Source: Pseudarthrobacter psychrotolerans
GTDB taxonomy: Bacteria; Actinomycetota; Actinomycetes; Actinomycetales; Micrococcaceae
NCBI RefSeq assembly: GCF_009911795.1
Contig: NZ_CP047898.1
Location: 1,488,001 to 1,552,000 of the forward strand
Length of the DNA stretch: 64,000 nt
Reading direction: 5' to 3'
The notes under the pieces are model-generated. The model made no database searches. It worked only from the letters and a program-made list of their open reading frames with translations, and was not told where the DNA came from. Of this stretch, positions 1 through 64,000 are shown piece by piece. The translations under genes and the position numbers were made by a program. The first letter of the stretch is position 1. Each line of letters opens with the position of its first letter.

Positions 1-1980
1 CCAATCCTCCGACACCTCATTGAGCCGGGCGCGGAGGGTGGACGGGAGTCCGTTATACGTCCCCCAGACGGCCTTGATGCCCATCTTGGCGGCACGGTTC
101 CGCGCAGTCCGTACGTTCTGCCACTCCTTACCCGTGAATTCGAGTTCCCGGACGGACAGCCTGGTCTCCTGCGCCACAGACACCCGCCGGAAGCCCCGCT
201 CCTGCAACTGGGGCCACAACGAGTCATCGCACGAGTAAAAGGCGGGGATGACCGCGCGGCTGCTGCAGTGGGCAAGGAAGCCGTCGGCGGTCCGCTCACG
301 GGAATCAGCAGCACCGAAGGGGCCAGCAAGCGTCAGGGCAACGCTGCCATGCAGCTGGTACGCGACAGCGCCACGTCCATCCGGGCTGAACCAGTACCGG
401 TTGGGCTCCCACAGGGCCATCCATGAGAGGGAGTCGCCGCCCTCGCGGAGCAGCTTGCGGGCCACGGCCCTGTCGGCATGGCCGGAGTCACTCCCGTGGT
501 GCCGGCCCAGGAGCACGGACCAGACGCCTGCCAGCGCCACAAGCCAGAAGACCGGTCCGGAGTAGCCAAAGATGAGGGACTCAAGGCTGTCCCGGTCAGC
601 AAAAACCCGGCGATACAGGTTGGGAAGCGGAACCGGCAGATACTGCCTGGATAATTCGGCCAGCAAGCCAAGCAGGCCGCCGTCGCGCGTCATTCCCCCT
701 GCAGCAAACCAGGCCGCCGTGTAGCTCCCGGCCAGGAACACCCAGACGCCTCCTACCACTGCCAGCAGCCGACGGCGGGCGGCGGGGACTGCCTCCACCC
801 GGAACTGCCGGCGGTTGGCCCACAGCAGGACGGCCAGCACCAGGGGCACGCTCACCAATGGCAGGATGTGGGCAAAGCCCGAACCCAAGGCAGCAGTCTG
901 CGGCCTTGAGGGATAGTGCGGTATCAGAGCGAACAGGGCAAGGTATACGGCCGCCATAGCCGTGACCGCCAATTGCACGGCCAGCGTGATGCGCAGCGCC
1001 ATCCTGCGTCCGCGGCGCATTCCGTCGGCGCAGATGAGGAGCAGAACCACCGGGACAACTGCCAGTGCGAGGCCAAAGGGGCCGGCGAAGCCCGCCCGCC
1101 CCACCTCCAGGCAGGAAGCCTCCACTGTTGCCCCGCAGTTTGCTTCGAGCTGGCCCAGTGTGGGCATGGGATTCAGGACCACGTCCCGGAGCAGCGCGAG
1201 CGGGCCGGTGGGCGTCCGGGCAACGGCCGTAATGATGGGGCCAACGGCGAACACGGCCACCGTCAGCGCGAGGAGATTCCGGGTCTCCCTGGCGCTCGAA
1301 CGGGGCGCGTGGAGCTGGCCGTGGTCACCCTGGTTCCACCAACTGGCTGCGAGACCCACCACAGCACCCACCAGGCCGATGACAGTCTCCGCATGCCCCA
1401 CATACAGCACCAGCAGGAGCGATACCGAGAGCAGGGCGGTCCGCAGCCGGCGCCGCCACAGCACGGGAAGCCTGCCGCTCGCGGCCAGGGATGCGGCCAG
1501 GACAGCCGCGTACGGTCCGATCAGGCTGTTGTCCGCCATCAGCCCCAGCCAGCCGTCGCCGGTGAACCTCGCCACCTGGGTCAGGAGCAGGAAGACTGTG
1601 ACGGCGGCAAACTGGCCGCCGAGGAAATACGCGGCCGTCTGAAGGGGCCCAAGGCTCCTCTCGGCCAGTCCCAAGAGCAGCAGGATCATCAGGGTCGCCA
1701 CCAGATAGGCCAGCGGGTTGGTCACAAAGAACAGTGACGTCACCAGGGCCCACCAGTGCCCGGCCTTCAGGCCAGGGGCGCTGACGCCGGCGACGGAAAG
1801 AAGCTCCTCCGGCGGTCCGCTGAGGAAGCTGCCAGTTGCCGCCCCGACCACCAGGAAAACGCCGAGGATACTGAGCGTCAGTGGCACGGACCGCAGATAG
1901 CCCCACATTCTTCGGCCGGCCGGGAGCACGACAGTTGACCAGAGCAGGGCCGGCGCACGGGTTTCGTCTGCCTCCCTCAT
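1..1980 (-). CDS. MprF-like aminoacyl-phosphatidylglycerol synthase with rhomboid-like N-terminal half (C-terminus off the window)
   Basis: An open frame of 660 codons runs from an ATG at 1980 to the left edge with no stop. Residues about 30-210 are a multi-helix membrane region with a rhomboid-like pattern (GHWWALVTSLFFVTNPL, then GLAERSLG near 104-111). Further membrane helices follow to about residue 490. From about 505 the protein matches the DUF2156/GNAT synthase domain of MprF: WMALWEPNRYWF, then GKEWQNVRTARNRAAK near 620-635. That family transfers an amino acid from aminoacyl-tRNA to phosphatidylglycerol, changing membrane charge and resistance to cationic peptides. The expected rhomboid nucleophile motif GxSG reads GPYA (155-158), so protease activity is doubtful. 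The start overlaps the upstream esterase stop (ATGA), suggesting translational coupling. The amino acid transferred cannot be told from sequence. Confidence 0.8.
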   Translation of the reverse strand, partial: MREADETRAPALLWSTVVLPAGRRMWGYLRSVPLTLSILGVFLVVGAATGSFLSGPPEELLSVAGVSAPGLKAGHWWALVTSLFFVTNPLAYLVATLMILLLLGLAERSLGPLQTAAYFLGGQFAAVTVFLLLTQVARFTGDGWLGLMADNSLIGPYAAVLAASLAASGRLPVLWRRRLRTALLSVSLLLVLYVGHAETVIGLVGAVVGLAASWWNQGDHGQLHAPRSSARETRNLLALTVAVFAVGPIITAVARTPTGPLALLRDVVLNPMPTLGQLEANCGATVEASCLEVGRAGFAGPFGLALAVVPVVLLLICADGMRRGRRMALRITLAVQLAVTAMAAVYLALFALIPHYPSRPQTAALGSGFAHILPLVSVPLVLAVLLWANRRQFRVEAVPAARRRLLAVVGGVWVFLAGSYTAAWFAAGGMTRDGGLLGLLAELSRQYLPVPLPNLYRRVFADRDSLESLIFGYSGPVFWLVALAGVWSVLLGRHHGSDSGHADRAVARKLLREGGDSLSWMALWEPNRYWFSPDGRGAVAYQLHGSVALTLAGPFGAADSRERTADGFLAHCSSRAVIPAFYSCDDSLWPQLQERGFRRVSVAQETRLSVRELEFTGKEWQNVRTARNRAAKMGIKAVWGTYNGLPSTLRARLNEVSEDW

Positions 1981-3284
1981 TTGGCCCACCCCCAGTGTTC
2001 GGCCAGCAGCTCAAGCCCATTGTCCAGGCCGGGCGTCAGCACGTCCCACGAATGGCCGGTGTGCGCCACCACGTCCGAGCCCGCGGTGAAACCTGCGCCG
2101 AGGGCCGCCGCCTCAAGTGTTCGAAGATTTGCCACAAACTCAGGATCGGTAGCCCCGGCCGCGAAATACGCCACACTGTCAGGATACTTGCGCTCCGTCA
2201 ACAGAGTCAGCGGCAGCTGGGCATCAAAGGCGGCGGTGTCGCCGTGAAAAGCCGCGTCAACCGTTTTCCGGCGTTCCTTGGCCAGTGCAGGTTCGGTCTC
2301 GCTGGAAAAGGCGAGGACACCCGTGTACAGCTCCGGGTGGCGGGTGGCCATCTGAACCGCGCACGTGGCACCAAAGCTGAAGCCGCCGATGGCCCATTGC
2401 CGGTGGTCGGGGGCCACGTCCAACGTCCCTGAGATCCATTCCGGCACGTCCACCGAGAGGTAAGTGTCTGCCTTGGCGATGGCGCTGTCCATGCAGAGAT
2501 TGTTCGCTGACTGGCTGCCGTTGGGATCAACCACCACAACAATGGGCGCCACTCCCCCGTGCCGGGCGGCAAAAGTGTCCATGCGGGCCCGGAGCGACCC
2601 GCCGGTCAGCCAGTCGGCGGGGCCGCCGGGCTGGCCGGGTACCAGAAGCAGCACCGGAAGGCTGGGACGGTTCGACGCAAAGTAGGCCGGCGGCAAGTAG
2701 ATGTACGAGTCGCGCGGCTGGAGGCCCGAAGCAGTTCCTGGAATGGATGCGGTGCGGAGAACGCCATCAGCAGGGAGCTCATTGGCGGGTTTCCATCCGT
2801 CCAGAGTCGTTGCCGGGCTGTGCGGTTGGCGCATCAGCTCCCGTTCCAGCGCCGGGATGCGGCTCAGCGCCGTTCCCGTCAAGTCCGCAACAGTCCGGTT
2901 GAGGCCGAAATACGCGTTGATCTGCACCGCGGCCAGCAGCGCCACGGCGAGGAGGGCAAGCACATCCAGGAAACGGCGGCGCCACGACGCCCTGGGGAGC
3001 CGGAGCAGCACCAGCAGAAGGGCTGCAACGGCGGGAAACACGCACGCCAGGACGTCGAACGGCAGTTCTTCGGGGAAAGTTGAGGCCCAATTAATAAGGA
3101 CCCAGTGGACCAGGAGCACCACGACGGCGGCGGCGGCCACGGCGGCGGCAACACTAAGCAACCAGCGGCGGCGGCCAAGGGTGCGCGGAGGCCAGATCAG
3201 GGACAATGCGGCGGCAGCCCCAAGGACCCAGGCGGCCCAGTACACCGGCCCGTCGGTCAACCGGATATCAGCAATCCAGTCCAC
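1977..3284 (-). CDS. Membrane-anchored alpha/beta-hydrolase (putative esterase; candidate aminoacyl-PG hydrolase)
   Basis: 435 residues from a GTG start. The first about 125 residues hold about four hydrophobic segments, followed by a putative-esterase (PF00756-like) domain that should face the outside. The nucleophile elbow is GFSFG with Ser303. Candidate acid and base are Asp380 (GATDPE) and His411 (HTGHSWD). The gene starts 4 bp after the DUF2550 gene and ends in an ATGA overlap with the MprF-like synthase, so the two are almost surely co-translated. Esterases that deacylate aminoacyl-PG (Pseudomonas PA0919, Enterococcus AhyD) are known partners of such synthases, which makes removal of the amino acid from the lipid the best guess. 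A role on another lipid or cell-wall ester is possible. No strong ribosome binding site is visible, consistent with coupling to the preceding gene. Confidence 0.75.
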   Translation of the reverse strand: MDWIADIRLTDGPVYWAAWVLGAAAALSLIWPPRTLGRRRWLLSVAAAVAAAAVVVLLVHWVLINWASTFPEELPFDVLACVFPAVAALLLVLLRLPRASWRRRFLDVLALLAVALLAAVQINAYFGLNRTVADLTGTALSRIPALERELMRQPHSPATTLDGWKPANELPADGVLRTASIPGTASGLQPRDSYIYLPPAYFASNRPSLPVLLLVPGQPGGPADWLTGGSLRARMDTFAARHGGVAPIVVVVDPNGSQSANNLCMDSAIAKADTYLSVDVPEWISGTLDVAPDHRQWAIGGFSFGATCAVQMATRHPELYTGVLAFSSETEPALAKERRKTVDAAFHGDTAAFDAQLPLTLLTERKYPDSVAYFAAGATDPEFVANLRTLEAAALGAGFTAGSDVVAHTGHSWDVLTPGLDNGLELLAEHWGWAK

Positions 3285-3288
3285 GTGG

Positions 3289-3720
3289 CTAACGCCAGGT
3301 ACCTACGCCGATGACCGGCCCGGCTTCCAGCCAGGAGGACAGTCCCGTGTAGGCATCGAATTTCATGGCCAGCCGAAGATCCTGGCCTTCGCACCGCAGT
3401 TCGACAATCACGACGTCGGGCTGGACCTTCACGGCTTCGGCATCGGTGGGTTTACGCCGGCCCAGCAGTTCCAGGGAACTGCGTTTGAACTTATGTTTGG
3501 GCCGCACGCTCAGGGAAAGCAGGCGGAACCATTCGAGGTCGTTGTCCTGATAACGACAAACCCCCATCTGCCAGCTGTTTCCAGCGATGCAAATGGAGGC
3601 GTCCACCGTGCCGAGGGCGCGCCGCAGATTGAAGCGGCGCACCCCCGAAAGGCACAGTGCGAAAATCAGCAATCCGAAAGCGATTGCCAAGGCGATGAAC
3701 GTAATAGTCGGAGCGTCCAT
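3289..3720 (-). CDS. DUF2550 membrane protein
   Basis: 143 residues starting MDAPTITF. An upstream in-frame extension to 3783 is rejected because it would run back into atpC. One membrane helix spans about residues 5-25. It is followed by a basic cytosolic domain with a pattern (GNSWQMGVCRY, WFRLLSLSVRPKHKF) typical of the actinobacterial DUF2550 family, which regularly sits just after atpC. The gene starts 11 bp after the atpC stop and so is probably the last member of, or a read-through from, the ATP synthase operon. The function of the family is unknown, and nothing in this copy points to catalysis. Confidence 0.85.
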   Translation of the reverse strand: MDAPTITFIALAIAFGLLIFALCLSGVRRFNLRRALGTVDASICIAGNSWQMGVCRYQDNDLEWFRLLSLSVRPKHKFKRSSLELLGRRKPTDAEAVKVQPDVVIVELRCEGQDLRLAMKFDAYTGLSSWLEAGPVIGVGTWR

Positions 3721-3730
3721 CAGGGTCGTG

Positions 3731-4015
3731 CTAGCGGATCCCAGCAGTAGCCGCGTCACCCAGTTGGGCGTTGTCAGCAACAATCACCACGCGGTTGTTA
3801 TCGACGGAGAAGAATCCGCCGTCAACAGCCACGGTAATGCGGTTCCCGGAAACCGGCTCAATGGCCAGTTCACCTTCGGCCAGGATCGCCAGCAGGGGCG
3901 AGTGGCCGGGCAGGATTCCGATCTCACCATCACTGGTGCGGGCCTTGACCATCTTGGCCGCTCCGGACCACACGAAGTGATCCGCTGCGACAATCTCAAC
4001 CTCAAGCTCAGCCAT
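3731..4015 (-). CDS. atpC: F1Fo ATP synthase subunit epsilon (short form)
   Basis: 94 residues from ATG at 4015, one base after the atpD stop. It matches the N-terminal beta-sandwich of the epsilon subunit (VEIVAADHFVWSG, GEIGILPGHSPLLAIL, DGGFFSVDNNRVVIVAD). Epsilon is part of the central stalk with gamma and couples rotation to catalysis. The usual C-terminal pair of helices, which in many bacteria inhibits ATP hydrolysis or binds ATP, is missing: the protein ends soon after the beta domain. This short type is plausible for related actinobacteria, but it means inhibition of the reverse reaction would have to come from elsewhere. An apparent longer frame to 4366 is a shadow within atpD. Confidence 0.93.
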   Translation of the reverse strand: MAELEVEIVAADHFVWSGAAKMVKARTSDGEIGILPGHSPLLAILAEGELAIEPVSGNRITVAVDGGFFSVDNNRVVIVADNAQLGDAATAGIR

Positions 4016-4016
4016 A

Positions 4017-5516
<1,500 letters not shown>

Positions 5517-5546
5517 TTAGTGCAGGTACAGCTGGACCGGACCGGG

Positions 5547-6440
5547 CTAGGACGCGTTCAACGCGTCGGCACCGGCAACGATTTCAGAAAGCTCCTGCGT
5601 AATTTCAGCCTGTCGGGCAGTGTTGCGCAGACGCGTGTACTTCTTGATGAGGTCCGTGGCGTTGTCGCCGGCAGACTTCATTGCCCGCTGGCGGGCTGCA
5701 AGCTCGGAAGCTGCTGCCTGCAACATGGCGGCAAAAATGCGTGACTCGATGTAGCGCGGCAGCAGGGCATCAAGGACCTGCTCCGCTTCCGGCTCGAATT
5801 CGTAGAGCGGCAGGAGGTCCGACTCGGTCGCCGCCTGCTCTTCAACAACCTCGAGCGGAAGCAGACGGATAACCGTCGGCTCCTGCATCACCATGGACTT
5901 GAAGCGGGTGTAAACGACATGGATCTCGTCCACGCCGCCCTCTTCGTAGTCCGTCGCGAAGGCTTCGAGCAGTGCCGCCCCGACTTCACGTGCAGTTCCA
6001 AACTCGGGCGCATCGGTGTTGCCGGTCCATACACGCTCGTAAGGAAGGTTGCGGAAATCAAAGTACGCCTGCGCCTTGCGGCCCATCACATACGTCTTGA
6101 CTTCTTTGCCCTCCCCGCGGAGCAGTTCGTTGAGGCCAACCGCCTGCTTAAGCACGCTTGCCGAGTAGGATCCGGCAAGGCCGCGGTCAGCACTGATGAC
6201 CAGGACGGCGGCCCGGCGGATCTGCTCCGGTTCGGTGACCAACGGGTGGTCGATTTCGCTCTGGCTCGCGACAGCAGAAACGGCACGCGTAATCGCGTTT
6301 GCGTAAGGCAGTGAAGCCGCTACGCGTGCGCGGGCCTTGCCAATGCGCGAGGTAGCGATCAGTTCCATCGCCTTGAAGATCTTGCGCATCGACGTGGTCG
6401 AGCTGATCTTCTGGCGGTAGACCCGAATCTGGGCTCCCAT
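5547..6440 (-). CDS. atpG: F1Fo ATP synthase subunit gamma
   Basis: 297 residues starting [12 protein letters not shown], the central-stalk rotor subunit that turns inside the alpha3beta3 ring. The conserved N-terminal coiled-coil helix ([15 protein letters not shown]) and the C-terminal helix ([22 protein letters not shown]) are both present, so the protein is complete. An AAGGAAAAG stretch precedes the ATG. It follows atpA at 75 bp and precedes atpD. No internal anomaly was seen. Confidence 0.97.
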
Positions 6441-6515
6441 ACTTTTCCTTTCCTAAGATCCCGATGGCCGGGACTGCCGGAACCTCAAAGGTCCCGGCAG
6501 TCCCTGCCAGCGAAA

Positions 6516-8153
6516 CTAGCGCTTCTGCTTGACGATTTTTTCCTGGTCGACGTCGCCCTCGGAGATAGCGTCGTGCTCCTCGTGGCCGGCGCCTACCAGG
6601 CGGTTGTCACCTTCACCGAAGAAGCCCTTTTTGAAGGCCACAATTGCAGTCTTCAGTGCAGCAGCGGTGTCATCGTCCATAACGTTGGTCTGCGCCAGCG
6701 TGGTCAGGATGGAGGACTTGTGCTTGAGGTGCTCCAGGAATTCGGTCTCGAAGCGGTTGATGTCCTCAACCGGAACCTCGTCGAGGTAGCCGTTGGTACC
6801 GGCCCAGATGGACACGACCTGGTTCTCGATCGGGAACGGTGAGTACTGGCCCTGCTTGAGCAGTTCCATCAGACGGGCACCACGGGTCAGCTGCTGGCGC
6901 GATGCGGCATCGAGGTCCGATGCGAACATGGCGAAAGCCTGCATGTCGCGGTACTGGGCCAATTCCAGCTTCAAAGTACCGGAGACCTTCTTCATGGACT
7001 TGACCTGTGCAGCACCACCAACGCGGGACACAGAGACACCCACGTCGACAGCCGGACGCTGGTTGGCGTTGAAGAGGTCCGACTGCAGGAAGATCTGGCC
7101 ATCGGTAATGGAGATCACGTTGGTCGGGATGTAGGCCGAGACGTCGTTTGCCTTGGTTTCGATGAGCGGCAGGCCGGTCATCGAGCCGGCACCGAGCTCG
7201 TCGGAGAGCTTGGCACAACGCTCCAGCAGACGGGAGTGCAAGTAGAAGACGTCGCCCGGGTAGGCTTCGCGTCCCGGCGGGCGGCGCAGCAGCAGTGAAA
7301 CTGCACGGTAGGCCTCAGCCTGCTTGGAGAGGTCATCGAACACGATGAGGACGTGCTTGCCGCCGTACATCCAGTGCTGGCCGATGGCCGAACCGGCGTA
7401 CGGTGCCAGGTACTTGAATCCTGCGGGGTCAGACGCGGGGGACGCCACAATAGTGGTGTATTCCAGTGCGCCGTTGTCCTCGAGGGTCTGGCGGACAGCC
7501 GCGATCGTCGAAGCCTTCTGACCGATTGCCACGTAGATGCAACGCACCTGCTTGGTCACATCGCCGGAAGCCCAGTTGGCCTTCTGGTTGATGATGGTGT
7601 CGATGGCAATAGCCGACTTGCCCGTCTGGCGGTCACCGATGATCAGCTGACGCTGACCGCGGCCGATCGGGATCATGGCGTCGATAGCCTTCAGACCGGT
7701 CTGCATCGGCTCGTGGACCGACTTACGCTGGGTCACGCCGGGCGCCTGGAGTTCCAGTGCACGGGTTTCGGTGGTCTTGATTTCGCCGAGGTCGTCAATG
7801 GGCTGGCCCAACGGGTCAACCACGCGGCCGAGGAAGGCGTCGCCTACCGGTACGGACAGAACCTGACCCGTGCGGTGGACTTCCTGGCCCTCTTCGATTC
7901 CGGTGAAGTCACCGAGTACGATGACACCGATCTCGCGGACGTCAAGGTTCTGGGCCAGGCCCAGGGTGCCGTCTTCAAAGCGAAGCAGCTCGTTCGCCAT
8001 GACCGAGGGAAGGCCCTCAACACGGGCGATGCCGTCACCTGCGGTTGTTACACGGCCAACCTCTACGCGCTCCGCGTTTCCGGGTTCGTAGGACGCCGCG
8101 AACTCGTTCAACGCATTACGGACGTCGTCGGCGTTGATGGTCAATTCGGCCAT
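6516..8153 (-). CDS. atpA: F1Fo ATP synthase subunit alpha
   Basis: 545 residues, the non-catalytic nucleotide-binding F1 subunit. Walker A is [13 protein letters not shown], and the family signature [14 protein letters not shown] is present. The start is set at [11 protein letters not shown] (ATG 8153), after a GGAGAGCAGGGAC purine-rich stretch. An 11-residue extension upstream is not supported by the family. The C-terminal tail after the conserved region ([18 protein letters not shown]) is acidic and longer than in E. coli, which is common in actinobacteria. It sits in the canonical delta-alpha-gamma order. Confidence 0.97.
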
Positions 8154-8236
8154 CTGCAGTCCCTGCTCTCCTGTTTTCGTGATCATCGTTGCTCACGATG
8201 ACCGGGGTTTCGTTTCGTTAAGTTGTGCTTGTCCGG

Positions 8237-9064
8237 CTAACCGGCCAGTTGGCGGTGAAGCTGTCCCAGCCGGGCGACAACCGAAGCGTCGAGCACTTCG
8301 TCACCCACCTGGACGCGGATTCCGCCGATCAGTTCAGGATCAACAGTGATATTGACCTTGAGCTCGCGACCATACAGGGCGTTCAGCCCTGCCTGGAGGC
8401 GGGCGAACTGCGTCTCCGTCAAAGGACGGGTGACGCTGACCGATGCAATCCAGCGCTGCTGCCGTTTGGCTGCCAGCTCGGCGAACCGGGCTACCAGGCT
8501 GGTGGCCTTGATGCCGCGGGGCTGGGAAACTGCCTGCGCAATGAGGACTTTTGCTTCCTCGCCTGCACCGGGATTCAGCTTCTGTGCCAACCCGATCTTC
8601 GCTGCAGCACTGGCCTGCGGCTCCGACAGAGCACGTTGTACCTCATGGTTGGAGGCAACGGCCTGGTTGAAGGAGAACAGATCGTTCTCCAGCTCTTCCA
8701 GCCCAGAAATTCCGGAGGCAGAAACGGCCGACTTGTTTTCAGCAACGGCGATGACCACCGTTGCGGCAAGCGTCTCGAGTGCATCGCCGATATCTCGGGC
8801 CGATGCCCAGCGCGAACTGGCCAGTCCGCCCGCGATGTCCGCAGCCTCAGCGGAGACTTTTCCGCCAACAAGCTGCTTGACCAGCGCCGACTTTTCGTCA
8901 CCGGTGCGGGACGGGTCAGTCAGGGCGCGGCGCAAGCCAGCCGAGCTGTCCACCGTTCCCAGGATTCCGAAGAGTTCCTTAGCCAACTGCAGCGAGGCCA
9001 ACGGAAGCTTTGCTTCCAGTTGGGTCAGCGCCGTGGTCAGCGATTCGCTCGATACACCTGACAT
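8237..9064 (-). CDS. atpH: F1Fo ATP synthase subunit delta
   Basis: 275 residues, part of the peripheral stalk joining the b subunits to the top of F1. The C-terminal half carries the recognisable delta signature (AVSQPRGIKATSLVARF, then a VNITVDPELIGGIRVQVGD block). The protein is about 90 residues longer than proteobacterial delta, with an extra alanine-rich N-terminal region, as is usual in actinobacteria. The ATG shares one base with the atpF stop (TAATG), so the two are translationally coupled. Confidence 0.95.
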   Translation of the reverse strand: MSGVSSESLTTALTQLEAKLPLASLQLAKELFGILGTVDSSAGLRRALTDPSRTGDEKSALVKQLVGGKVSAEAADIAGGLASSRWASARDIGDALETLAATVVIAVAENKSAVSASGISGLEELENDLFSFNQAVASNHEVQRALSEPQASAAAKIGLAQKLNPGAGEEAKVLIAQAVSQPRGIKATSLVARFAELAAKRQQRWIASVSVTRPLTETQFARLQAGLNALYGRELKVNITVDPELIGGIRVQVGDEVLDASVVARLGQLHRQLAG

Positions 9065-9615
9065 TACTTAGCTGCACCTGCGTTCTGGTTCTCCAGATCT
9101 GCCAGGAAGCGGTCAACCACACGAGCGGAACGCTCGTCATCGTTGAGCGCTTCGCCAACGATGCGGCCTGCCAGCGTGGTTGCCAGCGTGCCTACCTCGG
9201 AGCGCAGGGACACAACTGCGGCCTGGCGCTCCGATTCGATCTGCACGTGTGCCTGGGCCGTGATGCGGGCCGACTCAGCGGCGGCCTTTTCCTTCAGATC
9301 TGCAAGGATCTGGGCGCCTTCTGCACGGGCTTCCTCACGGATGCGGTTAGCTTCCGCGCGGGCGTCCGTGAGCTGCTGCTTGTACTCTTCGAGGGCCGCT
9401 GATGCTTCTGCCTGGGCCTTTTCAGCCTTGGCAATGCCGCCTTCGATTGCCTCTGCGCGCTCTGCAAATGTCTTTTCGAACATCGGGACAACGAACTTGA
9501 CCACGATGAACATGAGGACAGCAAAGCCGACGAGGACAACGCCCATTTCCCAGACGTTGGGCACCAGTGGGTTAGTCTCGCCCGCAGTGGCGGCTGAGAT
9601 GATCACCTGGTTCAT
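9064..9615 (-). CDS. atpF: F1Fo ATP synthase subunit b
   Basis: 183 residues starting MNQVIISAATAGET. One membrane helix lies at about 24-46 (VWEMGVVLVGFAVLMFIVV). A long charged alanine/glutamate-rich coiled coil follows, including the typical FAERAEAIEGGIAKAEKAQA stretch. The subunit dimerises to form the stator stalk that binds delta. It is 53 bp downstream of atpE and overlaps atpH by one base. Only one b-type gene is present; no b' copy was found. Confidence 0.96.
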   Translation of the reverse strand: MNQVIISAATAGETNPLVPNVWEMGVVLVGFAVLMFIVVKFVVPMFEKTFAERAEAIEGGIAKAEKAQAEASAALEEYKQQLTDARAEANRIREEARAEGAQILADLKEKAAAESARITAQAHVQIESERQAAVVSLRSEVGTLATTLAGRIVGEALNDDERSARVVDRFLADLENQNAGAAK

Positions 9616-9668
9616 AATTCACCCGTCCTTTTCTAATCGGTTCTGGATGTTCGCTAGGTTCTGAAGGT

Positions 9669-9887
9669 TTACTTGAGAACGAAAGCGAAGACCAGGCCGA
9701 GGATGGCGAGGGCTTCAGTCAGCGCGAGGCCGAGGAATGCGATCGGCTGCAGGACGCGCTGGGCTTCCGGCTGACGTGCCACACCGTTGATGTAAGCGGC
9801 GAACACGAGACCCACACCGATACCACCGCCGATTGCGGAGAGGCCGTAGCCGATGAGGTTGAGGGAGCCGTTGATGGAGCCTTCCAT
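9669..9887 (-). CDS. atpE: F1Fo ATP synthase subunit c (proteolipid)
   Basis: 72 residues forming a two-helix hairpin. Helix 1 carries the glycine-rich motif [12 protein letters not shown], the polar loop reads ARQPEAQ, and helix 2 carries the proton-binding carboxylate Glu58 in LALTEALAI. Copies assemble into the rotating c-ring in the membrane. ATG 9887 is preceded by GAAAGGAAG; a 5-residue upstream extension (to 9902) is rejected because it would swallow that ribosome binding site. The gene is intact and lies between atpB and atpF. Confidence 0.96.
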
Positions 9888-9967
9888 TTTTCTTCCTTTC
9901 AAGATGCCAACTTTGTGGCAGGTTGTTTGGGTTGCTTCATCCCCGTGAGGGGAAGTTTGTGGTTGCC

Positions 9968-10767
9968 TTAGTGGCTGTCCGCGTGCAGCGCGCCTTCGAT
10001 GTAGATGGCGGTCAGCAGCGTGAAGACGTAGGCCTGCAGCGCCATGATCAGCGCTTCCAGCATGTACATGGCGATCGAGCCGGCCAGAACCAGCACGGAG
10101 GCACCCTTGAGCAGGACGTTCTCTTGCATGATCAGGAACTCGATGCCCGAACCGGCGATCATGACGATCAGGTGACCGGCCAGCATGGTGGCAAACAGAC
10201 GGAGGCTGTGCGTGACGGGCCGGACCAGGAAGTTCGAGATGATCTCGATCGGGATGATGAGCGGGAGAATATAGACCGGTACGCCGGAGGGTACGGTGGC
10301 CAGCTTGAAGTACTTCAGGCCGTTCTTCTTGATGCCGATGGCAATCCAGGTGACGTAAACAATGCCCGCGAGGACATAGGCGCCACCGACGTGGGAGAAG
10401 CTCGGGAGCTGAATCACGGGAATTGCGCCGTAAATGTTGTTTACGAGGATAAAGAAGAAGAGGCTGAACAACAGCGGCACATACTTCATAAAGTCTTTGC
10501 CACCGATAATGTCCTTGGCGATGCTGTTACGCACAAAGCCATAGGCCATTTCACCAGCGAACTGGAGCTTGCCGGGAACAAGCTGCTGCTTCCGCGCAGC
10601 TAGCAGAAAGAATGTGGCGATAATGACGACCGACAGGATTACGAGCAGCATCTGCTTGGAGAATCCGTCAGCCACCCCCACGGCAGGATTGCCGGCAGGT
10701 GCATTTCTTCAATTCCAGGAGGATTGAACTCTCCTGAATCTTGGGCCGGGAGCGCAAGCGCGATCAA
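9968..10767 (-). CDS. atpB: F1Fo ATP synthase subunit a, interrupted by an apparent -1 frameshift
   Basis: The main open frame (GTG 10681 to 9968, 237 residues) contains the helices of subunit a, including the essential Arg in [14 protein letters not shown]. The expected first about 30 residues ([11 protein letters not shown], then [16 protein letters not shown]) are present just upstream in another frame. They start at a TTG at 10767 behind a good GAGAGGAAA ribosome binding site. The frames join if one G is added to the run of five (CCCCC on the plus strand at 10675-10679), giving [12 protein letters not shown]. As written, translation from the TTG would stop after about 42 codons. An assembly or base-calling error is likelier than a real lesion, since the rest of the operon is intact. 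Confidence 0.9.
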
Positions 10768-10858
10768 CGCGTTTCCTCTCTGCAGTGTCCATCATTGGGC
10801 GTTGGTCGAGGACCCGCGGATTTGTGCTCCGCAGCTCCTCCTGTAAAATTATTTGGCA

Positions 10859-11188
10859 TTATGTGTTTCCGTCCGCGGACGGGCCGCTGTCTGCGCTGCT
10901 CTTACCGGCCGTGGTTCTGGAACTGGTAAGGCCATGCATGTGGGAAAGATAGAAACCTCCGAGAGCTCCAAGCAGAGCGCCTGCGAGCACGATCCAGCGG
11001 GTTCCCCACAGATAATCCAGACCCCACCCTATCAAACTCCAGACGATGATTCCGCCAATAATGTAGCTAAAGACGGCCATTCCGGCGTTGTATCCGCCGT
11101 CGTTGTTTTCGGCCGACACCCCCGGCGTGGGAGCAGCGTTCCTGGGCACGGAGGAACCGTTTTCCGCTGTTCGTTTCCGATCAGACAT
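10859..11188 (-). CDS. AtpZ/AtpI-family small membrane protein of the ATP synthase operon
   Basis: 109 residues starting MSDRKRTAENG. It has a hydrophilic N-terminus, then two hydrophobic helices (about 44-60, SYIIGGIIVWSLIGWGLDYL, and about 66-84, WIVLAGALLGALGGFYLSHM), and a Ser/Gly-rich tail. This two-helix pattern with GWGLDYLWGTRW matches the AtpZ-like (putative F0F1-ATPase subunit) family. Members are thought to help Mg2+/Ca2+ uptake or c-ring assembly. Its first 8 bases overlap the end of the AtpI-like gene, and atpB begins 91 bp downstream. The predicted longer frame to 11293 is rejected as it runs antiparallel to nothing known and deep into the upstream gene. Confidence 0.8.
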   Translation of the reverse strand: MSDRKRTAENGSSVPRNAAPTPGVSAENNDGGYNAGMAVFSYIIGGIIVWSLIGWGLDYLWGTRWIVLAGALLGALGGFYLSHMHGLTSSRTTAGKSSADSGPSADGNT

Positions 11189-11663
11189 CGTTTGGCTCCT
11201 TGGGCTCGGGGTCGTTGTAAATCTGCAGGCGCGCCGTGCTGAAACCATAGATTTCGGCGGCCTGCCAGAAGACAACAGTGGCAACGGCACCAATCAGGAA
11301 CCATTGTCCGTGAAGCCAGGCAGGTGCTCCGATCACAAACAGGACAACCGCGAAACCCACGACCTTGACGAAGTAGGTGGCCACGAACATTCCGATGGCA
11401 CCTGAGGGGTTGTTGCGCCCCATGAAGTGGCCCACCAGAAGGCTGATGGCGAAGAAGAGCATCACCAGGAGCCCGCCCAAAGTACTGGACAGGACGCCGC
11501 TGGGGCCGTTCAGGATCACAGCCGGGATGCCCGCCAGGATCAGTGCGCCTGCACCGGCAGCTGAACTGAGTGCGAGGAGGCGAAGCCACAGGGACCGCGT
11601 GGGACCGGAAACACCAACGGGTCCGCTGCCGGACGCACGTCCGGATTCGGCGTTGGAGGTCAT
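11181..11663 (-). CDS. atpI: AtpI-like ATP synthase protein I
   Basis: 160 residues with four hydrophobic segments (about 28-50, 56-78, 90-112, 118-138) and a charged C-terminal tail (YNDPEPKEPNDV). Position as the first gene of the operon, size and topology fit the AtpI (UncI) family, which assists assembly of the c-ring but is not part of the finished enzyme. Sequence conservation in this family is weak, so the call leans on context. It overlaps the following AtpZ-like gene by 8 bases, and the likely operon promoter lies about 60-90 bp upstream. Confidence 0.8.
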   Translation of the reverse strand: MTSNAESGRASGSGPVGVSGPTRSLWLRLLALSSAAGAGALILAGIPAVILNGPSGVLSSTLGGLLVMLFFAISLLVGHFMGRNNPSGAIGMFVATYFVKVVGFAVVLFVIGAPAWLHGQWFLIGAVATVVFWQAAEIYGFSTARLQIYNDPEPKEPNDV

Positions 11664-11721
11664 AAGATCCCAATCGTCGGCGCCCTGGGGCTGGGTGGAG
11701 GGCAGCTTGGGCTGCCCCTAA

Positions 11722-11750
11722 ATTCTACACGAGATAGAAATAAATCCGAA
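11722..11750 (-). promoter_or_regulatory. Candidate promoter of the atp operon
   Basis: On the minus strand a TAGAAT -10-like hexamer (11722-11727) lies 17 bases downstream of TTCGGA (11745-11750). The spacer is AT-rich compared with its surroundings. The position, in the 92-bp gap between wecA and the AtpI-like gene, is where the operon promoter is expected. The -35 match is poor, so the exact hexamers are uncertain. Confidence 0.35.
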
Positions 11751-11755
11751 CGCTG

Positions 11756-12868
11756 TTACGTCGGCGACTGGTCACTGTGGCGGCGCAGGTATGGCCAGGC
11801 CGTAATCAGGCCCATGACCAGCGTGGCGAAGATGTCGGCGGCCAGGACAACCTGCCAGGGGAAGACTGCAAAAGCCAATCCCCCGAAGGACAGGATGGCG
11901 GTCCAGAGGTACATCAGGATCACAGCCGTCCGGTGCGAGTAGCCGATATCCAGCAGCTTGTGGTGGAGGTGGCCGCGGTCTGCGGACCATGGCGAACGTC
12001 CCCGCGCCGTCCGGCGGACAACGGCGAGGCCCAGGTCAAGCAGTGGCAGGAACAGCACGGCGAAGGGCAGCAGAATCGGTATGACTGTGGAGATACCGTT
12101 GGCGCGGTCGTACAGCCCTGAGCCGATCTGGCCCGTGGAGACGATGCCGGCGGCGGCCATCAGCAGGCCGATCAGCATGGCACCGGAATCGCCCATAAAA
12201 ATCTTGGACGGGAACCAGTTGTGCGGTAAAAAGCCGATGCAACTGCCAACGACGACGGCGGTGAGGAGGGTGGCAAGGTCTGAATAGTCCAACAGAACGG
12301 CGTTCCGGTGCACCCAGTATGCCGTGAAGAAGAAGGCGGTTCCGCCGATGATGGCCACGCCTGCGGCCAGCCCGTCGAGGCCGTCAATGAAGTTGAAGGC
12401 GTTCATGGTGGTGACGATGAGCCCGGCCGTCAGGACGACCCGTAGCTGTTCGTTTTCCAGGTAGATCGGCTCCGGGATCCACGGGACAATGGTCATCCGG
12501 ACTCCCCAGATGGCCACCACCAGGGCTGCGGCGCTCTGGCCGATGAGTTTGACCCACCACCGGATGTCCAGGAGATCGTCCGCGATCCCCACGAGCACGA
12601 TCAGCGCCGCGCCCGCCAATACGCCCCATGGCGAGAAGTTGTTCCGGTAGATGTCCTTGACGAAGAACGACTGGCTGGCCACGATGAGGGCCACCAGTAT
12701 GCCAAGAAAGATGGCCACACCGCCCAGCCGGGACACCGGCGTCGTATGCATGTCACGGCTGCGGATGGGGGCGTGGAGTTCGAGCCGGTGCCCGATGACC
12801 CGGGCACCCCAGGTGGCCCCGTAGGACACAATGGCAGCCGTCAGCCCCATCAGGAGGTACATGATCAT
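11756..12868 (-). CDS. wecA: Decaprenyl/undecaprenyl-phosphate N-acetylglucosaminyl 1-phosphate transferase (WecA/TagO family)
   Basis: 370 residues, about eleven membrane helices. The PNPT-family motifs are all present: the Asp pair GIADDLLDIRWW, the NFIDGLDGLAAG loop and the histidine motif RGHLHHKLLDIG. The enzyme moves sugar-1-phosphate from UDP-GlcNAc to the lipid carrier, the first step of wall glycopolymer or arabinogalactan-linker synthesis. The start ATG 12868 (MIMYLLMG) overlaps the upstream glycosyltransferase stop (ATGA). Only the GT2 and WecG-type genes directly upstream look pathway-related. Confidence 0.92.
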   Translation of the reverse strand: MIMYLLMGLTAAIVSYGATWGARVIGHRLELHAPIRSRDMHTTPVSRLGGVAIFLGILVALIVASQSFFVKDIYRNNFSPWGVLAGAALIVLVGIADDLLDIRWWVKLIGQSAAALVVAIWGVRMTIVPWIPEPIYLENEQLRVVLTAGLIVTTMNAFNFIDGLDGLAAGVAIIGGTAFFFTAYWVHRNAVLLDYSDLATLLTAVVVGSCIGFLPHNWFPSKIFMGDSGAMLIGLLMAAAGIVSTGQIGSGLYDRANGISTVIPILLPFAVLFLPLLDLGLAVVRRTARGRSPWSADRGHLHHKLLDIGYSHRTAVILMYLWTAILSFGGLAFAVFPWQVVLAADIFATLVMGLITAWPYLRRHSDQSPT

Positions 12869-13824
12869 GTGACGGGTCCCCCTGCATGCCGAACATCGCG
12901 GAGCGGATAGATTCCGCTGAGCACCTGCTCGTTGCTCCGGGGCGCCTTCATTCCATGCAGCAGCCCGCGCAGGAGTCCCTTGATGAGGAGGAGCTTGTTC
13001 GGTGAGGCGGCAATTGTCCGGGTCCAGTTGCGGGCGGAGGCGCCTGAGTAAAGCACCTTCTCCCAAGGCGTGAGGGCAGCCGATCGTGTGTAGACCCAAA
13101 GTTTGTTCCGCACTTCGTAGTAGAAGCGCGCACCTGGATCAGCACCGGCGTCCCCAAAGGACTTCGTGTGGTGGTTCGCCACTGACTTTTCAACGGAGAT
13201 GGCATTCCTGGCCCGGGAGATCCGAGCCGTGTACTCAAGATCGTCATTCCAGATGAAGTAGTCGGCGATGGGAAGTCCATGGTGGCGTATCTGCCCGGCT
13301 TCGATCAGGACCGAGACGAAAGAGGCCGTCCTGATCTGCACTCCCCCGGCCCGGCCGGCGATCCCGCGGTCGTCCTCGCTGGCACCCAGCCGTGGACGCA
13401 TCCGGTTCATCGGATGGTCCCGCCCGTCGGTCCAGACCACCCGGCTGGCAACAAAACTGGGCTCCCCACCGGATTCAGCAGCGTAGGCCTGTGAAGCCGA
13501 AAGGGCTTCTTCGAGCGTCCGGGGCTGCGGTTCCGTGTCGTCGTCCATGATCCAGACATAGTCTGCTGCATGGTCCAGGACCGCCCGCTCCATGCCGACC
13601 ACAAATCCGCCGGCCCCGCCCAGGTTCTGCGGGAGCCTGATGGTGTCGGTGGGAACCGGTCCCTTATACGCCGCCAGGAAACCCTGGGTGCCGTCTGTGG
13701 ACGCATTGTCGACGATGACGATCGTGGAAGGCAGAACTGTTCCGGAAGTGATGCCTCGGAGCGTGGTCTCAAGGAGGTCCCGACGGTTGTACGTAACAAC
13801 CACGGCGACGACGTTCTTGGTCAC
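12865..13824 (-). CDS. Family 2 glycosyltransferase
   Basis: 319 residues with a GT-A fold: start VVAVVVTYNRRDLL, then VDNASTDGTQGFL, the metal/nucleotide-binding triad IMDDDTEP and the acceptor-side acidic motif FIWNDDLEYTARI. The pattern is closest to GlfT1/rhamnosyl-type transferases (GT2), so an early step of galactan or another wall polysaccharide is likely. Donor and acceptor are unknown. It overlaps wecA downstream and the WecG-type gene upstream, each by 4 bases, so these three genes form a coupled set acting on lipid-linked sugars. Confidence 0.85.
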   Translation of the reverse strand: MTKNVVAVVVTYNRRDLLETTLRGITSGTVLPSTIVIVDNASTDGTQGFLAAYKGPVPTDTIRLPQNLGGAGGFVVGMERAVLDHAADYVWIMDDDTEPQPRTLEEALSASQAYAAESGGEPSFVASRVVWTDGRDHPMNRMRPRLGASEDDRGIAGRAGGVQIRTASFVSVLIEAGQIRHHGLPIADYFIWNDDLEYTARISRARNAISVEKSVANHHTKSFGDAGADPGARFYYEVRNKLWVYTRSAALTPWEKVLYSGASARNWTRTIAASPNKLLLIKGLLRGLLHGMKAPRSNEQVLSGIYPLRDVRHAGGPVT

Positions 13825-14593
13825 TTAATGGCCTCTGTATCCGTGGATCGAAATTTCCGGCTGGCCAGGACAGCGGCCAGCTTCCAGGGCTCAATGAACA
13901 CGCGTCCGAAGACCCTCCGGGGCGAGTGAATGAGGCGCCACAGCGATTCAAAGCCCAGCCGGCCCAGCCACCGCGGGGCGAGCCGCTGGTGGCCGGAAAT
14001 CTGGTCCACTGCGCCGCCCACGGCACCATACACCGCTTCAGGGAGATCGCCGCGGCGCTGCCACAGGAAGGTTTCCTGCAATGGCATCCCCAATCCCACG
14101 AGGACAAGGTTCGGCCGGAAGGCCCGAAGTTCCTCGACGACGGCGCGTTCCCGGTCCGGGCCCCAGTTCTCCCCTGCGAGGCCCAGAATCTCTGTTTGGG
14201 GCAACTGCATCCCCAGCCGGCGGCAGGCCTCTTTGTTGCTGGGGCTGTTGGTCCCCACCACGGCCAGCCGGTCAAGGCCGGTCACGGACGCCAAATGTCT
14301 GATCCAGTCCGTGGAACCGACGCGGAAGCCGGAATCGGCCGCCGCAGCTGTTCCTTGCCGCTTCCAGATCGCGTACACGGGTGCGCCGTCCATCAGCACA
14401 ACGTCTGCGGAGTCGTACAGCGCCTTGAAGCCGGGAAGCGTGTGATAGAGGTAGCAGCTGTGCAGGTTATGGCCGACAACAGTCCGTCGGCCCCCGCGGC
14501 AATCAGATCGCCGAGGGCTTCTGCCATCCGGTCTTCGGGCAGGGCAGTGACCTCGACGTCCAGGAGCCTCAGTCGGTCGCGGCCAACGATCAT
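13821..14593 (-). CDS. WecG/TagA/CpsF-family glycosyltransferase, interrupted by an apparent -1 frameshift
   Basis: Two frames make one protein of about 257 residues. The N-terminal part (ATG 14593, MIVGRDRLRLLDVEV) is in one frame. The rest (GHNLHSCYLYHTLPGF, then LMDGAPVYAIWKR and NLVLVGLGMPLQETFLWQ) is in another. One extra G in the run of five (CCCCC on the plus strand, 14491-14495) joins them. The family adds ManNAc, or a related sugar, to the WecA product, which suits its position next to wecA. The start overlaps the TsaC/Sua5 stop and the end overlaps the GT2 start, both by ATGA. Sequencing error is the likely cause of the break. Confidence 0.85.
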
Positions 14594-15390
14594 GCCTCCG
14601 GATCCTTCTCGGCGGGCGCTGAGGGCTCCCGGGTGACGGGTGCGTCTTCCCCGGCTCCTGCGGCCTCGTTGGCCACTACGGCCGTTGTGGCCCCAGCCTC
14701 TGCGGCTTCCTCGGGCTCAGCCATCGGAATTTCGCCCAGGCCCAATACACCCGGAACGTGCTCCCGCAACTGCTCCAGGGACACAGCGCCGTTGCGCACC
14801 ACACGCAGGAGCGTCCCGGTGGCGTCCACAATGGTGGAGGGCACGGCGTCGGTACCTTCCAGCGGCCGGAAACCGCCTTCGAGGTAGACCTCCACAGAAT
14901 CCGCGAGCTGGGCGCGCGCCTCCGCGGCGGTCTGCGCCGGCGCCTGGCCGGTCCGGTTGGCGGAGGACACGGCCAGCGGACCGGTCAGGGTCAGGAGTTC
15001 CTGGGCCACTTCGTCGTCGGGCATGCGCAGGGCCACGGTTCCCTGGGTCTCTCCCAGGTCCCAGTCCAAGGACGGCTGGGCGTGCAGGATCAGGGTCAGT
15101 CCCCCGGGCCAAAACGCTTCTGCGAGCTTACGGGCATCAGCCGAAACGTCCGTGGCCAGGCCGTCCAGCGCGTTGATCCGGGGAATCAGCACCGGCGGCG
15201 GCATGGTGCGGCTGCGCCCTTTGGAGGCCAACAGCATGGTGACGGCCTGCGGCGAGAAGGCGTCGGCGGCTATCCCGTAGACCGTGTCCGTAGGGAACAC
15301 CACGCACTTCTTTTCGCTGATGGCACGCTGGGCATGCTCCAGGCCAAGGGCGCGCTGATCCTCTGACGTGCAGTTGTAGGTTGTGGTCAC
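14590..15390 (-). CDS. tsaC: L-threonylcarbamoyladenylate synthase (TsaC/Sua5)
   Basis: 266 residues. The YrdC-fold core is clear: VVFPTDTVYGIAADAF, the basic SKGRSRTMPPPVLI loop, FWPGGLTLIL, VALRMPDDEVA and VSSANRTGQAP. The enzyme makes threonylcarbamoyl-AMP from threonine, bicarbonate and ATP for the t6A modification of tRNAs reading ANN codons. The core ends near residue 210. The last about 55 residues are a low-complexity Ala/Glu/Pro tail rather than the true Sua5 C-terminal domain. It starts 15 bp after prmC ends and is coupled to the WecG-type gene. Confidence 0.93.
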   Translation of the reverse strand: MTTTYNCTSEDQRALGLEHAQRAISEKKCVVFPTDTVYGIAADAFSPQAVTMLLASKGRSRTMPPPVLIPRINALDGLATDVSADARKLAEAFWPGGLTLILHAQPSLDWDLGETQGTVALRMPDDEVAQELLTLTGPLAVSSANRTGQAPAQTAAEARAQLADSVEVYLEGGFRPLEGTDAVPSTIVDATGTLLRVVRNGAVSLEQLREHVPGVLGLGEIPMAEPEEAAEAGATTAVVANEAAGAGEDAPVTREPSAPAEKDPEA

Positions 15391-15405
15391 TGGCCTATTC
15401 TTTCA

Positions 15406-16273
15406 TCACTCGTGGTGCGGACCGGCAAGGACGGCGCTGGTGGCGCGTTCCTTGCCGTTGAGGTCCAGGTGCGTGGTGATCTCCGACCAGGCACCCGTCC
15501 GCTGCATCATGCCGGCGATCCAGCCGGCCTGGACTTCCGCGTGTTCCATCACGAAGTAGCCGCCGGGAACCAGCAGCCGGGCAGCCGAGGCGGCCGCCGC
15601 CGTCGGAAGTTCCATGCCGTCCGCTCCCCCGCCGTACAGGGCTTCGGGGGATCGTGGAGGGCTACTTCGGGTTCATTCGGGATGGCTTCGGCGGGAATGT
15701 AGGGCGGGTTGGAGATCACGACGTCGAAGGTTCCGTTGAACTCCGGCAACGCGTTGCGGAGATCCCCCAGCACCAGTTTGACGCCCAGCGGCGCCAGGTT
15801 CCTGGCCGCCCACGCATGGGCGAACGGGCTGAACTCCACGGCGTGGACTTCGGCGCCGGGCACTTCGTGGGCAATGGATCCTGCGATCGCGCCCGACCCC
15901 GTTCCCAGGTCCACAATCCGCGGGTGCGCCATACCCTTGACGTGGTCGATGACCAGCTGCACAACGGACTCTGTTTCCGGCCGGGGGATAAAAACGCCCG
16001 GCCCGACCGCCAGCTCCAGGTACCTGAAATGCGCAACGCCGGTGATGTGCTGCAGCGGGATCCGTTGGGCTCGTTCAGCAACAAGTTCGGCATAGCCATC
16101 AGGCGCTGGGGTGTCCCCCAGCATCATCGCCCGGAGCCTGCCGAGCCCTACCCTGAGCAGGTGGTCCGCCAGGAGTTCCGCGTCGACGCGGGGCTGGGGA
16201 CCCCGGCGTCCCGAAGGATAGCCGTGGCCTCGCTGACGGCAGCCGCAAGGGACTGCTCCGACCCGAGTGTCAT
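15406..16273 (-). CDS. prmC: Release factor glutamine methyltransferase PrmC, interrupted by two apparent -1 frameshifts
   Basis: Three frames together give a PrmC of about 289 residues. The start is MTLGSEQSLAAAVSEA at ATG 16273. The middle frame begins at PRVDAELLADHLL and carries IVDLGTGSGAIAGSIA and the active-site ISNPPYIPAEAIPNEP. The last part (MELPTAAAASAARLLVPGG to LAGPHHE) is in a third frame. One base is missing near 16189-16205 and one C in the C5 run at 15646-15650 (GGGGG on the plus strand). PrmC methylates the Gln of the GGQ motif of release factors, and it follows prfA by 11 bp as usual. As written the gene would be dead, which is unlikely for this function. Confidence 0.9.
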
Positions 16274-16284
16274 GGGCGCCGGAG

Positions 16285-17358
16285 CTAGTCGCCGATGGCG
16301 TCCAGGCGTGCCTGTTCGTCCATCTCGATGGCGGACTGGATGACCGGTTCCAGGTCACCGTTCATGACCTGGTCCAGGTTGTATGCCTTGTAGCCGGTGC
16401 GGTGGTCCGCGATCCGGTTTTCCGGGTAGTTGTAGGTGCGGATGCGCTCAGAACGATCCATGGTGCGGATCTGGGACTTGCGCTGGGCCGAGTTCTCGGC
16501 GTCGATAATTTCCTGCTGGTGCGCCAGGATGCGGGCGCGGAGCACGCGCATGCCTGCTTCGCGGTTCTGCAGCTGGGATTTCTCGTTCTGCATGGCCACC
16601 ACAATGCCGGTGGGAAGGTGCGTGATACGGACAGCGGAGTCCGTGGTGTTCACGGACTGGCCACCGGGACCCGAGGAACGGTAAACGTCGATCTTAAGGT
16701 CGTTCTGGTTGATGTCCAGCTCTTCGGGCTCGTCAACTTCGGGAAGGACCAGGACGCCGGCGGCCGAAGTGTGGATGCGGCCCTGGGATTCGGTGACGGG
16801 CACACGCTGCACGCGGTGGACGCCGCCTTCGAACTTGAGCCGCGCGTAGACGCCCTCGGCAGGATCGTTCGAGTTGCCCTTGACGGCCATCTGGACGTCC
16901 TTGTAGCCGCCGAGATCGGATTCGTTGGCTGAGATAAGTTCGGTCTTCCAGCCGCGGGATTCCGCGTACCGAGTGTACATGCGCAAGAGGTCGCCGGCGA
17001 ACAGTGCGGCTTCGTCGCCGCCCTCACCGCCCTTGACTTCAAGGATCACGTTGCGGGCATCGTCAGGGTCCCGCGGGATGAGCAACCGGCGCAGGTTGGC
17101 CGAAGCAGCCTCCAGCGCTGTCTCAAGCACAGGCACCTCGGCAGCAAACTCAGGGTCCTCCGCAGCCATCTCCCTCGCAGCGGCGAGGTCGTCCTCCAGG
17201 GCATGCCACTTGTTGTATGCCTCCACGATGCCATTGAGCTGCGCGGAACGCCGCCCCAGCTTCCGGGCCAGCCGCTGGTCAGCATAAACAGCCGGATCCC
17301 CCAACTGCGCCTGGATAGCATCATGCTCAGCAAGCAGGCCCTGTACGGACTCAAACAT
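16285..17358 (-). CDS. prfA: Peptide chain release factor 1
   Basis: 357 residues. It has the catalytic GGQ at 232-234 ([14 protein letters not shown]) and the stop-codon reading tripeptide PVT at 187-189, which identifies RF1 (UAA/UAG) rather than RF2. ATG 17358 is chosen (MFESVQGLL) with GAGG about 9 bases upstream; a 29-residue extension upstream would cross the hairpin behind rho. It lies downstream of rho and directly upstream of prmC, whose product modifies it. The rpmE gene often found between rho and prfA in related genomes is absent here. Confidence 0.96.
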
Positions 17359-17412
17359 TTCAAAACCTCTTTCGACTCTTACAAGTCTAGTTTCACGGGA
17401 CTTAACGACGAA

Positions 17413-17457
17413 CCGCCCAAAATATGCCGGCCACCAGGCCGGCATATTTTGAGCGGT
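17413..17457. terminator. Strong palindromic hairpin between rho and prfA
   Basis: A perfect 15-bp inverted repeat (CAAAATATGCCGGCC and its complement) with an ACCA loop is extended by CCGC/GCGG after one mismatch. It starts 9 bases after the rho stop. A-rich and T-rich stem ends flank a GC core, so it can act on either strand, but there is no long U tract after it. Confidence 0.7.
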
Positions 17458-17465
17458 GAGCGCAG

Positions 17466-19721
<2,256 letters not shown>

Positions 19722-20019
19722 GAAGGATCCTTCCCCCTCGACGGCGTCCAGACTGGGAGCTGGACGCGATGATTTTGATCTGGGCTGCAGTTCAGATCTG
19801 CAGCCGACATTTTCGGTCTTGCCGGTTGGATTTCGGCCAGCAGGGCCGGATACTGATTCACCTCACGCACCGATTAATGGCGGGGCGCCGGGCTGACGGT
19901 TCAGGGGCAGACAATTCAGCTGCAGATTCCTGCGACAGACCAAGCAGGTGGCACCGGAAAATATTGCGCAGTAGGAGATCACTAACAACTGAATGCAGCT
20001 GCCGATCAGATAGGCGGAA
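19722..20019 (-). other. rho leader region, no gene
   Basis: About 300 bp upstream of rho, with no open frame that looks coding. It would hold the rho promoter and 5' leader; rho is commonly autoregulated through its leader. A small GGCGG-AATTA-CCGCC hairpin at 20013-20027 overlaps the thrB stop and may end the thr transcript. Confidence 0.4.
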
Positions 20020-20992
20020 TTACCGCCGGTGCAAGTCCACCTTAGCACCTTCGACGTCCACTGCCAGCTTCAACACGCGCCAGCCGATGCCCGGCGTGTT
20101 CGCCTCTGTAAAGGACTCAATAAACCCAAGCACCTCGGTGGCTTCGGCGTCGCCGTCGGCGAGAACCAGGACCGTAGGTCCGGCACCTGAAACCACAGCC
20201 GCGTGGCCCGCGTTGCGCAGTGCCCTGATGAGTGCCGCGCTGGGGCGCATCGCCTCGGCGCGGTAGCTCTGGTGAAGGTAATCCTCCGTGCCGGCGTGCA
20301 GAAACTCGGGCTTCTGAGTCAGCGCGTGGATCAGCAGGGCGGCGCGGCCGGAGTTCATGGCCGCGGCATGATGGCCCACAGACGCCGGCAGCAGGGCGCG
20401 CGCGGCCTCGGTGGACAATTCGAAATCGGGACAGCCACGATGGGAATCACAGAACCGGCCACGGTAGCGCACGTGCTGCTGTACCGGTCACTGTCCTGCC
20501 ATGACAGCGCCAGTCCGCCGAAAATCGCGGGCGCGACGTTGTCCGGGTGGCCTTCCATCTCGCTGGTCAACTGCAGGATCCAGTCCCGCCCGCGACGCGC
20601 CGCGTCGGGCACCATGGCGTTGGCAGCCGAGACGGCCGCCACCACGGCCGATGCCGATGATCCCAGACCGCGGCCATGGGGGTTGACGTTCGTCGCCGTG
20701 ATCCGAAGCCCGCCGTGCCGGTAACCCAGCCGGGAAAAGGCAGACTCCATCGCCCGGACCACCAGGTGGCTGGCGTCCCTCGGCAGCGTGTCCGCCCCTC
20801 GCCGCTGAGCTCAAAGACGAGCTCAGCGGATTCGAGGCTTTCCACCGTCAGGGTGTCGTGCAGGGCGAGGGCGAGGCCCAGGCTGTCGTAGCCCGGACCA
20901 AGGTTGGCACTGGTGGCCGGGACCCTGACGGTGACGCGCTGTCCTGCCTCGATAACGGGCAAGTCAACGGCGGTGGGCGAGGTGGTTTCCAA
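20020..20992 (-). CDS. thrB: Homoserine kinase, interrupted by two apparent -1 frameshifts
   Basis: A GHMP kinase of about 324 residues is split over three frames. The first part starts at TTG 20992 and has [18 protein letters not shown]. The middle holds the ATP-binding loop [15 protein letters not shown]. The last part ([16 protein letters not shown] to [12 protein letters not shown]) includes the [12 protein letters not shown] motif. The breaks are repaired by one G in the minus-strand run at 20795-20798 (giving [10 protein letters not shown]) and one C at 20428-20430 (giving VPDFELS). The enzyme phosphorylates homoserine for threonine synthesis. It starts 2 bp after thrC, so the operon is hom-thrC-thrB. 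Confidence 0.9.
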
Positions 20993-20994
20993 GG

Positions 20995-22100
20995 CTACTT
21001 TTCTTCCAGTCCCAGTTCAGCTGCGACGGTCACGACGTCGTTGGAGACCTTGACGGGCTGCACTTCGCTGCCGTCCTCCGTCCGGAGGGCCCACTGGGGT
21101 CCTTGAGGCCGTGACCGGTAACGGTGATGACGATGGTCTTGCCGCTGGGAACTTCACCGGCGGCATGCTTCTTGAGCAGGCCGGCCACACCGGCGGCGGA
21201 GCCGGGCTCCACAAAAACGCCTTCGCGGGCGGACAGCCAGCGGTGGGCATCCAGGATCTGCTCGTCAGTCACGGCGTCGATGAATCCGCCGGACTCGTCG
21301 CGGGCCGCGATGGCACCGTCCCAGGATGCCGGGTTGCCGATCCGGATGGCAGTGGCGATGGTGTCCGGCTCTGTGATGGGGTGCCCCGCCACGAACGGTG
21401 CCGCGCCGGCAGCCTGGAAGCCCCACATCTGGGGCGTTTTGGTGGACACGGCCGGCAAGGTTCCGGCTGTTTCCGATTCAAACGGCGCCGAGTACTCCTT
21501 GTAGCCCTTCCAGTAGGCGGTGATGTTGCCGGCGTTACCGACGGGCAGGACATGAATGTCCGGAGCATCGCCGAGCGAATCGACAATCTCAAACGCGCCC
21601 GTCTTCTGGCCCTGGATGCGTGCCGGGTTGACGGAGTTGACCAGGAAAACCGGGTAGGACTCCCCCAGCTTCCGTGCAATATCCAGGCAGTTATCAAAGT
21701 TGCCGTCCACCTGGAGCAGCGTGGCGCCATGCGCGATGGCCTGGCTCAGCTTGCCCATGGAGATCTTGCCTTCGGGGACCAGCACGGCGCATTTCAGTCC
21801 CGCTGCCGTGGCGTAGGCGGCAGCGGAGGCCGAGGTGTTGCCGGTGGACGCGCACACCACTGCCTTGGCACCGGACGCAACGGCGGCCGTCATGGCCATG
21901 GTCATACCGCGGTCCTTGAACGAGCCGGTGGGGTTCATCCCTTCGACCTTCAGATACACGGTGGAACCGGTGAGCTCGGAGAGCTTCTGCGCGTAGACCA
22001 GCGGAGTGCCGCCCTCGCCCAGCGTGATGACCCTGGTGGATTCCGTGACGGGCAGACGGTCAGCGTATTCGCGGATAACTCCGCGCCATTGGTGAGCCAC
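20995..22100 (-). CDS. thrC: Threonine synthase, with an apparent -1 frameshift near the C-terminus
   Basis: A PLP enzyme turning O-phosphohomoserine into threonine. It has the PLP lysine motif [15 protein letters not shown] and the glycine loop [12 protein letters not shown]. It starts with GTG at 22100, directly after the hom stop (TAAGTG). The frame as written ends DPSGPSGRR and continues into nonsense. Adding one C to the run of four (GGGG on the plus strand, 21096-21099) restores [14 protein letters not shown], ending GLEEK at TAG 20995, for about 368 residues. Only the last about 35 residues are affected, so a miscall is likely. Confidence 0.93.
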
Positions 22101-23417
22101 TTAGACTCCTTCTACCCGCAGAACGGATGTCACTGAATTGATGACGTCCAGGCCCTTCACGGCCTCGACGGTGGCTGCGAGGGCAGCCTCTGATGCGCGG
22201 TGGGTAACGATCCGCAGTTCGGCCGACTCCACATTGGACTCTGCGTCACGGTGGATGGTCTGCCGCATGATTTCGATGGACACGCCATGCTCCGCGAAGA
22301 GCTGGGCGATCCGGGCCAGCACGCCGGGCTGGTCAGCAACGTCCAGGCCGATGTAGTAGCTGGTCATGACCGCGTCGATGGGCAGCGCCGGGACGTGGCC
22401 CGTGGTGGTCTCCGTGCGTCCGGGCCCACCCAGCACAATGCGTCGGGCGGCCGAGACGAGGTCACCCAGCACGGCAGACGCCGTCGGAGTTCCGCCGGCA
22501 CCCTGGCCGTAGAACATCAGCTCGCCGGCGTTTTCCGCCTCAATAAAGACCGCGTTGAAGGCGCCACGAACGGCGGCCAGCGGGTGCTCGCGCGGCAGCA
22601 GGGTGGGGTGCACGCGCACGGAAACGCCTTCGCCGCCGTCGGCATCGGTGAGCTTTTCGGCGATGGCCAGCAGCTTGATGACAAAGCCTGCGTCTTTGGC
22701 CGCGGCAATGTCCGCCGCGCTGACGGAAGTGATGCCCTCACAGTGGACGTTCTCCAGGGCGAAGCGGGTGTGGAAGGACAGCGAAGCCAGGATGGCAGCC
22801 TTGGCTGCGGCATCGTGGCCTTCGACGTCGGCGGTGGGGTCAGCCTCCGCGTAACCAAGGCGCTGGGCTTCGGCGAGGGCGTCCGCGAACTGGGCGCCGG
22901 TGGAGTCCATCTGGTCCAGGATGAAGTTGGTGGTGCCGTTGACGATGCCCAGCACGCGGGTGATGCGGTCGCCGGCCAGGCTGTCCCGGATGGGGCGCAG
23001 GATGGGGATCGCACCGGCTACGGCGGCTTCGTAGGACAGCTGCACGCCGGCCTTGTCCGCCTCTTCGTAGAGGGTGGGGCCGTCCTGGGCGAGGAGGGCC
23101 TTGTTGCCGGTGACAACACAGGCGCCGTTGCGCAGCGCGGAGAGGATCAGCGTGCGGGCAGGCTCGATTCCGCCCATAAGCTCGATCACCAGGTCGGCGT
23201 CCTTGACCAGGGTGTCGGCGTCGGTGGTGAAGAGGTCCTGCGGCAGGTCCACATCCCGCTTGGCATTGACGTTGCGCACCGCGATGCCGCTGAGCTGCAG
23301 GCGCGCCCCGGTACGGGCGGCAAGGGTGTCGGCGTCTTCAATGAGAATCCGCGCAACCTGAGCCCCAACGTTGCCACAGCCCAGCAGGGCTACTTTCAGG
23401 GTTCGCAATTCAGTCAT
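22101..23417 (-). CDS. hom: Homoserine dehydrogenase
   Basis: 438 residues in three parts: an NAD(P)-binding Rossmann domain (ALLGCGNVGAQVARIL), a catalytic domain (TGNKALLAQDGPTLYE, AGAIPILRPIRDSLAGD, GIVNGTTNFIL, EADPTADVEGHDAAAK), and a C-terminal ACT domain from about 350 (YYIGLDVADQPGVLARIAQL). ACT domains in this family give threonine feedback control. ATG 23417 overlaps the lysA stop by 8 bases; an 18-residue upstream extension inside lysA is rejected. It feeds thrC and thrB directly downstream. Confidence 0.96.
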   Translation of the reverse strand: MTELRTLKVALLGCGNVGAQVARILIEDADTLAARTGARLQLSGIAVRNVNAKRDVDLPQDLFTTDADTLVKDADLVIELMGGIEPARTLILSALRNGACVVTGNKALLAQDGPTLYEEADKAGVQLSYEAAVAGAIPILRPIRDSLAGDRITRVLGIVNGTTNFILDQMDSTGAQFADALAEAQRLGYAEADPTADVEGHDAAAKAAILASLSFHTRFALENVHCEGITSVSAADIAAAKDAGFVIKLLAIAEKLTDADGGEGVSVRVHPTLLPREHPLAAVRGAFNAVFIEAENAGELMFYGQGAGGTPTASAVLGDLVSAARRIVLGGPGRTETTTGHVPALPIDAVMTSYYIGLDVADQPGVLARIAQLFAEHGVSIEIMRQTIHRDAESNVESAELRIVTHRASEAALAATVEAVKGLDVINSVTSVLRVEGV

Positions 23418-24915
23418 TCGGCACTCCCATGTCGCGGTTAAGCAGATCTTCTTCGGTTTCCCCGCGGACAATCAGCCGGGCAGATCCGCCGCGCACCGCG
23501 ACAACGCCCGGCCGGGCCAGATAGTTGTAGTTGCTTGACAGGGCCCAGCAGTAGGCGCCGGTTCCCGGTACAGCAAGCAGATCACCGGCTGCCACGTCCT
23601 CGGGCAGGTATACATCTCTAACAACTATGTCGCCGCTCTCGCAATGTTTGCCCACCACGCGGGACAACTGCGGAGCCGCGTGGGAGATACGGGAGGCCAG
23701 AATCGCCGAATAATCCGCGTCGTAGAGCACCGGACGGGCGTTATCACTCATGCCACCGTCCACTGACACATACCGGCGGGGATGCGTAACGTTCTCTTGG
23801 CCTGCGTCGCTGGCCGGAGCGTCCACCCGCACGGTTTTCAGGGTGCCCACCTCGTACAACGTGAAGGTGGTGCTGCCTACGATGGCGCGTCCGGGTTCGA
23901 TGGAAATCCGTGGTGACGTGATCCCCAGCTCGGCACACGTGGAACGCACGACGGCGGCCATCGCCTGCGCGATGTCGGCTGCGGGGCGGGGGGTGTCCAC
24001 CGGGGTGTAGGCAATGCCGTAGCCGCCGCCAAGATCCAGCTCGGGCATGGCAATGGAGTACTTTTCCTGCATGGCCGCGTGGAAACGCAGGAGCTTCTGC
24101 GCAGCGAGTTCAAAGCCGTCCGGCTCGAAGATCTGCGAGCCGATGTGGCAGTGCAGGCCCAGCAGTTCGATGCTGGCGTAGCCCGTGGCCGCAGCCACAG
24201 CCTCCTCCGCTGCTGACAGGCCGGCCTGCTCAGTGGAATCCCCGGCCATGGAGAGGCCGAACTTCTGGTCCTCGTGGGCGGTGGCGATGAACTCGTGGGT
24301 GTGCGCGTGCACGCCCGGTGTCAGGCGCAGCATGACCTTGGCTATTTCGCCGCGGCCCGAGGCGATCTTGGCGACGCGGTCGAGCTCATCGAGGCTGTCC
24401 ACCACGATGCGTCCCAGCTTCATATCCAGCGCACGGTTTATCTCTGCGTCGGATTTGTTGTTGCCGTGCAGGCCCAGGTTTTCGCCCTTGATGCCGGCCC
24501 GGGCGGCTACAGCAAGCTCGCCGCCGGAACAGGTGTCCAGCCGTAGCCCTTCGTCCGCCACCCAGGCGGCCACCGCGGTGCAAAGGAAGGACTTACCCGC
24601 GTAGTAGACATCCACTCCCCCGCAGATGTCGGCGAACGCGGCGTCAAAGGCGTCCTTGAAGGAGCGGGCACGGGCCCGGAAGTCGGTCTCACTCATCACA
24701 AAGAGCGGCGTGCCGAACTGTGCCTTGAGCTCGCTGACGGCGATGCCGTCGATGGCCAGCTCACCGGCGTTGTTCTTCCGGACATCCTGCGCCCACATGG
24801 GTTCGTGGAGCGCGTTCAGGTCCGCGGGAACGGCGAGCCATTCGGGGGCCAGCGGGGATGCGGTGTTGGTGTCCTGTGCCGACTCGTCCTGTGCTGAAGT
24901 TTCCTGTGCCGACAT
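23410..24915 (-). CDS. lysA: Diaminopimelate decarboxylase
   Basis: 501 residues, fold-type III PLP enzyme converting meso-diaminopimelate to lysine. Seen are the PLP lysine segment VYYAGKSFLCTAV, the CSGGELAVAARAG loop, LGLHCHIGSQIFEPD, DLGGGYGIAY and the substrate Cys/Glu region SGDIVVRD. ATG 24915 lies 5 bp after the argS stop, with GGATG upstream. The first about 45 residues are a Ser/Ala/Gln/Asp-rich extension with imperfect repeats (SAQETSAQDESAQDT) not needed for the fold. The order argS-lysA-hom-thrC-thrB is typical of actinobacteria and puts aspartate-family synthesis in one operon. Confidence 0.96.
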   Translation of the reverse strand: MSAQETSAQDESAQDTNTASPLAPEWLAVPADLNALHEPMWAQDVRKNNAGELAIDGIAVSELKAQFGTPLFVMSETDFRARARSFKDAFDAAFADICGGVDVYYAGKSFLCTAVAAWVADEGLRLDTCSGGELAVAARAGIKGENLGLHGNNKSDAEINRALDMKLGRIVVDSLDELDRVAKIASGRGEIAKVMLRLTPGVHAHTHEFIATAHEDQKFGLSMAGDSTEQAGLSAAEEAVAAATGYASIELLGLHCHIGSQIFEPDGFELAAQKLLRFHAAMQEKYSIAMPELDLGGGYGIAYTPVDTPRPAADIAQAMAAVVRSTCAELGITSPRISIEPGRAIVGSTTFTLYEVGTLKTVRVDAPASDAGQENVTHPRRYVSVDGGMSDNARPVLYDADYSAILASRISHAAPQLSRVVGKHCESGDIVVRDVYLPEDVAAGDLLAVPGTGAYCWALSSNYNYLARPGVVAVRGGSARLIVRGETEEDLLNRDMGVPND

Positions 24916-24920
24916 GGGTT

Positions 24921-26570
24921 TTACATCCGTTCCGGCGCGGATACGCCCAGCAGGTCCAGACCGTTGGCCAGCACCTGGCTGGTGGCGTCGTTCAGCCACA
25001 GGCGGGTGCGGTTGACGTCGGTGACGGCTTCGTCGCCCTGCGGCGCAACGCGGCAGGCGTCGTACCAGCGGTGGTAGGCGCCGGCAATGACCTCGAGGTG
25101 GCGGGCCACGCGGTGGGGTTCGCGCAGTTCGGCGGCTTTGGCCACAATCGAGGGGTAGCTGCCCAGGTAGGAGAGCAGTTCGTTTTCCGTGGCGTGGTCC
25201 AGCAGTGCGGCGTCGAACGCGTTCCGGTCCACGCCTGCAGCCACGGCGTTGCGGGCCGTGCCGCGGGACCGGGCGTGGGCGTACTGGACATAGAACACCG
25301 GGTTCTCGTTGCTGTGCTTCTTCAGCAGGTCAGGATCCAGGGTGAGCGGGGAATCCGCCGGGAAGCGGGCCAGGGAATAACGCACTGCGTCCTTGCCAAG
25401 CCAGGAGATGAGGTCCTTGAGTTCGATGATGTTGCCCGCGCGCTTGGACAGCTTGGCGCCGTTGACCGACACCAACTGGCCGATCAGGACCTCGATGTTC
25501 ACCTCCGGGTCATCGCCGGCACAGGCAGCGATGGCCTTGAGGCGGTTGATGTAACCGTGGTGGTCCGCGCCCAGGAGGTAGATCTTTTCGGTAAAGCCGC
25601 GGTCTTTCTTGGAGAGGTAATACGCGGCGTCCGCGGCAAAGTAGGTGGGTTCACCGTTCGCGCGGATCATCACGCGGTCCTTGTCGTCCCCGAAGTCGGT
25701 GGTGCGCAACCAGACCGCACCGCCGTCGTCGAACACGTGGCCCTGCTCGCGAAGGCGGGCGACGGCACTCTCGATGGCGCCGGCGTCGTGCAGTTCCTGC
25801 TCCGAGAAGTAGACGTCAAAGGCAACGCCAAAGTCTGCGAGGGTGTCCTGGATGTCCTTCATCTGGGCCTTGTAGGCGGCGGCACGGATAACCGGCACTG
25901 CGGCGACCTCGGTGAGTTCACGGATGTCGGGGTGCTCGGTCAGGACGTCATGGCCGAGGTCGGCGATGTACTGGCCCGGGTAGCCGCCGTCCGGCACGGG
26001 ATGTCCGTGCAGCCGCGAGTAGACAGAGTTCGCGAACACGTTCATCTGCGAACCGGCGTCGTTGATGTAGTACTCGGCGGTGACCTCCGCGCCCGAAGCA
26101 CGCAGCACGCGGGCGATCGCATCGCCCAAGGCAGCCCAGCGGGTGTGGCCGATGTGCAGCGGACCGGTGGGGTTCGCCGACACAAATTCCATGTTCACCA
26201 CGTGGCCGGCGAGCGTGTTGGTGGTGCCGTAATCCCGTCCGGCTTCCACGATGGCCTTCGCCAGGGCGCCCGCTGCGGCCGCGTCCACGGTGATGTTCAG
26301 GAAGCCGGGGCCGGCGATGTCCACGGCAGAAACGCCGTCGATGGACTTCAGGCGGGCGCTCAGGATGGTGGCGAATTCGCGCGGGTTGGTGCCGGCCTGC
26401 TTGGACAGCTGGAGGGCGATGTTGGTGGCCCAGTCGCCGTGCTCCCGGTTCTTCGGTCGCTCCACGCGCACCTCATCAGGGACAGCTGATGCGGAAAGCG
26501 CGATTTCGCCAGCGGCGACGGCGTCTTTCAGGCAGGCGGATATGGCGAGGGAGAGTTCTTCGGGAGTCAC
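24921..26570 (-). CDS. argS: Arginyl-tRNA synthetase
   Basis: 549 residues, class I enzyme. The HIGH signature is present (NPTGPLHIGHTRWAALGD) and a KMSKS-like loop reads NGAKLSKRAGN. An N-terminal Arg-tRNA additional domain (about 1-110) and a C-terminal anticodon-binding helical domain (DALR type, ending LLGVSAPERM) are complete. It is the first gene of the leftward argS-lysA-hom-thrCB run. The 171-bp gap to the divergent FMN-binding lipoprotein gene should hold both promoters. Confidence 0.97.
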   Translation of the reverse strand: MTPEELSLAISACLKDAVAAGEIALSASAVPDEVRVERPKNREHGDWATNIALQLSKQAGTNPREFATILSARLKSIDGVSAVDIAGPGFLNITVDAAAAGALAKAIVEAGRDYGTTNTLAGHVVNMEFVSANPTGPLHIGHTRWAALGDAIARVLRASGAEVTAEYYINDAGSQMNVFANSVYSRLHGHPVPDGGYPGQYIADLGHDVLTEHPDIRELTEVAAVPVIRAAAYKAQMKDIQDTLADFGVAFDVYFSEQELHDAGAIESAVARLREQGHVFDDGGAVWLRTTDFGDDKDRVMIRANGEPTYFAADAAYYLSKKDRGFTEKIYLLGADHHGYINRLKAIAACAGDDPEVNIEVLIGQLVSVNGAKLSKRAGNIIELKDLISWLGKDAVRYSLARFPADSPLTLDPDLLKKHSNENPVFYVQYAHARSRGTARNAVAAGVDRNAFDAALLDHATENELLSYLGSYPSIVAKAAELREPHRVARHLEVIAGAYHRWYDACRVAPQGDEAVTDVNRTRLWLNDATSQVLANGLDLLGVSAPERM

Positions 26571-26741
26571 CCCTCTAGCCTACCGGGGGCCGCCACGTGG
26601 ACGAATTTCGGCATGGTGCGTGACTGGTTCCGCGCAACTTTTCCGCACAGCCGACGCACTGCTGACTCACAGGGTGAACCATTACGCTGAATCCGACGTT
26701 GAGTACACCGTAAGCACCCAGCCCACGAAACGAGCCCCAAT

Positions 26742-27215
26742 ATGAGACCGTCAGTCCGCAAGAGTGTCTTCGTCGGCATCACCGGCCTGTCCCTCGCTGG
26801 AACGGTCGCAGGCTGCGCGCCGTCGGCAACACAGGCCGCACCCGGTGCGACTTCCGGCAACACGTCAGGCGCCGTCACGGCCCCTTCGGGCACGGCATCA
26901 ACCCCGGCCAGCAGCGGTTCCCTCTATCAGGACGGCACCTACAGTGCCGACGGCACCTATGTTTCCCCCAATGGCACGGAGACCGTAGGGGTTGAGCTGA
27001 TGCTCGCCGCCGGCAAGGTCACGGCCGTGAACATCACCCAGCACCCCTCCAACCCGAACACGCGGAAATTCCAGGGCGAGTTCGCCGGCGGGATCGCGGC
27101 GCAGGTTGTGGGCAAAGGCATCGACGAACTCAACGTCTCCAAGGTGGCAGGGTCCTCGCTCACCAGCGGCGGTTTCAACCAGGCCCTGGACAAGATCAAG
27201 GCCGAGGCGCAGTAG
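26742..27215 (+). CDS. FMN-binding-domain lipoprotein
   Basis: 157 residues. A signal peptide with a lipobox (VAGC, Cys25) is followed by a Ser/Thr/Ala/Gly linker and an FMN_bind domain from about residue 60 (YQDGTYSADGTY, VGVELMLAAGKVTAVNIT). The flavinylation motif, usually SGAT-x-TS with FMN esterified to Thr, reads AGSS-L-TS at 136-142, so Ser139 sits at the acceptor place. The protein should be anchored on the outer face of the membrane and carry covalent FMN for one-electron transfer. The apbE gene starts 3 bp later and the RnfD/FNR gene follows, supporting a flavin relay. Its electron acceptor is unknown. Confidence 0.85.
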   Translation: MRPSVRKSVFVGITGLSLAGTVAGCAPSATQAAPGATSGNTSGAVTAPSGTASTPASSGSLYQDGTYSADGTYVSPNGTETVGVELMLAAGKVTAVNITQHPSNPNTRKFQGEFAGGIAAQVVGKGIDELNVSKVAGSSLTSGGFNQALDKIKAEAQ

Positions 27216-27218
27216 GCC

Positions 27219-28084
27219 GTGCCGGACCCGGAGGACTTCCGCTTCGACGGGATCGGTACCCGTTGGGAAATCTCCACGCCCCATCCGCTTCACGCCAGCG
27301 TCCGCGGCCGGCTCCTCGCCGTGGTGGAGCGGTACGACGGCGACTGGTCCCGGTTTAGGTCCGACTCGACAGTCAGTGCCATGGCACGCGAGCCCGGGCG
27401 GCATAAGCTGCCGGCGGAGGCGACGGACCTTGGCCGGCTGTACCGCTCGCTGTACAACATCACCGGCGGAGCGATGACCCCTTGATCGGCGCCAGCCTGG
27501 AGCGCCTCGGGTACGACGCCGCATATTCCCTGCGGCCTGCAGGGTCCGCGCTTCCGGCACCCCGCTGGGAGGACGTCCTGGCGTGGGAGGGCAATGTGCT
27601 GACTACTTCCGCTCCCCTGGTCCTGGACATCGGTGCCGCCGGCAAGGGGCAGCTGGTGGACCTTCTCGCTAGTGAGTTGCGCTCCTGCGGCGTGGACTCC
27701 TTCGTGATTGATGCCAGTGGCGACCTGCTTCACCGCGGCCCTGACCCGGTATCCGTGGCGTTGGAACACCCGTACGATCCGGCGAAGGCAATCGGGACCG
27801 TGCCGCTGGCCGGCCGCGCCTTGTGCGCGTCGGCTTCCAACCGACGGGCATGGGGTGACGGCCTGCACCATGTGCTCGATGGCACCACCGGGCTACCCGT
27901 CAGCACGGCGGTAGCCACGTGGACCATGGCGGAAAGCACTATGGTTGCTGATGCTCTGGCCACCGCCCTGTTCTTTGTCCCCGGCAGCGAGCTGGAACGG
28001 GCCTTCGATTTTTCCTGGCTGACAGTTTTTTCTGATGGAACTGCTGCCTATTCAGCCGGATTTGAAGGGACACTGTTTTTATGA
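27219..28084 (+). CDS. apbE: FAD:protein FMN transferase (ApbE), interrupted by an apparent -1 frameshift
   Basis: Two frames make one ApbE of about 288 residues. The first (GTG 27219, 88 codons) ends GGAMTP followed by TGA. The second resumes LIGASLERLGYDAAY. One extra C in the run of four at 27478-27481 gives GGAMTPLIGASL. Family motifs in the second part are VLDIGAAGKGQLVD, IDASGDLLHRG and a metal-site region HHVLDGTTGLPVS, where the common DPxTG has Gly for Pro. ApbE moves FMN from FAD onto Thr or Ser of exported proteins; the lipoprotein gene just upstream is the obvious client. No clear signal peptide is seen. The end overlaps the next gene by ATGA. Confidence 0.88.
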
Positions 28085-29619
28085 GCCCCGTTGATGCTCC
28101 CAAGACGACCGCCGTTTTCGCCGCCGGCCGGTTGGACACCCTGTTGGGAAAGTACACGATGTACCGGCTGATCCTCCTGGTCCTGGCAGCCCTTGCCGCG
28201 TACAGCCTCCTGCTGAATGCCCTTGGCTGGCTCACGTTCGGCATCCCGCAGATGCTCGTCCACCTGGCCCTGTGCCTTGGCTTGACTTACTTGTCCAACC
28301 GCGGGCTGGCTGCCCTTTTCCACGTCCGCCCGCATTCCGAGTCGTCGCTGATCACCGGCCTGCTGCTGTATTTCCTGTTCTGGCCCACCTTTATGCCCAT
28401 GGATTTGGCGGGCGTGGCCCTGGCCTGTGTGCTGGCCACCGCCTCGAAATACGCGTTGGCCTGGCGCGGCCGGCACATTTTCAACCCCGCCGCCGCCGGA
28501 GCGTTTGTGACCGGGCTGACCGGATTGAACGTCGCAACGTGGTGGGCGGCGACCCCCGCCATGCTCTGGCTACTGGTCCCCGGAGTCCTCCTGGTGCTCT
28601 ACCGGACGCGGAAGTTGCTCATGGCGGCCGTGTTCCTTGTGGTTGCCACATCAATTGTGAGCGCTGAGTTGCTGCATGCAGGGCTTAGCCCGGGCACCGC
28701 ACTCTGGCAGGCCCTGGCCCAGCGGCCGTTGCTGTTCTTCGTCGGCTTTATGCTGACGGAGCCCCTTACCCTCGCGCCGCGCCGATGGCAGCAGCTTGCG
28801 CTCGCAGCAGTGGTAGGTGGGGTCTTCGCGGTGCCGTACAACTTCGGCTTCATCGCCAACTCGCCCGAACTGGCCCTGCTGGTCGGCAACCTGCTGGCGT
28901 TTCTGGTGGGTCAGCGCGGCGGACTCAGGCTCCAGTTCACTGGCTCCCGTCCCCTGACGCCGAGCACCACGGAATTCTCGTTCGAACCGTCCCGGCCCGT
29001 CCGCTTTATGCCGGGACAGTACATGGAACTGGATCTGCCGCACGCAAAGTCTGACGGTAAAGGCCGACGCCGGGTGTTCAGTTTGACCAGTGCCCCCGGT
29101 TCGGAGACCGTGAAGTTTGGCGTCCGGACGGCGGAGCCCCTGTCCGCGGCGAAGAAAGTCCTGCTGGACCTGAAGCCTGGTGATGAAGTGGCTGCCACAG
29201 CCGTGGGCGGAGATTTTGTCCTGCCCCGCGATCCCCGGGCCGCCGTTCTCCTGATCGCCGCGGGCATCGGCATCACGCCCTATCTTGCGCATCTTTCTTC
29301 CGGAGCGGCCCAGGACCGTGACGTGGTTCTCCTGCTCCTGGCGCGCAATCCTGCGGAAATTGCCTACGCGGCCGAGCTGCAGGCGTCCGGGGCGCGCATC
29401 CTGGTACGCCTCGCGGATGGGTCCGTCCCGCCGTCGTTCGTCACCAACGCAGGGAACGGAGGCCACCTGGACGGGCCCGCATTGCTCGAGCTGGTCCCCG
29501 ACATTACCGACCGCGCTGTGTACATCTCCGGGTCGCCGGCGAGCGTCGCTTCGCTGCGCCGTGCAGCCCGGAAGGCCGGCGGGCGACGGGTGCACGTCGA
29601 CTCTTTTTCCGGGTACTGA
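28081..29619 (+). CDS. RnfD/NqrB-like membrane domain fused to a ferredoxin-NADP reductase-type domain
   Basis: 512 residues. Residues about 25-280 form some eight to ten membrane helices with the RnfD/NqrB hallmark GRHIFNPAAAGAF (130-142). A WAATPAM segment at 155-161 resembles the RnfD flavin site SGATPL, with Thr158 at the acceptor place. Residues about 285-512 are an FNR-type FAD/NAD(P) module: RFMPGQYMELDL (flavin), RRVFSLTSAP, and LLIAAGIGITPYLAHL for the nicotinamide. The layout suggests cytosolic NAD(P)H to FAD, then across the membrane through bound flavin to the FMN lipoprotein. The usual multi-subunit Rnf or Nqr genes are absent, so this is a compact stand-alone system. Confidence 0.85.
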   Translation: MSPVDAPKTTAVFAAGRLDTLLGKYTMYRLILLVLAALAAYSLLLNALGWLTFGIPQMLVHLALCLGLTYLSNRGLAALFHVRPHSESSLITGLLLYFLFWPTFMPMDLAGVALACVLATASKYALAWRGRHIFNPAAAGAFVTGLTGLNVATWWAATPAMLWLLVPGVLLVLYRTRKLLMAAVFLVVATSIVSAELLHAGLSPGTALWQALAQRPLLFFVGFMLTEPLTLAPRRWQQLALAAVVGGVFAVPYNFGFIANSPELALLVGNLLAFLVGQRGGLRLQFTGSRPLTPSTTEFSFEPSRPVRFMPGQYMELDLPHAKSDGKGRRRVFSLTSAPGSETVKFGVRTAEPLSAAKKVLLDLKPGDEVAATAVGGDFVLPRDPRAAVLLIAAGIGITPYLAHLSSGAAQDRDVVLLLLARNPAEIAYAAELQASGARILVRLADGSVPPSFVTNAGNGGHLDGPALLELVPDITDRAVYISGSPASVASLRRAARKAGGRRVHVDSFSGY

Positions 29620-29697
29620 AGCCAGCCGTTTTTCCTTGCAGGCACCTTCCTGCTAAGCTCTAGGACGTCCCGCCGGCAACGGCAGGATCCCTGAATT

Positions 29698-29770
29698 GCC
29701 CTCGTAGCTCAGGGGATAGAGCGTCTGCCTCCGGAGCAGAAGGTCGTTGGTTCGATTCCAATCGAGGGCA
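29698..29770 (+). tRNA. tRNA-Arg (anticodon CCG)
   Basis: A full cloverleaf is visible: acceptor GCCCTCG/CGAGGGC, D stem GCTC/GAGC, anticodon stem TCTGC/GCAGA with loop CTCCGGA, so the anticodon CCG is at 29731-29733. The T arm is GTTGG-TTCGATT-CCAAT. The discriminator is A, and a CA follows, so CCA is not fully encoded. It reads CGG codons. Confidence 0.97.
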
Positions 29771-29776
29771 CAAATG

Positions 29777-29810
29777 AAACCCCCGCCGCTTGCCAAAGCG
29801 GCGGGGGTTT
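29777..29810 (+). terminator. Intrinsic terminator of tRNA-Arg
   Basis: Perfect 14-bp inverted repeat AAACCCCCGCCGCT / AGCGGCGGGGGTTT with a 6-base loop, ending in TTT. It begins 6 bases after the tRNA discriminator. Confidence 0.85.
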
Positions 29811-29833
29811 CTGCGTTCGTGCCCCGGACGCGA

Positions 29834-29963
29834 GCGGACAGTTGAGGCCCTACCGGGCAAGCGCGGACCGACATTTGAGGACCCTACCGAGCTAGCTCCG
29901 GACACCGGCCGCATGTGTAGAGCAATACGTCTGTTGCACACCGGCCGTATGTGTACAACGGCG
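29834..29963. repeat. Two pairs of degenerate direct repeats downstream of tRNA-Arg
   Basis: Pair 1 shares GCGGAC...TTGAGG-CCCTACCG at about 29834-29856 and 29862-29889. Pair 2 shares ACACCGGCCG(C/T)ATGTGTA at about 29902-29920 and 29938-29956, 36 bp apart. No frame here looks coding. They look like decayed remains of mobile or repetitive DNA behind a tRNA gene, but no known element could be matched by eye. Confidence 0.5.
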
Positions 29964-30027
29964 CGCCTGTCCCGCGGTGCCCTATCAGACTCCGCGGCTG
30001 GAGCCGATGCCTCAAGCACAGCCAAAG

Positions 30028-31034
30028 CTACGGCGGCGTGGTGCTCGATCCCCCCGTTGTCTGCGGCGCTGGCCAGTGGGGTGGTTCCCAGTCGGGGTGT
30101 TCGCTGGCGTAGTGCCGTCCGGTGGTTGAGATCCAACCGGGTGGTTCGTTCTTGGTGGCGGTGGTGGGTGTCCAGGCTGTGGTGTGTCTGAGTCGGTGAT
30201 GGCGGGGCACGGCTGACCGAGATTGCTGATCCCAGTACTGCCTCCGTGGGCCCAGGCGAGGAGGTGGTCCGCTTCGTTGTCCAGGGAGTGGTTGCTGCAG
30301 CCGGGGAACGGGCACTTCCCGTCCCGCAACCGTAGCCATCGGCGTTGGGCTTTCGTGAGCCGGTAGCTGGTCCGCCCGATCTCCAACGGCGCACCGTCCC
30401 GCGGGTCGATCAGGACACGGTGGAAGGACTCCGCACCTTCCGCGATCAGTTGGCGGGCCATGGAGGGCGGGATCGGCCCGTACCCATCGAGCATGGACGG
30501 TTCATCCGTGACGCCCAACAGGGCTAACACCGGGACCGTGATGAGGACCTGCGCCCGCGGCGACGGAACACCAGTTCCGGCAACAGCGATGTTGTTGGTG
30601 AGGAGCCAGGTCGTGACGGTGTCGGCGCGGAGCTGGGTGAGGGTCCGGTCCTCATGAGGCCCCTGGAGCGCTCTCGCGGCGGTCGTGGCCCGGTCCCAGA
30701 TCCCGGCCGCCTGATCGGCGGGGAGGTACGCGCTGAGCCAGGCCATGCCGTCGCGGTCCGGCGCATACTCCAGGCGTCGATCCGCGGCGCTCTTGATGTG
30801 GCGCTTTTCGATGCTGACCGGGTGGTGGCGTTCCCGCCACGTCCTGGCCTTGTGCCGGAACCTCCCGGGGATGAGCTCACCGGCCGGGCCTCCACGTGCC
30901 GGGTTCGGCGCGTCGGGGTCCAGGAAATGCGCTTCGAGCGCCGTTTCATCGACCATGATCCTCGCGTGCTGCCACGAAATCCTCCCGGCCCGCAGCGCCG
31001 ACAACGTCAAGGCAGCCATCCGGGCCTCCAGCAT
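30028..31034 (-). pseudogene. DUF222/HNH endonuclease-domain gene, 5'-truncated and frameshifted
   Basis: The DUF222 part is recognisable from ALRAGRISWQHARIMVDET through YLPADQAAGIWDRATTAARAL. The HNH core reads GKCPFPGCSNHSLDNEADHLLAWAHGGSTGISNLGQ. Three faults are visible. The usual about 100 or more N-terminal residues are missing, the frame beginning abruptly as MLEARMAALTLSAL. A few residues seem lost between VDET and ALEAHFLDP. A missing C (GGGG on the plus strand at 30204-30207) shifts CPRHHRLRHTTAWTP into another frame, losing the last HNH histidines. Repaired, the C-terminus ends GGSSTTPP at 30028. These genes occur in many copies in Arthrobacter; their function is not settled. Confidence 0.8.
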
Positions 31035-31118
31035 GGATCAATTCACTGAGCCCAGAAGAAGACTCGGCGACCTTCCGGCCTCCCCTGACCGGGCAACATT
31101 TTGGAGGGCGGTGCACTT

Positions 31119-31175
31119 CAGGGCCCCATCTGTCCCTTCGCGCCATGAAGCAGGGCCCCAGCTGTCCCTTCGCGC
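31119..31175. repeat. 25-bp direct repeat upstream of the M4 protease gene
   Basis: Two copies, 31119-31143 and 31151-31175, of CAGGGCCCCA(T/G)... followed by CTGTCCCTTCGCGC, differ at a single base and are offset by 32 bp. They lie in the intergenic region 74-130 bp before the M4 protease start. They may be a tandem regulator site or a decayed repeat. Confidence 0.6.
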
Positions 31176-31248
31176 TGGACTGAGTGCGCCTTCAACAGAT
31201 TGTCGGTGGCCCCTCGTAGGCTGATTCAACGAACTCGAGGGGTAGGCC

Positions 31249-32307
31249 ATGCACGTTCCAGCCACATTCTGTTCCATCATTCCGCCTTACATGCTTCGGC
31301 GGTTGGCCCGCCTGGACGAGCCGCGGTTTTCCGCCGCCGCGCGGGCGGCCAAGGAAGCACTGAGCCACGTCCGGTCAGTCCAGTCAGCCCGTACCCTGCC
31401 GGCTCCGGCCGCTCCCCCGTCAATGCGTGATGTCCGCCCGGGCCCGCCCAACAGGAGCATCTACGATGCCGGCGGTTCCGAGAACCTGCCCGGCAAGCTG
31501 GTGCGCAAGCAAGGTGAACCGGCTTCCGGCGATCAGTCGGCTGATGAGGCGTACGACGGCCTTGGGCACACGCATCGCCTGTTTGCCGACATCTTCGGCC
31601 GTAACTCCATCGACGGCCAAGGCCTTCCGCTCGCTGCTACTGTGCACTTTGGAAAGCTCTACGACAATGCTTTCTGGGATGGCCGGCAGATGGTCTTCGG
31701 CGACGGTGACGGCGAAGTTTTCGAGCGTTTCACGCGGTCGCTGAGCGTCATCGGGCACGAACTCACGCACGGTGTCACCCAGCACTCGGCGGGGCTGGCT
31801 TACCGCAACCAAGCAGGTGCCCTCAACGAATCCATGTCCGACGTTTTCGGCGCGCTCGTGGAACAGTACCTGAACAGCCAGTCCGTAACCGAAGCCAGTT
31901 GGCTCATCGGCGAAGGACTCTTCACGCCTCAGGTTGAAGGATCGGCTCTCCGCTCGCTGAAGGCCCCGGGCACGGCGTACGACGACGACGTGCTGGGAAA
32001 GGATCCCCAGCCAGATTCGATGGACTCGTACATGCGGACCAGCGCGGACAATGGCGGCGTCCATATCAACTCCGGCATCCCCAACCGGGCCTTCTACCTC
32101 ACGGCGGAGTCCCTCGGCGGCAACGCCTGGGAGGCACCGGGACGGATCTGGTACGACACACTCACCGGCGGCTCATTGCCTGCCACCGCCACCTTCCGCG
32201 CTTTCGCGAGGGCGACGGCTGCATCCGCCGTCGAATTGTTCGGCACCGATTCGCCGGAGCATGACGCCGTGCGGCAGGCGTGGGAAACTGTGAAGGTCAA
32301 GCTTTAG
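31249..32307 (+). CDS. M4-family metallopeptidase, protealysin type
   Basis: 352 residues. The zinc site is HELTH (His170, Glu171, His174) with the third ligand Glu194 in GALNESMSD. The catalytic histidine region is GGVHINSGIPNRAFYL. The N-terminus has the short protealysin-type propeptide marker PPYML (12-16) and no signal peptide, unlike secreted thermolysins with long propeptides. Protealysin-like enzymes act in or leave the cell by unusual routes and are autoprocessed. ATG 31249 follows GAGGGG. The probable inhibitor gene starts 60 bp after the stop. Substrate is unknown. Confidence 0.92.
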   Translation: MHVPATFCSIIPPYMLRRLARLDEPRFSAAARAAKEALSHVRSVQSARTLPAPAAPPSMRDVRPGPPNRSIYDAGGSENLPGKLVRKQGEPASGDQSADEAYDGLGHTHRLFADIFGRNSIDGQGLPLAATVHFGKLYDNAFWDGRQMVFGDGDGEVFERFTRSLSVIGHELTHGVTQHSAGLAYRNQAGALNESMSDVFGALVEQYLNSQSVTEASWLIGEGLFTPQVEGSALRSLKAPGTAYDDDVLGKDPQPDSMDSYMRTSADNGGVHINSGIPNRAFYLTAESLGGNAWEAPGRIWYDTLTGGSLPATATFRAFARATAASAVELFGTDSPEHDAVRQAWETVKVKL

Positions 32308-32367
32308 TTGAACGCCTGCCCGCCGAGAGCCGGCGGCCAGGCTGCAGGAAAGCCCAGGACCCAGGCC

Positions 32368-32709
32368 ATGAAGATCAGTGTGGAGCGCAGCGGCGGCATC
32401 GCAGCCCTGACCCGCGTATGGACAGTGCACGCCCAGACCGCGAGCGCCAAAAGCCAGTGGCAACCCATTGTGGAAGCATGCCCTTGGGACGCGGTGCCCA
32501 GGACCGTCAGCGCTGCAGCCGCGGAGGTACAAGGCAACCAGCCCGACCGATTCATCTATTCGATCCGGGCCGGCCAGCGCCGTGCGGCGCTGCCGGAGCA
32601 GGCTGTCACAGGACCATGGCGTGTGCTGGTGGACAGCACCCGCGCGGCCTCCGAGGACAGCCCCGCACGGCAAGACAATTCGGGACCCCAAGGGCCGTCC
32701 CCGGCTTAA
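32368..32709 (+). CDS. Probable protealysin inhibitor (emfourin-like)
   Basis: 113 residues starting MKISVERSGGIAALTRVWTV, a small protein without signal peptide or membrane helix. The ERSGG(I/F)AG(L)TR-like beginning, its size and its place directly behind an M4 protease match emfourin, the protein inhibitor encoded with Serratia protealysin. The Met at 32368 is preferred over an upstream TTG at 32308 because the family begins there, although the ribosome binding site is weak. It presumably holds the protease inactive in the cytoplasm. The C-terminus (about 100-113) is Ser/Pro/Gly-rich. Confidence 0.75.
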   Translation: MKISVERSGGIAALTRVWTVHAQTASAKSQWQPIVEACPWDAVPRTVSAAAAEVQGNQPDRFIYSIRAGQRRAALPEQAVTGPWRVLVDSTRAASEDSPARQDNSGPQGPSPA

Positions 32710-32740
32710 TGGCGCGGCCATTGCTGAGCTGCGTCGCCGG

Positions 32741-33709
32741 CTACCCTGCCGTGACCAACTGTCCCCGGAATGCCCGACGATAGGACTGCGGGCTCGTGTC
32801 CAACACCTTAGCAAAGTGATGCCGGAGCAGGACCGGGTGGCCAAAGCCCGACTCCCGGGCAACTTCGTCGATGTTGAGGTCAGTGGATTCCAACAGCTCC
32901 TGCGCCCGGAGGACCCGCTGCGAGTTCAGCCAGGCAGCAGGTGTGGCCCCGGTTTCGGACCGGAAGCGGCGGGCAAAGGTCCTGGCTGACATGTGCACGC
33001 GTGACGCCAACTCAACGACGGTGTGCTCCTGCTCCAGGTTCTGCACCATCCAGCGCAGCAGCTCTTCCATCGGCGCCGATCCACAAGCAGGCATGGGCCG
33101 GTCGATGAACTGAGCCTGGCCGCCGTCGCGGTGGGGCGGCACCACCATGTCCCGCGCAATGGCAGCGGCCACGTTGGCGCCCAGCTCAACGCGCACCAGA
33201 TGGAGGCAGGCATCAATCCCTGCCGCGGTGCCCGCACTGGTGATCAGGTTGCCGTCCTGCACGTAGAGCACGTTTTCATCGACCTGCACTTCCGGGTACC
33301 GGCTTGCGAGCTCATGGGAATAGTGCCAATGCGTGGTGCAACGCCGCCCGTTCAGGAGACCGGCGCGGGCCAAGGCGAAGGCTCCGGAACAAATGGACAT
33401 CACCCAGGCGCCCCGGGCGTGCGCGGCGCGCAATGCCTCCAGCACGGATTCCGGAACGTCCCCATCGCGTCCGAACGGCGTCATGATCACCAGGTCCGCA
33501 TCCGCCGTGGCATCCAGACCCAGGGGGACGTTCATGGAGAGGCCTGATTTCAATCTGACGTTCCCGGGTTCTGGCGTGCAGGCCCGAAAGTCGAACGCGG
33601 GAACATTACTGCCGCGTCCCGACCTGTCAATGCCAAACACTTCGCACGCCGTGGCGAACTCGAAGATCGAGAAGTTGGGAACCACGATGACTGCCACTGA
33701 TTTCAGCAT
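32741..33709 (-). CDS. GlxA-type transcriptional regulator (DJ-1/PfpI domain plus AraC HTH)
   Basis: 322 residues. Residues 1-190 form a DJ-1/PfpI-like domain (SVAVIVVPNFSIFEFATACEVFG, WVMSICSGAFALARAGLL with Cys at the nucleophile elbow, GNLITSAGTAAGIDACLHL). The last about 100 residues are an AraC/XylS double helix-turn-helix (ELASRVHMSARTFARRF, then DEVARESGFGHPVLLRHHF). The ATG at 33709 has GGAGG six bases upstream. Such proteins respond to amino acids or amine-type ligands in characterised cases, but no ligand can be named here. It is convergent with the emfourin-like gene, and its target is not evident. Confidence 0.9.
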   Translation of the reverse strand: MLKSVAVIVVPNFSIFEFATACEVFGIDRSGRGSNVPAFDFRACTPEPGNVRLKSGLSMNVPLGLDATADADLVIMTPFGRDGDVPESVLEALRAAHARGAWVMSICSGAFALARAGLLNGRRCTTHWHYSHELASRYPEVQVDENVLYVQDGNLITSAGTAAGIDACLHLVRVELGANVAAAIARDMVVPPHRDGGQAQFIDRPMPACGSAPMEELLRWMVQNLEQEHTVVELASRVHMSARTFARRFRSETGATPAAWLNSQRVLRAQELLESTDLNIDEVARESGFGHPVLLRHHFAKVLDTSPQSYRRAFRGQLVTAG

Positions 33710-33790
33710 GCCTCCATTATGGCAGAAATTCGAGCTTTTTGGGCATTTCTGCCACTGTTTCTTGGGTATGCACCGGAGCAGCATTGAGTC

Positions 33791-33958
33791 ATGGAAATCT
33801 TCGGAATCGCCTTGGTGGTCCTGCTCCTCATCGTTCTCGCCGCCACCGCCTCAGCGCTCCTACGTGATGGCCGCGGCCACACCCCGCCCGTCACCTCCGA
33901 CCAGCCCTGGTCCGCTTTGGACCTGCCCAGCGTCAACTACACCCTGCGCATTTTCTAA
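33791..33958 (+). CDS. Small single-helix membrane protein
   Basis: A 55-residue frame starting MEIFGIALVVLLLIVLAATA. One membrane helix (about 3-24) is followed by a short polar tail with DQPWSALDLPSVNY. GGAGC precedes the ATG and a strong terminator follows about 50 bp after the stop. Codon use (G/C at third positions) is like the neighbours, which supports real coding despite the small size. It is divergent from the GlxA-type regulator, 81 bp apart. No function is assigned. Confidence 0.55.
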   Translation: MEIFGIALVVLLLIVLAATASALLRDGRGHTPPVTSDQPWSALDLPSVNYTLRIF

Positions 33959-34008
33959 CCCGCAGGCATGCCTCAATCCGCCATCACTAGCCCATCAGAT
34001 AAGACAAA

Positions 34009-34036
34009 AGGACCCGGCTCAAAAGAGCCGGGTCCT
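34009..34036. terminator. Bidirectional intrinsic terminator
   Basis: Perfect 12-bp stem AGGACCCGGCTC / GAGCCGGGTCCT with an AAAA loop. An A-rich stretch on the left and CTTGTG on the right flank it. It sits between the converging 55-residue gene and catA. Confidence 0.8.
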
Positions 34037-34051
34037 CTTGTGTGCTGGTGG

Positions 34052-34915
34052 TTAGGCGCGGACTGCATCCAGAACGAAGTCATAGGTGACCTCGTTGCCT
34101 GCCCCGTTGCCGCGCTCGGTGGGGCTCAGAACCAGTTCCGGCTTGACGGCCGAAGCGATGTCATCGGAAAGGTGCTGGTCGCCGTCGAAGTAGAGCTGGG
34201 CGGTCAGGAGCTGATGGCCGGGTGCCGACACCTTCAGGTGCAGGTGCGCTGGGCGCCAGGCGTGCCAGCCGGCCGCAGCAATCAGCTTGCCGCAGGCACC
34301 GTCGGTGGGGATCTGATACGGGGCCGGCTGCACGGTGTTCAGCGCAAAGTTGCCTTCGGCGTCGGCCGCAACGGTCCCGCGCAGGTTCCACTCGGGCAGT
34401 CCAGGGGCGAACTGAGAGTAGAAGCCATTGTCGTCAGCGTGCCAGATTTCCACCTTGGCTCCGGCGAGCGGGGTACCGTCCACACCACGGATCTGGCCCT
34501 GGAACAGCAGCGGCGTGCCGCCTTCATCCTCGCGCATCGGCAGGGTTGCCGGCGTGTCAAATTCCGGCGCGCCCGGGATGTAGTAAGGGCCTTCGATGGT
34601 GCCCTTATTTCCCTCGCGGTCCTCCGTGGAAACTTCCTCCACCACGTGCTCCACCCAGACATCCATGAACAACGGCCATTCGCCGTCTTCACCCACGTTG
34701 ATCAGCCAGGCTTTGAGGGCGTTGAACTCGTCGTAGGTCACCTTATGCTTGCGGATGGCGTCGTAGACCGCGCCGAGGACTTCGTTGGCCAGGAGGGATA
34801 CGCGCTCCTTGGGAACCTCAACGGTGGCCGTTTTGCCGCTTTCGCGGAAGCGCTCCGTGGCCGCGCTTCCGGACTCTGCTGCCTTAGCATCAAATTCGGT
34901 CAGGTTGTTTGTCAT
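34052..34915 (-). CDS. catA: Catechol 1,2-dioxygenase
   Basis: 287 residues, intradiol dioxygenase opening catechol to cis,cis-muconate. The four Fe(III) ligands are visible as Tyr112 (GPYYIPGAP), Tyr200 (PAPYQIPTDG), and His224 and His226 (WRPAHLHLKV). The N-terminal helical dimerisation domain of about 100 residues is present. It lies 65 bp downstream of catB, last in the lysR-catB-catA operon. The catC gene usually found with them is absent. Confidence 0.96.
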   Translation of the reverse strand: MTNNLTEFDAKAAESGSAATERFRESGKTATVEVPKERVSLLANEVLGAVYDAIRKHKVTYDEFNALKAWLINVGEDGEWPLFMDVWVEHVVEEVSTEDREGNKGTIEGPYYIPGAPEFDTPATLPMREDEGGTPLLFQGQIRGVDGTPLAGAKVEIWHADDNGFYSQFAPGLPEWNLRGTVAADAEGNFALNTVQPAPYQIPTDGACGKLIAAAGWHAWRPAHLHLKVSAPGHQLLTAQLYFDGDQHLSDDIASAVKPELVLSPTERGNGAGNEVTYDFVLDAVRA

Positions 34916-34980
34916 AGCAGACTCGCTTTCGTGGTCCGGCGCCGGCTGCAGTGCCGGCGCTTGGTTGGGGTAGAGGGGTT

Positions 34981-36090
34981 TCAGTTGCCTTGGTCGAGAC
35001 GGTATTTCGCCAGCTTCCCGGCGTCGATGTCGATGCCGATGCCGGGGACCTGGCGGACGGACAGGCGGCCATCCACGATTTCGAGGGGTTCGGTCAGAAG
35101 GTCATCGCTCATGTCGAGGAAGTTGGATAGTTCCCCCGCGCGCCTCGTGGTGGATTCGAACGCGGCACCGAAGGTGACAGTGCACAGGGTGCCGATCTGG
35201 CCGTCAATCTGATTCCCCATCACCACCTCGGCGCCCAGGCCGTCGCACTGGAACAGCACGCGCTGGGAATGGGAGAAACCGGTGCGGGCCGTCTTGATGC
35301 TGACGGCGTTCGCCGCGCCGCTGAGCAGTTCGCGGGTTACTTCGCCGGGCTTCGTGGCGCTTTCGTCGGCAACAAACGGGACATTGCAGTGGTCAACAAG
35401 CCACTTGCGGCCCAGAACGTCATCCGCCGGGCACAGTTCTTCGGCGAGCGTTAGGTCAAGGTCCGCCATGGCGTTCAGCGCACGGAGGGATTCCGACGGC
35501 GTCCAGCCGCGGTTGCCGTCGATGTACAGTTCGATGTCCCCGCCCATCTCCTCGCGGAGGGCCCGGCAAACATCGACGTCGAGTCCGAACGGCCGGCGGC
35601 CAACTTTCACCTTGAAAGTAGTAATCCCGTAGGTACTGCGCATCCGCTCGGCCTCGGCCACGATCTTCGCCGGTTCGGCGAAGCCGAGCATGTGGCTGAC
35701 GCGCATGCTGTCGGTGAAGCCGCCGAGCAGCGCAGTGACGGGCTGCCCAAGGGTTTTACCGATGACGTCCCAGACAGCCATATCCACTGCCGACTTCGCG
35801 GTGGGATTGCCCACCGTCCTGTTCATGATGGCGTGCATCGCTTCGCGGTCCAGGATGGACATCCCGACGAGCTGGGGCGCGAACAGTGTCTTAATGACGG
35901 CCACAATGGATTCTTGCGTTTCACCATAGGTGAAGGGCCGCGCCGGCGCCTCGGCCACTCCCACAATCCCGTCATCGCTGGTGACGCGGACCATCACGTG
36001 GAGGGCGGTGTGCACCTCTCCGCTGGCGAACCGGAGGGGCTTCACGTAAGGAATGGCGAACGGAATCGCCTCGATGGACGTAATTTTCAC
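34981..36090 (-). CDS. catB: Muconate cycloisomerase
   Basis: 369 residues of the enolase superfamily, turning cis,cis-muconate into muconolactone. The catalytic KxK is in TFKVKVGRRPFG (near 168). Metal ligands are in YIDGNRGW, LAEELCPADD and VADESATKPG, and the second base Lys is in SIKTARTGFS. ATG 36090 overlaps the regulator stop by 4 bases (ATGA). With catA it forms the first two steps of the ortho-cleavage branch. The next enzyme, muconolactone isomerase, is not in the window. Confidence 0.94.
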   Translation of the reverse strand: MKITSIEAIPFAIPYVKPLRFASGEVHTALHVMVRVTSDDGIVGVAEAPARPFTYGETQESIVAVIKTLFAPQLVGMSILDREAMHAIMNRTVGNPTAKSAVDMAVWDVIGKTLGQPVTALLGGFTDSMRVSHMLGFAEPAKIVAEAERMRSTYGITTFKVKVGRRPFGLDVDVCRALREEMGGDIELYIDGNRGWTPSESLRALNAMADLDLTLAEELCPADDVLGRKWLVDHCNVPFVADESATKPGEVTRELLSGAANAVSIKTARTGFSHSQRVLFQCDGLGAEVVMGNQIDGQIGTLCTVTFGAAFESTTRRAGELSNFLDMSDDLLTEPLEIVDGRLSVRQVPGIGIDIDAGKLAKYRLDQGN

Positions 36091-36998
36091 TGCAGGCTCC
36101 CGGAGTGGATCGAATCAAGGAAGATGTTGTTGTCCTCGAGCATGCCGAGGAATGAGGCGACCACTGGCGAATCCGCGGTGCGGCTCCAAGCCAGCGCCAG
36201 CTCGACGTCGTCCGCTCCTGTCACCGCCCGGTACTGGACGCCTGCGAGCGCGATGCCACGGACGGATTCAGGGAGGATGGCGACGCCAAGGCCGGCCGCA
36301 ACCAGGGAAAGCTGCGTGGACGTCTTGGCCGATTCGTGTGCCACACGGGGGTAGTAGCCTGCTGCCCGGCAAGCGCGGACCACCGCATCGTGGACCACCG
36401 ACTGACCGGACGGGTACATGATGAAGTCCTCCGCACGGAGTTCGCCTACCGTCAGGCTCTCGGCAGCTAAGAGGCGGTGCCCCTCCGGCAAGGCCACAAC
36501 GAAAGGTTCGCGCGCGACGGGACGCATTTCGAGCGACGCATCGCGGACCGGCGGCCGCAGCACGCCGACGTCGAGTTCGCCGGAAACCAGTGCCAGTTCG
36601 ATGGCTGGCGTCAGCAGTTCCGTGCGGATATCCAGCACCACGTCCGGAAGCTGTTCCTTGACTAGCCGCGCCAGGATGGGCAGCTGGGTGTACGACGCCG
36701 TCCCCGTCAGTCCGATGCGCAATGTTCCGGCCTTGCCGTCCGCAAACCGTCGCGCCCGGCGGCCGGCCTCATCAACGCTGCGGAGAATGTGCTGGGCATC
36801 CACCAGGAAGGACTCGCCCGCAGGTGTCAGTTTTACGCTCCTTGTGGTGCGGGCAAAGAGCTCGACACCAAGCTCGGCCTCCAGATGCCGAATCTGCTGG
36901 GACAAGGGCGGCTGGGCCATTTGCAGCCGCTCGGCCGCCTGCCCGAAGTGGCAGGTTTCGGCAACCACAACGAAGTAGCGCAGGTGACGCAGTTCCAT
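36087..36998 (-). CDS. LysR-type regulator of the cat/ben locus
   Basis: 303 residues. The N-terminal winged HTH is typical (ELRHLRYFVVVAETCHFGQAAERLQMAQPPLSQQIRHLE), and the effector domain begins near 90 (GTLRIGLTGTASY). ATG 36998 is chosen; a 30-residue Arg-rich extension upstream is rejected. The same beginning is shared by CatR, BenM and CatM, which bind muconate and/or benzoate. It leads the leftward catBA operon and is divergent from benA, with LysR-like dyads in the gap. It is the first candidate for muconate-dependent activation. Confidence 0.9.
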   Translation of the reverse strand: MELRHLRYFVVVAETCHFGQAAERLQMAQPPLSQQIRHLEAELGVELFARTTRSVKLTPAGESFLVDAQHILRSVDEAGRRARRFADGKAGTLRIGLTGTASYTQLPILARLVKEQLPDVVLDIRTELLTPAIELALVSGELDVGVLRPPVRDASLEMRPVAREPFVVALPEGHRLLAAESLTVGELRAEDFIMYPSGQSVVHDAVVRACRAAGYYPRVAHESAKTSTQLSLVAAGLGVAILPESVRGIALAGVQYRAVTGADDVELALAWSRTADSPVVASFLGMLEDNNIFLDSIHSGSLQ

Positions 36999-37040
36999 GC
37001 TCGGGGTGCTCCTTCGTGGTGTTCGGGTTCGTGTTTGCCG

Positions 37041-37064
37041 TGCCCTGCGTGGTGCCCTGCGTGG
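37041..37064. repeat. 12-bp perfect tandem repeat
   Basis: Two adjacent copies of TGCCCTGCGTGG (37041-37052, 37053-37064), 43 bp upstream of the LysR start. Confidence 0.8.
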
Positions 37065-37126
37065 CGGGCAGTGTGTGCTGGCTAACATTTACGGGCTGTT
37101 GGTTCACCAGCGTAAGCCTCAATTTA

Positions 37127-37141
37127 GTATTCAACAAATAC
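37127..37141. promoter_or_regulatory. Candidate LysR-type operator 1
   Basis: Perfect dyad GTATT-N5-AATAC, which contains a T-N11-A core as expected for LysR-type regulators. It lies in the lysR/benA intergenic region, about 215 bp before benA. Confidence 0.5.
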
Positions 37142-37155
37142 CCAATTTCGTGACT

Positions 37156-37176
37156 TTCAGACGTAAAACGTCTGAA
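37156..37176. promoter_or_regulatory. Candidate LysR-type operator 2
   Basis: Perfect 8-bp inverted repeat TTCAGACG-TAAAA-CGTCTGAA with a T-N11-A-type layout, centred 25-30 bp (between two and three helical turns) from operator 1. The pair may be recognition and activation sites. Confidence 0.55.
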
Positions 37177-37182
37177 TATGCA

Positions 37183-37210
37183 CCTAGTCGACCTTAGGCA
37201 AATACCTAGT
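37183..37210. promoter_or_regulatory. CCTAG-type dyad and direct repeats
   Basis: CCTA-N8-TAGG at 37183-37198, with ACCTAGT copied at 37182-37188 and 37204-37210, 22 bp (two helical turns) apart. This may be a site for a second regulator such as the LuxR-type BenR. Confidence 0.35.
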
Positions 37211-37356
37211 GTGACCGGCACCACGCCACTGGCAGAGTTGGCTGCATTCAGTTTGACCGTCCGTTCGTTCGGCGGTCCGCCCGGGAACACAACCGGGTAT
37301 CCGGGCACTGCAGCCCGGCAAACGGGCGACGCAGCCCGATACCGATAGGAGCCAAC

Positions 37357-38724
37357 ATGACAGAGACGCTGGCGGGCATCCAGGCCCACCTTGACCAGGC
37401 CCTTGTGGAGGACCACGAGAATGGCGTTTTCCGCGCCAAGCGGAGCATCTTCACGGACGAAGGCCTGTTCGAGCTGGAGATGAAGCACATCTTCGAAGGC
37501 AACTGGGTGTACCTGGCCCATGACAGCCAGGTCCCGAACGTGGGCGACTACTTCACCACCTACATCGGCCGCCAGCCGATCATCATCTCCCGTGACAAGC
37601 AGGGCGGACTGAACGCCCTCATCAACGCGTGCAGCCACCGCGGCGCCATGCTGTGCCGCCGCAAGACAGACAACCGCACCACCTTTACCTGCCCCTTCCA
37701 CGGCTGGACCTTCAACAACACCGGCAAACTGCTTAAGGTCAAGGATCCCCGCGATGCCGGCTACCCGGAACAGTTCAACAAAGAGGGCTCACACGACCTC
37801 ACCAAGGTGGCCAGGTTCGAGAGCTACCGGGGCTTCCTGTTCGGCAGCATCAACCCGGACGTCAAACCGCTGGAAGAACACCTGGGTGAGTCCACCAAGA
37901 TCATCGACATGATCGTGGACCAGTCCCCCGATGGCCTGGAGGTACTGCGCGGCGCGTCCACCTACACCTACGACGGCAACTGGAAGCTGCAGGCCGAAAA
38001 CGGCGCCGACGGCTACCACGTGTCCGCGACGCACTGGAACTACGCCGCCACCACCGCCCGCCGCACCACGGGCGAGTCCGCCAACGAAACCAAGAACATG
38101 GACGCCGGCGGCTGGGCCAAACAGAAGGGCGGCTACTACTCCTTCGACCACGGCCACCTGCTGCTCTGGACCGAATGGCTGGATCCGTCCAACCGCCCGC
38201 TGTTCGACCGCCGTGACGAGCTCGTGGAGAAGTACGGCGAGGCCAAGGCGGACTGGATGATCAATATCTCCCGCAACCTCTGCCTGTACCCGAATGTTTA
38301 TCTGATGGACCAGTTCGGCTCGCAGATCCGCCACTTCCGCCCCATCTCCGTGGACAAGACCGAAGTGACCATCTACTGCATCGCGCCCAAAGGCGAGTCC
38401 GATGAGAACCGCGCCAACCGCATCCGCCAGTACGAGGACTTCTTCAACGCCTCGGGCATGGCCACTCCGGATGACCTGGAGGAGTTCCGCTCCTGCCAGA
38501 AGACGTACATGGCCACCGCAGCGCCGTGGAACGACCTCAGCCGCGGCGTGACCCACCAGATCCAGGGGCCGGACGCCAACGCCGACCTCATCGGACTCAA
38601 GCCGATCTCCAGCGGCGCCCGGACTGAAGACGAAGGCCTCTACCCGATCCAGCACGGCTACTGGGTGGACACCATGCGCAAGGCGGCAACCGCCGAAGCA
38701 GCAGACGCTGCAGCCCGGAACTAG
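37357..38724 (+). CDS. benA: Benzoate 1,2-dioxygenase, large (alpha) subunit
   Basis: 455 residues of a Rieske non-heme iron oxygenase. The [2Fe-2S] ligands are Cys92-x-His94 and Cys112-x2-His115 ([17 protein letters not shown]). The mononuclear iron site is in [16 protein letters not shown] (bridging Asp, two His), with its third carboxylate nearer the C-terminus. The enzyme adds O2 to benzoate to give the cis-diol with electrons from BenC. ATG 37357 follows ATAGGAG. It is the first gene of benABCDK-benR, divergent from the cat operon. The last about 15 residues are Ala-rich. Confidence 0.96.
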
Positions 38725-38750
38725 TCCGGCACGAGACCGAGGAGAATCCC

Positions 38751-39305
38751 ATGACCCAGACCACCGACGTCGCAACACCGGGCGCTGCCAAAGCTGCTGC
38801 AGGAGCAGCCACCGTCCCCGCCACACTCGAAGAAATCCGCTCGTTCCTCTACCGCGAAGCACGGTTCCTGGACGACCGCGAGTTTGACCGCTGGCTTGAC
38901 TGCTACCACCCCGAAGCAGAGTTCTGGATGCCTGCCTGGGCCGACGACGACGAGCTCACCAGCGACCCGCAGCGCGAAATTTCGCTGATCTACTACGCAA
39001 ACCGTGGCGGCCTCGAGGACCGTGTGTTCCGTATTAAGACGGACCGCTCCAGCGCCACCAGCCTCCCCGAACCGCGGACCGGCCACAACATCACCAATGT
39101 TGAGGTCATCGGCTGGCGCGGCGGGCAGGTGGACATCCGCTTCAACTGGCACACGCTGTACTACCGCTACCAGACCATCGATCCGTACTTCGGCACCTCG
39201 TTCTACACGATCGATTACGCCGGCACGCAGCCCGTCATCACGAAGAAGAAGGTCGTCCTGAAGAACGACTACATCCACCACATCGTGGACATCTACCACA
39301 TCTGA
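38751..39305 (+). CDS. benB: Benzoate 1,2-dioxygenase, small (beta) subunit
   Basis: 184 residues. After an Ala-rich start (about 1-24) it shows the ring-hydroxylating dioxygenase beta fold (EEIRSFLYREARFLDDREFDRW, DCYHPEAEFWMPAW). The beta subunit is structural in the alpha3beta3 oxygenase. It begins 26 bp after benA with an AGGAG five to eight bases before the ATG, and ends 28 bp before benC. Confidence 0.95.
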   Translation: MTQTTDVATPGAAKAAAGAATVPATLEEIRSFLYREARFLDDREFDRWLDCYHPEAEFWMPAWADDDELTSDPQREISLIYYANRGGLEDRVFRIKTDRSSATSLPEPRTGHNITNVEVIGWRGGQVDIRFNWHTLYYRYQTIDPYFGTSFYTIDYAGTQPVITKKKVVLKNDYIHHIVDIYHI

Positions 39306-39333
39306 TCTTCCGACCGATTCGAATCGAGTTTCC

Positions 39334-40386
39334 ATGAGTTACCAGATTGCCCTCAGCTTTGAGGATGGCGTCACCCGGTTTGTCACCGCGAACAAGTACG
39401 AGACCGTTGCTGACGCAGCCTACAAAAACCGCATCAACATCCCTTTCGATTGCCGCGACGGCGCCTGCGGCACCTGCAAGGCCTTCTGCGAGTCGGGCAA
39501 GTACGACGGCGGCGATTACATTGACGAGGCCCTGACCGAGGACGAAGCAGAGAAGGGCTTTTGCCTCCCCTGCCAGATGGTCCCCGAGACCGACCTTGTG
39601 CTCCAGATTGCCGGTACCTCCGAGATGGCCAAGGTGGGCGCGACCACCTTCGAGGCCACCGTCAAGGAGCTGAGCTGGTTCGCCGACAACACCGCGGCGC
39701 TGACCCTGACCGTGGAGAACCGCGGCGACCTGAACTTCCTGCCCGGCCAGTACATGAACTTCGCGGTCCCCGGCACCGATGCCGTGCGGTCCTACTCGTT
39801 CAGCAGTGGCCCCGCAGCGGACGAACTGCGCTTCCTCATCCGCACGGCACCGGACGGCGCCATGACCACCTACCTCAAGGAACGCGCCGCCGTCGGCGAT
39901 GTGCTCCCGCTGACCGGCCCCATGGGCAGCTTCTTCCTCCGCGACATCAAACGGCCTGCCCTGATGCTGGCCGGCGGCACGGGCATCGCGCCGCTCCTGT
40001 CCATGCTGGACAAGATCGCCAACGGCCTGGCGGAAGCTCCCGCGTTCCCGGTGCACCTGGTCTACGGGGTCACCTTCGACAAGGACCTCGTGGAGCTGGA
40101 CAAGCTGCAGCAGTACGCGGCGGCCATCGATAACTTCACCTTTGACTACTGTGTGGCCGACAAGGAAAGTTCCGCCCCCAACAAGGGGTACGTGACCCAG
40201 TACATCACGGCCGGGCAACTGAACGACGGCGACGTGGACGTTTACCTTTGCGGCCCGCCCGCCATGGTGGACGCCGTCCGCAAGTACTGGGATATCCAGG
40301 GCATCACGCCCACGAATTTCTACTACGAGCGGTTCGCGGTGGGAAGTACGACGGCGGTTCCCGCACTCGCCGGGGCCGGCAGTTGA
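39334..40386 (+). CDS. benC: Benzoate 1,2-dioxygenase electron-transfer component (ferredoxin-reductase)
   Basis: 350 residues. An N-terminal plant-type [2Fe-2S] domain has ligands Cys40, Cys45, Cys48 (FDCRDGACGTCKAF) and Cys80 (FCLPCQM). The FAD domain (LPGQYMNFAVPG, VRSYSFSSGP) and the NAD domain (LMLAGGTGIAPLLSML) follow. It passes electrons from NADH to BenA. The stop overlaps the benD start in TTGA, so the two are coupled. All key residues are present. Confidence 0.96.
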   Translation: MSYQIALSFEDGVTRFVTANKYETVADAAYKNRINIPFDCRDGACGTCKAFCESGKYDGGDYIDEALTEDEAEKGFCLPCQMVPETDLVLQIAGTSEMAKVGATTFEATVKELSWFADNTAALTLTVENRGDLNFLPGQYMNFAVPGTDAVRSYSFSSGPAADELRFLIRTAPDGAMTTYLKERAAVGDVLPLTGPMGSFFLRDIKRPALMLAGGTGIAPLLSMLDKIANGLAEAPAFPVHLVYGVTFDKDLVELDKLQQYAAAIDNFTFDYCVADKESSAPNKGYVTQYITAGQLNDGDVDVYLCGPPAMVDAVRKYWDIQGITPTNFYYERFAVGSTTAVPALAGAGS

Positions 40387-41246
40387 GTTACGACGGCGGC
40401 GCGGGTCCGGCCGGCAACGTCACCCGCACGGCCCGGGCCATCAGCCCGGGCCGCTTTACGGGGAAAGTCGTGGTGGTGACCGGCGCCGCCCAGGGAATCG
40501 GCCGGGCGGTCGCCGAACGAGTCGCCGCCGAGGGAGCGGACACAGTCTTAGTGGACCGTGCTGAGCTTGTCCACGAGATGGCCGCGGACATCGCCCGCAT
40601 TGCAGGGACCGGCACAACCGCGGAAGGTCCCACCGCCGTCGGGGTTACCGCAGACCTGGAAACCTACGAAGGTGCCGGCAGCGCCATCGAGGAAGCGCTG
40701 AAGCTCCGTGGCCGGATCGATGTCCTGATCAACAACGTGGGCGGCACCATCTGGACCAAGCCGTTCGAGCACTACGAACCGGAGGAGATCAGCAAGGAAA
40801 TCCAGCGGTCGCTCTTCCCCACGCTGTGGACCTGCCGGGCTGTCCTGCCGCACATGATCAGCCAGCAGGGCGGCGTGATTGTGAACGTCGCCTCCGTGGC
40901 CACCCGCGGCGTCAACCGCGTCCCATACGCTGCCGCCAAGGGCGGGGTCAAAGCGATCACCGCGGCGCTGGCGTTGGAAGCAGCACCGCACGGAATCCGG
41001 GTGGTGGCCACCGCACCAGGCGGCACTGAGGCGCCCCCACGCCAAGTTGTGCGCGGCCCGCAGCCGGAAGGCGACAGGGAAAAGGCCTGGTACCAGCAGA
41101 TCGTGGACCAGACCATCGACTCATCCCTCATGAAGCGCTATGGAACCTTGGATGAACAGGCAGGCCCCATCGCCTTCCTCGCCTCCGACGAAGCGTCCTA
41201 CATCACCGGAAGCGTGCTGGCCGTAGCCGGCGGCGACCTGGGCTAG
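40383..41246 (+). CDS. benD: 1,6-dihydroxycyclohexa-2,4-diene-1-carboxylate dehydrogenase
   Basis: 287 residues, short-chain dehydrogenase turning the benzoate cis-diol into catechol with loss of CO2. The cofactor motif is VVVVTGAAQGIGRAVAERV, then NNVGG, and the catalytic YxxxK lies in VPYAAAKGG with Ser upstream in NVASVATRG. TTG 40383 is chosen: it overlaps the benC stop by 3 bases and no later start keeps the Rossmann motif with a good site. The first about 25 residues before FTGKVVVVTG are a Gly/Ala-rich extension. Confidence 0.93.
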   Translation: MSYDGGAGPAGNVTRTARAISPGRFTGKVVVVTGAAQGIGRAVAERVAAEGADTVLVDRAELVHEMAADIARIAGTGTTAEGPTAVGVTADLETYEGAGSAIEEALKLRGRIDVLINNVGGTIWTKPFEHYEPEEISKEIQRSLFPTLWTCRAVLPHMISQQGGVIVNVASVATRGVNRVPYAAAKGGVKAITAALALEAAPHGIRVVATAPGGTEAPPRQVVRGPQPEGDREKAWYQQIVDQTIDSSLMKRYGTLDEQAGPIAFLASDEASYITGSVLAVAGGDLG

Positions 41247-41317
41247 AGGAACGAAGCACCACCCACGAGCAGTACCCACCGGCCGCAACGACGCGGCCCA
41301 AGGCAATGGAGCCCGCA

Positions 41318-42832
41318 ATGAAAGCACTCCCCACATCCGGTGACACCACCGGCACTGGCACAAAAACAGTTCGCTGGGTGATGGCCATCGCGGCCACGGC
41401 CCTGCTCTTCGACGGCTACGACCTGGTGGTTTACGGGACGGTTGTGCCCTCGCTCCTGAGGGACCCCAGCCAGTTGGGGGCGCTGGATCCTGCCCAGGCC
41501 GGCGCCCTCGGCAGCTACGCCCTGATGGGAGTGCTGGTGGGGGCGCTCACGGCCGGCGCCGTGGGCGACTTCCTCGGCCGCCGCAAGATGATGCTGATCA
41601 ACATCGTCTGGTTCTCGGTGGGCATGGCCCTCACGTCCCTGGCCACGAGCATCCCCGCGTTCGGCATCCTCCGCTTCCTCACCGGGATCGGCGTCGGCGC
41701 GCTCGTGGCTACGGCCGGGGCCGTCGTGGCTGAGTTCGCTCCGGCCGGCAAACGCAACTTCTACAACGCGATTGTGTACTCGGGGGTGCCGGCGGGTGGA
41801 CTGCTCGCGTCCCTGCTGGCCATAGTGCTCAACGGCCTCACGGACTGGCGCGGCCTCTTCCTGATCGGCGCCCTGCCCCTGGTCATCCTGTTCCCGCTGG
41901 CCTTCTTCAAGCTTCCCGAATCACCGCGCTGGCTGGCTGCGCGCGGCCGTACCGAAGAGGCGCTCCGGCTGTCCCTGAAGACGGGAATTGCCCTTGAGGG
42001 CACTGTAGCTGCGGGCAGTTTGACTGAGGGCGCCCCAGTTGCCGGCAGTGCGGCTGAGGGCAACGCGTCCGACGACGGCAAGGCAGCTTCGCGGTCCCGC
42101 GCCGCCACGCAGCCTCCGCCTCCGGCGCTGCGCAAGGACGGACGCCAGCTCGCCGGTTTCGCGGCGCTGGCCTCTGGAACGTACCGTAGGCCCACCATCC
42201 TGCTGGGCCTGATGAGTTTCTGCGGGCTGCTGCTCACGTACGGGCTGAACACCTGGCTGCCGGAAATCATGGGACAGCACGGCTACGGCAAGACCTATTC
42301 GCTGACCTTCCTGCTGGCCCTGAACGCAGGTGCGGTTGTGGGCGGCCTGGTCGCCTCGAAGTTCGCGGACAAATTCGGCCCCAAGGCCGTCGTCTCCACC
42401 ACGTTTGTGATCGCCGCGGTTGCCCTGGTCCTTCTGACCCTGAGCTTCCCGCTGCCGGTACTGCTGATAGCAGTGGCTTTCGCCGGCGTCGGCAGCCTGG
42501 GGACGCAGGTTCTGGTGTACGGCTTCGTGTCCAACTTCTATCCCACCCCAGCCCGGGTGGCCGGTGTGGCGTGGTGCGCCGGATTTGGCCGGCTCGGCGG
42601 GATCGTGGGGCCGCTGGCTGGCGGGTTCCTCATCAGCGCGCAGGCCCCGAGCAATGTGGCGTTCCTGGTCTTTGCCGCAGTGGCACTGATCGGAGGTCTG
42701 GTGACCACGGTGGTCCACAGGCCGGAGGCGGCGCCCGCCCGCGCCGAAACCCCAGTCGAAGTACCGCGCGATGCACCGCCTTCGGCCCCGGGCAGCGTCA
42801 GCCAGTCCGCTAATGTTGGGAACCATGTCTGA
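41318..42832 (+). CDS. benK: Benzoate/aromatic acid:H+ symporter (MFS, AAHS family)
   Basis: 504 residues, twelve membrane helices. Family marks are the first helix LLFDGYDLVVYGTVVPSLL (the DGYD pattern of aromatic acid carriers), the GDFLGRRKMM loop between helices 2 and 3, and FADKFGPKAVV in the second half. A long cytosolic loop near 205-275 is Ala/Gly/Glu-rich with imperfect repeats. ATG 41318 is chosen because GGAG sits five bases upstream; an ATG at 41306 is also possible. Placement after benABCD points to benzoate import. The end overlaps benR by 8 bases. Confidence 0.9.
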   Translation: MKALPTSGDTTGTGTKTVRWVMAIAATALLFDGYDLVVYGTVVPSLLRDPSQLGALDPAQAGALGSYALMGVLVGALTAGAVGDFLGRRKMMLINIVWFSVGMALTSLATSIPAFGILRFLTGIGVGALVATAGAVVAEFAPAGKRNFYNAIVYSGVPAGGLLASLLAIVLNGLTDWRGLFLIGALPLVILFPLAFFKLPESPRWLAARGRTEEALRLSLKTGIALEGTVAAGSLTEGAPVAGSAAEGNASDDGKAASRSRAATQPPPPALRKDGRQLAGFAALASGTYRRPTILLGLMSFCGLLLTYGLNTWLPEIMGQHGYGKTYSLTFLLALNAGAVVGGLVASKFADKFGPKAVVSTTFVIAAVALVLLTLSFPLPVLLIAVAFAGVGSLGTQVLVYGFVSNFYPTPARVAGVAWCAGFGRLGGIVGPLAGGFLISAQAPSNVAFLVFAAVALIGGLVTTVVHRPEAAPARAETPVEVPRDAPPSAPGSVSQSANVGNHV

Positions 42833-45800
42833 CACCGCAGCACAACCGGCAGCAGAAGAACGCGCCCGGCAGGCCAAGCAATTGCTCGGCCTGCTGGGCG
42901 CTGCCCGTTCCGGAGTGCCCTCGGTTGCGATCATCCGCGGCGGCAAGGGCATGGGAAAGACCCGCCTGCTGGAGTGGTTGCTCCGCAGCGGAGCGGGCAG
43001 CGAGAACGTCCCCGGGCAGAACGTTCCAGGCCGGATCCCGCCGGGCCGGATCCCGCCAGGCCAGAACCCTGGGCACGATTCCAGCCAGGACGTTATGGTG
43101 CTGCGGGCAGCCGGTGCGGCGTCCGAGCAGGATCTTCCGTTCGGCACCATGGAACAGTTGCTGGCGCCACAGGCCACCCGCCCCCGCGGCCCCGGCAGCC
43201 CCGGTTCGGTGAGTGGGTTTGGAGACCGGCTCCTTGGCGTGATGGACACGGTAAGCGCGGCCGGCAACGTCCTGGTCCTGTGTGTCAGCGACCTCCAGCT
43301 TGCCGATGCCGGCTCGCTGCGGGCGCTCCTATACGCACTTCGCCGGGCCGGTCAGCTTCCGGTCCTCACCATCCTGACAATGGCTCCCGACCGGCGTGAA
43401 GCGGTCCTCCACACGGACGTCCACGGGGACCACCACACGGACTTCCACGGGGACCACCAGGCGACGGACGAGCTCCACGCCCCAGCCCATCCGGGTGAAA
43501 TCGCCGACGAGCACGAAAGAGCTGCCGCCCTCGAGGACCTGCTGAGGTTTCCGGGTGCACACACCATGGTCCTTGGCCCCCTGACGCCGGCCGATGTCCA
43601 ATCGATGTGGCGTCCCGGGCCGGGCCCCGGCTTGAGCATGCCTGCAGCGCGCGCGCTGGTGGACCACACCGGCGGTGACCCCCGCCTGATCCGGTCCCTG
43701 CTGGAAGAGTTCCCCCTGTCGGCCTGGTACGCCAGCCACGATTCCCTGCCTGCGCCCACCAGCTGCGTCGCGTCCACCGCGGCGGCCCTCAAACAATTGT
43801 CGGCCGACGGCACGGCGCTGACCCAGGCAGCCGCGGTCTTGGGCAGGAGCTCGCCGCTGTCGCTGGCAGTGGACCTTGCCGGCATTCAGGACGCCGCGGC
43901 GGCGGTGGCCGCCGTCAACTCTGCTGCCGCCGCGGGCCTGCTGCAGTTGAGCACGGCCGGCGCCGAAACCAGGCTCGAGTTCCCCCTTCCCGTCCTCAGG
44001 TCCGCCGTCTATCAGCACCTCGGACCGGCACTGCGCTCGGAGCTCCACACCGCCGCCTCGCGCATCATGGGCTCCGACGCGCAAAAGCTCAAACACCGTG
44101 CCGCCGCGGCTTTGCTGCCTGACGGGGACCTCGCCGCCGAGCTGGAAGCGACCGCAGAAGGGTTCGCTGCCCAGGGCGCCTGGCGTCAGGCTGCAGAGGC
44201 CTACACCCAGGCCGCGCGCCTGCACCCCCAGCCGGCACAACGGGAAAAGTTGGTCATCCGCACCGTGGACGCGATGGTGGGCGCGGGCAACCTGGGCAGG
44301 GCACTGGCCGCGCTGGACACCTTGGATTCGTTCGCACCAGGACCGCTCAGCGATGCCGTCCGCGGCTATCTGGCCATCCTTCGAGGGCGCCCCGCACAGG
44401 CGGACGCGCTGCTCCAGAAGTCCTGGACCGCCGTCGACCCTGCCACCGCCCCGGAGACTGCCGCCGGAATCTGCCAGCGCCAGGTCCTGCACGCCCTGGC
44501 CCGCTTCCATGGCCGGGACCTGGTGATGTGGGCCGAGCGCGCCCGGAAGCTGGTATCGCCGGAGAGCCCCGCGGCCGTGGAAGCGCGGGCCATAGAAGGC
44601 CTCGGGCTTGGCGCCATGGGCCGCCACGACGAGGCGGAACGCAGCTATCGGGATGAGAACGACCTACAGCGGCATGGTGCCCAGCGCCTACGGCTCGACA
44701 TGGGCAAGGGCTGGCTGCACCTGGCCGGGGATGATGTGGAATCGGCCAGGGACGAGCTCGCTGGAGCCGTCCCCACAGACTTCTCCCACGGTTCACAGCG
44801 CATTGCCCTCTGGGCGCAGGGATGGCTGGCCCGGGCCGACTTCACGCTGGGGGCCTGGGATGACGCGCTCGGGACCGTCCAAGCAGCTGCCGCCGCGCAG
44901 GAAGAGTCGGGACTGGAGCTGCTGCGGCCGCTGATCCACTGGACTGGCGCCCAGATCCATGCCCTCCGGGGGGACTGGGATTCGGCCGCAGATCACCTGG
45001 AACAGGGTGCCGCACCGGCCGACAGCTATCCGGTCATGCTGTTGCCCTACTGCCTCGCCCAGGCACAGGTAGCGGAGACAAAGGCTGATTACGACGGCGT
45101 CCTCCGGGCCTTGGTGCCCATCCTGCGGATGCCGCGCACCACCGGCATCGACGAACCGGGCTTCTGGCCCTGGCAGGACCACTACGCCAACGCGCTGGTA
45201 ATGACCGGCCGGGTGGATGAGGCCGACGCTTTCCTGGTCCCCCATGAGCGGCTCGCCGAGCAGCGCCGGCACCGTTCATCCATGGCCCGGCTGGCTTACG
45301 TCCGCGGCCGGATCCACGCCGCCGGCGGCAACCTGGATGCAGCTCGGTCCAGTTTCCTTGGCGGTCTGCGGCAACTCGACGGGCTCCCGATGCCCTACGC
45401 CCGTGCCCGGGTCAAGTTTGCCTACGGCCAGTCGTTCCGGCGTGCCGGGAAACGGCGTGAAGCGGCCACCATGCTCACGGAGGCCCGCGACCTCTTCGAA
45501 GTACTGGGTGCGGGCGCATATGTGGAGCGATGCTCACGCGAGATGCGTGCCAGCGGCGTTCCGTCGAGGGCCGGCGGCCGAAGAGTGGACCTGCCCGGGG
45601 CCGGCAGTACCCCGGCAGGCACCCGCACGACGGCGGGTGGTCGGCCGAGTGCCGCTGCGGCGCATCGCGGCATTGCCCCGCAGGGTAACCTCACGGAGCA
45701 GGAGAAGGCGGTGGCAGACCTGGTGGCCGCAGGGCTCAGCAATAAGGAAGCCGCCGCGGAGCTGTATGTCTCGGTCAAGACCGTGCAGTATCACCTGACC

Positions 45801-45956
45801 CGGATCTACGCGAAGTTCCACGTCACGTCCCGCTCCGGCCTGGCGGCCGTCTATTCGGGAGGCCGGGAGCATGGCGGGGCCGACGGTCGGATCAACGGCG
45901 GGTCCGGCAACGGGGTAGCCAGCAGCAAGCACGGGAAACAGGCGCCGCCCCAGTAG
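42825..45956 (+). CDS. benR: LuxR-family STAND ATPase regulator, probable BenR
   Basis: 1043 residues. An ATP-binding domain with Walker A GGKGMGKTRLLEWLL (about 43-57) is followed by a long helical repeat region (TPR-like, about 420-900). A LuxR helix-turn-helix lies at the C-terminus (LTEQEKAVADLVAAGLSNKEAAAELYVS, then VKTVQYHLTRI). The start ATG overlaps the benK stop by 8 bases, so it is co-expressed with the transporter. Corynebacterium glutamicum BenR, a LuxR-type activator of ben genes, is encoded in the same kind of place. Two inserts are odd: GRIPP-type repeats near residues 67-80 and a His-rich tandem repeat at 196-211. Confidence 0.85.
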   Translation: MSDTAAQPAAEERARQAKQLLGLLGAARSGVPSVAIIRGGKGMGKTRLLEWLLRSGAGSENVPGQNVPGRIPPGRIPPGQNPGHDSSQDVMVLRAAGAASEQDLPFGTMEQLLAPQATRPRGPGSPGSVSGFGDRLLGVMDTVSAAGNVLVLCVSDLQLADAGSLRALLYALRRAGQLPVLTILTMAPDRREAVLHTDVHGDHHTDFHGDHQATDELHAPAHPGEIADEHERAAALEDLLRFPGAHTMVLGPLTPADVQSMWRPGPGPGLSMPAARALVDHTGGDPRLIRSLLEEFPLSAWYASHDSLPAPTSCVASTAAALKQLSADGTALTQAAAVLGRSSPLSLAVDLAGIQDAAAAVAAVNSAAAAGLLQLSTAGAETRLEFPLPVLRSAVYQHLGPALRSELHTAASRIMGSDAQKLKHRAAAALLPDGDLAAELEATAEGFAAQGAWRQAAEAYTQAARLHPQPAQREKLVIRTVDAMVGAGNLGRALAALDTLDSFAPGPLSDAVRGYLAILRGRPAQADALLQKSWTAVDPATAPETAAGICQRQVLHALARFHGRDLVMWAERARKLVSPESPAAVEARAIEGLGLGAMGRHDEAERSYRDENDLQRHGAQRLRLDMGKGWLHLAGDDVESARDELAGAVPTDFSHGSQRIALWAQGWLARADFTLGAWDDALGTVQAAAAAQEESGLELLRPLIHWTGAQIHALRGDWDSAADHLEQGAAPADSYPVMLLPYCLAQAQVAETKADYDGVLRALVPILRMPRTTGIDEPGFWPWQDHYANALVMTGRVDEADAFLVPHERLAEQRRHRSSMARLAYVRGRIHAAGGNLDAARSSFLGGLRQLDGLPMPYARARVKFAYGQSFRRAGKRREAATMLTEARDLFEVLGAGAYVERCSREMRASGVPSRAGGRRVDLPGAGSTPAGTRTTAGGRPSAAAAHRGIAPQGNLTEQEKAVADLVAAGLSNKEAAAELYVSVKTVQYHLTRIYAKFHVTSRSGLAAVYSGGREHGGADGRINGGSGNGVASSKHGKQAPPQ
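43410..43457 (+). repeat. 24-bp tandem repeat encoding HTD(V/F)HGDH twice, inside benR
   Basis: Two adjacent 24-base units (43410-43433, 43434-43457) differ at one base and keep the reading frame. Together with the next residues they give eight His within sixteen positions. A second in-frame pair of 15-base units (43030-43059, encoding GRIPP) lies earlier in the same gene. Confidence 0.85.
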
Positions 45957-45969
45957 ACTGGCTGCAGCC

Positions 45970-48900
45970 ATGACATTTCATATCTCCTACCCTGCTGAGC
46001 TGCCCGTTTCCGAGCGCCGCGAGGACCTGATGGCTGCCATTGCAGCGAACCAGGTGACCATCATCGCCGGCGAGACCGGCTCCGGCAAGACCACCCAGAT
46101 CCCTAAGATGTGCCTCGAGCTGGGCCTGGGCGACAACGGCCTGATCGGGCACACTCAGCCGCGGCGGCTCGCAGCCCGCACGGTCGCTGAGCGCATCGCC
46201 GAGGAACTCGGTGTGGAGATCGGCCAGGAAGTCGGTTTCCAGGTCCGGTTCACCGGCGAAGTCAGCCGCGCCACCAAGGTCAAGCTCATGACCGACGGCA
46301 TCCTGCTCGCAGAGATCCAGCGGGACAAGCTGCTGCGTAAATACAACGCCATCATCATTGACGAAGCGCACGAGCGCAGCCTCAACATCGACTTCATCCT
46401 GGGCTACCTCAAGCGCATCCTGCCGCAGCGGCCGGACCTGAAAATCATCATCACCTCGGCCACGATCGATCCGCAGCGCTTCGCCAAGCACTTCGGGTCC
46501 GACGAGGAACCCTCCCCCATCATCGAGGTGTCCGGGCGCACGTTCCCGGTGGAGATCCGGTACCGGCCGCTGTCCCAGCCAGCCGGCGGGGCCGATGAGG
46601 ACGCCTCCGACGACGAACTCGAAGAGGACCGCGATCCCCTCGACGCCGTCTGCGACGCCGTGGACGAGCTCGCCACCGAGGCCCCGGGCGACATCCTGAT
46701 CTTTTTCTCCGGCGAGCGCGAGATCCGCGACGCGGCAGAGGCACTGAACGCCAGGATCCAGTCCAACCGGCGCCTGGCCGGCACCGAGGTGCTCCCGCTG
46801 TTCGCCCGCCTGAGCCTGCAGGAACAGCACAAGGTATTCCACCCCGGCCGAAACCGCCGGATTGTGCTGGCCACCAACGTGGCCGAAACGTCCCTGACTG
46901 TCCCCGGCATCAAGTACGTCATCGATACCGGCACGGCACGCATCTCCCGTTACTCGCACCGCACCAAGGTCCAGCGGCTGCCTATCGAGCGTGTATCGCA
47001 GGCCTCGGCGAACCAGCGCTCCGGCCGGTGCGGCCGCGTGTCCGACGGCATCGCCATCCGGCTCTATTCGGAAGAGGACTTCGAGTCCCGGCCGCTGTTC
47101 ACGGATCCGGAAATCCTGCGCACCAACCTCGCGGCAGTCATCCTGCAGATGACCGCCATGGGCGTTGCCCGCGGTCCCAAGGACGTGGAGAACTTCCCGT
47201 TTGTCGAGCCGCCGGACTCGAGGGCAATCAACGACGGCGTGACGCTCCTGCGCGAGCTCGGCGCCTTGAATGCCGTTAGGCCCGGTGACGCCAAGAGCGG
47301 CGGGCTGACCGCCGTCGGACAGCAGCTTGCCCAGCTGCCGGTGGATCCCCGGCTCGGCCGGATGATTGTGGAGGCCGGCAAGCGCGGCTGCGTCCGCGAA
47401 GTGATGATCCTGGCCGCGGCACTGACCATCCAGGACCCGCGCGAGCGCCCTACGGACAAGCAGCAGCTCGCCGCCGAGAAGCACGCCCGCTTCCGCGATG
47501 AAAACTCGGACTTCACCGGCTTCCTGAACCTGTGGAACTACCTGCAGGAGAAGCAGCAGGAACTCTCGTCCACCCAGTTCCGCCGCCTGTGCCGGACCGA
47601 GTTCATCAACTACCTGCGGGTCCGGGAATGGCAGGACCTTTTCGCCCAGCTTCGCCAGATGGCCCGCCCGCTCGGGATCAGCCTGGACAACAAGCGCCTG
47701 GCCGATCCCGTGGGCAACCACGAGGGCATTCACATGAGCCTGCTGTCCGGCCTGCTGAGCCACATCGGCATCCTGGACGAGCGCAAGCGCGAGTACGCGG
47801 GCGCGCGCGGCAGCCGCTTCGCAATCTTCCCCGGCTCGTCGCTCTTCAAGAAGTCCCCCACCTTTGTGATGGCTGCCGAACTCGTGGAGACGAGCCGGCT
47901 CTGGGCCAGGGTGGCCGCCAAGTTCGATCCCGTCTGGGCAGAACAGGTGGCACCGGACCTCGTCAAACGCAGCTACAGCGAGCCGCACTGGTCCACAAAA
48001 ATGGGCGCCGTCATGGCGTATGAGAAGGTCACCCTGTACGGCGTGCCCATCATCCCCCAGCGCCGGGTCAACTACAGCCGGGTGGATCCTGTGCTGGCCC
48101 GCGAGATGTTCATCCGGCACGCCTTGGTGGAAGGCGACTGGAAAACGCACCACAAGTTCTTCCACCGCAACCGCGCCCTTCTCCTTGAGGTCGAGGAGCT
48201 CGAAGCCAGGATGCGCCGCCGCGACCTGCTGGTGGACGACGAAACGCTGTTTGAGTTCTACGACATCAGAATCGGCCCCGACGTTGTCTCCGAACGGCAC
48301 TTCGACAAGTGGTGGAAGGAGGCCCGGCAGCAGAATCCTGACCTCCTGGACTACGACAAGTCACTGCTGCTCAACAACGACGCCGATGACCTGGACGAAG
48401 CCGCCTATCCGAAAACCCTGATGCACAAGGGCTTCGAGCTGCCTCTCAGCTACGAGTTCCACCCGGTGGCGCCCGGGTCACCGCCCAACCCGTCCGACGG
48501 CGTCACGGCCGAAGTCCCGGTGCTCTTCCTGAACCAGCTCGATGATGCAGCCTTCCGCTGGCTGATCCCCGGCCAGCGCGCGGAGCTTGTGGCTGCCCTG
48601 ATCAAGTCACTCCCCAAGCAGGTCCGCAAGAACTTTGTCCCCGCTCCGGATGTGGCGCGGCAAGCCGTCGCTGCCCTGGCATCGGACTTTGATCCGGCCC
48701 ACGATGAGCTGGAGGCTTCCCTGGAACTGGCCCTGCGCCGGATCCGCGGACACGTCATCCCGCCCGGTTCCTGGAACTGGGACGCTGTGCCGTCCCATCT
48801 GCGGGTGAGCTTCAAAGTGGTCGATACCCAGGGCAAGGTGCTGGATGAGGGCAAGGACCTCGCAGCCCTGCAGGAGCGGCTGGCACCGGCAACACGCCGC

Positions 48901-49911
48901 GCCATCGCGGAATCACTGGGGGCGACGCCCGGGACCACCGCGCCGCAGTCTCTGGGAAATTCGAAGTCACCTGGAAAGTCCGGCGGAACAGTACCCGCGG
49001 CATCGGCCGGCGGGCATTCGGCCGGCAGCAGCACGGGCTTCAGGGAGCAGGCCGGCGTGACGGAGTGGGCATTCGGCACAGTGCAGCGGCAGGTCAGCAA
49101 CACTGTCAAGGGCCACACTGTCACCGGCTATCCGGCGCTGGTGGATGAAGGAACATCTGTGGCGCTGCGTGTCTTCCAGACCTCGTCGGAGCAGCTCGAG
49201 GCCATGCGCGGCGGTGTGATCCGGCTCCTCGCTTTCAGGGTACCGGCACCGGACCGCTACGTCCTGGAGCATCTCAACAACACCGAAAAGCTGACGTTCA
49301 GCCAGAATCCGCACGGTTCAGTGTCAGCCCTCATTGCCGATTGCGCCCTGGCTGCCGTGGACAAACTGACCCCGGCGGAACTCCCCTGGGACCGGGCGTC
49401 CTTCGACGCCCTCTACGAGCAGGTCCGCGCGGAACTCATCGATACGGTCTTCAGTGTGACGGCCGTGGTGGAGCGTGTCCTGGCCAGCACCCGGCGCATT
49501 GAGAAACAGCTGAAGGGCACCACCAGCCTGGCCCTGATCAGCGCCCTGAACGATGTCAGGAGCCAACTTGAGCAGCTCGTGTTCCCGGGATTTGTGGCCC
49601 GCACGGGCTACAGGCAGCTGAGCCAGCTCCCCCGCTACCTTGCCGCCATCGAGAAACGCCTCGAAAAGCTCCCCGGCAACGTCCAGCGGGACGGCCTGGG
49701 CATGGCCGCGGTCCAGCGGCTCGAAGACGATTACGACGACGCCGTGTCGGCCCTGCTGCCCGGGCGCCGGGTGGGTGCCGAACTGACCCAGGTCCGCTGG
49801 ATGATAGAAGAGCTGCGGGTGAGCCTCTTCGCCGTCGAACTCGGAACGGCCTATTCCGTCTCCGAAAAGCGGATCAGGGCTGTCCTTAATAAGGCGCTCG
49901 CGCCGGCCTAG
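45970..49911 (+). CDS. hrpA: ATP-dependent RNA helicase HrpA (DEAH box)
   Basis: 1313 residues, full length for HrpA. Motif I is AGETGSGKTTQIPKMCLELG, motif II DEAHERSLNIDFILGY, motif III TSATIDPQRFAKHF, and motif VI QRSGRCGRVSDG. The helicase-associated, OB-fold and DUF3418 regions follow (YEKVTLYGVPIIPQRRVNY and onward). Residues near 960-1010 are a Gly/Ser/Pro-rich linker. In E. coli HrpA rescues stalled, collided ribosomes. It starts 13 bp after benR. No frame damage was seen, in contrast to the 10-30 kb region. Confidence 0.95.
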   Translation: MTFHISYPAELPVSERREDLMAAIAANQVTIIAGETGSGKTTQIPKMCLELGLGDNGLIGHTQPRRLAARTVAERIAEELGVEIGQEVGFQVRFTGEVSRATKVKLMTDGILLAEIQRDKLLRKYNAIIIDEAHERSLNIDFILGYLKRILPQRPDLKIIITSATIDPQRFAKHFGSDEEPSPIIEVSGRTFPVEIRYRPLSQPAGGADEDASDDELEEDRDPLDAVCDAVDELATEAPGDILIFFSGEREIRDAAEALNARIQSNRRLAGTEVLPLFARLSLQEQHKVFHPGRNRRIVLATNVAETSLTVPGIKYVIDTGTARISRYSHRTKVQRLPIERVSQASANQRSGRCGRVSDGIAIRLYSEEDFESRPLFTDPEILRTNLAAVILQMTAMGVARGPKDVENFPFVEPPDSRAINDGVTLLRELGALNAVRPGDAKSGGLTAVGQQLAQLPVDPRLGRMIVEAGKRGCVREVMILAAALTIQDPRERPTDKQQLAAEKHARFRDENSDFTGFLNLWNYLQEKQQELSSTQFRRLCRTEFINYLRVREWQDLFAQLRQMARPLGISLDNKRLADPVGNHEGIHMSLLSGLLSHIGILDERKREYAGARGSRFAIFPGSSLFKKSPTFVMAAELVETSRLWARVAAKFDPVWAEQVAPDLVKRSYSEPHWSTKMGAVMAYEKVTLYGVPIIPQRRVNYSRVDPVLAREMFIRHALVEGDWKTHHKFFHRNRALLLEVEELEARMRRRDLLVDDETLFEFYDIRIGPDVVSERHFDKWWKEARQQNPDLLDYDKSLLLNNDADDLDEAAYPKTLMHKGFELPLSYEFHPVAPGSPPNPSDGVTAEVPVLFLNQLDDAAFRWLIPGQRAELVAALIKSLPKQVRKNFVPAPDVARQAVAALASDFDPAHDELEASLELALRRIRGHVIPPGSWNWDAVPSHLRVSFKVVDTQGKVLDEGKDLAALQERLAPATRRAIAESLGATPGTTAPQSLGNSKSPGKSGGTVPAASAGGHSAGSSTGFREQAGVTEWAFGTVQRQVSNTVKGHTVTGYPALVDEGTSVALRVFQTSSEQLEAMRGGVIRLLAFRVPAPDRYVLEHLNNTEKLTFSQNPHGSVSALIADCALAAVDKLTPAELPWDRASFDALYEQVRAELIDTVFSVTAVVERVLASTRRIEKQLKGTTSLALISALNDVRSQLEQLVFPGFVARTGYRQLSQLPRYLAAIEKRLEKLPGNVQRDGLGMAAVQRLEDDYDDAVSALLPGRRVGAELTQVRWMIEELRVSLFAVELGTAYSVSEKRIRAVLNKALAPA

Positions 49912-49930
49912 GACGGCCAGACCGCTGCCT

Positions 49931-49960
49931 GCCGGCCCTCACCAGTAAAGCGCGGCCGGC
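49931..49960. terminator. Possible hairpin between converging hrpA and HIT genes
   Basis: GCCGGCC (49931-49937) and GGCCGGC (49954-49960) form a 7-bp inverted repeat with a 16-base loop. No U tract follows, so this is weak support. Confidence 0.3.
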
Positions 49961-49973
49961 GCGAGCGTCAGGC

Positions 49974-50402
49974 TCAGCCTGCGGGAACGAACTCCGCGTA
50001 GCCGGCGGCCCGGAGCCCGGCGCGCAGCTTCTCGGCGTTCGCGTCCAGCACCGCGGGGTCCGGGTTCTGGTCCGCCGAGGCGAAATCGAAGTCAGCCATG
50101 GTCCTGGACGGCCACACGTGGACGTGCAGGTGGTTGATCTCGTATCCGGCCACAATCAGCCCCGCCCGCTCGGCAGGAAAGACCTCCAGCTGCACGGCAC
50201 CGATCCGCCGGGCCACTTCCATCACCTTCGCGAGGGTTTCCGGGGACGCATCGGTCCAGCGGTCCACCTCCTCGGTGGAGACCACCAGGGTGTGCCCGTC
50301 TGCCAGGGGACCCGTGGTCAGGAACGCCGCAACGTCAGCCTCCCGCCAGACAAAGCGTCCGGGGATCTCGCCATTGATGATTTTCGTGAACAGGGTGCTC
50401 AT
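49974..50402 (-). CDS. HIT-family nucleotide-binding hydrolase
   Basis: 142 residues with the histidine triad HLHVHVWP (the HxHxH loop) and the start TLFTKIINGEIPGRFVWRE typical of the Hint/HIT branch, which cleaves AMP-linked substrates such as AMP-lysine or AMP-amidates. ATG 50402 overlaps the alcohol dehydrogenase stop by 4 bases, giving the leftward set sseA-adh-HIT. The cellular substrate is unknown. Confidence 0.92.
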   Translation of the reverse strand: MSTLFTKIINGEIPGRFVWREADVAAFLTTGPLADGHTLVVSTEEVDRWTDASPETLAKVMEVARRIGAVQLEVFPAERAGLIVAGYEINHLHVHVWPSRTMADFDFASADQNPDPAVLDANAEKLRAGLRAAGYAEFVPAG

Positions 50403-51589
50403 GCGTCTGCCTTCGCGGCCGGAGCCTGCAGGGTGCTGGCGTCCAGCACAAACCGGTATTTAACGTCGCCTGCCACCATGCGGTCGTAGGCCTCATTCAG
50501 CTGGTCTGCGCGCACCAGTTCGATGTCCGCCACCACTCCATGGGCGGCGCAGAAATCGAGCATCTCCTGAGTTTCGGCGATGCCACCGATCATCGAGCCG
50601 GCGTAGGCGATCCGCCGCCGGATAAGGGCTCCGGGGTTGACCGGGGGCATGGCGTCCGATGGCAGGCCCAGCTGGAACAGCGCACCGTCTACGCGCAGGG
50701 TGCGGAAGAACGGATTCAGGTCGTGCGGAGCGGCCACGGTGTCGATGATCAGGTCAATGCTGCGGTCCGCGGCGGCCATGGCGTCCTTGTCCCGGGACAG
50801 GATCACTTCGTCGGCCCCGAGTTCCAGCGCGGCCGGCACCTTGCCTTCGGAAGTGGTGAAGACCTTCACCACCGCCCCCATGGCTTTGGCGAGCTTCACG
50901 GCCATGTGTCCGAGCCCGCCGAGCCCCACCACGCCCACCACGTCGCCTTCCTCCACGTCGAAGTGCCGCAAGGGGGAGAACGTGGTGACACCGGCGCAGA
51001 GCAAGGGGGCGACGGCGGCCGGGTCCAGGTTGCCGGGCACACGGACCACATAGCGCCGGTCCACTACGACGGCGGACGAGTAGCCGCCCTGGGTGATGGC
51101 ATCGCCGTTACGCGAATCCTTGGCGCCGTAGGTCCCGGTCATCCCGTTTTCGCAGTACTGTTCCAGGCCGTCCAGGCAGCTTTCGCATTCGCGGCAGGAA
51201 TCAACGATGCACCCGACGCCCACGCGGTCACCCGGGGCGAAGTCAGTCACTGCCGAGCCGACGCGGCTGACGGTTCCCACGATTTCGTGGCCGGGGACCA
51301 GCGGATAATTCTGGGTACCCCACTCACCACGCGTGGCATGCACGTCCGAGTGGCACAGGCCGCAGAATTCGATGGCGATCTCGACGTCGTCCTCTTTCGG
51401 GGCACGCCGGGCAATCGTCAGGGGTCCCAGGCCGCTGTCAGGGGAAAGCGCGCCATAGGCGGCTGCCAGCAGGCCGGTGCCGGGATCAGTATCCGGATCG
51501 GTGTCCAGATCCGCAGCAGGATAAGTAACAGCATCATTCGGCAATACGGGGCGGGCAAGGGGCGGCGGTACGGGGCGTCCTGGGGTCAT
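50399..51589 (-). CDS. Zinc-dependent alcohol dehydrogenase (YahK/cinnamyl-alcohol type)
   Basis: 396 residues. The catalytic zinc site is in [11 protein letters not shown] (Cys) and VPGHEIVG (His/Glu). The structural zinc cysteines are in [21 protein letters not shown], and the nucleotide loop is [19 protein letters not shown]. This matches NADPH-dependent aldehyde reductases of the YahK/CAD group. Residues about 1-40 are an extra Pro/Asp-rich leader with a [11 protein letters not shown] repeat. The start is still favoured because ATG 51589 overlaps the sseA stop (ATGA). Aldehyde detoxification is a reasonable guess. Confidence 0.9.
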
Positions 51590-52473
51590 CCTTCGACGCT
51601 ACCCCCGCGGGCCGCCGCATTGCCACTCGGCCGGCTCCCGGTCGCCACCGGAAGCGCCGGATTGTTCGACCATTCCGAGAAGGATCCCGGGTACAGGGCA
51701 GCCCGGAATCCGGCGATTTCGAGGGCGGCCACCTCATGGGCGGCGGTCACGCCCGAGCCGCAGTACACGGCCACCGGGACGTCGTCGCGGACGCCGAGGT
51801 CCTCGAACCGGCGCCGCAGTTCGTCCGCCGGCAGGAAATGCCCGGCCCCGTCCACGTTCTCCGTTGTTGGTGCGCTCCGGGCGCCCGGAATGTGGCCGGC
51901 CCGGGGGTCGACGGGTTCAAATTCGCCCCGGTACCTTTCGCCGGCCCGGGCATCCAGGAGGACGCCCGTTGCCGGCCAGTCTGCCGCTCCGCCCGCGTCG
52001 ATGCGGGGCATCCTGCCTCCAGCAGGGGAAACATCAAAGGAAACACGCCCGACGACGGCGTCCACCGGTCCGGTGTCCAGCGTCAGTCCGGCGTCCCGCC
52101 AGGCGGCCAGACCGCCGTCGAGCAGGTACACGTCCTGGAACCCGGCGTTGCGGAGCATCCACCAGAGCCGGGCGGCAGCCATGTTGCCGCTGTTGTCATA
52201 GGCCACCACAACGTCGCCGTTGTTGATCCCCCAGCGCCTGGCAGTTTCCTGGAATTCAGCGTCGGTGGGCAGCGGGTGCCTGCCGCGGGCAGGGGTGGCC
52301 GGCGTCGCCAACTCGGTGGCAAGGTCCACAAAAACTGCCCCCGGGAGGTGGCCCCCGAGGTAGTGTTCCCGGCCGTGCGGGTCTCCCAGCGCCCAGCGGA
52401 CGTCCAGCACCACGGTTCGCTGGCCGGCGTCGAAGCGCGCCGCCAAAGCCGGGACAGCCATCAGTGGACCCAT
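51586..52473 (-). CDS. sseA: Thiosulfate/3-mercaptopyruvate sulfurtransferase (two-domain rhodanese)
   Basis: 295 residues, two rhodanese domains. The first is inactive ([23 protein letters not shown]). The second carries the catalytic cysteine in [17 protein letters not shown]. The CGSGVT loop is of the 3-mercaptopyruvate type. ATG 52473 is preferred over one at 52488 because AAGGAG lies just upstream of it. It is divergent from a cysteine desulfhydrase gene across a striking 65-bp inverted repeat, so both probably handle cysteine-derived sulfur and share control. Confidence 0.92.
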
Positions 52474-52515
52474 CGTTCTCCTTGGCATGTGCTTGTGAGG
52501 TGTGCAGTCAGTGAT

Positions 52516-52580
52516 CCAACTCTAGCTGCGGCAGAGCGCCTGTCAGGGAGGGCCAGGCGCTCTGTCGCAACTAGAGTTGG
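52516..52580. promoter_or_regulatory. 65-bp inverted repeat in the sseA/cds1 divergent region
   Basis: Two 27-base arms (52516-52542 and 52554-52580) match at 25 of 27 positions around an 11-base centre. The outer ends are CCAACTCTAG and CTAGAGTTGG. The right arm ends only 4 bases before the cds1 GTG, and the left arm begins 42 bases from the sseA ATG. It may be a double operator or, in RNA, a hairpin covering the cds1 ribosome binding site. Confidence 0.75.
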
Positions 52581-52584
52581 TTGG

Positions 52585-53664
52585 GTGAAGAACGCGAGCG
52601 CGGACCGGGCCTGGGCTGACGAGGCCATCCGAAAAGTCAATGCAGAAAACAACCGGTCCGCCGATACCCACCTCTATTCGGTACCGCTTCCGCAGCACTG
52701 GGGCGTCCAGCTTTACCTCAAGGACGAATCCACGCACCGTTCGGGGAGCCTCAAGCACCGGCTGGCCCGTTCGCTGTTCCTCTTTGGCCTGGTCAACGGC
52801 TGGATCCGCGACGGTACCACCATCGTGGAGGCTTCCAGCGGCAGCACAGCGGTCTCGGAGGCATATTTCGCGCAGCTCCTGGGGTTGCCGTTCGTAGCGG
52901 TCATGACCCGCACAACGAGTCCGGAGAAGGTCGGGCTGATCGAACGGTTCGGCGGCTCGTGCCTGTTGGTTGACCATGCCTCGGAGGTTTATGCCGCGGC
53001 GGCGGACGTCGCTGCCACGTCCAACGGCCACTACATGGACCAGTTCACGTACGCGGAGCGGGCCACGGACTGGCGCGGGAACAACAACATCGCGGAGTCC
53101 ATCTTCGGGCAGCTGGCGTTGGAGGAACACCCCGTTCCCCGCTGGATCGTGGTGGGCGCGGGGACCGGCGGCACCAGCGCGACCATCGGCCGCTACCTGC
53201 GCTACCGGGGCCACGACACGCGCCTTGCGGTGGTGGACCCGGAGAATTCCGCGTTTTACCCCGGCTGGGTGAACGGTGCGGGCGGGACCAGCACCGGCCT
53301 GCCGTCCCGGATCGAAGGCATCGGCCGCCCGCGGATGGAACCGAGCTTTGTACCCGCCGTCATCGACCACATGATCCAGGTTCCCGATGCCGCCTCCGTC
53401 GCAGCCATGCGGCACCTGCACACCGTCGCCGATCTGCACGCCGGACCGTCCACAGGGACCAACCTGTGGGGTGTCTGGCAACTCGTGGCGGAAATGGTCG
53501 CCGAGGGACAGCGCGGCAGCATTGTGTCATTGATGTGCGACGGCGGCGACCGCTATGCGGGCAACTACTACAATCCCGCGTGGCTGTCCGGCCAAAGCCT
53601 GGACCCCGAGCCGCACGAGGAAGTCATCCGCCGGTTTTTCGAGACCGGCATCTGGAACGGGTAG
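52585..53664 (+). CDS. cds1: PLP-dependent L-cysteine desulfhydrase (Cds1-like)
   Basis: 359 residues of the cysteine synthase fold. PLP lysine is in [17 protein letters not shown], followed by [16 protein letters not shown] and the phosphate-binding loop [17 protein letters not shown]. The blocks [17 protein letters not shown] and [17 protein letters not shown] closely resemble Mycobacterium Rv3684 (Cds1), which makes H2S, pyruvate and ammonia from cysteine. GTG 52585 is the only suitable start; no Shine-Dalgarno sequence is clear outside the inverted repeat. The longer frame to 51736 is the reverse side of sseA and is rejected. Confidence 0.88.
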
Positions 53665-53668
53665 CTGA

Positions 53669-54325
53669 TCAGACCTCCACGGATTCCCGTGGGGCAAGCC
53701 GGGTGTACTCGGTGCCGTATTTCCGGCCCAGCCGGGCCACATGGGATTCTGCGACCTTCAGGCCCGTTTCGTTCAAGAGACCGTCATGGATCTGGAACGC
53801 ACGCGGGGCCCGGACGGCGATGACAAAGTCCACCACCTCGCTGATCTTGCTCCACGGCGCGTGGATCGGAACCAGCAGCGTCTGCACGCTGAGGCCGTCC
53901 GGGACGATGAAGGAGTCCCCCGGGTGGTACACGTTGCCGTCCACCAGGTAGCCGATGTTGGCCACGATGGGAACCTGCGGGTGGATGAGTGCGTGCTGTC
54001 CGCCGAAGCTGCGGACGTTGAAGCCGGCCGCGTCGAAAGTGGAACCGGGTTCGACCGTGTGGATCCGTGCAGCCGCCTGCGGCGCCTCCTCCCGCAGGTG
54101 GACGGCCACGCCGGCCGGTGCGAAGACCGCCAGGCCGTCCGAGCCGCGCAGCGCGTTGACCATGGCCGGCACATCCACGTGGTCGCCGTGTTCGTGGGTG
54201 ATGAGCACAGCCTGCGCCCCGTCCAGGGCTTCGGCCGTTTCGGAGAATGTTCCCGGATCCAGCACCAGCACCCGGCTGTCCTGCTCAAGCCGGACGCACG
54301 CATGGGTGTATTTTGTCAGCTTCAT
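53669..54325 (-). CDS. MBL-fold metal-dependent hydrolase
   Basis: 218 residues starting MKLTKYTHACVRLEQDSRV. The metal motif HxHxDH is in LITHEHGDHVDV, with further ligands in FGGQHALIH and NVYHPGDSF. This matches the UlaG-like/Zn-dependent hydrolase branch of the metallo-beta-lactamase superfamily. It converges on cds1 with a 4-bp gap and is divergent from zur. Substrate unknown; the branch includes lactonases and phosphodiesterase-like enzymes. Confidence 0.88.
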   Translation of the reverse strand: MKLTKYTHACVRLEQDSRVLVLDPGTFSETAEALDGAQAVLITHEHGDHVDVPAMVNALRGSDGLAVFAPAGVAVHLREEAPQAAARIHTVEPGSTFDAAGFNVRSFGGQHALIHPQVPIVANIGYLVDGNVYHPGDSFIVPDGLSVQTLLVPIHAPWSKISEVVDFVIAVRAPRAFQIHDGLLNETGLKVAESHVARLGRKYGTEYTRLAPRESVEV

Positions 54326-54431
54326 AGCGACAGCCTAGGGTCCGGCCCCAAGACTGTCCAAGGACTTCCTGTGCAGTCCCGGCTGGTAATCTGGATGATT
54401 GCCACCGTCCCTCAGGGAAGCGAGTACCTTC

Positions 54432-54914
54432 ATGCCGTTCGGCACCAAAGCTGACGCGACGCCGTCGAACGCTGCATCCGGCGCAGGCACGGTCAGTGCG
54501 CCCGGCAAGGAGCAGCGCGTCACCAAGCAGCGTGTGGCCGTCAGCGCTGCCCTGGATGAGCTGGATGATTTCGTCAGCACGCAGGAGCTCTACCGCATCC
54601 TGCAGAACAAGGGCGTCTCAGTGTCCTTGGCGACGGCGTACCGGATCCTGCAGTCCCTCGCCGACGACGGCCTCGTGGATGTGCTGCGCAACGGCGAGGG
54701 CGAAGCCGTATACCGGCGCTGCGCCGTTACCGGGCATCACCACCACCTGCTGTGCCGCAACTGCGGGAAGGCCGTGGAAGTCGAGGCCCCGGCGGTGGAA
54801 ACCTGGGCCGCACGGATTGCCACCGAACATGGCTATACCGAAGTGGCGCACACCGTGGAGATCTTCGGCCTGTGCCCGGACTGCACAGCCCTCCGGGCCG
54901 CCGGCAAGCTCTGA
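54432..54914 (+). CDS. zur: Zinc uptake regulator (Fur family)
   Basis: 160 residues. The winged HTH (RVTKQRVAVSAALDELDDFVST, VSLATAYRILQSLADDGLVDV) leads to a metal-binding domain with GHHHHLLCRNCG (His102-105, Cys108, Cys111) and LCPDC (Cys148, Cys151), the structural zinc cysteines. Fur proteins bind DNA with bound metal as co-repressor. Adjacency to the converging znu genes, and a dyad before znuA, point to zinc rather than iron. ATG 54432 is chosen over an upstream frame start; the first about 25 residues are Ser/Ala-rich. Confidence 0.88.
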   Translation: MPFGTKADATPSNAASGAGTVSAPGKEQRVTKQRVAVSAALDELDDFVSTQELYRILQNKGVSVSLATAYRILQSLADDGLVDVLRNGEGEAVYRRCAVTGHHHHLLCRNCGKAVEVEAPAVETWAARIATEHGYTEVAHTVEIFGLCPDCTALRAAGKL

Positions 54915-54956
54915 CGGCCTGCGCCGCCGCAACCTGACGCATCCCGTTTGACTGTG

Positions 54957-55832
54957 TCAGCGGGCGTGCACCAGCCGGCCGTTGAGGCCTTTCTTGGCCC
55001 GGACGCTGCCGACGATGCGGCACACCACGTAAATCAGGAATGACAGCGTGGTGACATAGGGGCTGATGGGAATCCGCCCGCCCAGAGCCAGCAGGATTCC
55101 GCCCACCGTGGCCGTGACGGCGAAAACGACGCTGAGCGCCACCACCGCCACCGGAGCGGACGTCACTCGGAGTGCGGCCGCAGCCGGGGTGATCAGCAAT
55201 GCGAGCACCAGGAGCGCCCCCACCACCTGGATGGACAGCGCTACGCTGACTCCCAGCAGGACCATAAAGATCAGCGCGAGCGTCCGGACGGGCACCCCGC
55301 GCGCTTCGGCCAGTTCGGGATCAACGCTGGCAAAGTTCAGCGGGCGCCAGATGGCGGCCAGGGCAGCAATGACCAGCACGGCGGCGCCGGCGAGGACCTG
55401 GAGCTGGACGGTGTCCACGGAGACGATCTGCCCGGTAAGCAGGCCGAACTTGTTGGCGGCACGGCCTTGGTAAAGCGACAGGAACAGGATGCCGAGGCCC
55501 AGTCCGAACGGCATGATCACCCCGATGATGGAGTTTTTGTCCCGCGCCCGGACCCCCATCAGGCCCAGGAGCAGCGCCGCCGCCACCGAGCCGATCAGTG
55601 AGCCGAACACAATGTCCGTGCCGATCAGGAGCGCAAACGCTGCCCCGGCGAATGAGAGCTCGGAGATGCCGTGGACGGCGAAGGCGAGGTCCCGTTTCAT
55701 CACGAAAGTGCCCACCAGCCCGCCGAGCAGGCCCAGCACGGCGCCGGCCCAGATGGAGTTCTGGACCAGCATCAACAGCTCGCCGTAGTTCTCGAAGCTG
55801 AAGATCGCTCCGATGATGCTGTCCGCATCCAT
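54957..55832 (-). CDS. znuB: Zinc ABC transporter permease
   Basis: 291 residues, about eight to nine membrane helices of the ABC-3 (ZnuB/MntB) family. It has GTFVMKRDLAFAVHGISELSFAGAAFALLIG near the N-terminus and LGVSVALSIQVVGALLVLALLITPAAAALR as the cytosolic-loop signature region. ATG 55832 shares one base with the znuC stop (TGATG), so the two are coupled. It is the last gene of znuA-znuC-znuB and converges with zur. Confidence 0.93.
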   Translation of the reverse strand: MDADSIIGAIFSFENYGELLMLVQNSIWAGAVLGLLGGLVGTFVMKRDLAFAVHGISELSFAGAAFALLIGTDIVFGSLIGSVAAALLLGLMGVRARDKNSIIGVIMPFGLGLGILFLSLYQGRAANKFGLLTGQIVSVDTVQLQVLAGAAVLVIAALAAIWRPLNFASVDPELAEARGVPVRTLALIFMVLLGVSVALSIQVVGALLVLALLITPAAAALRVTSAPVAVVALSVVFAVTATVGGILLALGGRIPISPYVTTLSFLIYVVCRIVGSVRAKKGLNGRLVHAR

Positions 55833-56647
55833 CAGGCCACCTCCCCCACCGTGGCGTGGACATCGGCATGGTGGTGCGTGGTCGCGTCGGGCAGGCCGAC
55901 GACGACGATGCGCCCGTTCGCGTGGATGACTTCCACGTGGCTGCCATAGAGCTCGGACAGGACCTCGGTGGTCATGACCTCTTCCGGGGTCCCCACCCGG
56001 AACCGCCCGCCGGCCAGATACAGCACCCGGTCAACGTAATCGATGATGGGATTGATTTCGTGGGTCACAAAAACCACCGCGCTGTTCCGGGCGTGGCACT
56101 GCTTGTTGATCAGCGCGCTGACGGCCTGCTGGTGGTGCAGGTCAAGGGACAGCAGGGGTTCGTCGCAGAGGAGGACCCTAGGGTCCGTGGCCAGCGCCTG
56201 GGCCACCCGGAGGCGCTGCTGCTCGCCGCCGGAGAGCTGGCCCACCGGCACTTTGGCGTAGTCGCTGGCGCCCACCAGTTCCAGCAGCTCATCGATCCTG
56301 CGGTTTATCCGGGACATGCCCAGCCGCAGCCCCCAGCGGTGGCCGTCCACGCCGAGCCCCACCAGGTCCCGAGCACGCATGGGGGTGTCTGGAGCAAAGG
56401 ATTTCTGCTGCGGAATGTAGCCGATCAGGTTGCTGCCCCGCTCCACGGGACGGTCGCCCAAAGTGGCCCGGCCGGACTGCAGTTCCTGAAGGCCCAGGAG
56501 GACCTTGAGGAAACTGGTTTTTCCGCTGCCGTTGGGGCCCAGGACGGCGAAGAACTCCCCAGGCCTGATATCCAGGTCGAGATCCTCCCAGAGCAAGCGT
56601 TTGCCGAACTGCAGGGACGCCCCGCGGAGGCTGACCACCGGTTTCAA
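55832..56647 (-). CDS. znuC: Zinc ABC transporter ATP-binding protein
   Basis: 271 residues with Walker A GPNGSGKTSFLK, signature VGQLSGGEQQRLRVAQALA, Walker B VLLCDEPLLSLD and switch His in FVTHEINPI. The C-terminal His pair-rich tail (DATTHHHADVHATVGE) may bind metal. ATG 56647 overlaps the znuA stop by 4 bases. The tail and neighbours favour zinc over manganese. Confidence 0.94.
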   Translation of the reverse strand: MKPVVSLRGASLQFGKRLLWEDLDLDIRPGEFFAVLGPNGSGKTSFLKVLLGLQELQSGRATLGDRPVERGSNLIGYIPQQKSFAPDTPMRARDLVGLGVDGHRWGLRLGMSRINRRIDELLELVGASDYAKVPVGQLSGGEQQRLRVAQALATDPRVLLCDEPLLSLDLHHQQAVSALINKQCHARNSAVVFVTHEINPIIDYVDRVLYLAGGRFRVGTPEEVMTTEVLSELYGSHVEVIHANGRIVVVGLPDATTHHHADVHATVGEVA

Positions 56648-57639
56648 CTATTTTTCTCCAAAACTTTGCTGACGTTGTCAACATTGTCCGTCATCCACTG
56701 CAGGTACGTCTTGCCTTCGGGCAGGGTTTCGCTGAAGTCAAGGACGGGAACACCGGCTGATTCGGCGGCCTTCTTCAGCGCCTGCGTCTGCGGTCCCTCT
56801 GTCTGCGCGTTGTAGGCGAGGAACCTGATGTCCTTGGATCCGGCCAGGTCCGTGGCGGCCTTCAGTACCGCTGGCGGCACGTCCGAGCCTTCCTCGATCG
56901 CGGCCGTATAGGCAGCCGGGGTCCGGTTTTCCAGACCTGCCGCCTCGAGCAGGTACAGCGGAACGGGTTCGGTCACGGCCACCGCTGCGCCTGTTCCGTT
57001 GGCCTTTAACACGGCGAGCCTGCCGGCCAGGCCGTCCACGCCGGCTTTGAAGGTTGCGGCATTGGAAGTGAACTGGGCGGCTGAGCCCGGTTCGAGTTCA
57101 CCCAGCTTGGCCGCCAGAGAATCAGCGAGCTTGCCCATGGCATCCAGGCTGTACCAGGCGTGTTCGTTGAACTCCCCGTGCTCGTGATCATGGCCGTCAG
57201 CGGACTCGCTCGCCGCCGACGAATCAGCGTGGTCTTTCTCCGGAGCCAGGCCAGCCACGTCGACGGCAGTGACGATATTGCTGTGCGGGATATTGCTGTC
57301 ATCGGCCATCTTGTGGAGGAAGGCGTCGTAGCCGCCGCCGTTCTCGATCACCAGTTCCGCCTTGGACACCAGCAGCCGGTCCTGCGCGGTGGCCTCGTAC
57401 GAATGCGGGTCCTGGCTGGTCTTGGTGATGATGGAGGTGACGTTGACTTTGTCCCCGCCGATGATCGCGGCGATGTCACCGTACACGTTGGTGGACGCCA
57501 CCACGTCGACGACGCCGGCGGATGAATCCGTGCCGGACGACGCCGACGGCGCGCCGCCTCCGGAGCCGCAGGCGGTGAGCAGCAGGCTCACGCCGGCGAG
57601 GGCTGCGAGGGACGTTCGGATGGCGGCGGGGTGGCGCAC
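56644..57639 (-). CDS. znuA: Zinc-binding lipoprotein of the ABC transporter
   Basis: 331 residues from a GTG with GAGG upstream. A lipoprotein signal (LLLTAC, Cys24) precedes a cluster A-I binding-protein fold (VVASTNVYGDIAAIIGGDKV, SYEATAQDRLLVSKAELVIENGGG with spacing broken by variable residues). Between the two lobes a His/Asp-rich loop (DGHDHEHGEFNEHAW near 150-165) is the hallmark of zinc rather than manganese carriers. It sits 91 bp after the CNNM gene, a gap holding a probable Zur box. First gene of znuACB. Confidence 0.93.
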   Translation of the reverse strand: MRHPAAIRTSLAALAGVSLLLTACGSGGGAPSASSGTDSSAGVVDVVASTNVYGDIAAIIGGDKVNVTSIITKTSQDPHSYEATAQDRLLVSKAELVIENGGGYDAFLHKMADDSNIPHSNIVTAVDVAGLAPEKDHADSSAASESADGHDHEHGEFNEHAWYSLDAMGKLADSLAAKLGELEPGSAAQFTSNAATFKAGVDGLAGRLAVLKANGTGAAVAVTEPVPLYLLEAAGLENRTPAAYTAAIEEGSDVPPAVLKAATDLAGSKDIRFLAYNAQTEGPQTQALKKAAESAGVPVLDFSETLPEGKTYLQWMTDNVDNVSKVLEKNS

Positions 57640-57693
57640 GGAAACCTCAGTTCAGTACAGGGATGGACTTCTTGCGTCTCCAAAAAGCTTACC

Positions 57694-57720
57694 CCTAAAT
57701 GTGAATGATTCCTATTTAGG
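57694..57720. promoter_or_regulatory. Probable Zur box upstream of znuA
   Basis: A 27-base dyad centred at 57707: CCTAAAT (57694-57700) and ATTTAGG (57714-57720) around an inner GAAT-G-ATTC. Eleven of thirteen pairs match. The inner GAATGATTC resembles the core of actinobacterial Fur/Zur sites. It lies 55-81 bp before the znuA start and just after the CNNM stop. Confidence 0.65.
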
Positions 57721-57730
57721 ATAACCCCGC

Positions 57731-58801
57731 CTAATCTCCGTTCGGCTCGCCCAGCCTCCTGATGCCAGTGGCCTGGGTGGCGTCCCGGATCTCTCCCACG
57801 AGCTGCTCGATCACGTCTTCCAGGAAGAGGACGCCGTGGGTCTGACCGTCCGCGCCGATCACGCGGGCCAGGTGTGAGCCCGTGCGCTGCATGACGGACA
57901 TGGCCGTTTCAACTTCGTCGTCCAGCGCGAGGTTGGCCAGCGAGCGGATCCGGCTCTCGGCGATGGGGTGCTGGTAGTCCGATTCGGGAATGGACAGCAC
58001 ATCCTTCACGTGGAGGTATCCGGACAGCATGCCGTCATCGTCCAGCATCGGGAACCGTGAGAACCCGGTCCTGCTGACGGCTTTTTCAAACTCCACCGGT
58101 GTGGTGGCCGCCTTCAGCATGACCAGATCGTCCAGCGGAACCATGAGGTCCGACGCCGTATATTCGGAGAATTCCAGGGCGCCGGTGATCAGGCCTGCGT
58201 CATCGTCCACCAGCCCGTGGCGGGTGGATTCCTGCACGATCGACTGGACTTCTTCGAGCGTGAAGGACGAGTTCACCTCATCCTTGGGCTCAATCCGCAG
58301 GAGCTTGAGGATGTGGTTGGCGGACCAGTTCAGCGCGCTGATGGCAGGGTTGACCAGTTTGGCAACAAACATCAGCGGCGGCGCGAGCAGCAAGGCAGCC
58401 TTGTCCGCCACCGATACCGAGATGTTCTTCGGCACCATCTCGCCGAACGTCACGTGGAGGAAGGTCACCACCATCAGGGCAATGGCGAACGCTGCGACGT
58501 CGGCAACCTCCACCGGCAGCCCAACAGCTTCCAGGGGAGCCGCCATCAGGTGGTGGATGGCCGGTTCGGCCACCTGCAGGATCAGCAGCGAGCACACGGT
58601 GATGCCCAACTGCGCACAGGCCAGCATCAAGGAGACGTTCTCCATGGCGCGCAACGTGGTCTGCGCCCGCTTGGAACCGGCCTCCGCGAGGGGTTCGATC
58701 TGGCTGCGCCTGGCAGACATCACGGCGAATTCGGCGCCGACAAAAAACGCGTTCCCCAGCAGGAGGACAACCAGCCAGGCAATTCCGGCCCAGTCACTCA
58801 T
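57731..58801 (-). CDS. CNNM/CBS-domain membrane protein (hemolysin-type), short form
   Basis: 356 residues. An N-terminal DUF21 (CNNM) domain with about four helices has EFAVMSARRSQIEPLAEAG and the pattern VTFGEMVPKNISV. It is followed by a CBS pair (DLMVPLDDLVML, GFSRFPMLDDDGMLSGYLHVKDVL). Unlike its partner gene it lacks the C-terminal CorC_HlyC domain. CNNM proteins are linked to Mg2+ export or other divalent ion handling. The start overlaps the upstream paralogue stop by 4 bases. The name hemolysin is historical, and no toxin role is implied. Confidence 0.88.
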   Translation of the reverse strand: MSDWAGIAWLVVLLLGNAFFVGAEFAVMSARRSQIEPLAEAGSKRAQTTLRAMENVSLMLACAQLGITVCSLLILQVAEPAIHHLMAAPLEAVGLPVEVADVAAFAIALMVVTFLHVTFGEMVPKNISVSVADKAALLLAPPLMFVAKLVNPAISALNWSANHILKLLRIEPKDEVNSSFTLEEVQSIVQESTRHGLVDDDAGLITGALEFSEYTASDLMVPLDDLVMLKAATTPVEFEKAVSRTGFSRFPMLDDDGMLSGYLHVKDVLSIPESDYQHPIAESRIRSLANLALDDEVETAMSVMQRTGSHLARVIGADGQTHGVLFLEDVIEQLVGEIRDATQATGIRRLGEPNGD

Positions 58802-60132
58802 CGGTCCCTCCCGCCTTCCGGAGCGGGCTCCGCTTCAGGCGCCGCCGGATGGAAGGAGATCCGCTCGATCCTTCGGCCGTCCATCCTGGTCACGCTCAGG
58901 GTGCCGCCGCCTACTTCGACGGTGTCCCCCACTGCGGCGATCCGGCCCAGTTCGCTCATGACGTACCCGCCCACGGTTTCGTAGGCGGCTTCGTCCGGAA
59001 CAGTCAGCCCCGGGATCTGTTCGGAAAGCTCATCGGGGCGCAGCAGCCCGGGGAAGTACCAGTCCCCGGAGGCGCTCTGGAGCAGTCCCGGGCGTACTTT
59101 GTCGTGCTCATCGGACACTTCACCCACGATTTCCTCCACCAGGTCCTCAAGGGTGGTGATTCCGGCGGTTCCGCCGTATTCATCAAGGACAATGGCGAGT
59201 TGGAGGTTTCCCTCGCGCAGCTCGGCCAGGAGGGCATCCAGGTGGATGGTCTCCGGCACGCGGAGGACATCGGTCATGATGGCTCCGACCTCCAGGTTGG
59301 CCCGCCGGTCCCACGGCACGGCAACTGCCTTCTTGACGTGGACCAGGCCCTTGATGTCGTCGGAGGACTCTCCGATGACGGGGAACCGGGAGTACCCGGT
59401 GCGCCGGGCGGCGTCCAGGATGTCCGAGACAGGCTGGTCGGCGTCGATTGTTTCCATCCGGATCCGGGGCGTCATAACGTCGGCGGCCGTCCGGGCCGAG
59501 AAGTTCAGTGTGCGCGCCACAAAGTTGGCCGTCCCGGCGTCGAGCGTTCCCATGGCGGCGGAGCGCCGCACCAGGGAGGCGAGCTCGGCCGGCGTCCGGG
59601 CACCGGAAATCTCTTCCTTGGCCTCCAGGCCAAAGACGTTCAGCACCTTGTTGGAGAAGCCGTTGAGCACCACGATGGCGGGCTTGAAGATGGCCGTAAA
59701 GACCAGCTGCGGCCGCGCCAATGCTTTGCCAACCTGGAAGGACAGCGCAATGGCCATGTTCTTGGGCACCAGTTCGCCAAGCAGCATGGAGAGCAGCGTG
59801 GCCAGCACCATGGCGATGACCAGGGAAACGGATGCCGCCGCCACTTCGGGAATTCCGACGGCGGCCAGCGGGCCCTCGAGGAGGCGGCCTACCGACGGTT
59901 GCATCACGTAACCGGTCAGGAGCGTGGTGAGGGTGATGCCGAGCTGACAGCTGGAGAGCTGGGTTGAGAGGGATTTCAGGCATTTGAGCAGCGGGACGGC
60001 ACCGGTGTCACCGTTATCGATGGCACGTTGGACCGTGGCCTGGTCAAGGGCAATCAGGGAAAATTCGACGGCGACGAAAAAGCCGGTGCCGGCGATCAGC
60101 AGGAGGCCTGCAGCGAGGAGCAACCACTCCAT
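58798..60132 (-). CDS. CNNM/CBS-domain membrane protein with CorC_HlyC domain
   Basis: 444 residues. DUF21 membrane domain (VEFSLIALDQATVQRAIDNG, LGELVPKNMAIALS), CBS pair (DVMTPRIRMETID, GYSRFPVIGESSDDIKGLVHVKK, LAIVLDEYGGTAGITTLEDLVEEIVGE) and a C-terminal transporter-associated domain (YETVGGYVMSELGRIAAVGD). The EYGGTAGI stretch is a family hallmark. It is the first of two coupled paralogues and probably acts with the shorter one, perhaps as a heterodimer, in divalent metal handling. Confidence 0.9.
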   Translation of the reverse strand: MEWLLLAAGLLLIAGTGFFVAVEFSLIALDQATVQRAIDNGDTGAVPLLKCLKSLSTQLSSCQLGITLTTLLTGYVMQPSVGRLLEGPLAAVGIPEVAAASVSLVIAMVLATLLSMLLGELVPKNMAIALSFQVGKALARPQLVFTAIFKPAIVVLNGFSNKVLNVFGLEAKEEISGARTPAELASLVRRSAAMGTLDAGTANFVARTLNFSARTAADVMTPRIRMETIDADQPVSDILDAARRTGYSRFPVIGESSDDIKGLVHVKKAVAVPWDRRANLEVGAIMTDVLRVPETIHLDALLAELREGNLQLAIVLDEYGGTAGITTLEDLVEEIVGEVSDEHDKVRPGLLQSASGDWYFPGLLRPDELSEQIPGLTVPDEAAYETVGGYVMSELGRIAAVGDTVEVGGGTLSVTRMDGRRIERISFHPAAPEAEPAPEGGRDR

Positions 60133-60629
60133 TCAGCATCCCGCCCGAAAATGGGTGGAGGCGCGTGTCCGGGGGATACTGCCCGGCGGAGGATGATCGG
60201 CGGAAGCCGATGCTGTTTCCATAGGGGCTCCGTCGAGGTGGACTGACGGAGAGTGATGGGCACGTGTTCGGGGTTTGCCGGCTCTGCGGGTGGACTGCGC
60301 GGTGCTGTACTTCATGCTCCGCTGACAGCCCCCAGGCCGGCACCTAGATTTACTGTCCATAAGAATTTCAGTCTACAGGAGCAGATTGCGCCTTCCGGAT
60401 GGCCGCCCGGAGGCCCTGGCACACCCGGGCACGGACAGCCTCCGGACGCCACAATCCGAGATCTCCGCGTCATTGCCATGATTTGGGTCACCGTTATTGG
60501 CAGTTAACACAGAATGCTCATTAGACTGGCAACGGTCCGGGTTCAGGACGCAGAGACTGGTTCGAATGTTGTGCTGCGGCACCGTGGCGGCCAGAGAGAA
60601 ATCAAACTCATGGAAGAGGCGTATTTCAA
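60133..60629. other. Divergent intergenic region between the CNNM pair and kgd, no convincing gene
   Basis: About 500 bp. Short open frames on both strands lack a ribosome binding site and any family resemblance. A CCGGAGGC/GCCTCCGG inverted repeat (60407-60414, 60438-60445) with a 23-base loop is visible. TTGGCA near 60495 followed 17 bases later by ATTAGA could be a kgd promoter. GGAAGAGG at 60612-60619 is the likely kgd ribosome binding site. Confidence 0.4.
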
Positions 60630-63600
60630 GTGCCAGAGCAGCCTAGCCACCGTCTACCAGAGGAATTTGGCGGAAACGAGTGGCTCGTTGACGAACTGTA
60701 CGAGCAGTATCAGAAAGACAAGAACACGGTGGATACCAAATGGTGGCCCCTGTTCGAGTCCTTCGATTCAGGCAGCGGTTCTTCTTCCAACGGAAGCACG
60801 GCGGTAGCCGTGGCCCACCCAGCAACCCGCGAAATACCGGCCGTACCGCCGGCCCCTCCGGCTTCTGCAACTGCTGCACCGGCAACGTCGCCGGCCGCAC
60901 AGCCCGCAGCGCCGGCCGCCGCCCCCGCGGCGGCAAAGAAAGCCCCCGCTACGGTCGCCCGCGATGGCGCGAAGAAGACCGAGCCCGGAAGCGCGGCCCA
61001 GCCGATTCCCGCCCAGCTTCCCAAGAACGTCAAGGCACCCACGGCGCCGGAAGAGGACGTGGTCTCCGTTCTTCGCGGCCCGGCCAAGGCCATCGCCACC
61101 AACATGGTCACCAGCCTTGAGGTCCCCACAGCCACCAGCGTCCGGGCCATTCCGGCCAAGCTGCTGATCGACAACCGTGTGGTCATCAACTCCAACCTGG
61201 CCCGTGCACGCGGCGGCAAGGTTTCCTTCACGCACCTCATCGGCTACGCCGTGATCCGCGCACTCGCCCAGTTCCCGTCGATGAACGTCTACTACGACGA
61301 AATCGACGGCAAGCCCAGTGCGGTCCAGCCGGCCCACGTCAACTTCGGCATCGCCATTGACATGCCCAAGCCGGACGGCACGCGACTGCTCATGGTGCCC
61401 AACATCAAGAAAGCGGAGACCCTCAACTTCTCCGAGTTCTGGCACACCTATGAAGATCTGATCAAGCGTGCCCGCGCCGGCAAGCTGACCGCTGATGACC
61501 ACTCCGGCACCACGGTGTCCCTGACCAACCCCGGCGGCATCGGCACCGTTCACTCCGTGCCGCGCCTGTCCAAGGGCCAGGCTGCCATCATCGGCGTCGG
61601 TGCACTGGACTACCCGGCCGAGTTCCAGGGCGCCAGCGAAAAGATCATCGCGCAGAACGCCATCAGCAAGGTCCTCACGCTGACATCCACCTATGACCAC
61701 CGCGTCATCCAGGGTGCCGGCAGCGGCGAGTTCCTGAAGCTGGTGCACCAGTTACTGCTCGGTGCCCAGAACTTCTACGACGAAATCTTCGAGTCCCTGC
61801 GCATCCCGTACGAGCCCGTGCGCTGGAGCCCGGACCTCCAGGTGGACCCGGCCGACGAGATCAACAAGGTTGCCCGGATCCAGCAGCTGATCCACTCCTA
61901 CCGTGTGCGCGGCCACCTGATGGCGGACACCGATCCTCTGGAGTACGTCCAGCGCAAGCACCCGGACCTCGACGTGCTCACCTACGGGCTGACCCTGTGG
62001 GACCTGGACCGCCAGTGGCCCACCGGCGGTTTCGGTGGCGCGCCCATGCTCAAGTTCCGCGACATCCTCGGTGTACTCCGGGATGCGTACTGCCGCACCA
62101 CGGGCATCGAGTACATGCACATCCAGGAGCCGGAGGAACGCAAGTGGTTCCAGGACCAGCTGGAGCACGCGTACTCGAAGCCCAGCCGCGAAGAGCAGCT
62201 GCGCATCGTGTCCCGGCTGAACGCGGCCGAGGCGTTCGAAACCTTCCTGCAGACCAAGTTCGTCGGCCAGAAGCGCTTCTCCCTGGAGGGTGGCGAATCC
62301 CTGATTCCGCTGCTGGACGCCATCATTTCAGACGCCGCGGACGACGGACTGGACGAAGTTGCGATCGGCATGGCCCACCGCGGCCGCCTGAACGTCCTCA
62401 CCAACATCGCCGGCAAGACCTACGCCCAGGTGTTCCGCGAATTCGAAGGCACCCAGGATCCCCGCTCCGTGCAGGGCTCCGGCGATGTGAAGTACCACCT
62501 CGGCACCGAAGGCACGTTCACCTCGGAAAACGGCAACGAGACCAAGGTCTACCTCGCCGCCAACCCGTCCCACCTCGAGGCTGTCGACTCGGTGCTCGAA
62601 GGCATCGTCCGGGCCAAGCAGGACCGCCTGGACCAGGGCGAGGCCTTCCCGGTCCTGCCCCTGATGGTCCACGGCGATGCTGCGTTCGCTGGCCAGGGCG
62701 TGGTTGCCGAGACGCTGAACCTGTCCCAGCTCCGCGGCTACCGGACCGGCGGCACCATCCACGTGGTGGTCAACAACCAGGTGGGCTTCACTACAGCGCC
62801 GTCGTCGTCGCGCTCGTCCACGTACTCCACGGACGTCGCCAAGATGATCCAGGCGCCGGTATTCCATGTGAACGGTGACGATCCCGAGGCAGTGGTGCGC
62901 ATCGCGCAGCTCGCCTACGCGTTCCGCCAGCGGTTCCACAAGGACGTTGTGATCGACATGGTGTGCTACCGCCGCCGTGGCCACAACGAGGGTGACGACC
63001 CCTCGATGACCCAGCCCATGATGTACAACCTGATCGAAGCCAAGCGCTCCGTCCGCAAGCTGTACACCGAGGCACTCATCGGCCGTGGCGACATCACCGA
63101 GGAAGAAGCCGAGCAGCTGCTCCGCGACTACCAGGAACGGCTGGAACGGGTCTTCGCCGAAACGCACGCGGCCCAGACCTCGCCCATTCCGATCATCACC
63201 GCGGACTCCGCGGCGGTCTCCGACATTGAGCGTCCCATCGCCCAGCAGGCTGACTCCGGCACCAACGCCCCGGCCTCCACTGCCATTTCGCCGGAAACCC
63301 TGGCGCACATCGGCAAGGCCCACGTCCAGATCCCCGAGGGCTTCACCGTCCACGCCAAGCTCAAGCAGCTCCTTGAGAAGCGCGAACAGATGTCCCGCGA
63401 AGGCGGCATCGACTGGGGCTTTGGCGAGATCGCGGCCTTCGGCTCGCTGATCATGGAAGGCGTTCCCGTCCGGCTTGCCGGCCAGGACTCGCGCCGCGGC
63501 ACATTTGTGCAGCGCCACGCAGTGTTCCACGACCGCGCCAACGGCAACGAGTGGCTGCCCCTGGGCCACCTCTCGGATAATCAGGCCAAGCTGTGGATCT

Positions 63601-64000
63601 ATGACTCCCTGCTGTCCGAATACGCGGCCATGGGCTTCGAATACGGCTACTCGGTGGAACGCCCGGATGCCCTGGTGCTGTGGGAAGCGCAGTTCGGCGA
63701 CTTCGTCAACGGCGCGCAGACCATCATCGATGAATTCATCTCCTCGGCCGAACAGAAGTGGGGCCAGCGCTCCTCCCTGGTCCTGATGCTGCCGCACGGC
63801 TACGAAGGCCAGGGCCCGGACCACTCCTCCGCACGCATCGAACGCTTCCTGCTGATGTGCGCGGAAGAGAACATGATCGTGGCCAACCCCACCACGGCGG
63901 CATCACACTTCCACCTGCTGCGCCGCCAGGCCTACAGCAGGCCGCGCAAGCCGCTGATCGTCTTCACGCCGAAGCAGCTGCTGCGCCTCAAGGCAGCCGC
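60630..64000 (+). CDS. kgd: Multifunctional 2-oxoglutarate decarboxylase/dehydrogenase E1 with fused succinyltransferase domain (3' end off the window)
   Basis: 1123 codons are visible without a stop. After the N-terminal [19 protein letters not shown] segment comes a Pro/Ala linker (about 55-125). Then a catalytic acyltransferase domain follows (about 130-370, [15 protein letters not shown] with the active His) with no lipoyl domain. The thiamine-dependent E1 comes next ([37 protein letters not shown]). This fused layout is the actinobacterial OdhA/Kgd type in the TCA cycle, which works with a separate lipoyl E2 and E3. GTG 60630 gives the family start MPEQPSHRL. An N-terminal target for GarA/OdhI-type control is in the missing or E1 part. 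Confidence 0.96.

Follow-up and report, generated by a model that had tools for sequence, protein, structure and literature searches.

We consider it probable that three adjacent genes of Pseudarthrobacter psychrotolerans form an NQR/RNF-like flavinylation operon that moves electrons from NAD(P)H to the FMN of a surface lipoprotein, and that the break in the frame of its apbE gene is an error of the assembly. The operon encodes a lipoprotein, predicted to be the flavinylation client, the flavin transferase ApbE, and a fusion of an RnfD-like membrane domain with a reductase domain. It was analysed within a window of 64,000 nucleotides, this being the whole stretch of DNA examined, taken from an assembly of 5.17 Mb in 3 contigs. 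Positions below are those of the window.

26742..27215, plus strand: FMN_bind-type lipoprotein, 157 aa, predicted flavinylation client (ORF; lipobox VAGC in the sequence)
27138..27167, plus strand: predicted flavin attachment segment SKVAGSSLTS, residues 133-142 of the lipoprotein (motif conservation)
27219..27485, plus strand: apbE 5' piece, 88 aa, GTG start, premature TGA (ORF; ApbE-domain match)
27482..28084, plus strand: apbE 3' piece, 200 aa, in another frame, holding most of the ApbE domain (PF02424, E 1.3e-26)
28081..29619, plus strand: fusion protein, 512 aa (ORF; domain homologies)
24921..26570, minus strand: argS, divergent upstream neighbour, context and not part of the operon (Pfam)
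29698..29771, plus strand: tRNA-Arg(ccg), downstream neighbour, context (present at the locus)

The genes are tightly packed. The apbE region starts at 27219, leaving a gap of 3 bp after the lipoprotein stop, and the ATG of the fusion overlaps the apbE stop as ATGA; the ORFs thus confirm the positions and junctions given in an earlier note on this DNA. Conservation of the triad exceeds chance. The fusion gene was found in 30 of 36 congeners (G001-G036; one of the six that lack it, G027, has an assembly of just 68% completeness), and the order lipoprotein-apbE-fusion is kept in 79 of 80 loci of the Arthrobacter group (Arthrobacter, Pseudarthrobacter and Paenarthrobacter), the other being L064, whose contig begins inside apbE. 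Upstream, argS lies on the minus strand in 78/80 of these loci, within 400 bp in 77 of the 78 measured. Downstream, tRNA-Arg follows within 1.2 kb in 79/80 (it is further off in L111) and within 400 bp in 77/80, the measured end of the operon being shortened by frame changes in L065 (strain Hiyo4) and L125. This constant gene order between argS and tRNA-Arg suggests that the operon has been inherited vertically without changing its site. The operon can also be lost, as indicated by a relic in the congener G009, where lipoprotein residues 5-29 stand beside fusion residues 418-512 between the same two neighbours. Among the matches listed for 22 other genomes of the order, none was better than 9.9e-19 and only the reductase part was covered. 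Across the phylum, the membrane domain was found at E <= 1e-5 in 15 of 396 genomes, seven of them below 1e-40 when the source genome and one congener are counted, and the triad recurs in loci L140, L141, L143 and L144. Other ORFs, which looked unrelated, stand between client and apbE in L139.

Further information came from the fusion protein. As judged from sequence comparison and a structure model, an RnfD/NqrB-like membrane domain takes up about residues 20-277 of its 512, and an NqrF-like FAD/NAD(P)H-binding reductase domain about residues 280-512. The window protein has no PF03116 match in Pfam, and its PF00175 match scores 18.8 bits, the cut-off being 22 bits. The previous description of an RnfD-like/FNR fusion is nevertheless backed by its relatives: the same-genus ortholog G002 has an RnfD/NqrB match above the Pfam cut-off, and 72 of 85 aligned homologs have an RnfD/NqrB Pfam match. 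Moreover, the membrane domain matches RnfD in a profile comparison, and sequence and structure matches place the reductase domain in the NqrF/FNR type. The model built from the 85-sequence alignment has a mean pLDDT of 92 and matches RnfD and NqrF, although the rmsd to RnfD is high (6.6) and the match extends beyond the membrane domain; RnfD came up only in a second structure comparison, no RnfD or NqrB chain being among the best 50 Foldseek matches listed. This model replaced a first one from a congeners-only alignment, in which the membrane part had come out poorly (mean pLDDT 67.4). The frame of the fusion gene contains a stop in L122 and in G352/L144.

The fusion had also been described as combining the NAD(P)H dehydrogenase part with the membrane flavin carrier. 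Its two-domain core fits this description, but the segment that would carry a covalent flavin is missing. In the profile alignment the fusion has a gap where the RnfD reference row reads DAVTGAT, its flavinylation segment. There is no [ST]GA[ST] in the window fusion, and the 4 of 85 aligned fusions that contain this pattern have it no earlier than residue 359, within the reductase domain. Motif absence is an imperfect test, since only 13 of 18 RnfD/NqrB comparison rows match a relaxed flavinylation pattern. Given the missing segment, we do not expect the fusion to be a covalent membrane flavin carrier.

The covalent flavin would instead be carried by the lipoprotein. Its lipobox cysteine, Cys25, is invariant in the ortholog alignment, so the lipoprotein part of the name "FMN-binding lipoprotein" stands, while the FMN_bind (PF04205) match of the window protein remains below the Pfam cut-off (E 0.009; 17.1 bits vs 22 bits). 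All 29 members of the alignment, the window protein included, match FMN_bind at E <= 0.01, the best at 1.3e-4, these being E values and not the Pfam cut-off. The FMN acceptor is likely Ser139, in the segment [A/S]GSSLTS, which is present in 29/29 members. The canonical D-x-x-[S/T]-G-A-[S/T], given as the flavinylation consensus in passages of PMC12052999, occurs in 0/29. As the client motif departs from that consensus at three positions, flavinylation is not assured: [A/S]GSSLTS could be a degenerate motif and the lipoprotein unflavinylated, with its flavin held non-covalently or absent, and the low FMN_bind score would agree with this. We find it improbable, because GSSLTS is invariant in the 29 alignment members and in 79/79 Arthrobacter-group loci holding the lipoprotein gene, and GSSLT recurs near or beside apbE in four divergent loci (L139, L140, L141 and L144). 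The same source reports in part that loss of the Asp has a minor effect and that changes of the Gly or Ala leave flavinylation at about half (PMC12052999), which makes FMN attachment to Ser139 plausible. The more distant clients of L142 and L143 carry the canonical TGAT or SGAT, and that of L143 passes the FMN_bind cut-off; the client of L140 has no FMN_bind match at E <= 0.01.

While the client carries a lipoprotein signal, ApbE shows no export signal that can be recognised. In the window, the space from the previous in-frame stop, that of the lipoprotein, to the ApbE domain motif GIGT is just 11 residues, which leaves no room for a signal peptide. Among 28 relatives this space is at most 15 residues in 16; in 70 of the 80 Arthrobacter-group loci it is at most 15 in 33, 16-60 in 28, above 60 in 7 and unreadable in 2. 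Export signals were judged by the 15-residue mean hydropathy around GIGT, whose top value within 30 residues on either side was 1.15 in the 28 relatives; the client signals all reached 1.50 or more. The source genome has one other ApbE only, in an MsrQ-like cluster. Its ORF, read from the first possible start, has no hydrophobic stretch (0.99), and the N-terminus of its client reaches 1.9. Some congeners have a further, better-scoring ApbE; since in nine of them no hydrophobic stretch was found in the 60 residues that precede the domain match, the client signals are the sole positive control for the hydropathy measure. According to passages of PMC12052999, export of ApbE by a signal peptide or lipid anchor is typical, not universal.

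A signal-less ApbE beside an exported client raises the question of where flavinylation happens. It is tempting to propose that FMN is attached to the client inside the cell, before export, because both ApbE proteins of the genome lack a recognisable signal and both clients have a hydrophobic N-terminal one, and because a short linear motif is all that ApbE requires, the one here being close to the client C-terminus and having an unusual GSS acceptor. It would be the flavin-loaded polypeptide that crosses the membrane, so that no FAD export would be needed. We put this forward tentatively, as somewhat doubtful; if true, it would be a topologically reversed route to extracytosolic flavoproteins in actinobacteria. 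Export of a folded, pre-flavinylated client by Tat was also considered and has no support as a general route, since, set against the well-known Tat consensus, the client signals mostly have R-K (R-R in two congeners, L009 and L010; K-K in the distant L142 and L143).

The apbE region lies where the earlier note had placed it, but in two frames, a split which that note did not mention. The frame breaks near 27482; a TGA at 27483-27485 closes the first 88 codons, and 200 codons follow in another frame. The halves match ApbE separately, with E values of 2.6e-4 (below the Pfam cut-off) and 1.3e-26. In 29/29 loci of whole-genome relatives apbE is in one frame across this point, and it is a single frame over the whole gene in 27/29; L009 (G026) has a separate interruption, further in, and L020 (G030) has frame changes in all three operon genes. 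In the set of 80 Arthrobacter-group loci, which overlaps with these relatives, apbE could be scored in 79 (all save L064), and at least 85% of the gene is in one open frame in 78; in the exception, L125 (Hiyo8), all three operon genes are broken. A protein collection contains a full-length ApbE of 288 aa that is 98% identical to the 3' piece of the window. These counts bear on the idea that the break is functional, the stop of the first piece overlapping a TTG start of the second (TTGA), such that a restart or a frame shift would give a two-piece or regulated ApbE. With all 29 relatives in one frame at the junction and 78/79 scorable loci with a one-frame gene, this seems to us scarcely credible, and we rejected a programmed frameshift or two-piece ApbE as the main reading.

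The break is likely a one-base assembly error and not biology. What makes this the likeliest explanation is that neighbouring genes have three more one-base shortfalls: by comparison with four relatives, the PALP-family (thrC-like) gene of the window is one base short near its 3' end, and the GHMP-kinase (thrB-like) gene is one base short at two places. Both stand beside a homoserine dehydrogenase gene; the families were computed with Pfam, and the genes are presumably thrC and thrB, as the decarboxylase mentioned below is presumably lysA. Assembly errors of one base, within or next to runs of G/C, would account for the apbE, thrC-like and thrB-like breaks together. If the frameshift were real, the operon would be decaying, and the lipoprotein would either carry no flavin or depend on the second ApbE (MsrQ-like cluster, G000:C1, about 3637 kb) acting in trans. 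The break is present in the assembly, and there are signs of loss within the genus: the G009 relic, the absence of a full fusion gene from 6/36 congeners (the 68% complete G027 among them) and the interrupted apbE of G026. We regard decay as unlikely all the same, since a read error accounts for the similar damage to the thrC-like and thrB-like genes better than several independent lesions, and the genes for the lipoprotein and the fusion each have a well-conserved frame that is open throughout. Besides these two, homoserine dehydrogenase, the lysA-like decarboxylase, argS, an M4 metallopeptidase (31249-32307) and an AraC-type regulator (32741-33784) are in one frame by comparison with relatives. 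A DUF222/HNH gene near 30.2 kb may also be frame-affected, less clearly. The apbE break calls for caution, as a reader of the raw sequence may take the locus for intact or for dead, according to whether the probable error of the assembly is spotted.

With an assembly error as the preferred reading of the break, and with the textbook topology of RnfD/NqrB as background, we infer the flavin loading, the membrane topology and the donor, direction and acceptor of the electrons as follows. The cytosolic C-terminal domain of the fusion would oxidise NAD(P)H through FAD, and electrons would pass through the RnfD-like membrane domain by way of a flavin bound there non-covalently. They would be received at the outer face of the membrane by the FMN that ApbE is predicted to attach to a serine near the lipoprotein C-terminus, and from there an extracytosolic acceptor might be reduced, such as Fe(III), a quinone or another small oxidant. 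The flow would be one-way and probably not ion-pumping.

No acceptor gene linked to the operon was found in the Arthrobacter-group loci, where argS and tRNA-Arg close on either side, mostly within 400 bp, and so leave little room for an extra gene. As far as linked genes go, this argues against a pathway for redox defence or ferric reduction that has its own terminal enzyme, which we hold to be very unlikely even though passages of PMC8238504 report an iron transporter in six NQR/RNF-like clusters. The redox-defence role once suggested for the operon is unsupported, and we found no evidence for or against either a respiratory or a redox-defence role. A link to iron through a Bifidobacterium screen was set aside, because the part of PMC5449479 that bears on it concerns an apbE mutant and another FMN-binding protein, and not the architecture seen here.

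The architecture itself has a published counterpart. Meheust et al. (2021, PMC8238504) describe, in the relevant passages, an NQR/RNF-like system made of flavinylation clusters with a PF03116-PF00175 fusion, 127 of them, primarily from Actinobacteria and the candidate phyla radiation. That electrons run in one direction only, from NAD(P)H to an FMN domain outside the cytosol, is a proposal found in passages of that paper and of Huang et al. (2024, PMC11334425), and the latter present the membrane domain as lacking the NqrB/RnfD flavinylation site. Our operon is alike in combining an FMN_bind-type subunit, ApbE and a fusion with an NqrB/RnfD-like N-terminal and a PF00175-type C-terminal part, in having a membrane domain without a covalent flavin site, and in clustering ApbE with a predicted extracytosolic FMN_bind-type protein (lipobox present). 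It is unlike the published system in that the window membrane domain is too divergent for PF03116, the client has [A/S]GSS, and ApbE has no recognisable export signal. The testable features of the NQR/RNF-like system are thus present, with two departures in the partner proteins, namely the client motif and the ApbE signal.

Rnf and Na+-NQR share with the operon an RnfD/NqrB-like membrane domain, an NqrF-type reductase domain and an FMN_bind-type client. The operon differs from them in the fusion of the two domains and in the membrane domain without a covalent FMN site. That the fusion replaces such a multi-subunit complex, as had been claimed, is not established; searches of the source genome found nothing for PF02508 (Rnf-Nqr) at E <= 1 or for PF03116 at E <= 10. 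The MsrQ-like system of the same genome (L037) consists of a Ferric_reduct + NAD_binding_1 protein, an FMN_bind protein with SGATVTS, and ApbE; it differs from the operon by its PF01794 membrane domain, which is not RnfD-like, and by its canonical client motif. The cytoplasmic ApbE of Klebsiella also has no signal peptide according to passages of PMC12052999, but its client is a soluble fumarate reductase, modified by the cytoplasmic enzyme, whereas the client of the operon has a lipoprotein signal.

In summary, none of the papers listed by our literature searches dealt with this Arthrobacter-group operon, yet the pathway is not the poorly described one it had been taken for, its architecture having been published as NQR/RNF-like (in passages of PMC8238504 and PMC11334425). 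The operon is NQR/RNF-like, so divergent that it stands at the margin of what the published searches would select, and not a new kind of system. It extends that architecture to a group of soil bacteria of which many isolates have been sequenced, and as its smallest form, two working proteins plus ApbE, it would permit a direct test of one-way NQR/RNF-like transfer.

Comparison with four relatives revealed that two neighbouring genes of the window are each short of single bases.

20023-21100, minus strand: thrB-like (GHMP-kinase) gene and 3' end of the thrC-like (PALP-family) gene

The thrB-like gene lacks one base at each of two places, and the thrC-like gene lacks one base at one place in its 3' end. 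Judged from the sequence comparison, these shortfalls point to one-base errors in the assembly of this genome. A further change of frame was observed near 30205, relative to one relative, in the DUF222/HNH-type gene listed next.

30012-31034, minus strand: DUF222/HNH-type protein

Since members of this family vary, the case is less certain than the two above.

Larger differences were also observed. Several relatives align to about 33.95 kb of the window and resume only from about 45.9 kb, so that the stretch of about 34000-45900 looks like an insertion in our strain. In L111, one of the Arthrobacter-group loci, 2.7 kb separate the fusion gene from the tRNA-Arg downstream of it, where ~110 bp is usual, and thus DNA is inserted between them. 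A congener without the full fusion gene (G009) keeps a relic of the operon, in which the start of the lipoprotein gene adjoins the end of the fusion gene.

L042 (G009) 9329-9663: operon relic, flanked by argS and tRNA-Arg

Some congeners encode an additional ApbE (L172-L181, strong match), which our genome does not have; no signal-like stretch was found upstream of it in the nine checked. Outside the window, our genome contains a second flavinylation cluster.

L037 5261-8092 (G000:C1, about 3637-3640 kb): flavinylation cluster of the MsrQ-like type

It is composed of a Ferric_reduct/NAD_binding_1 protein, an ApbE without recognisable signal and an FMN_bind protein carrying SGATVTS.
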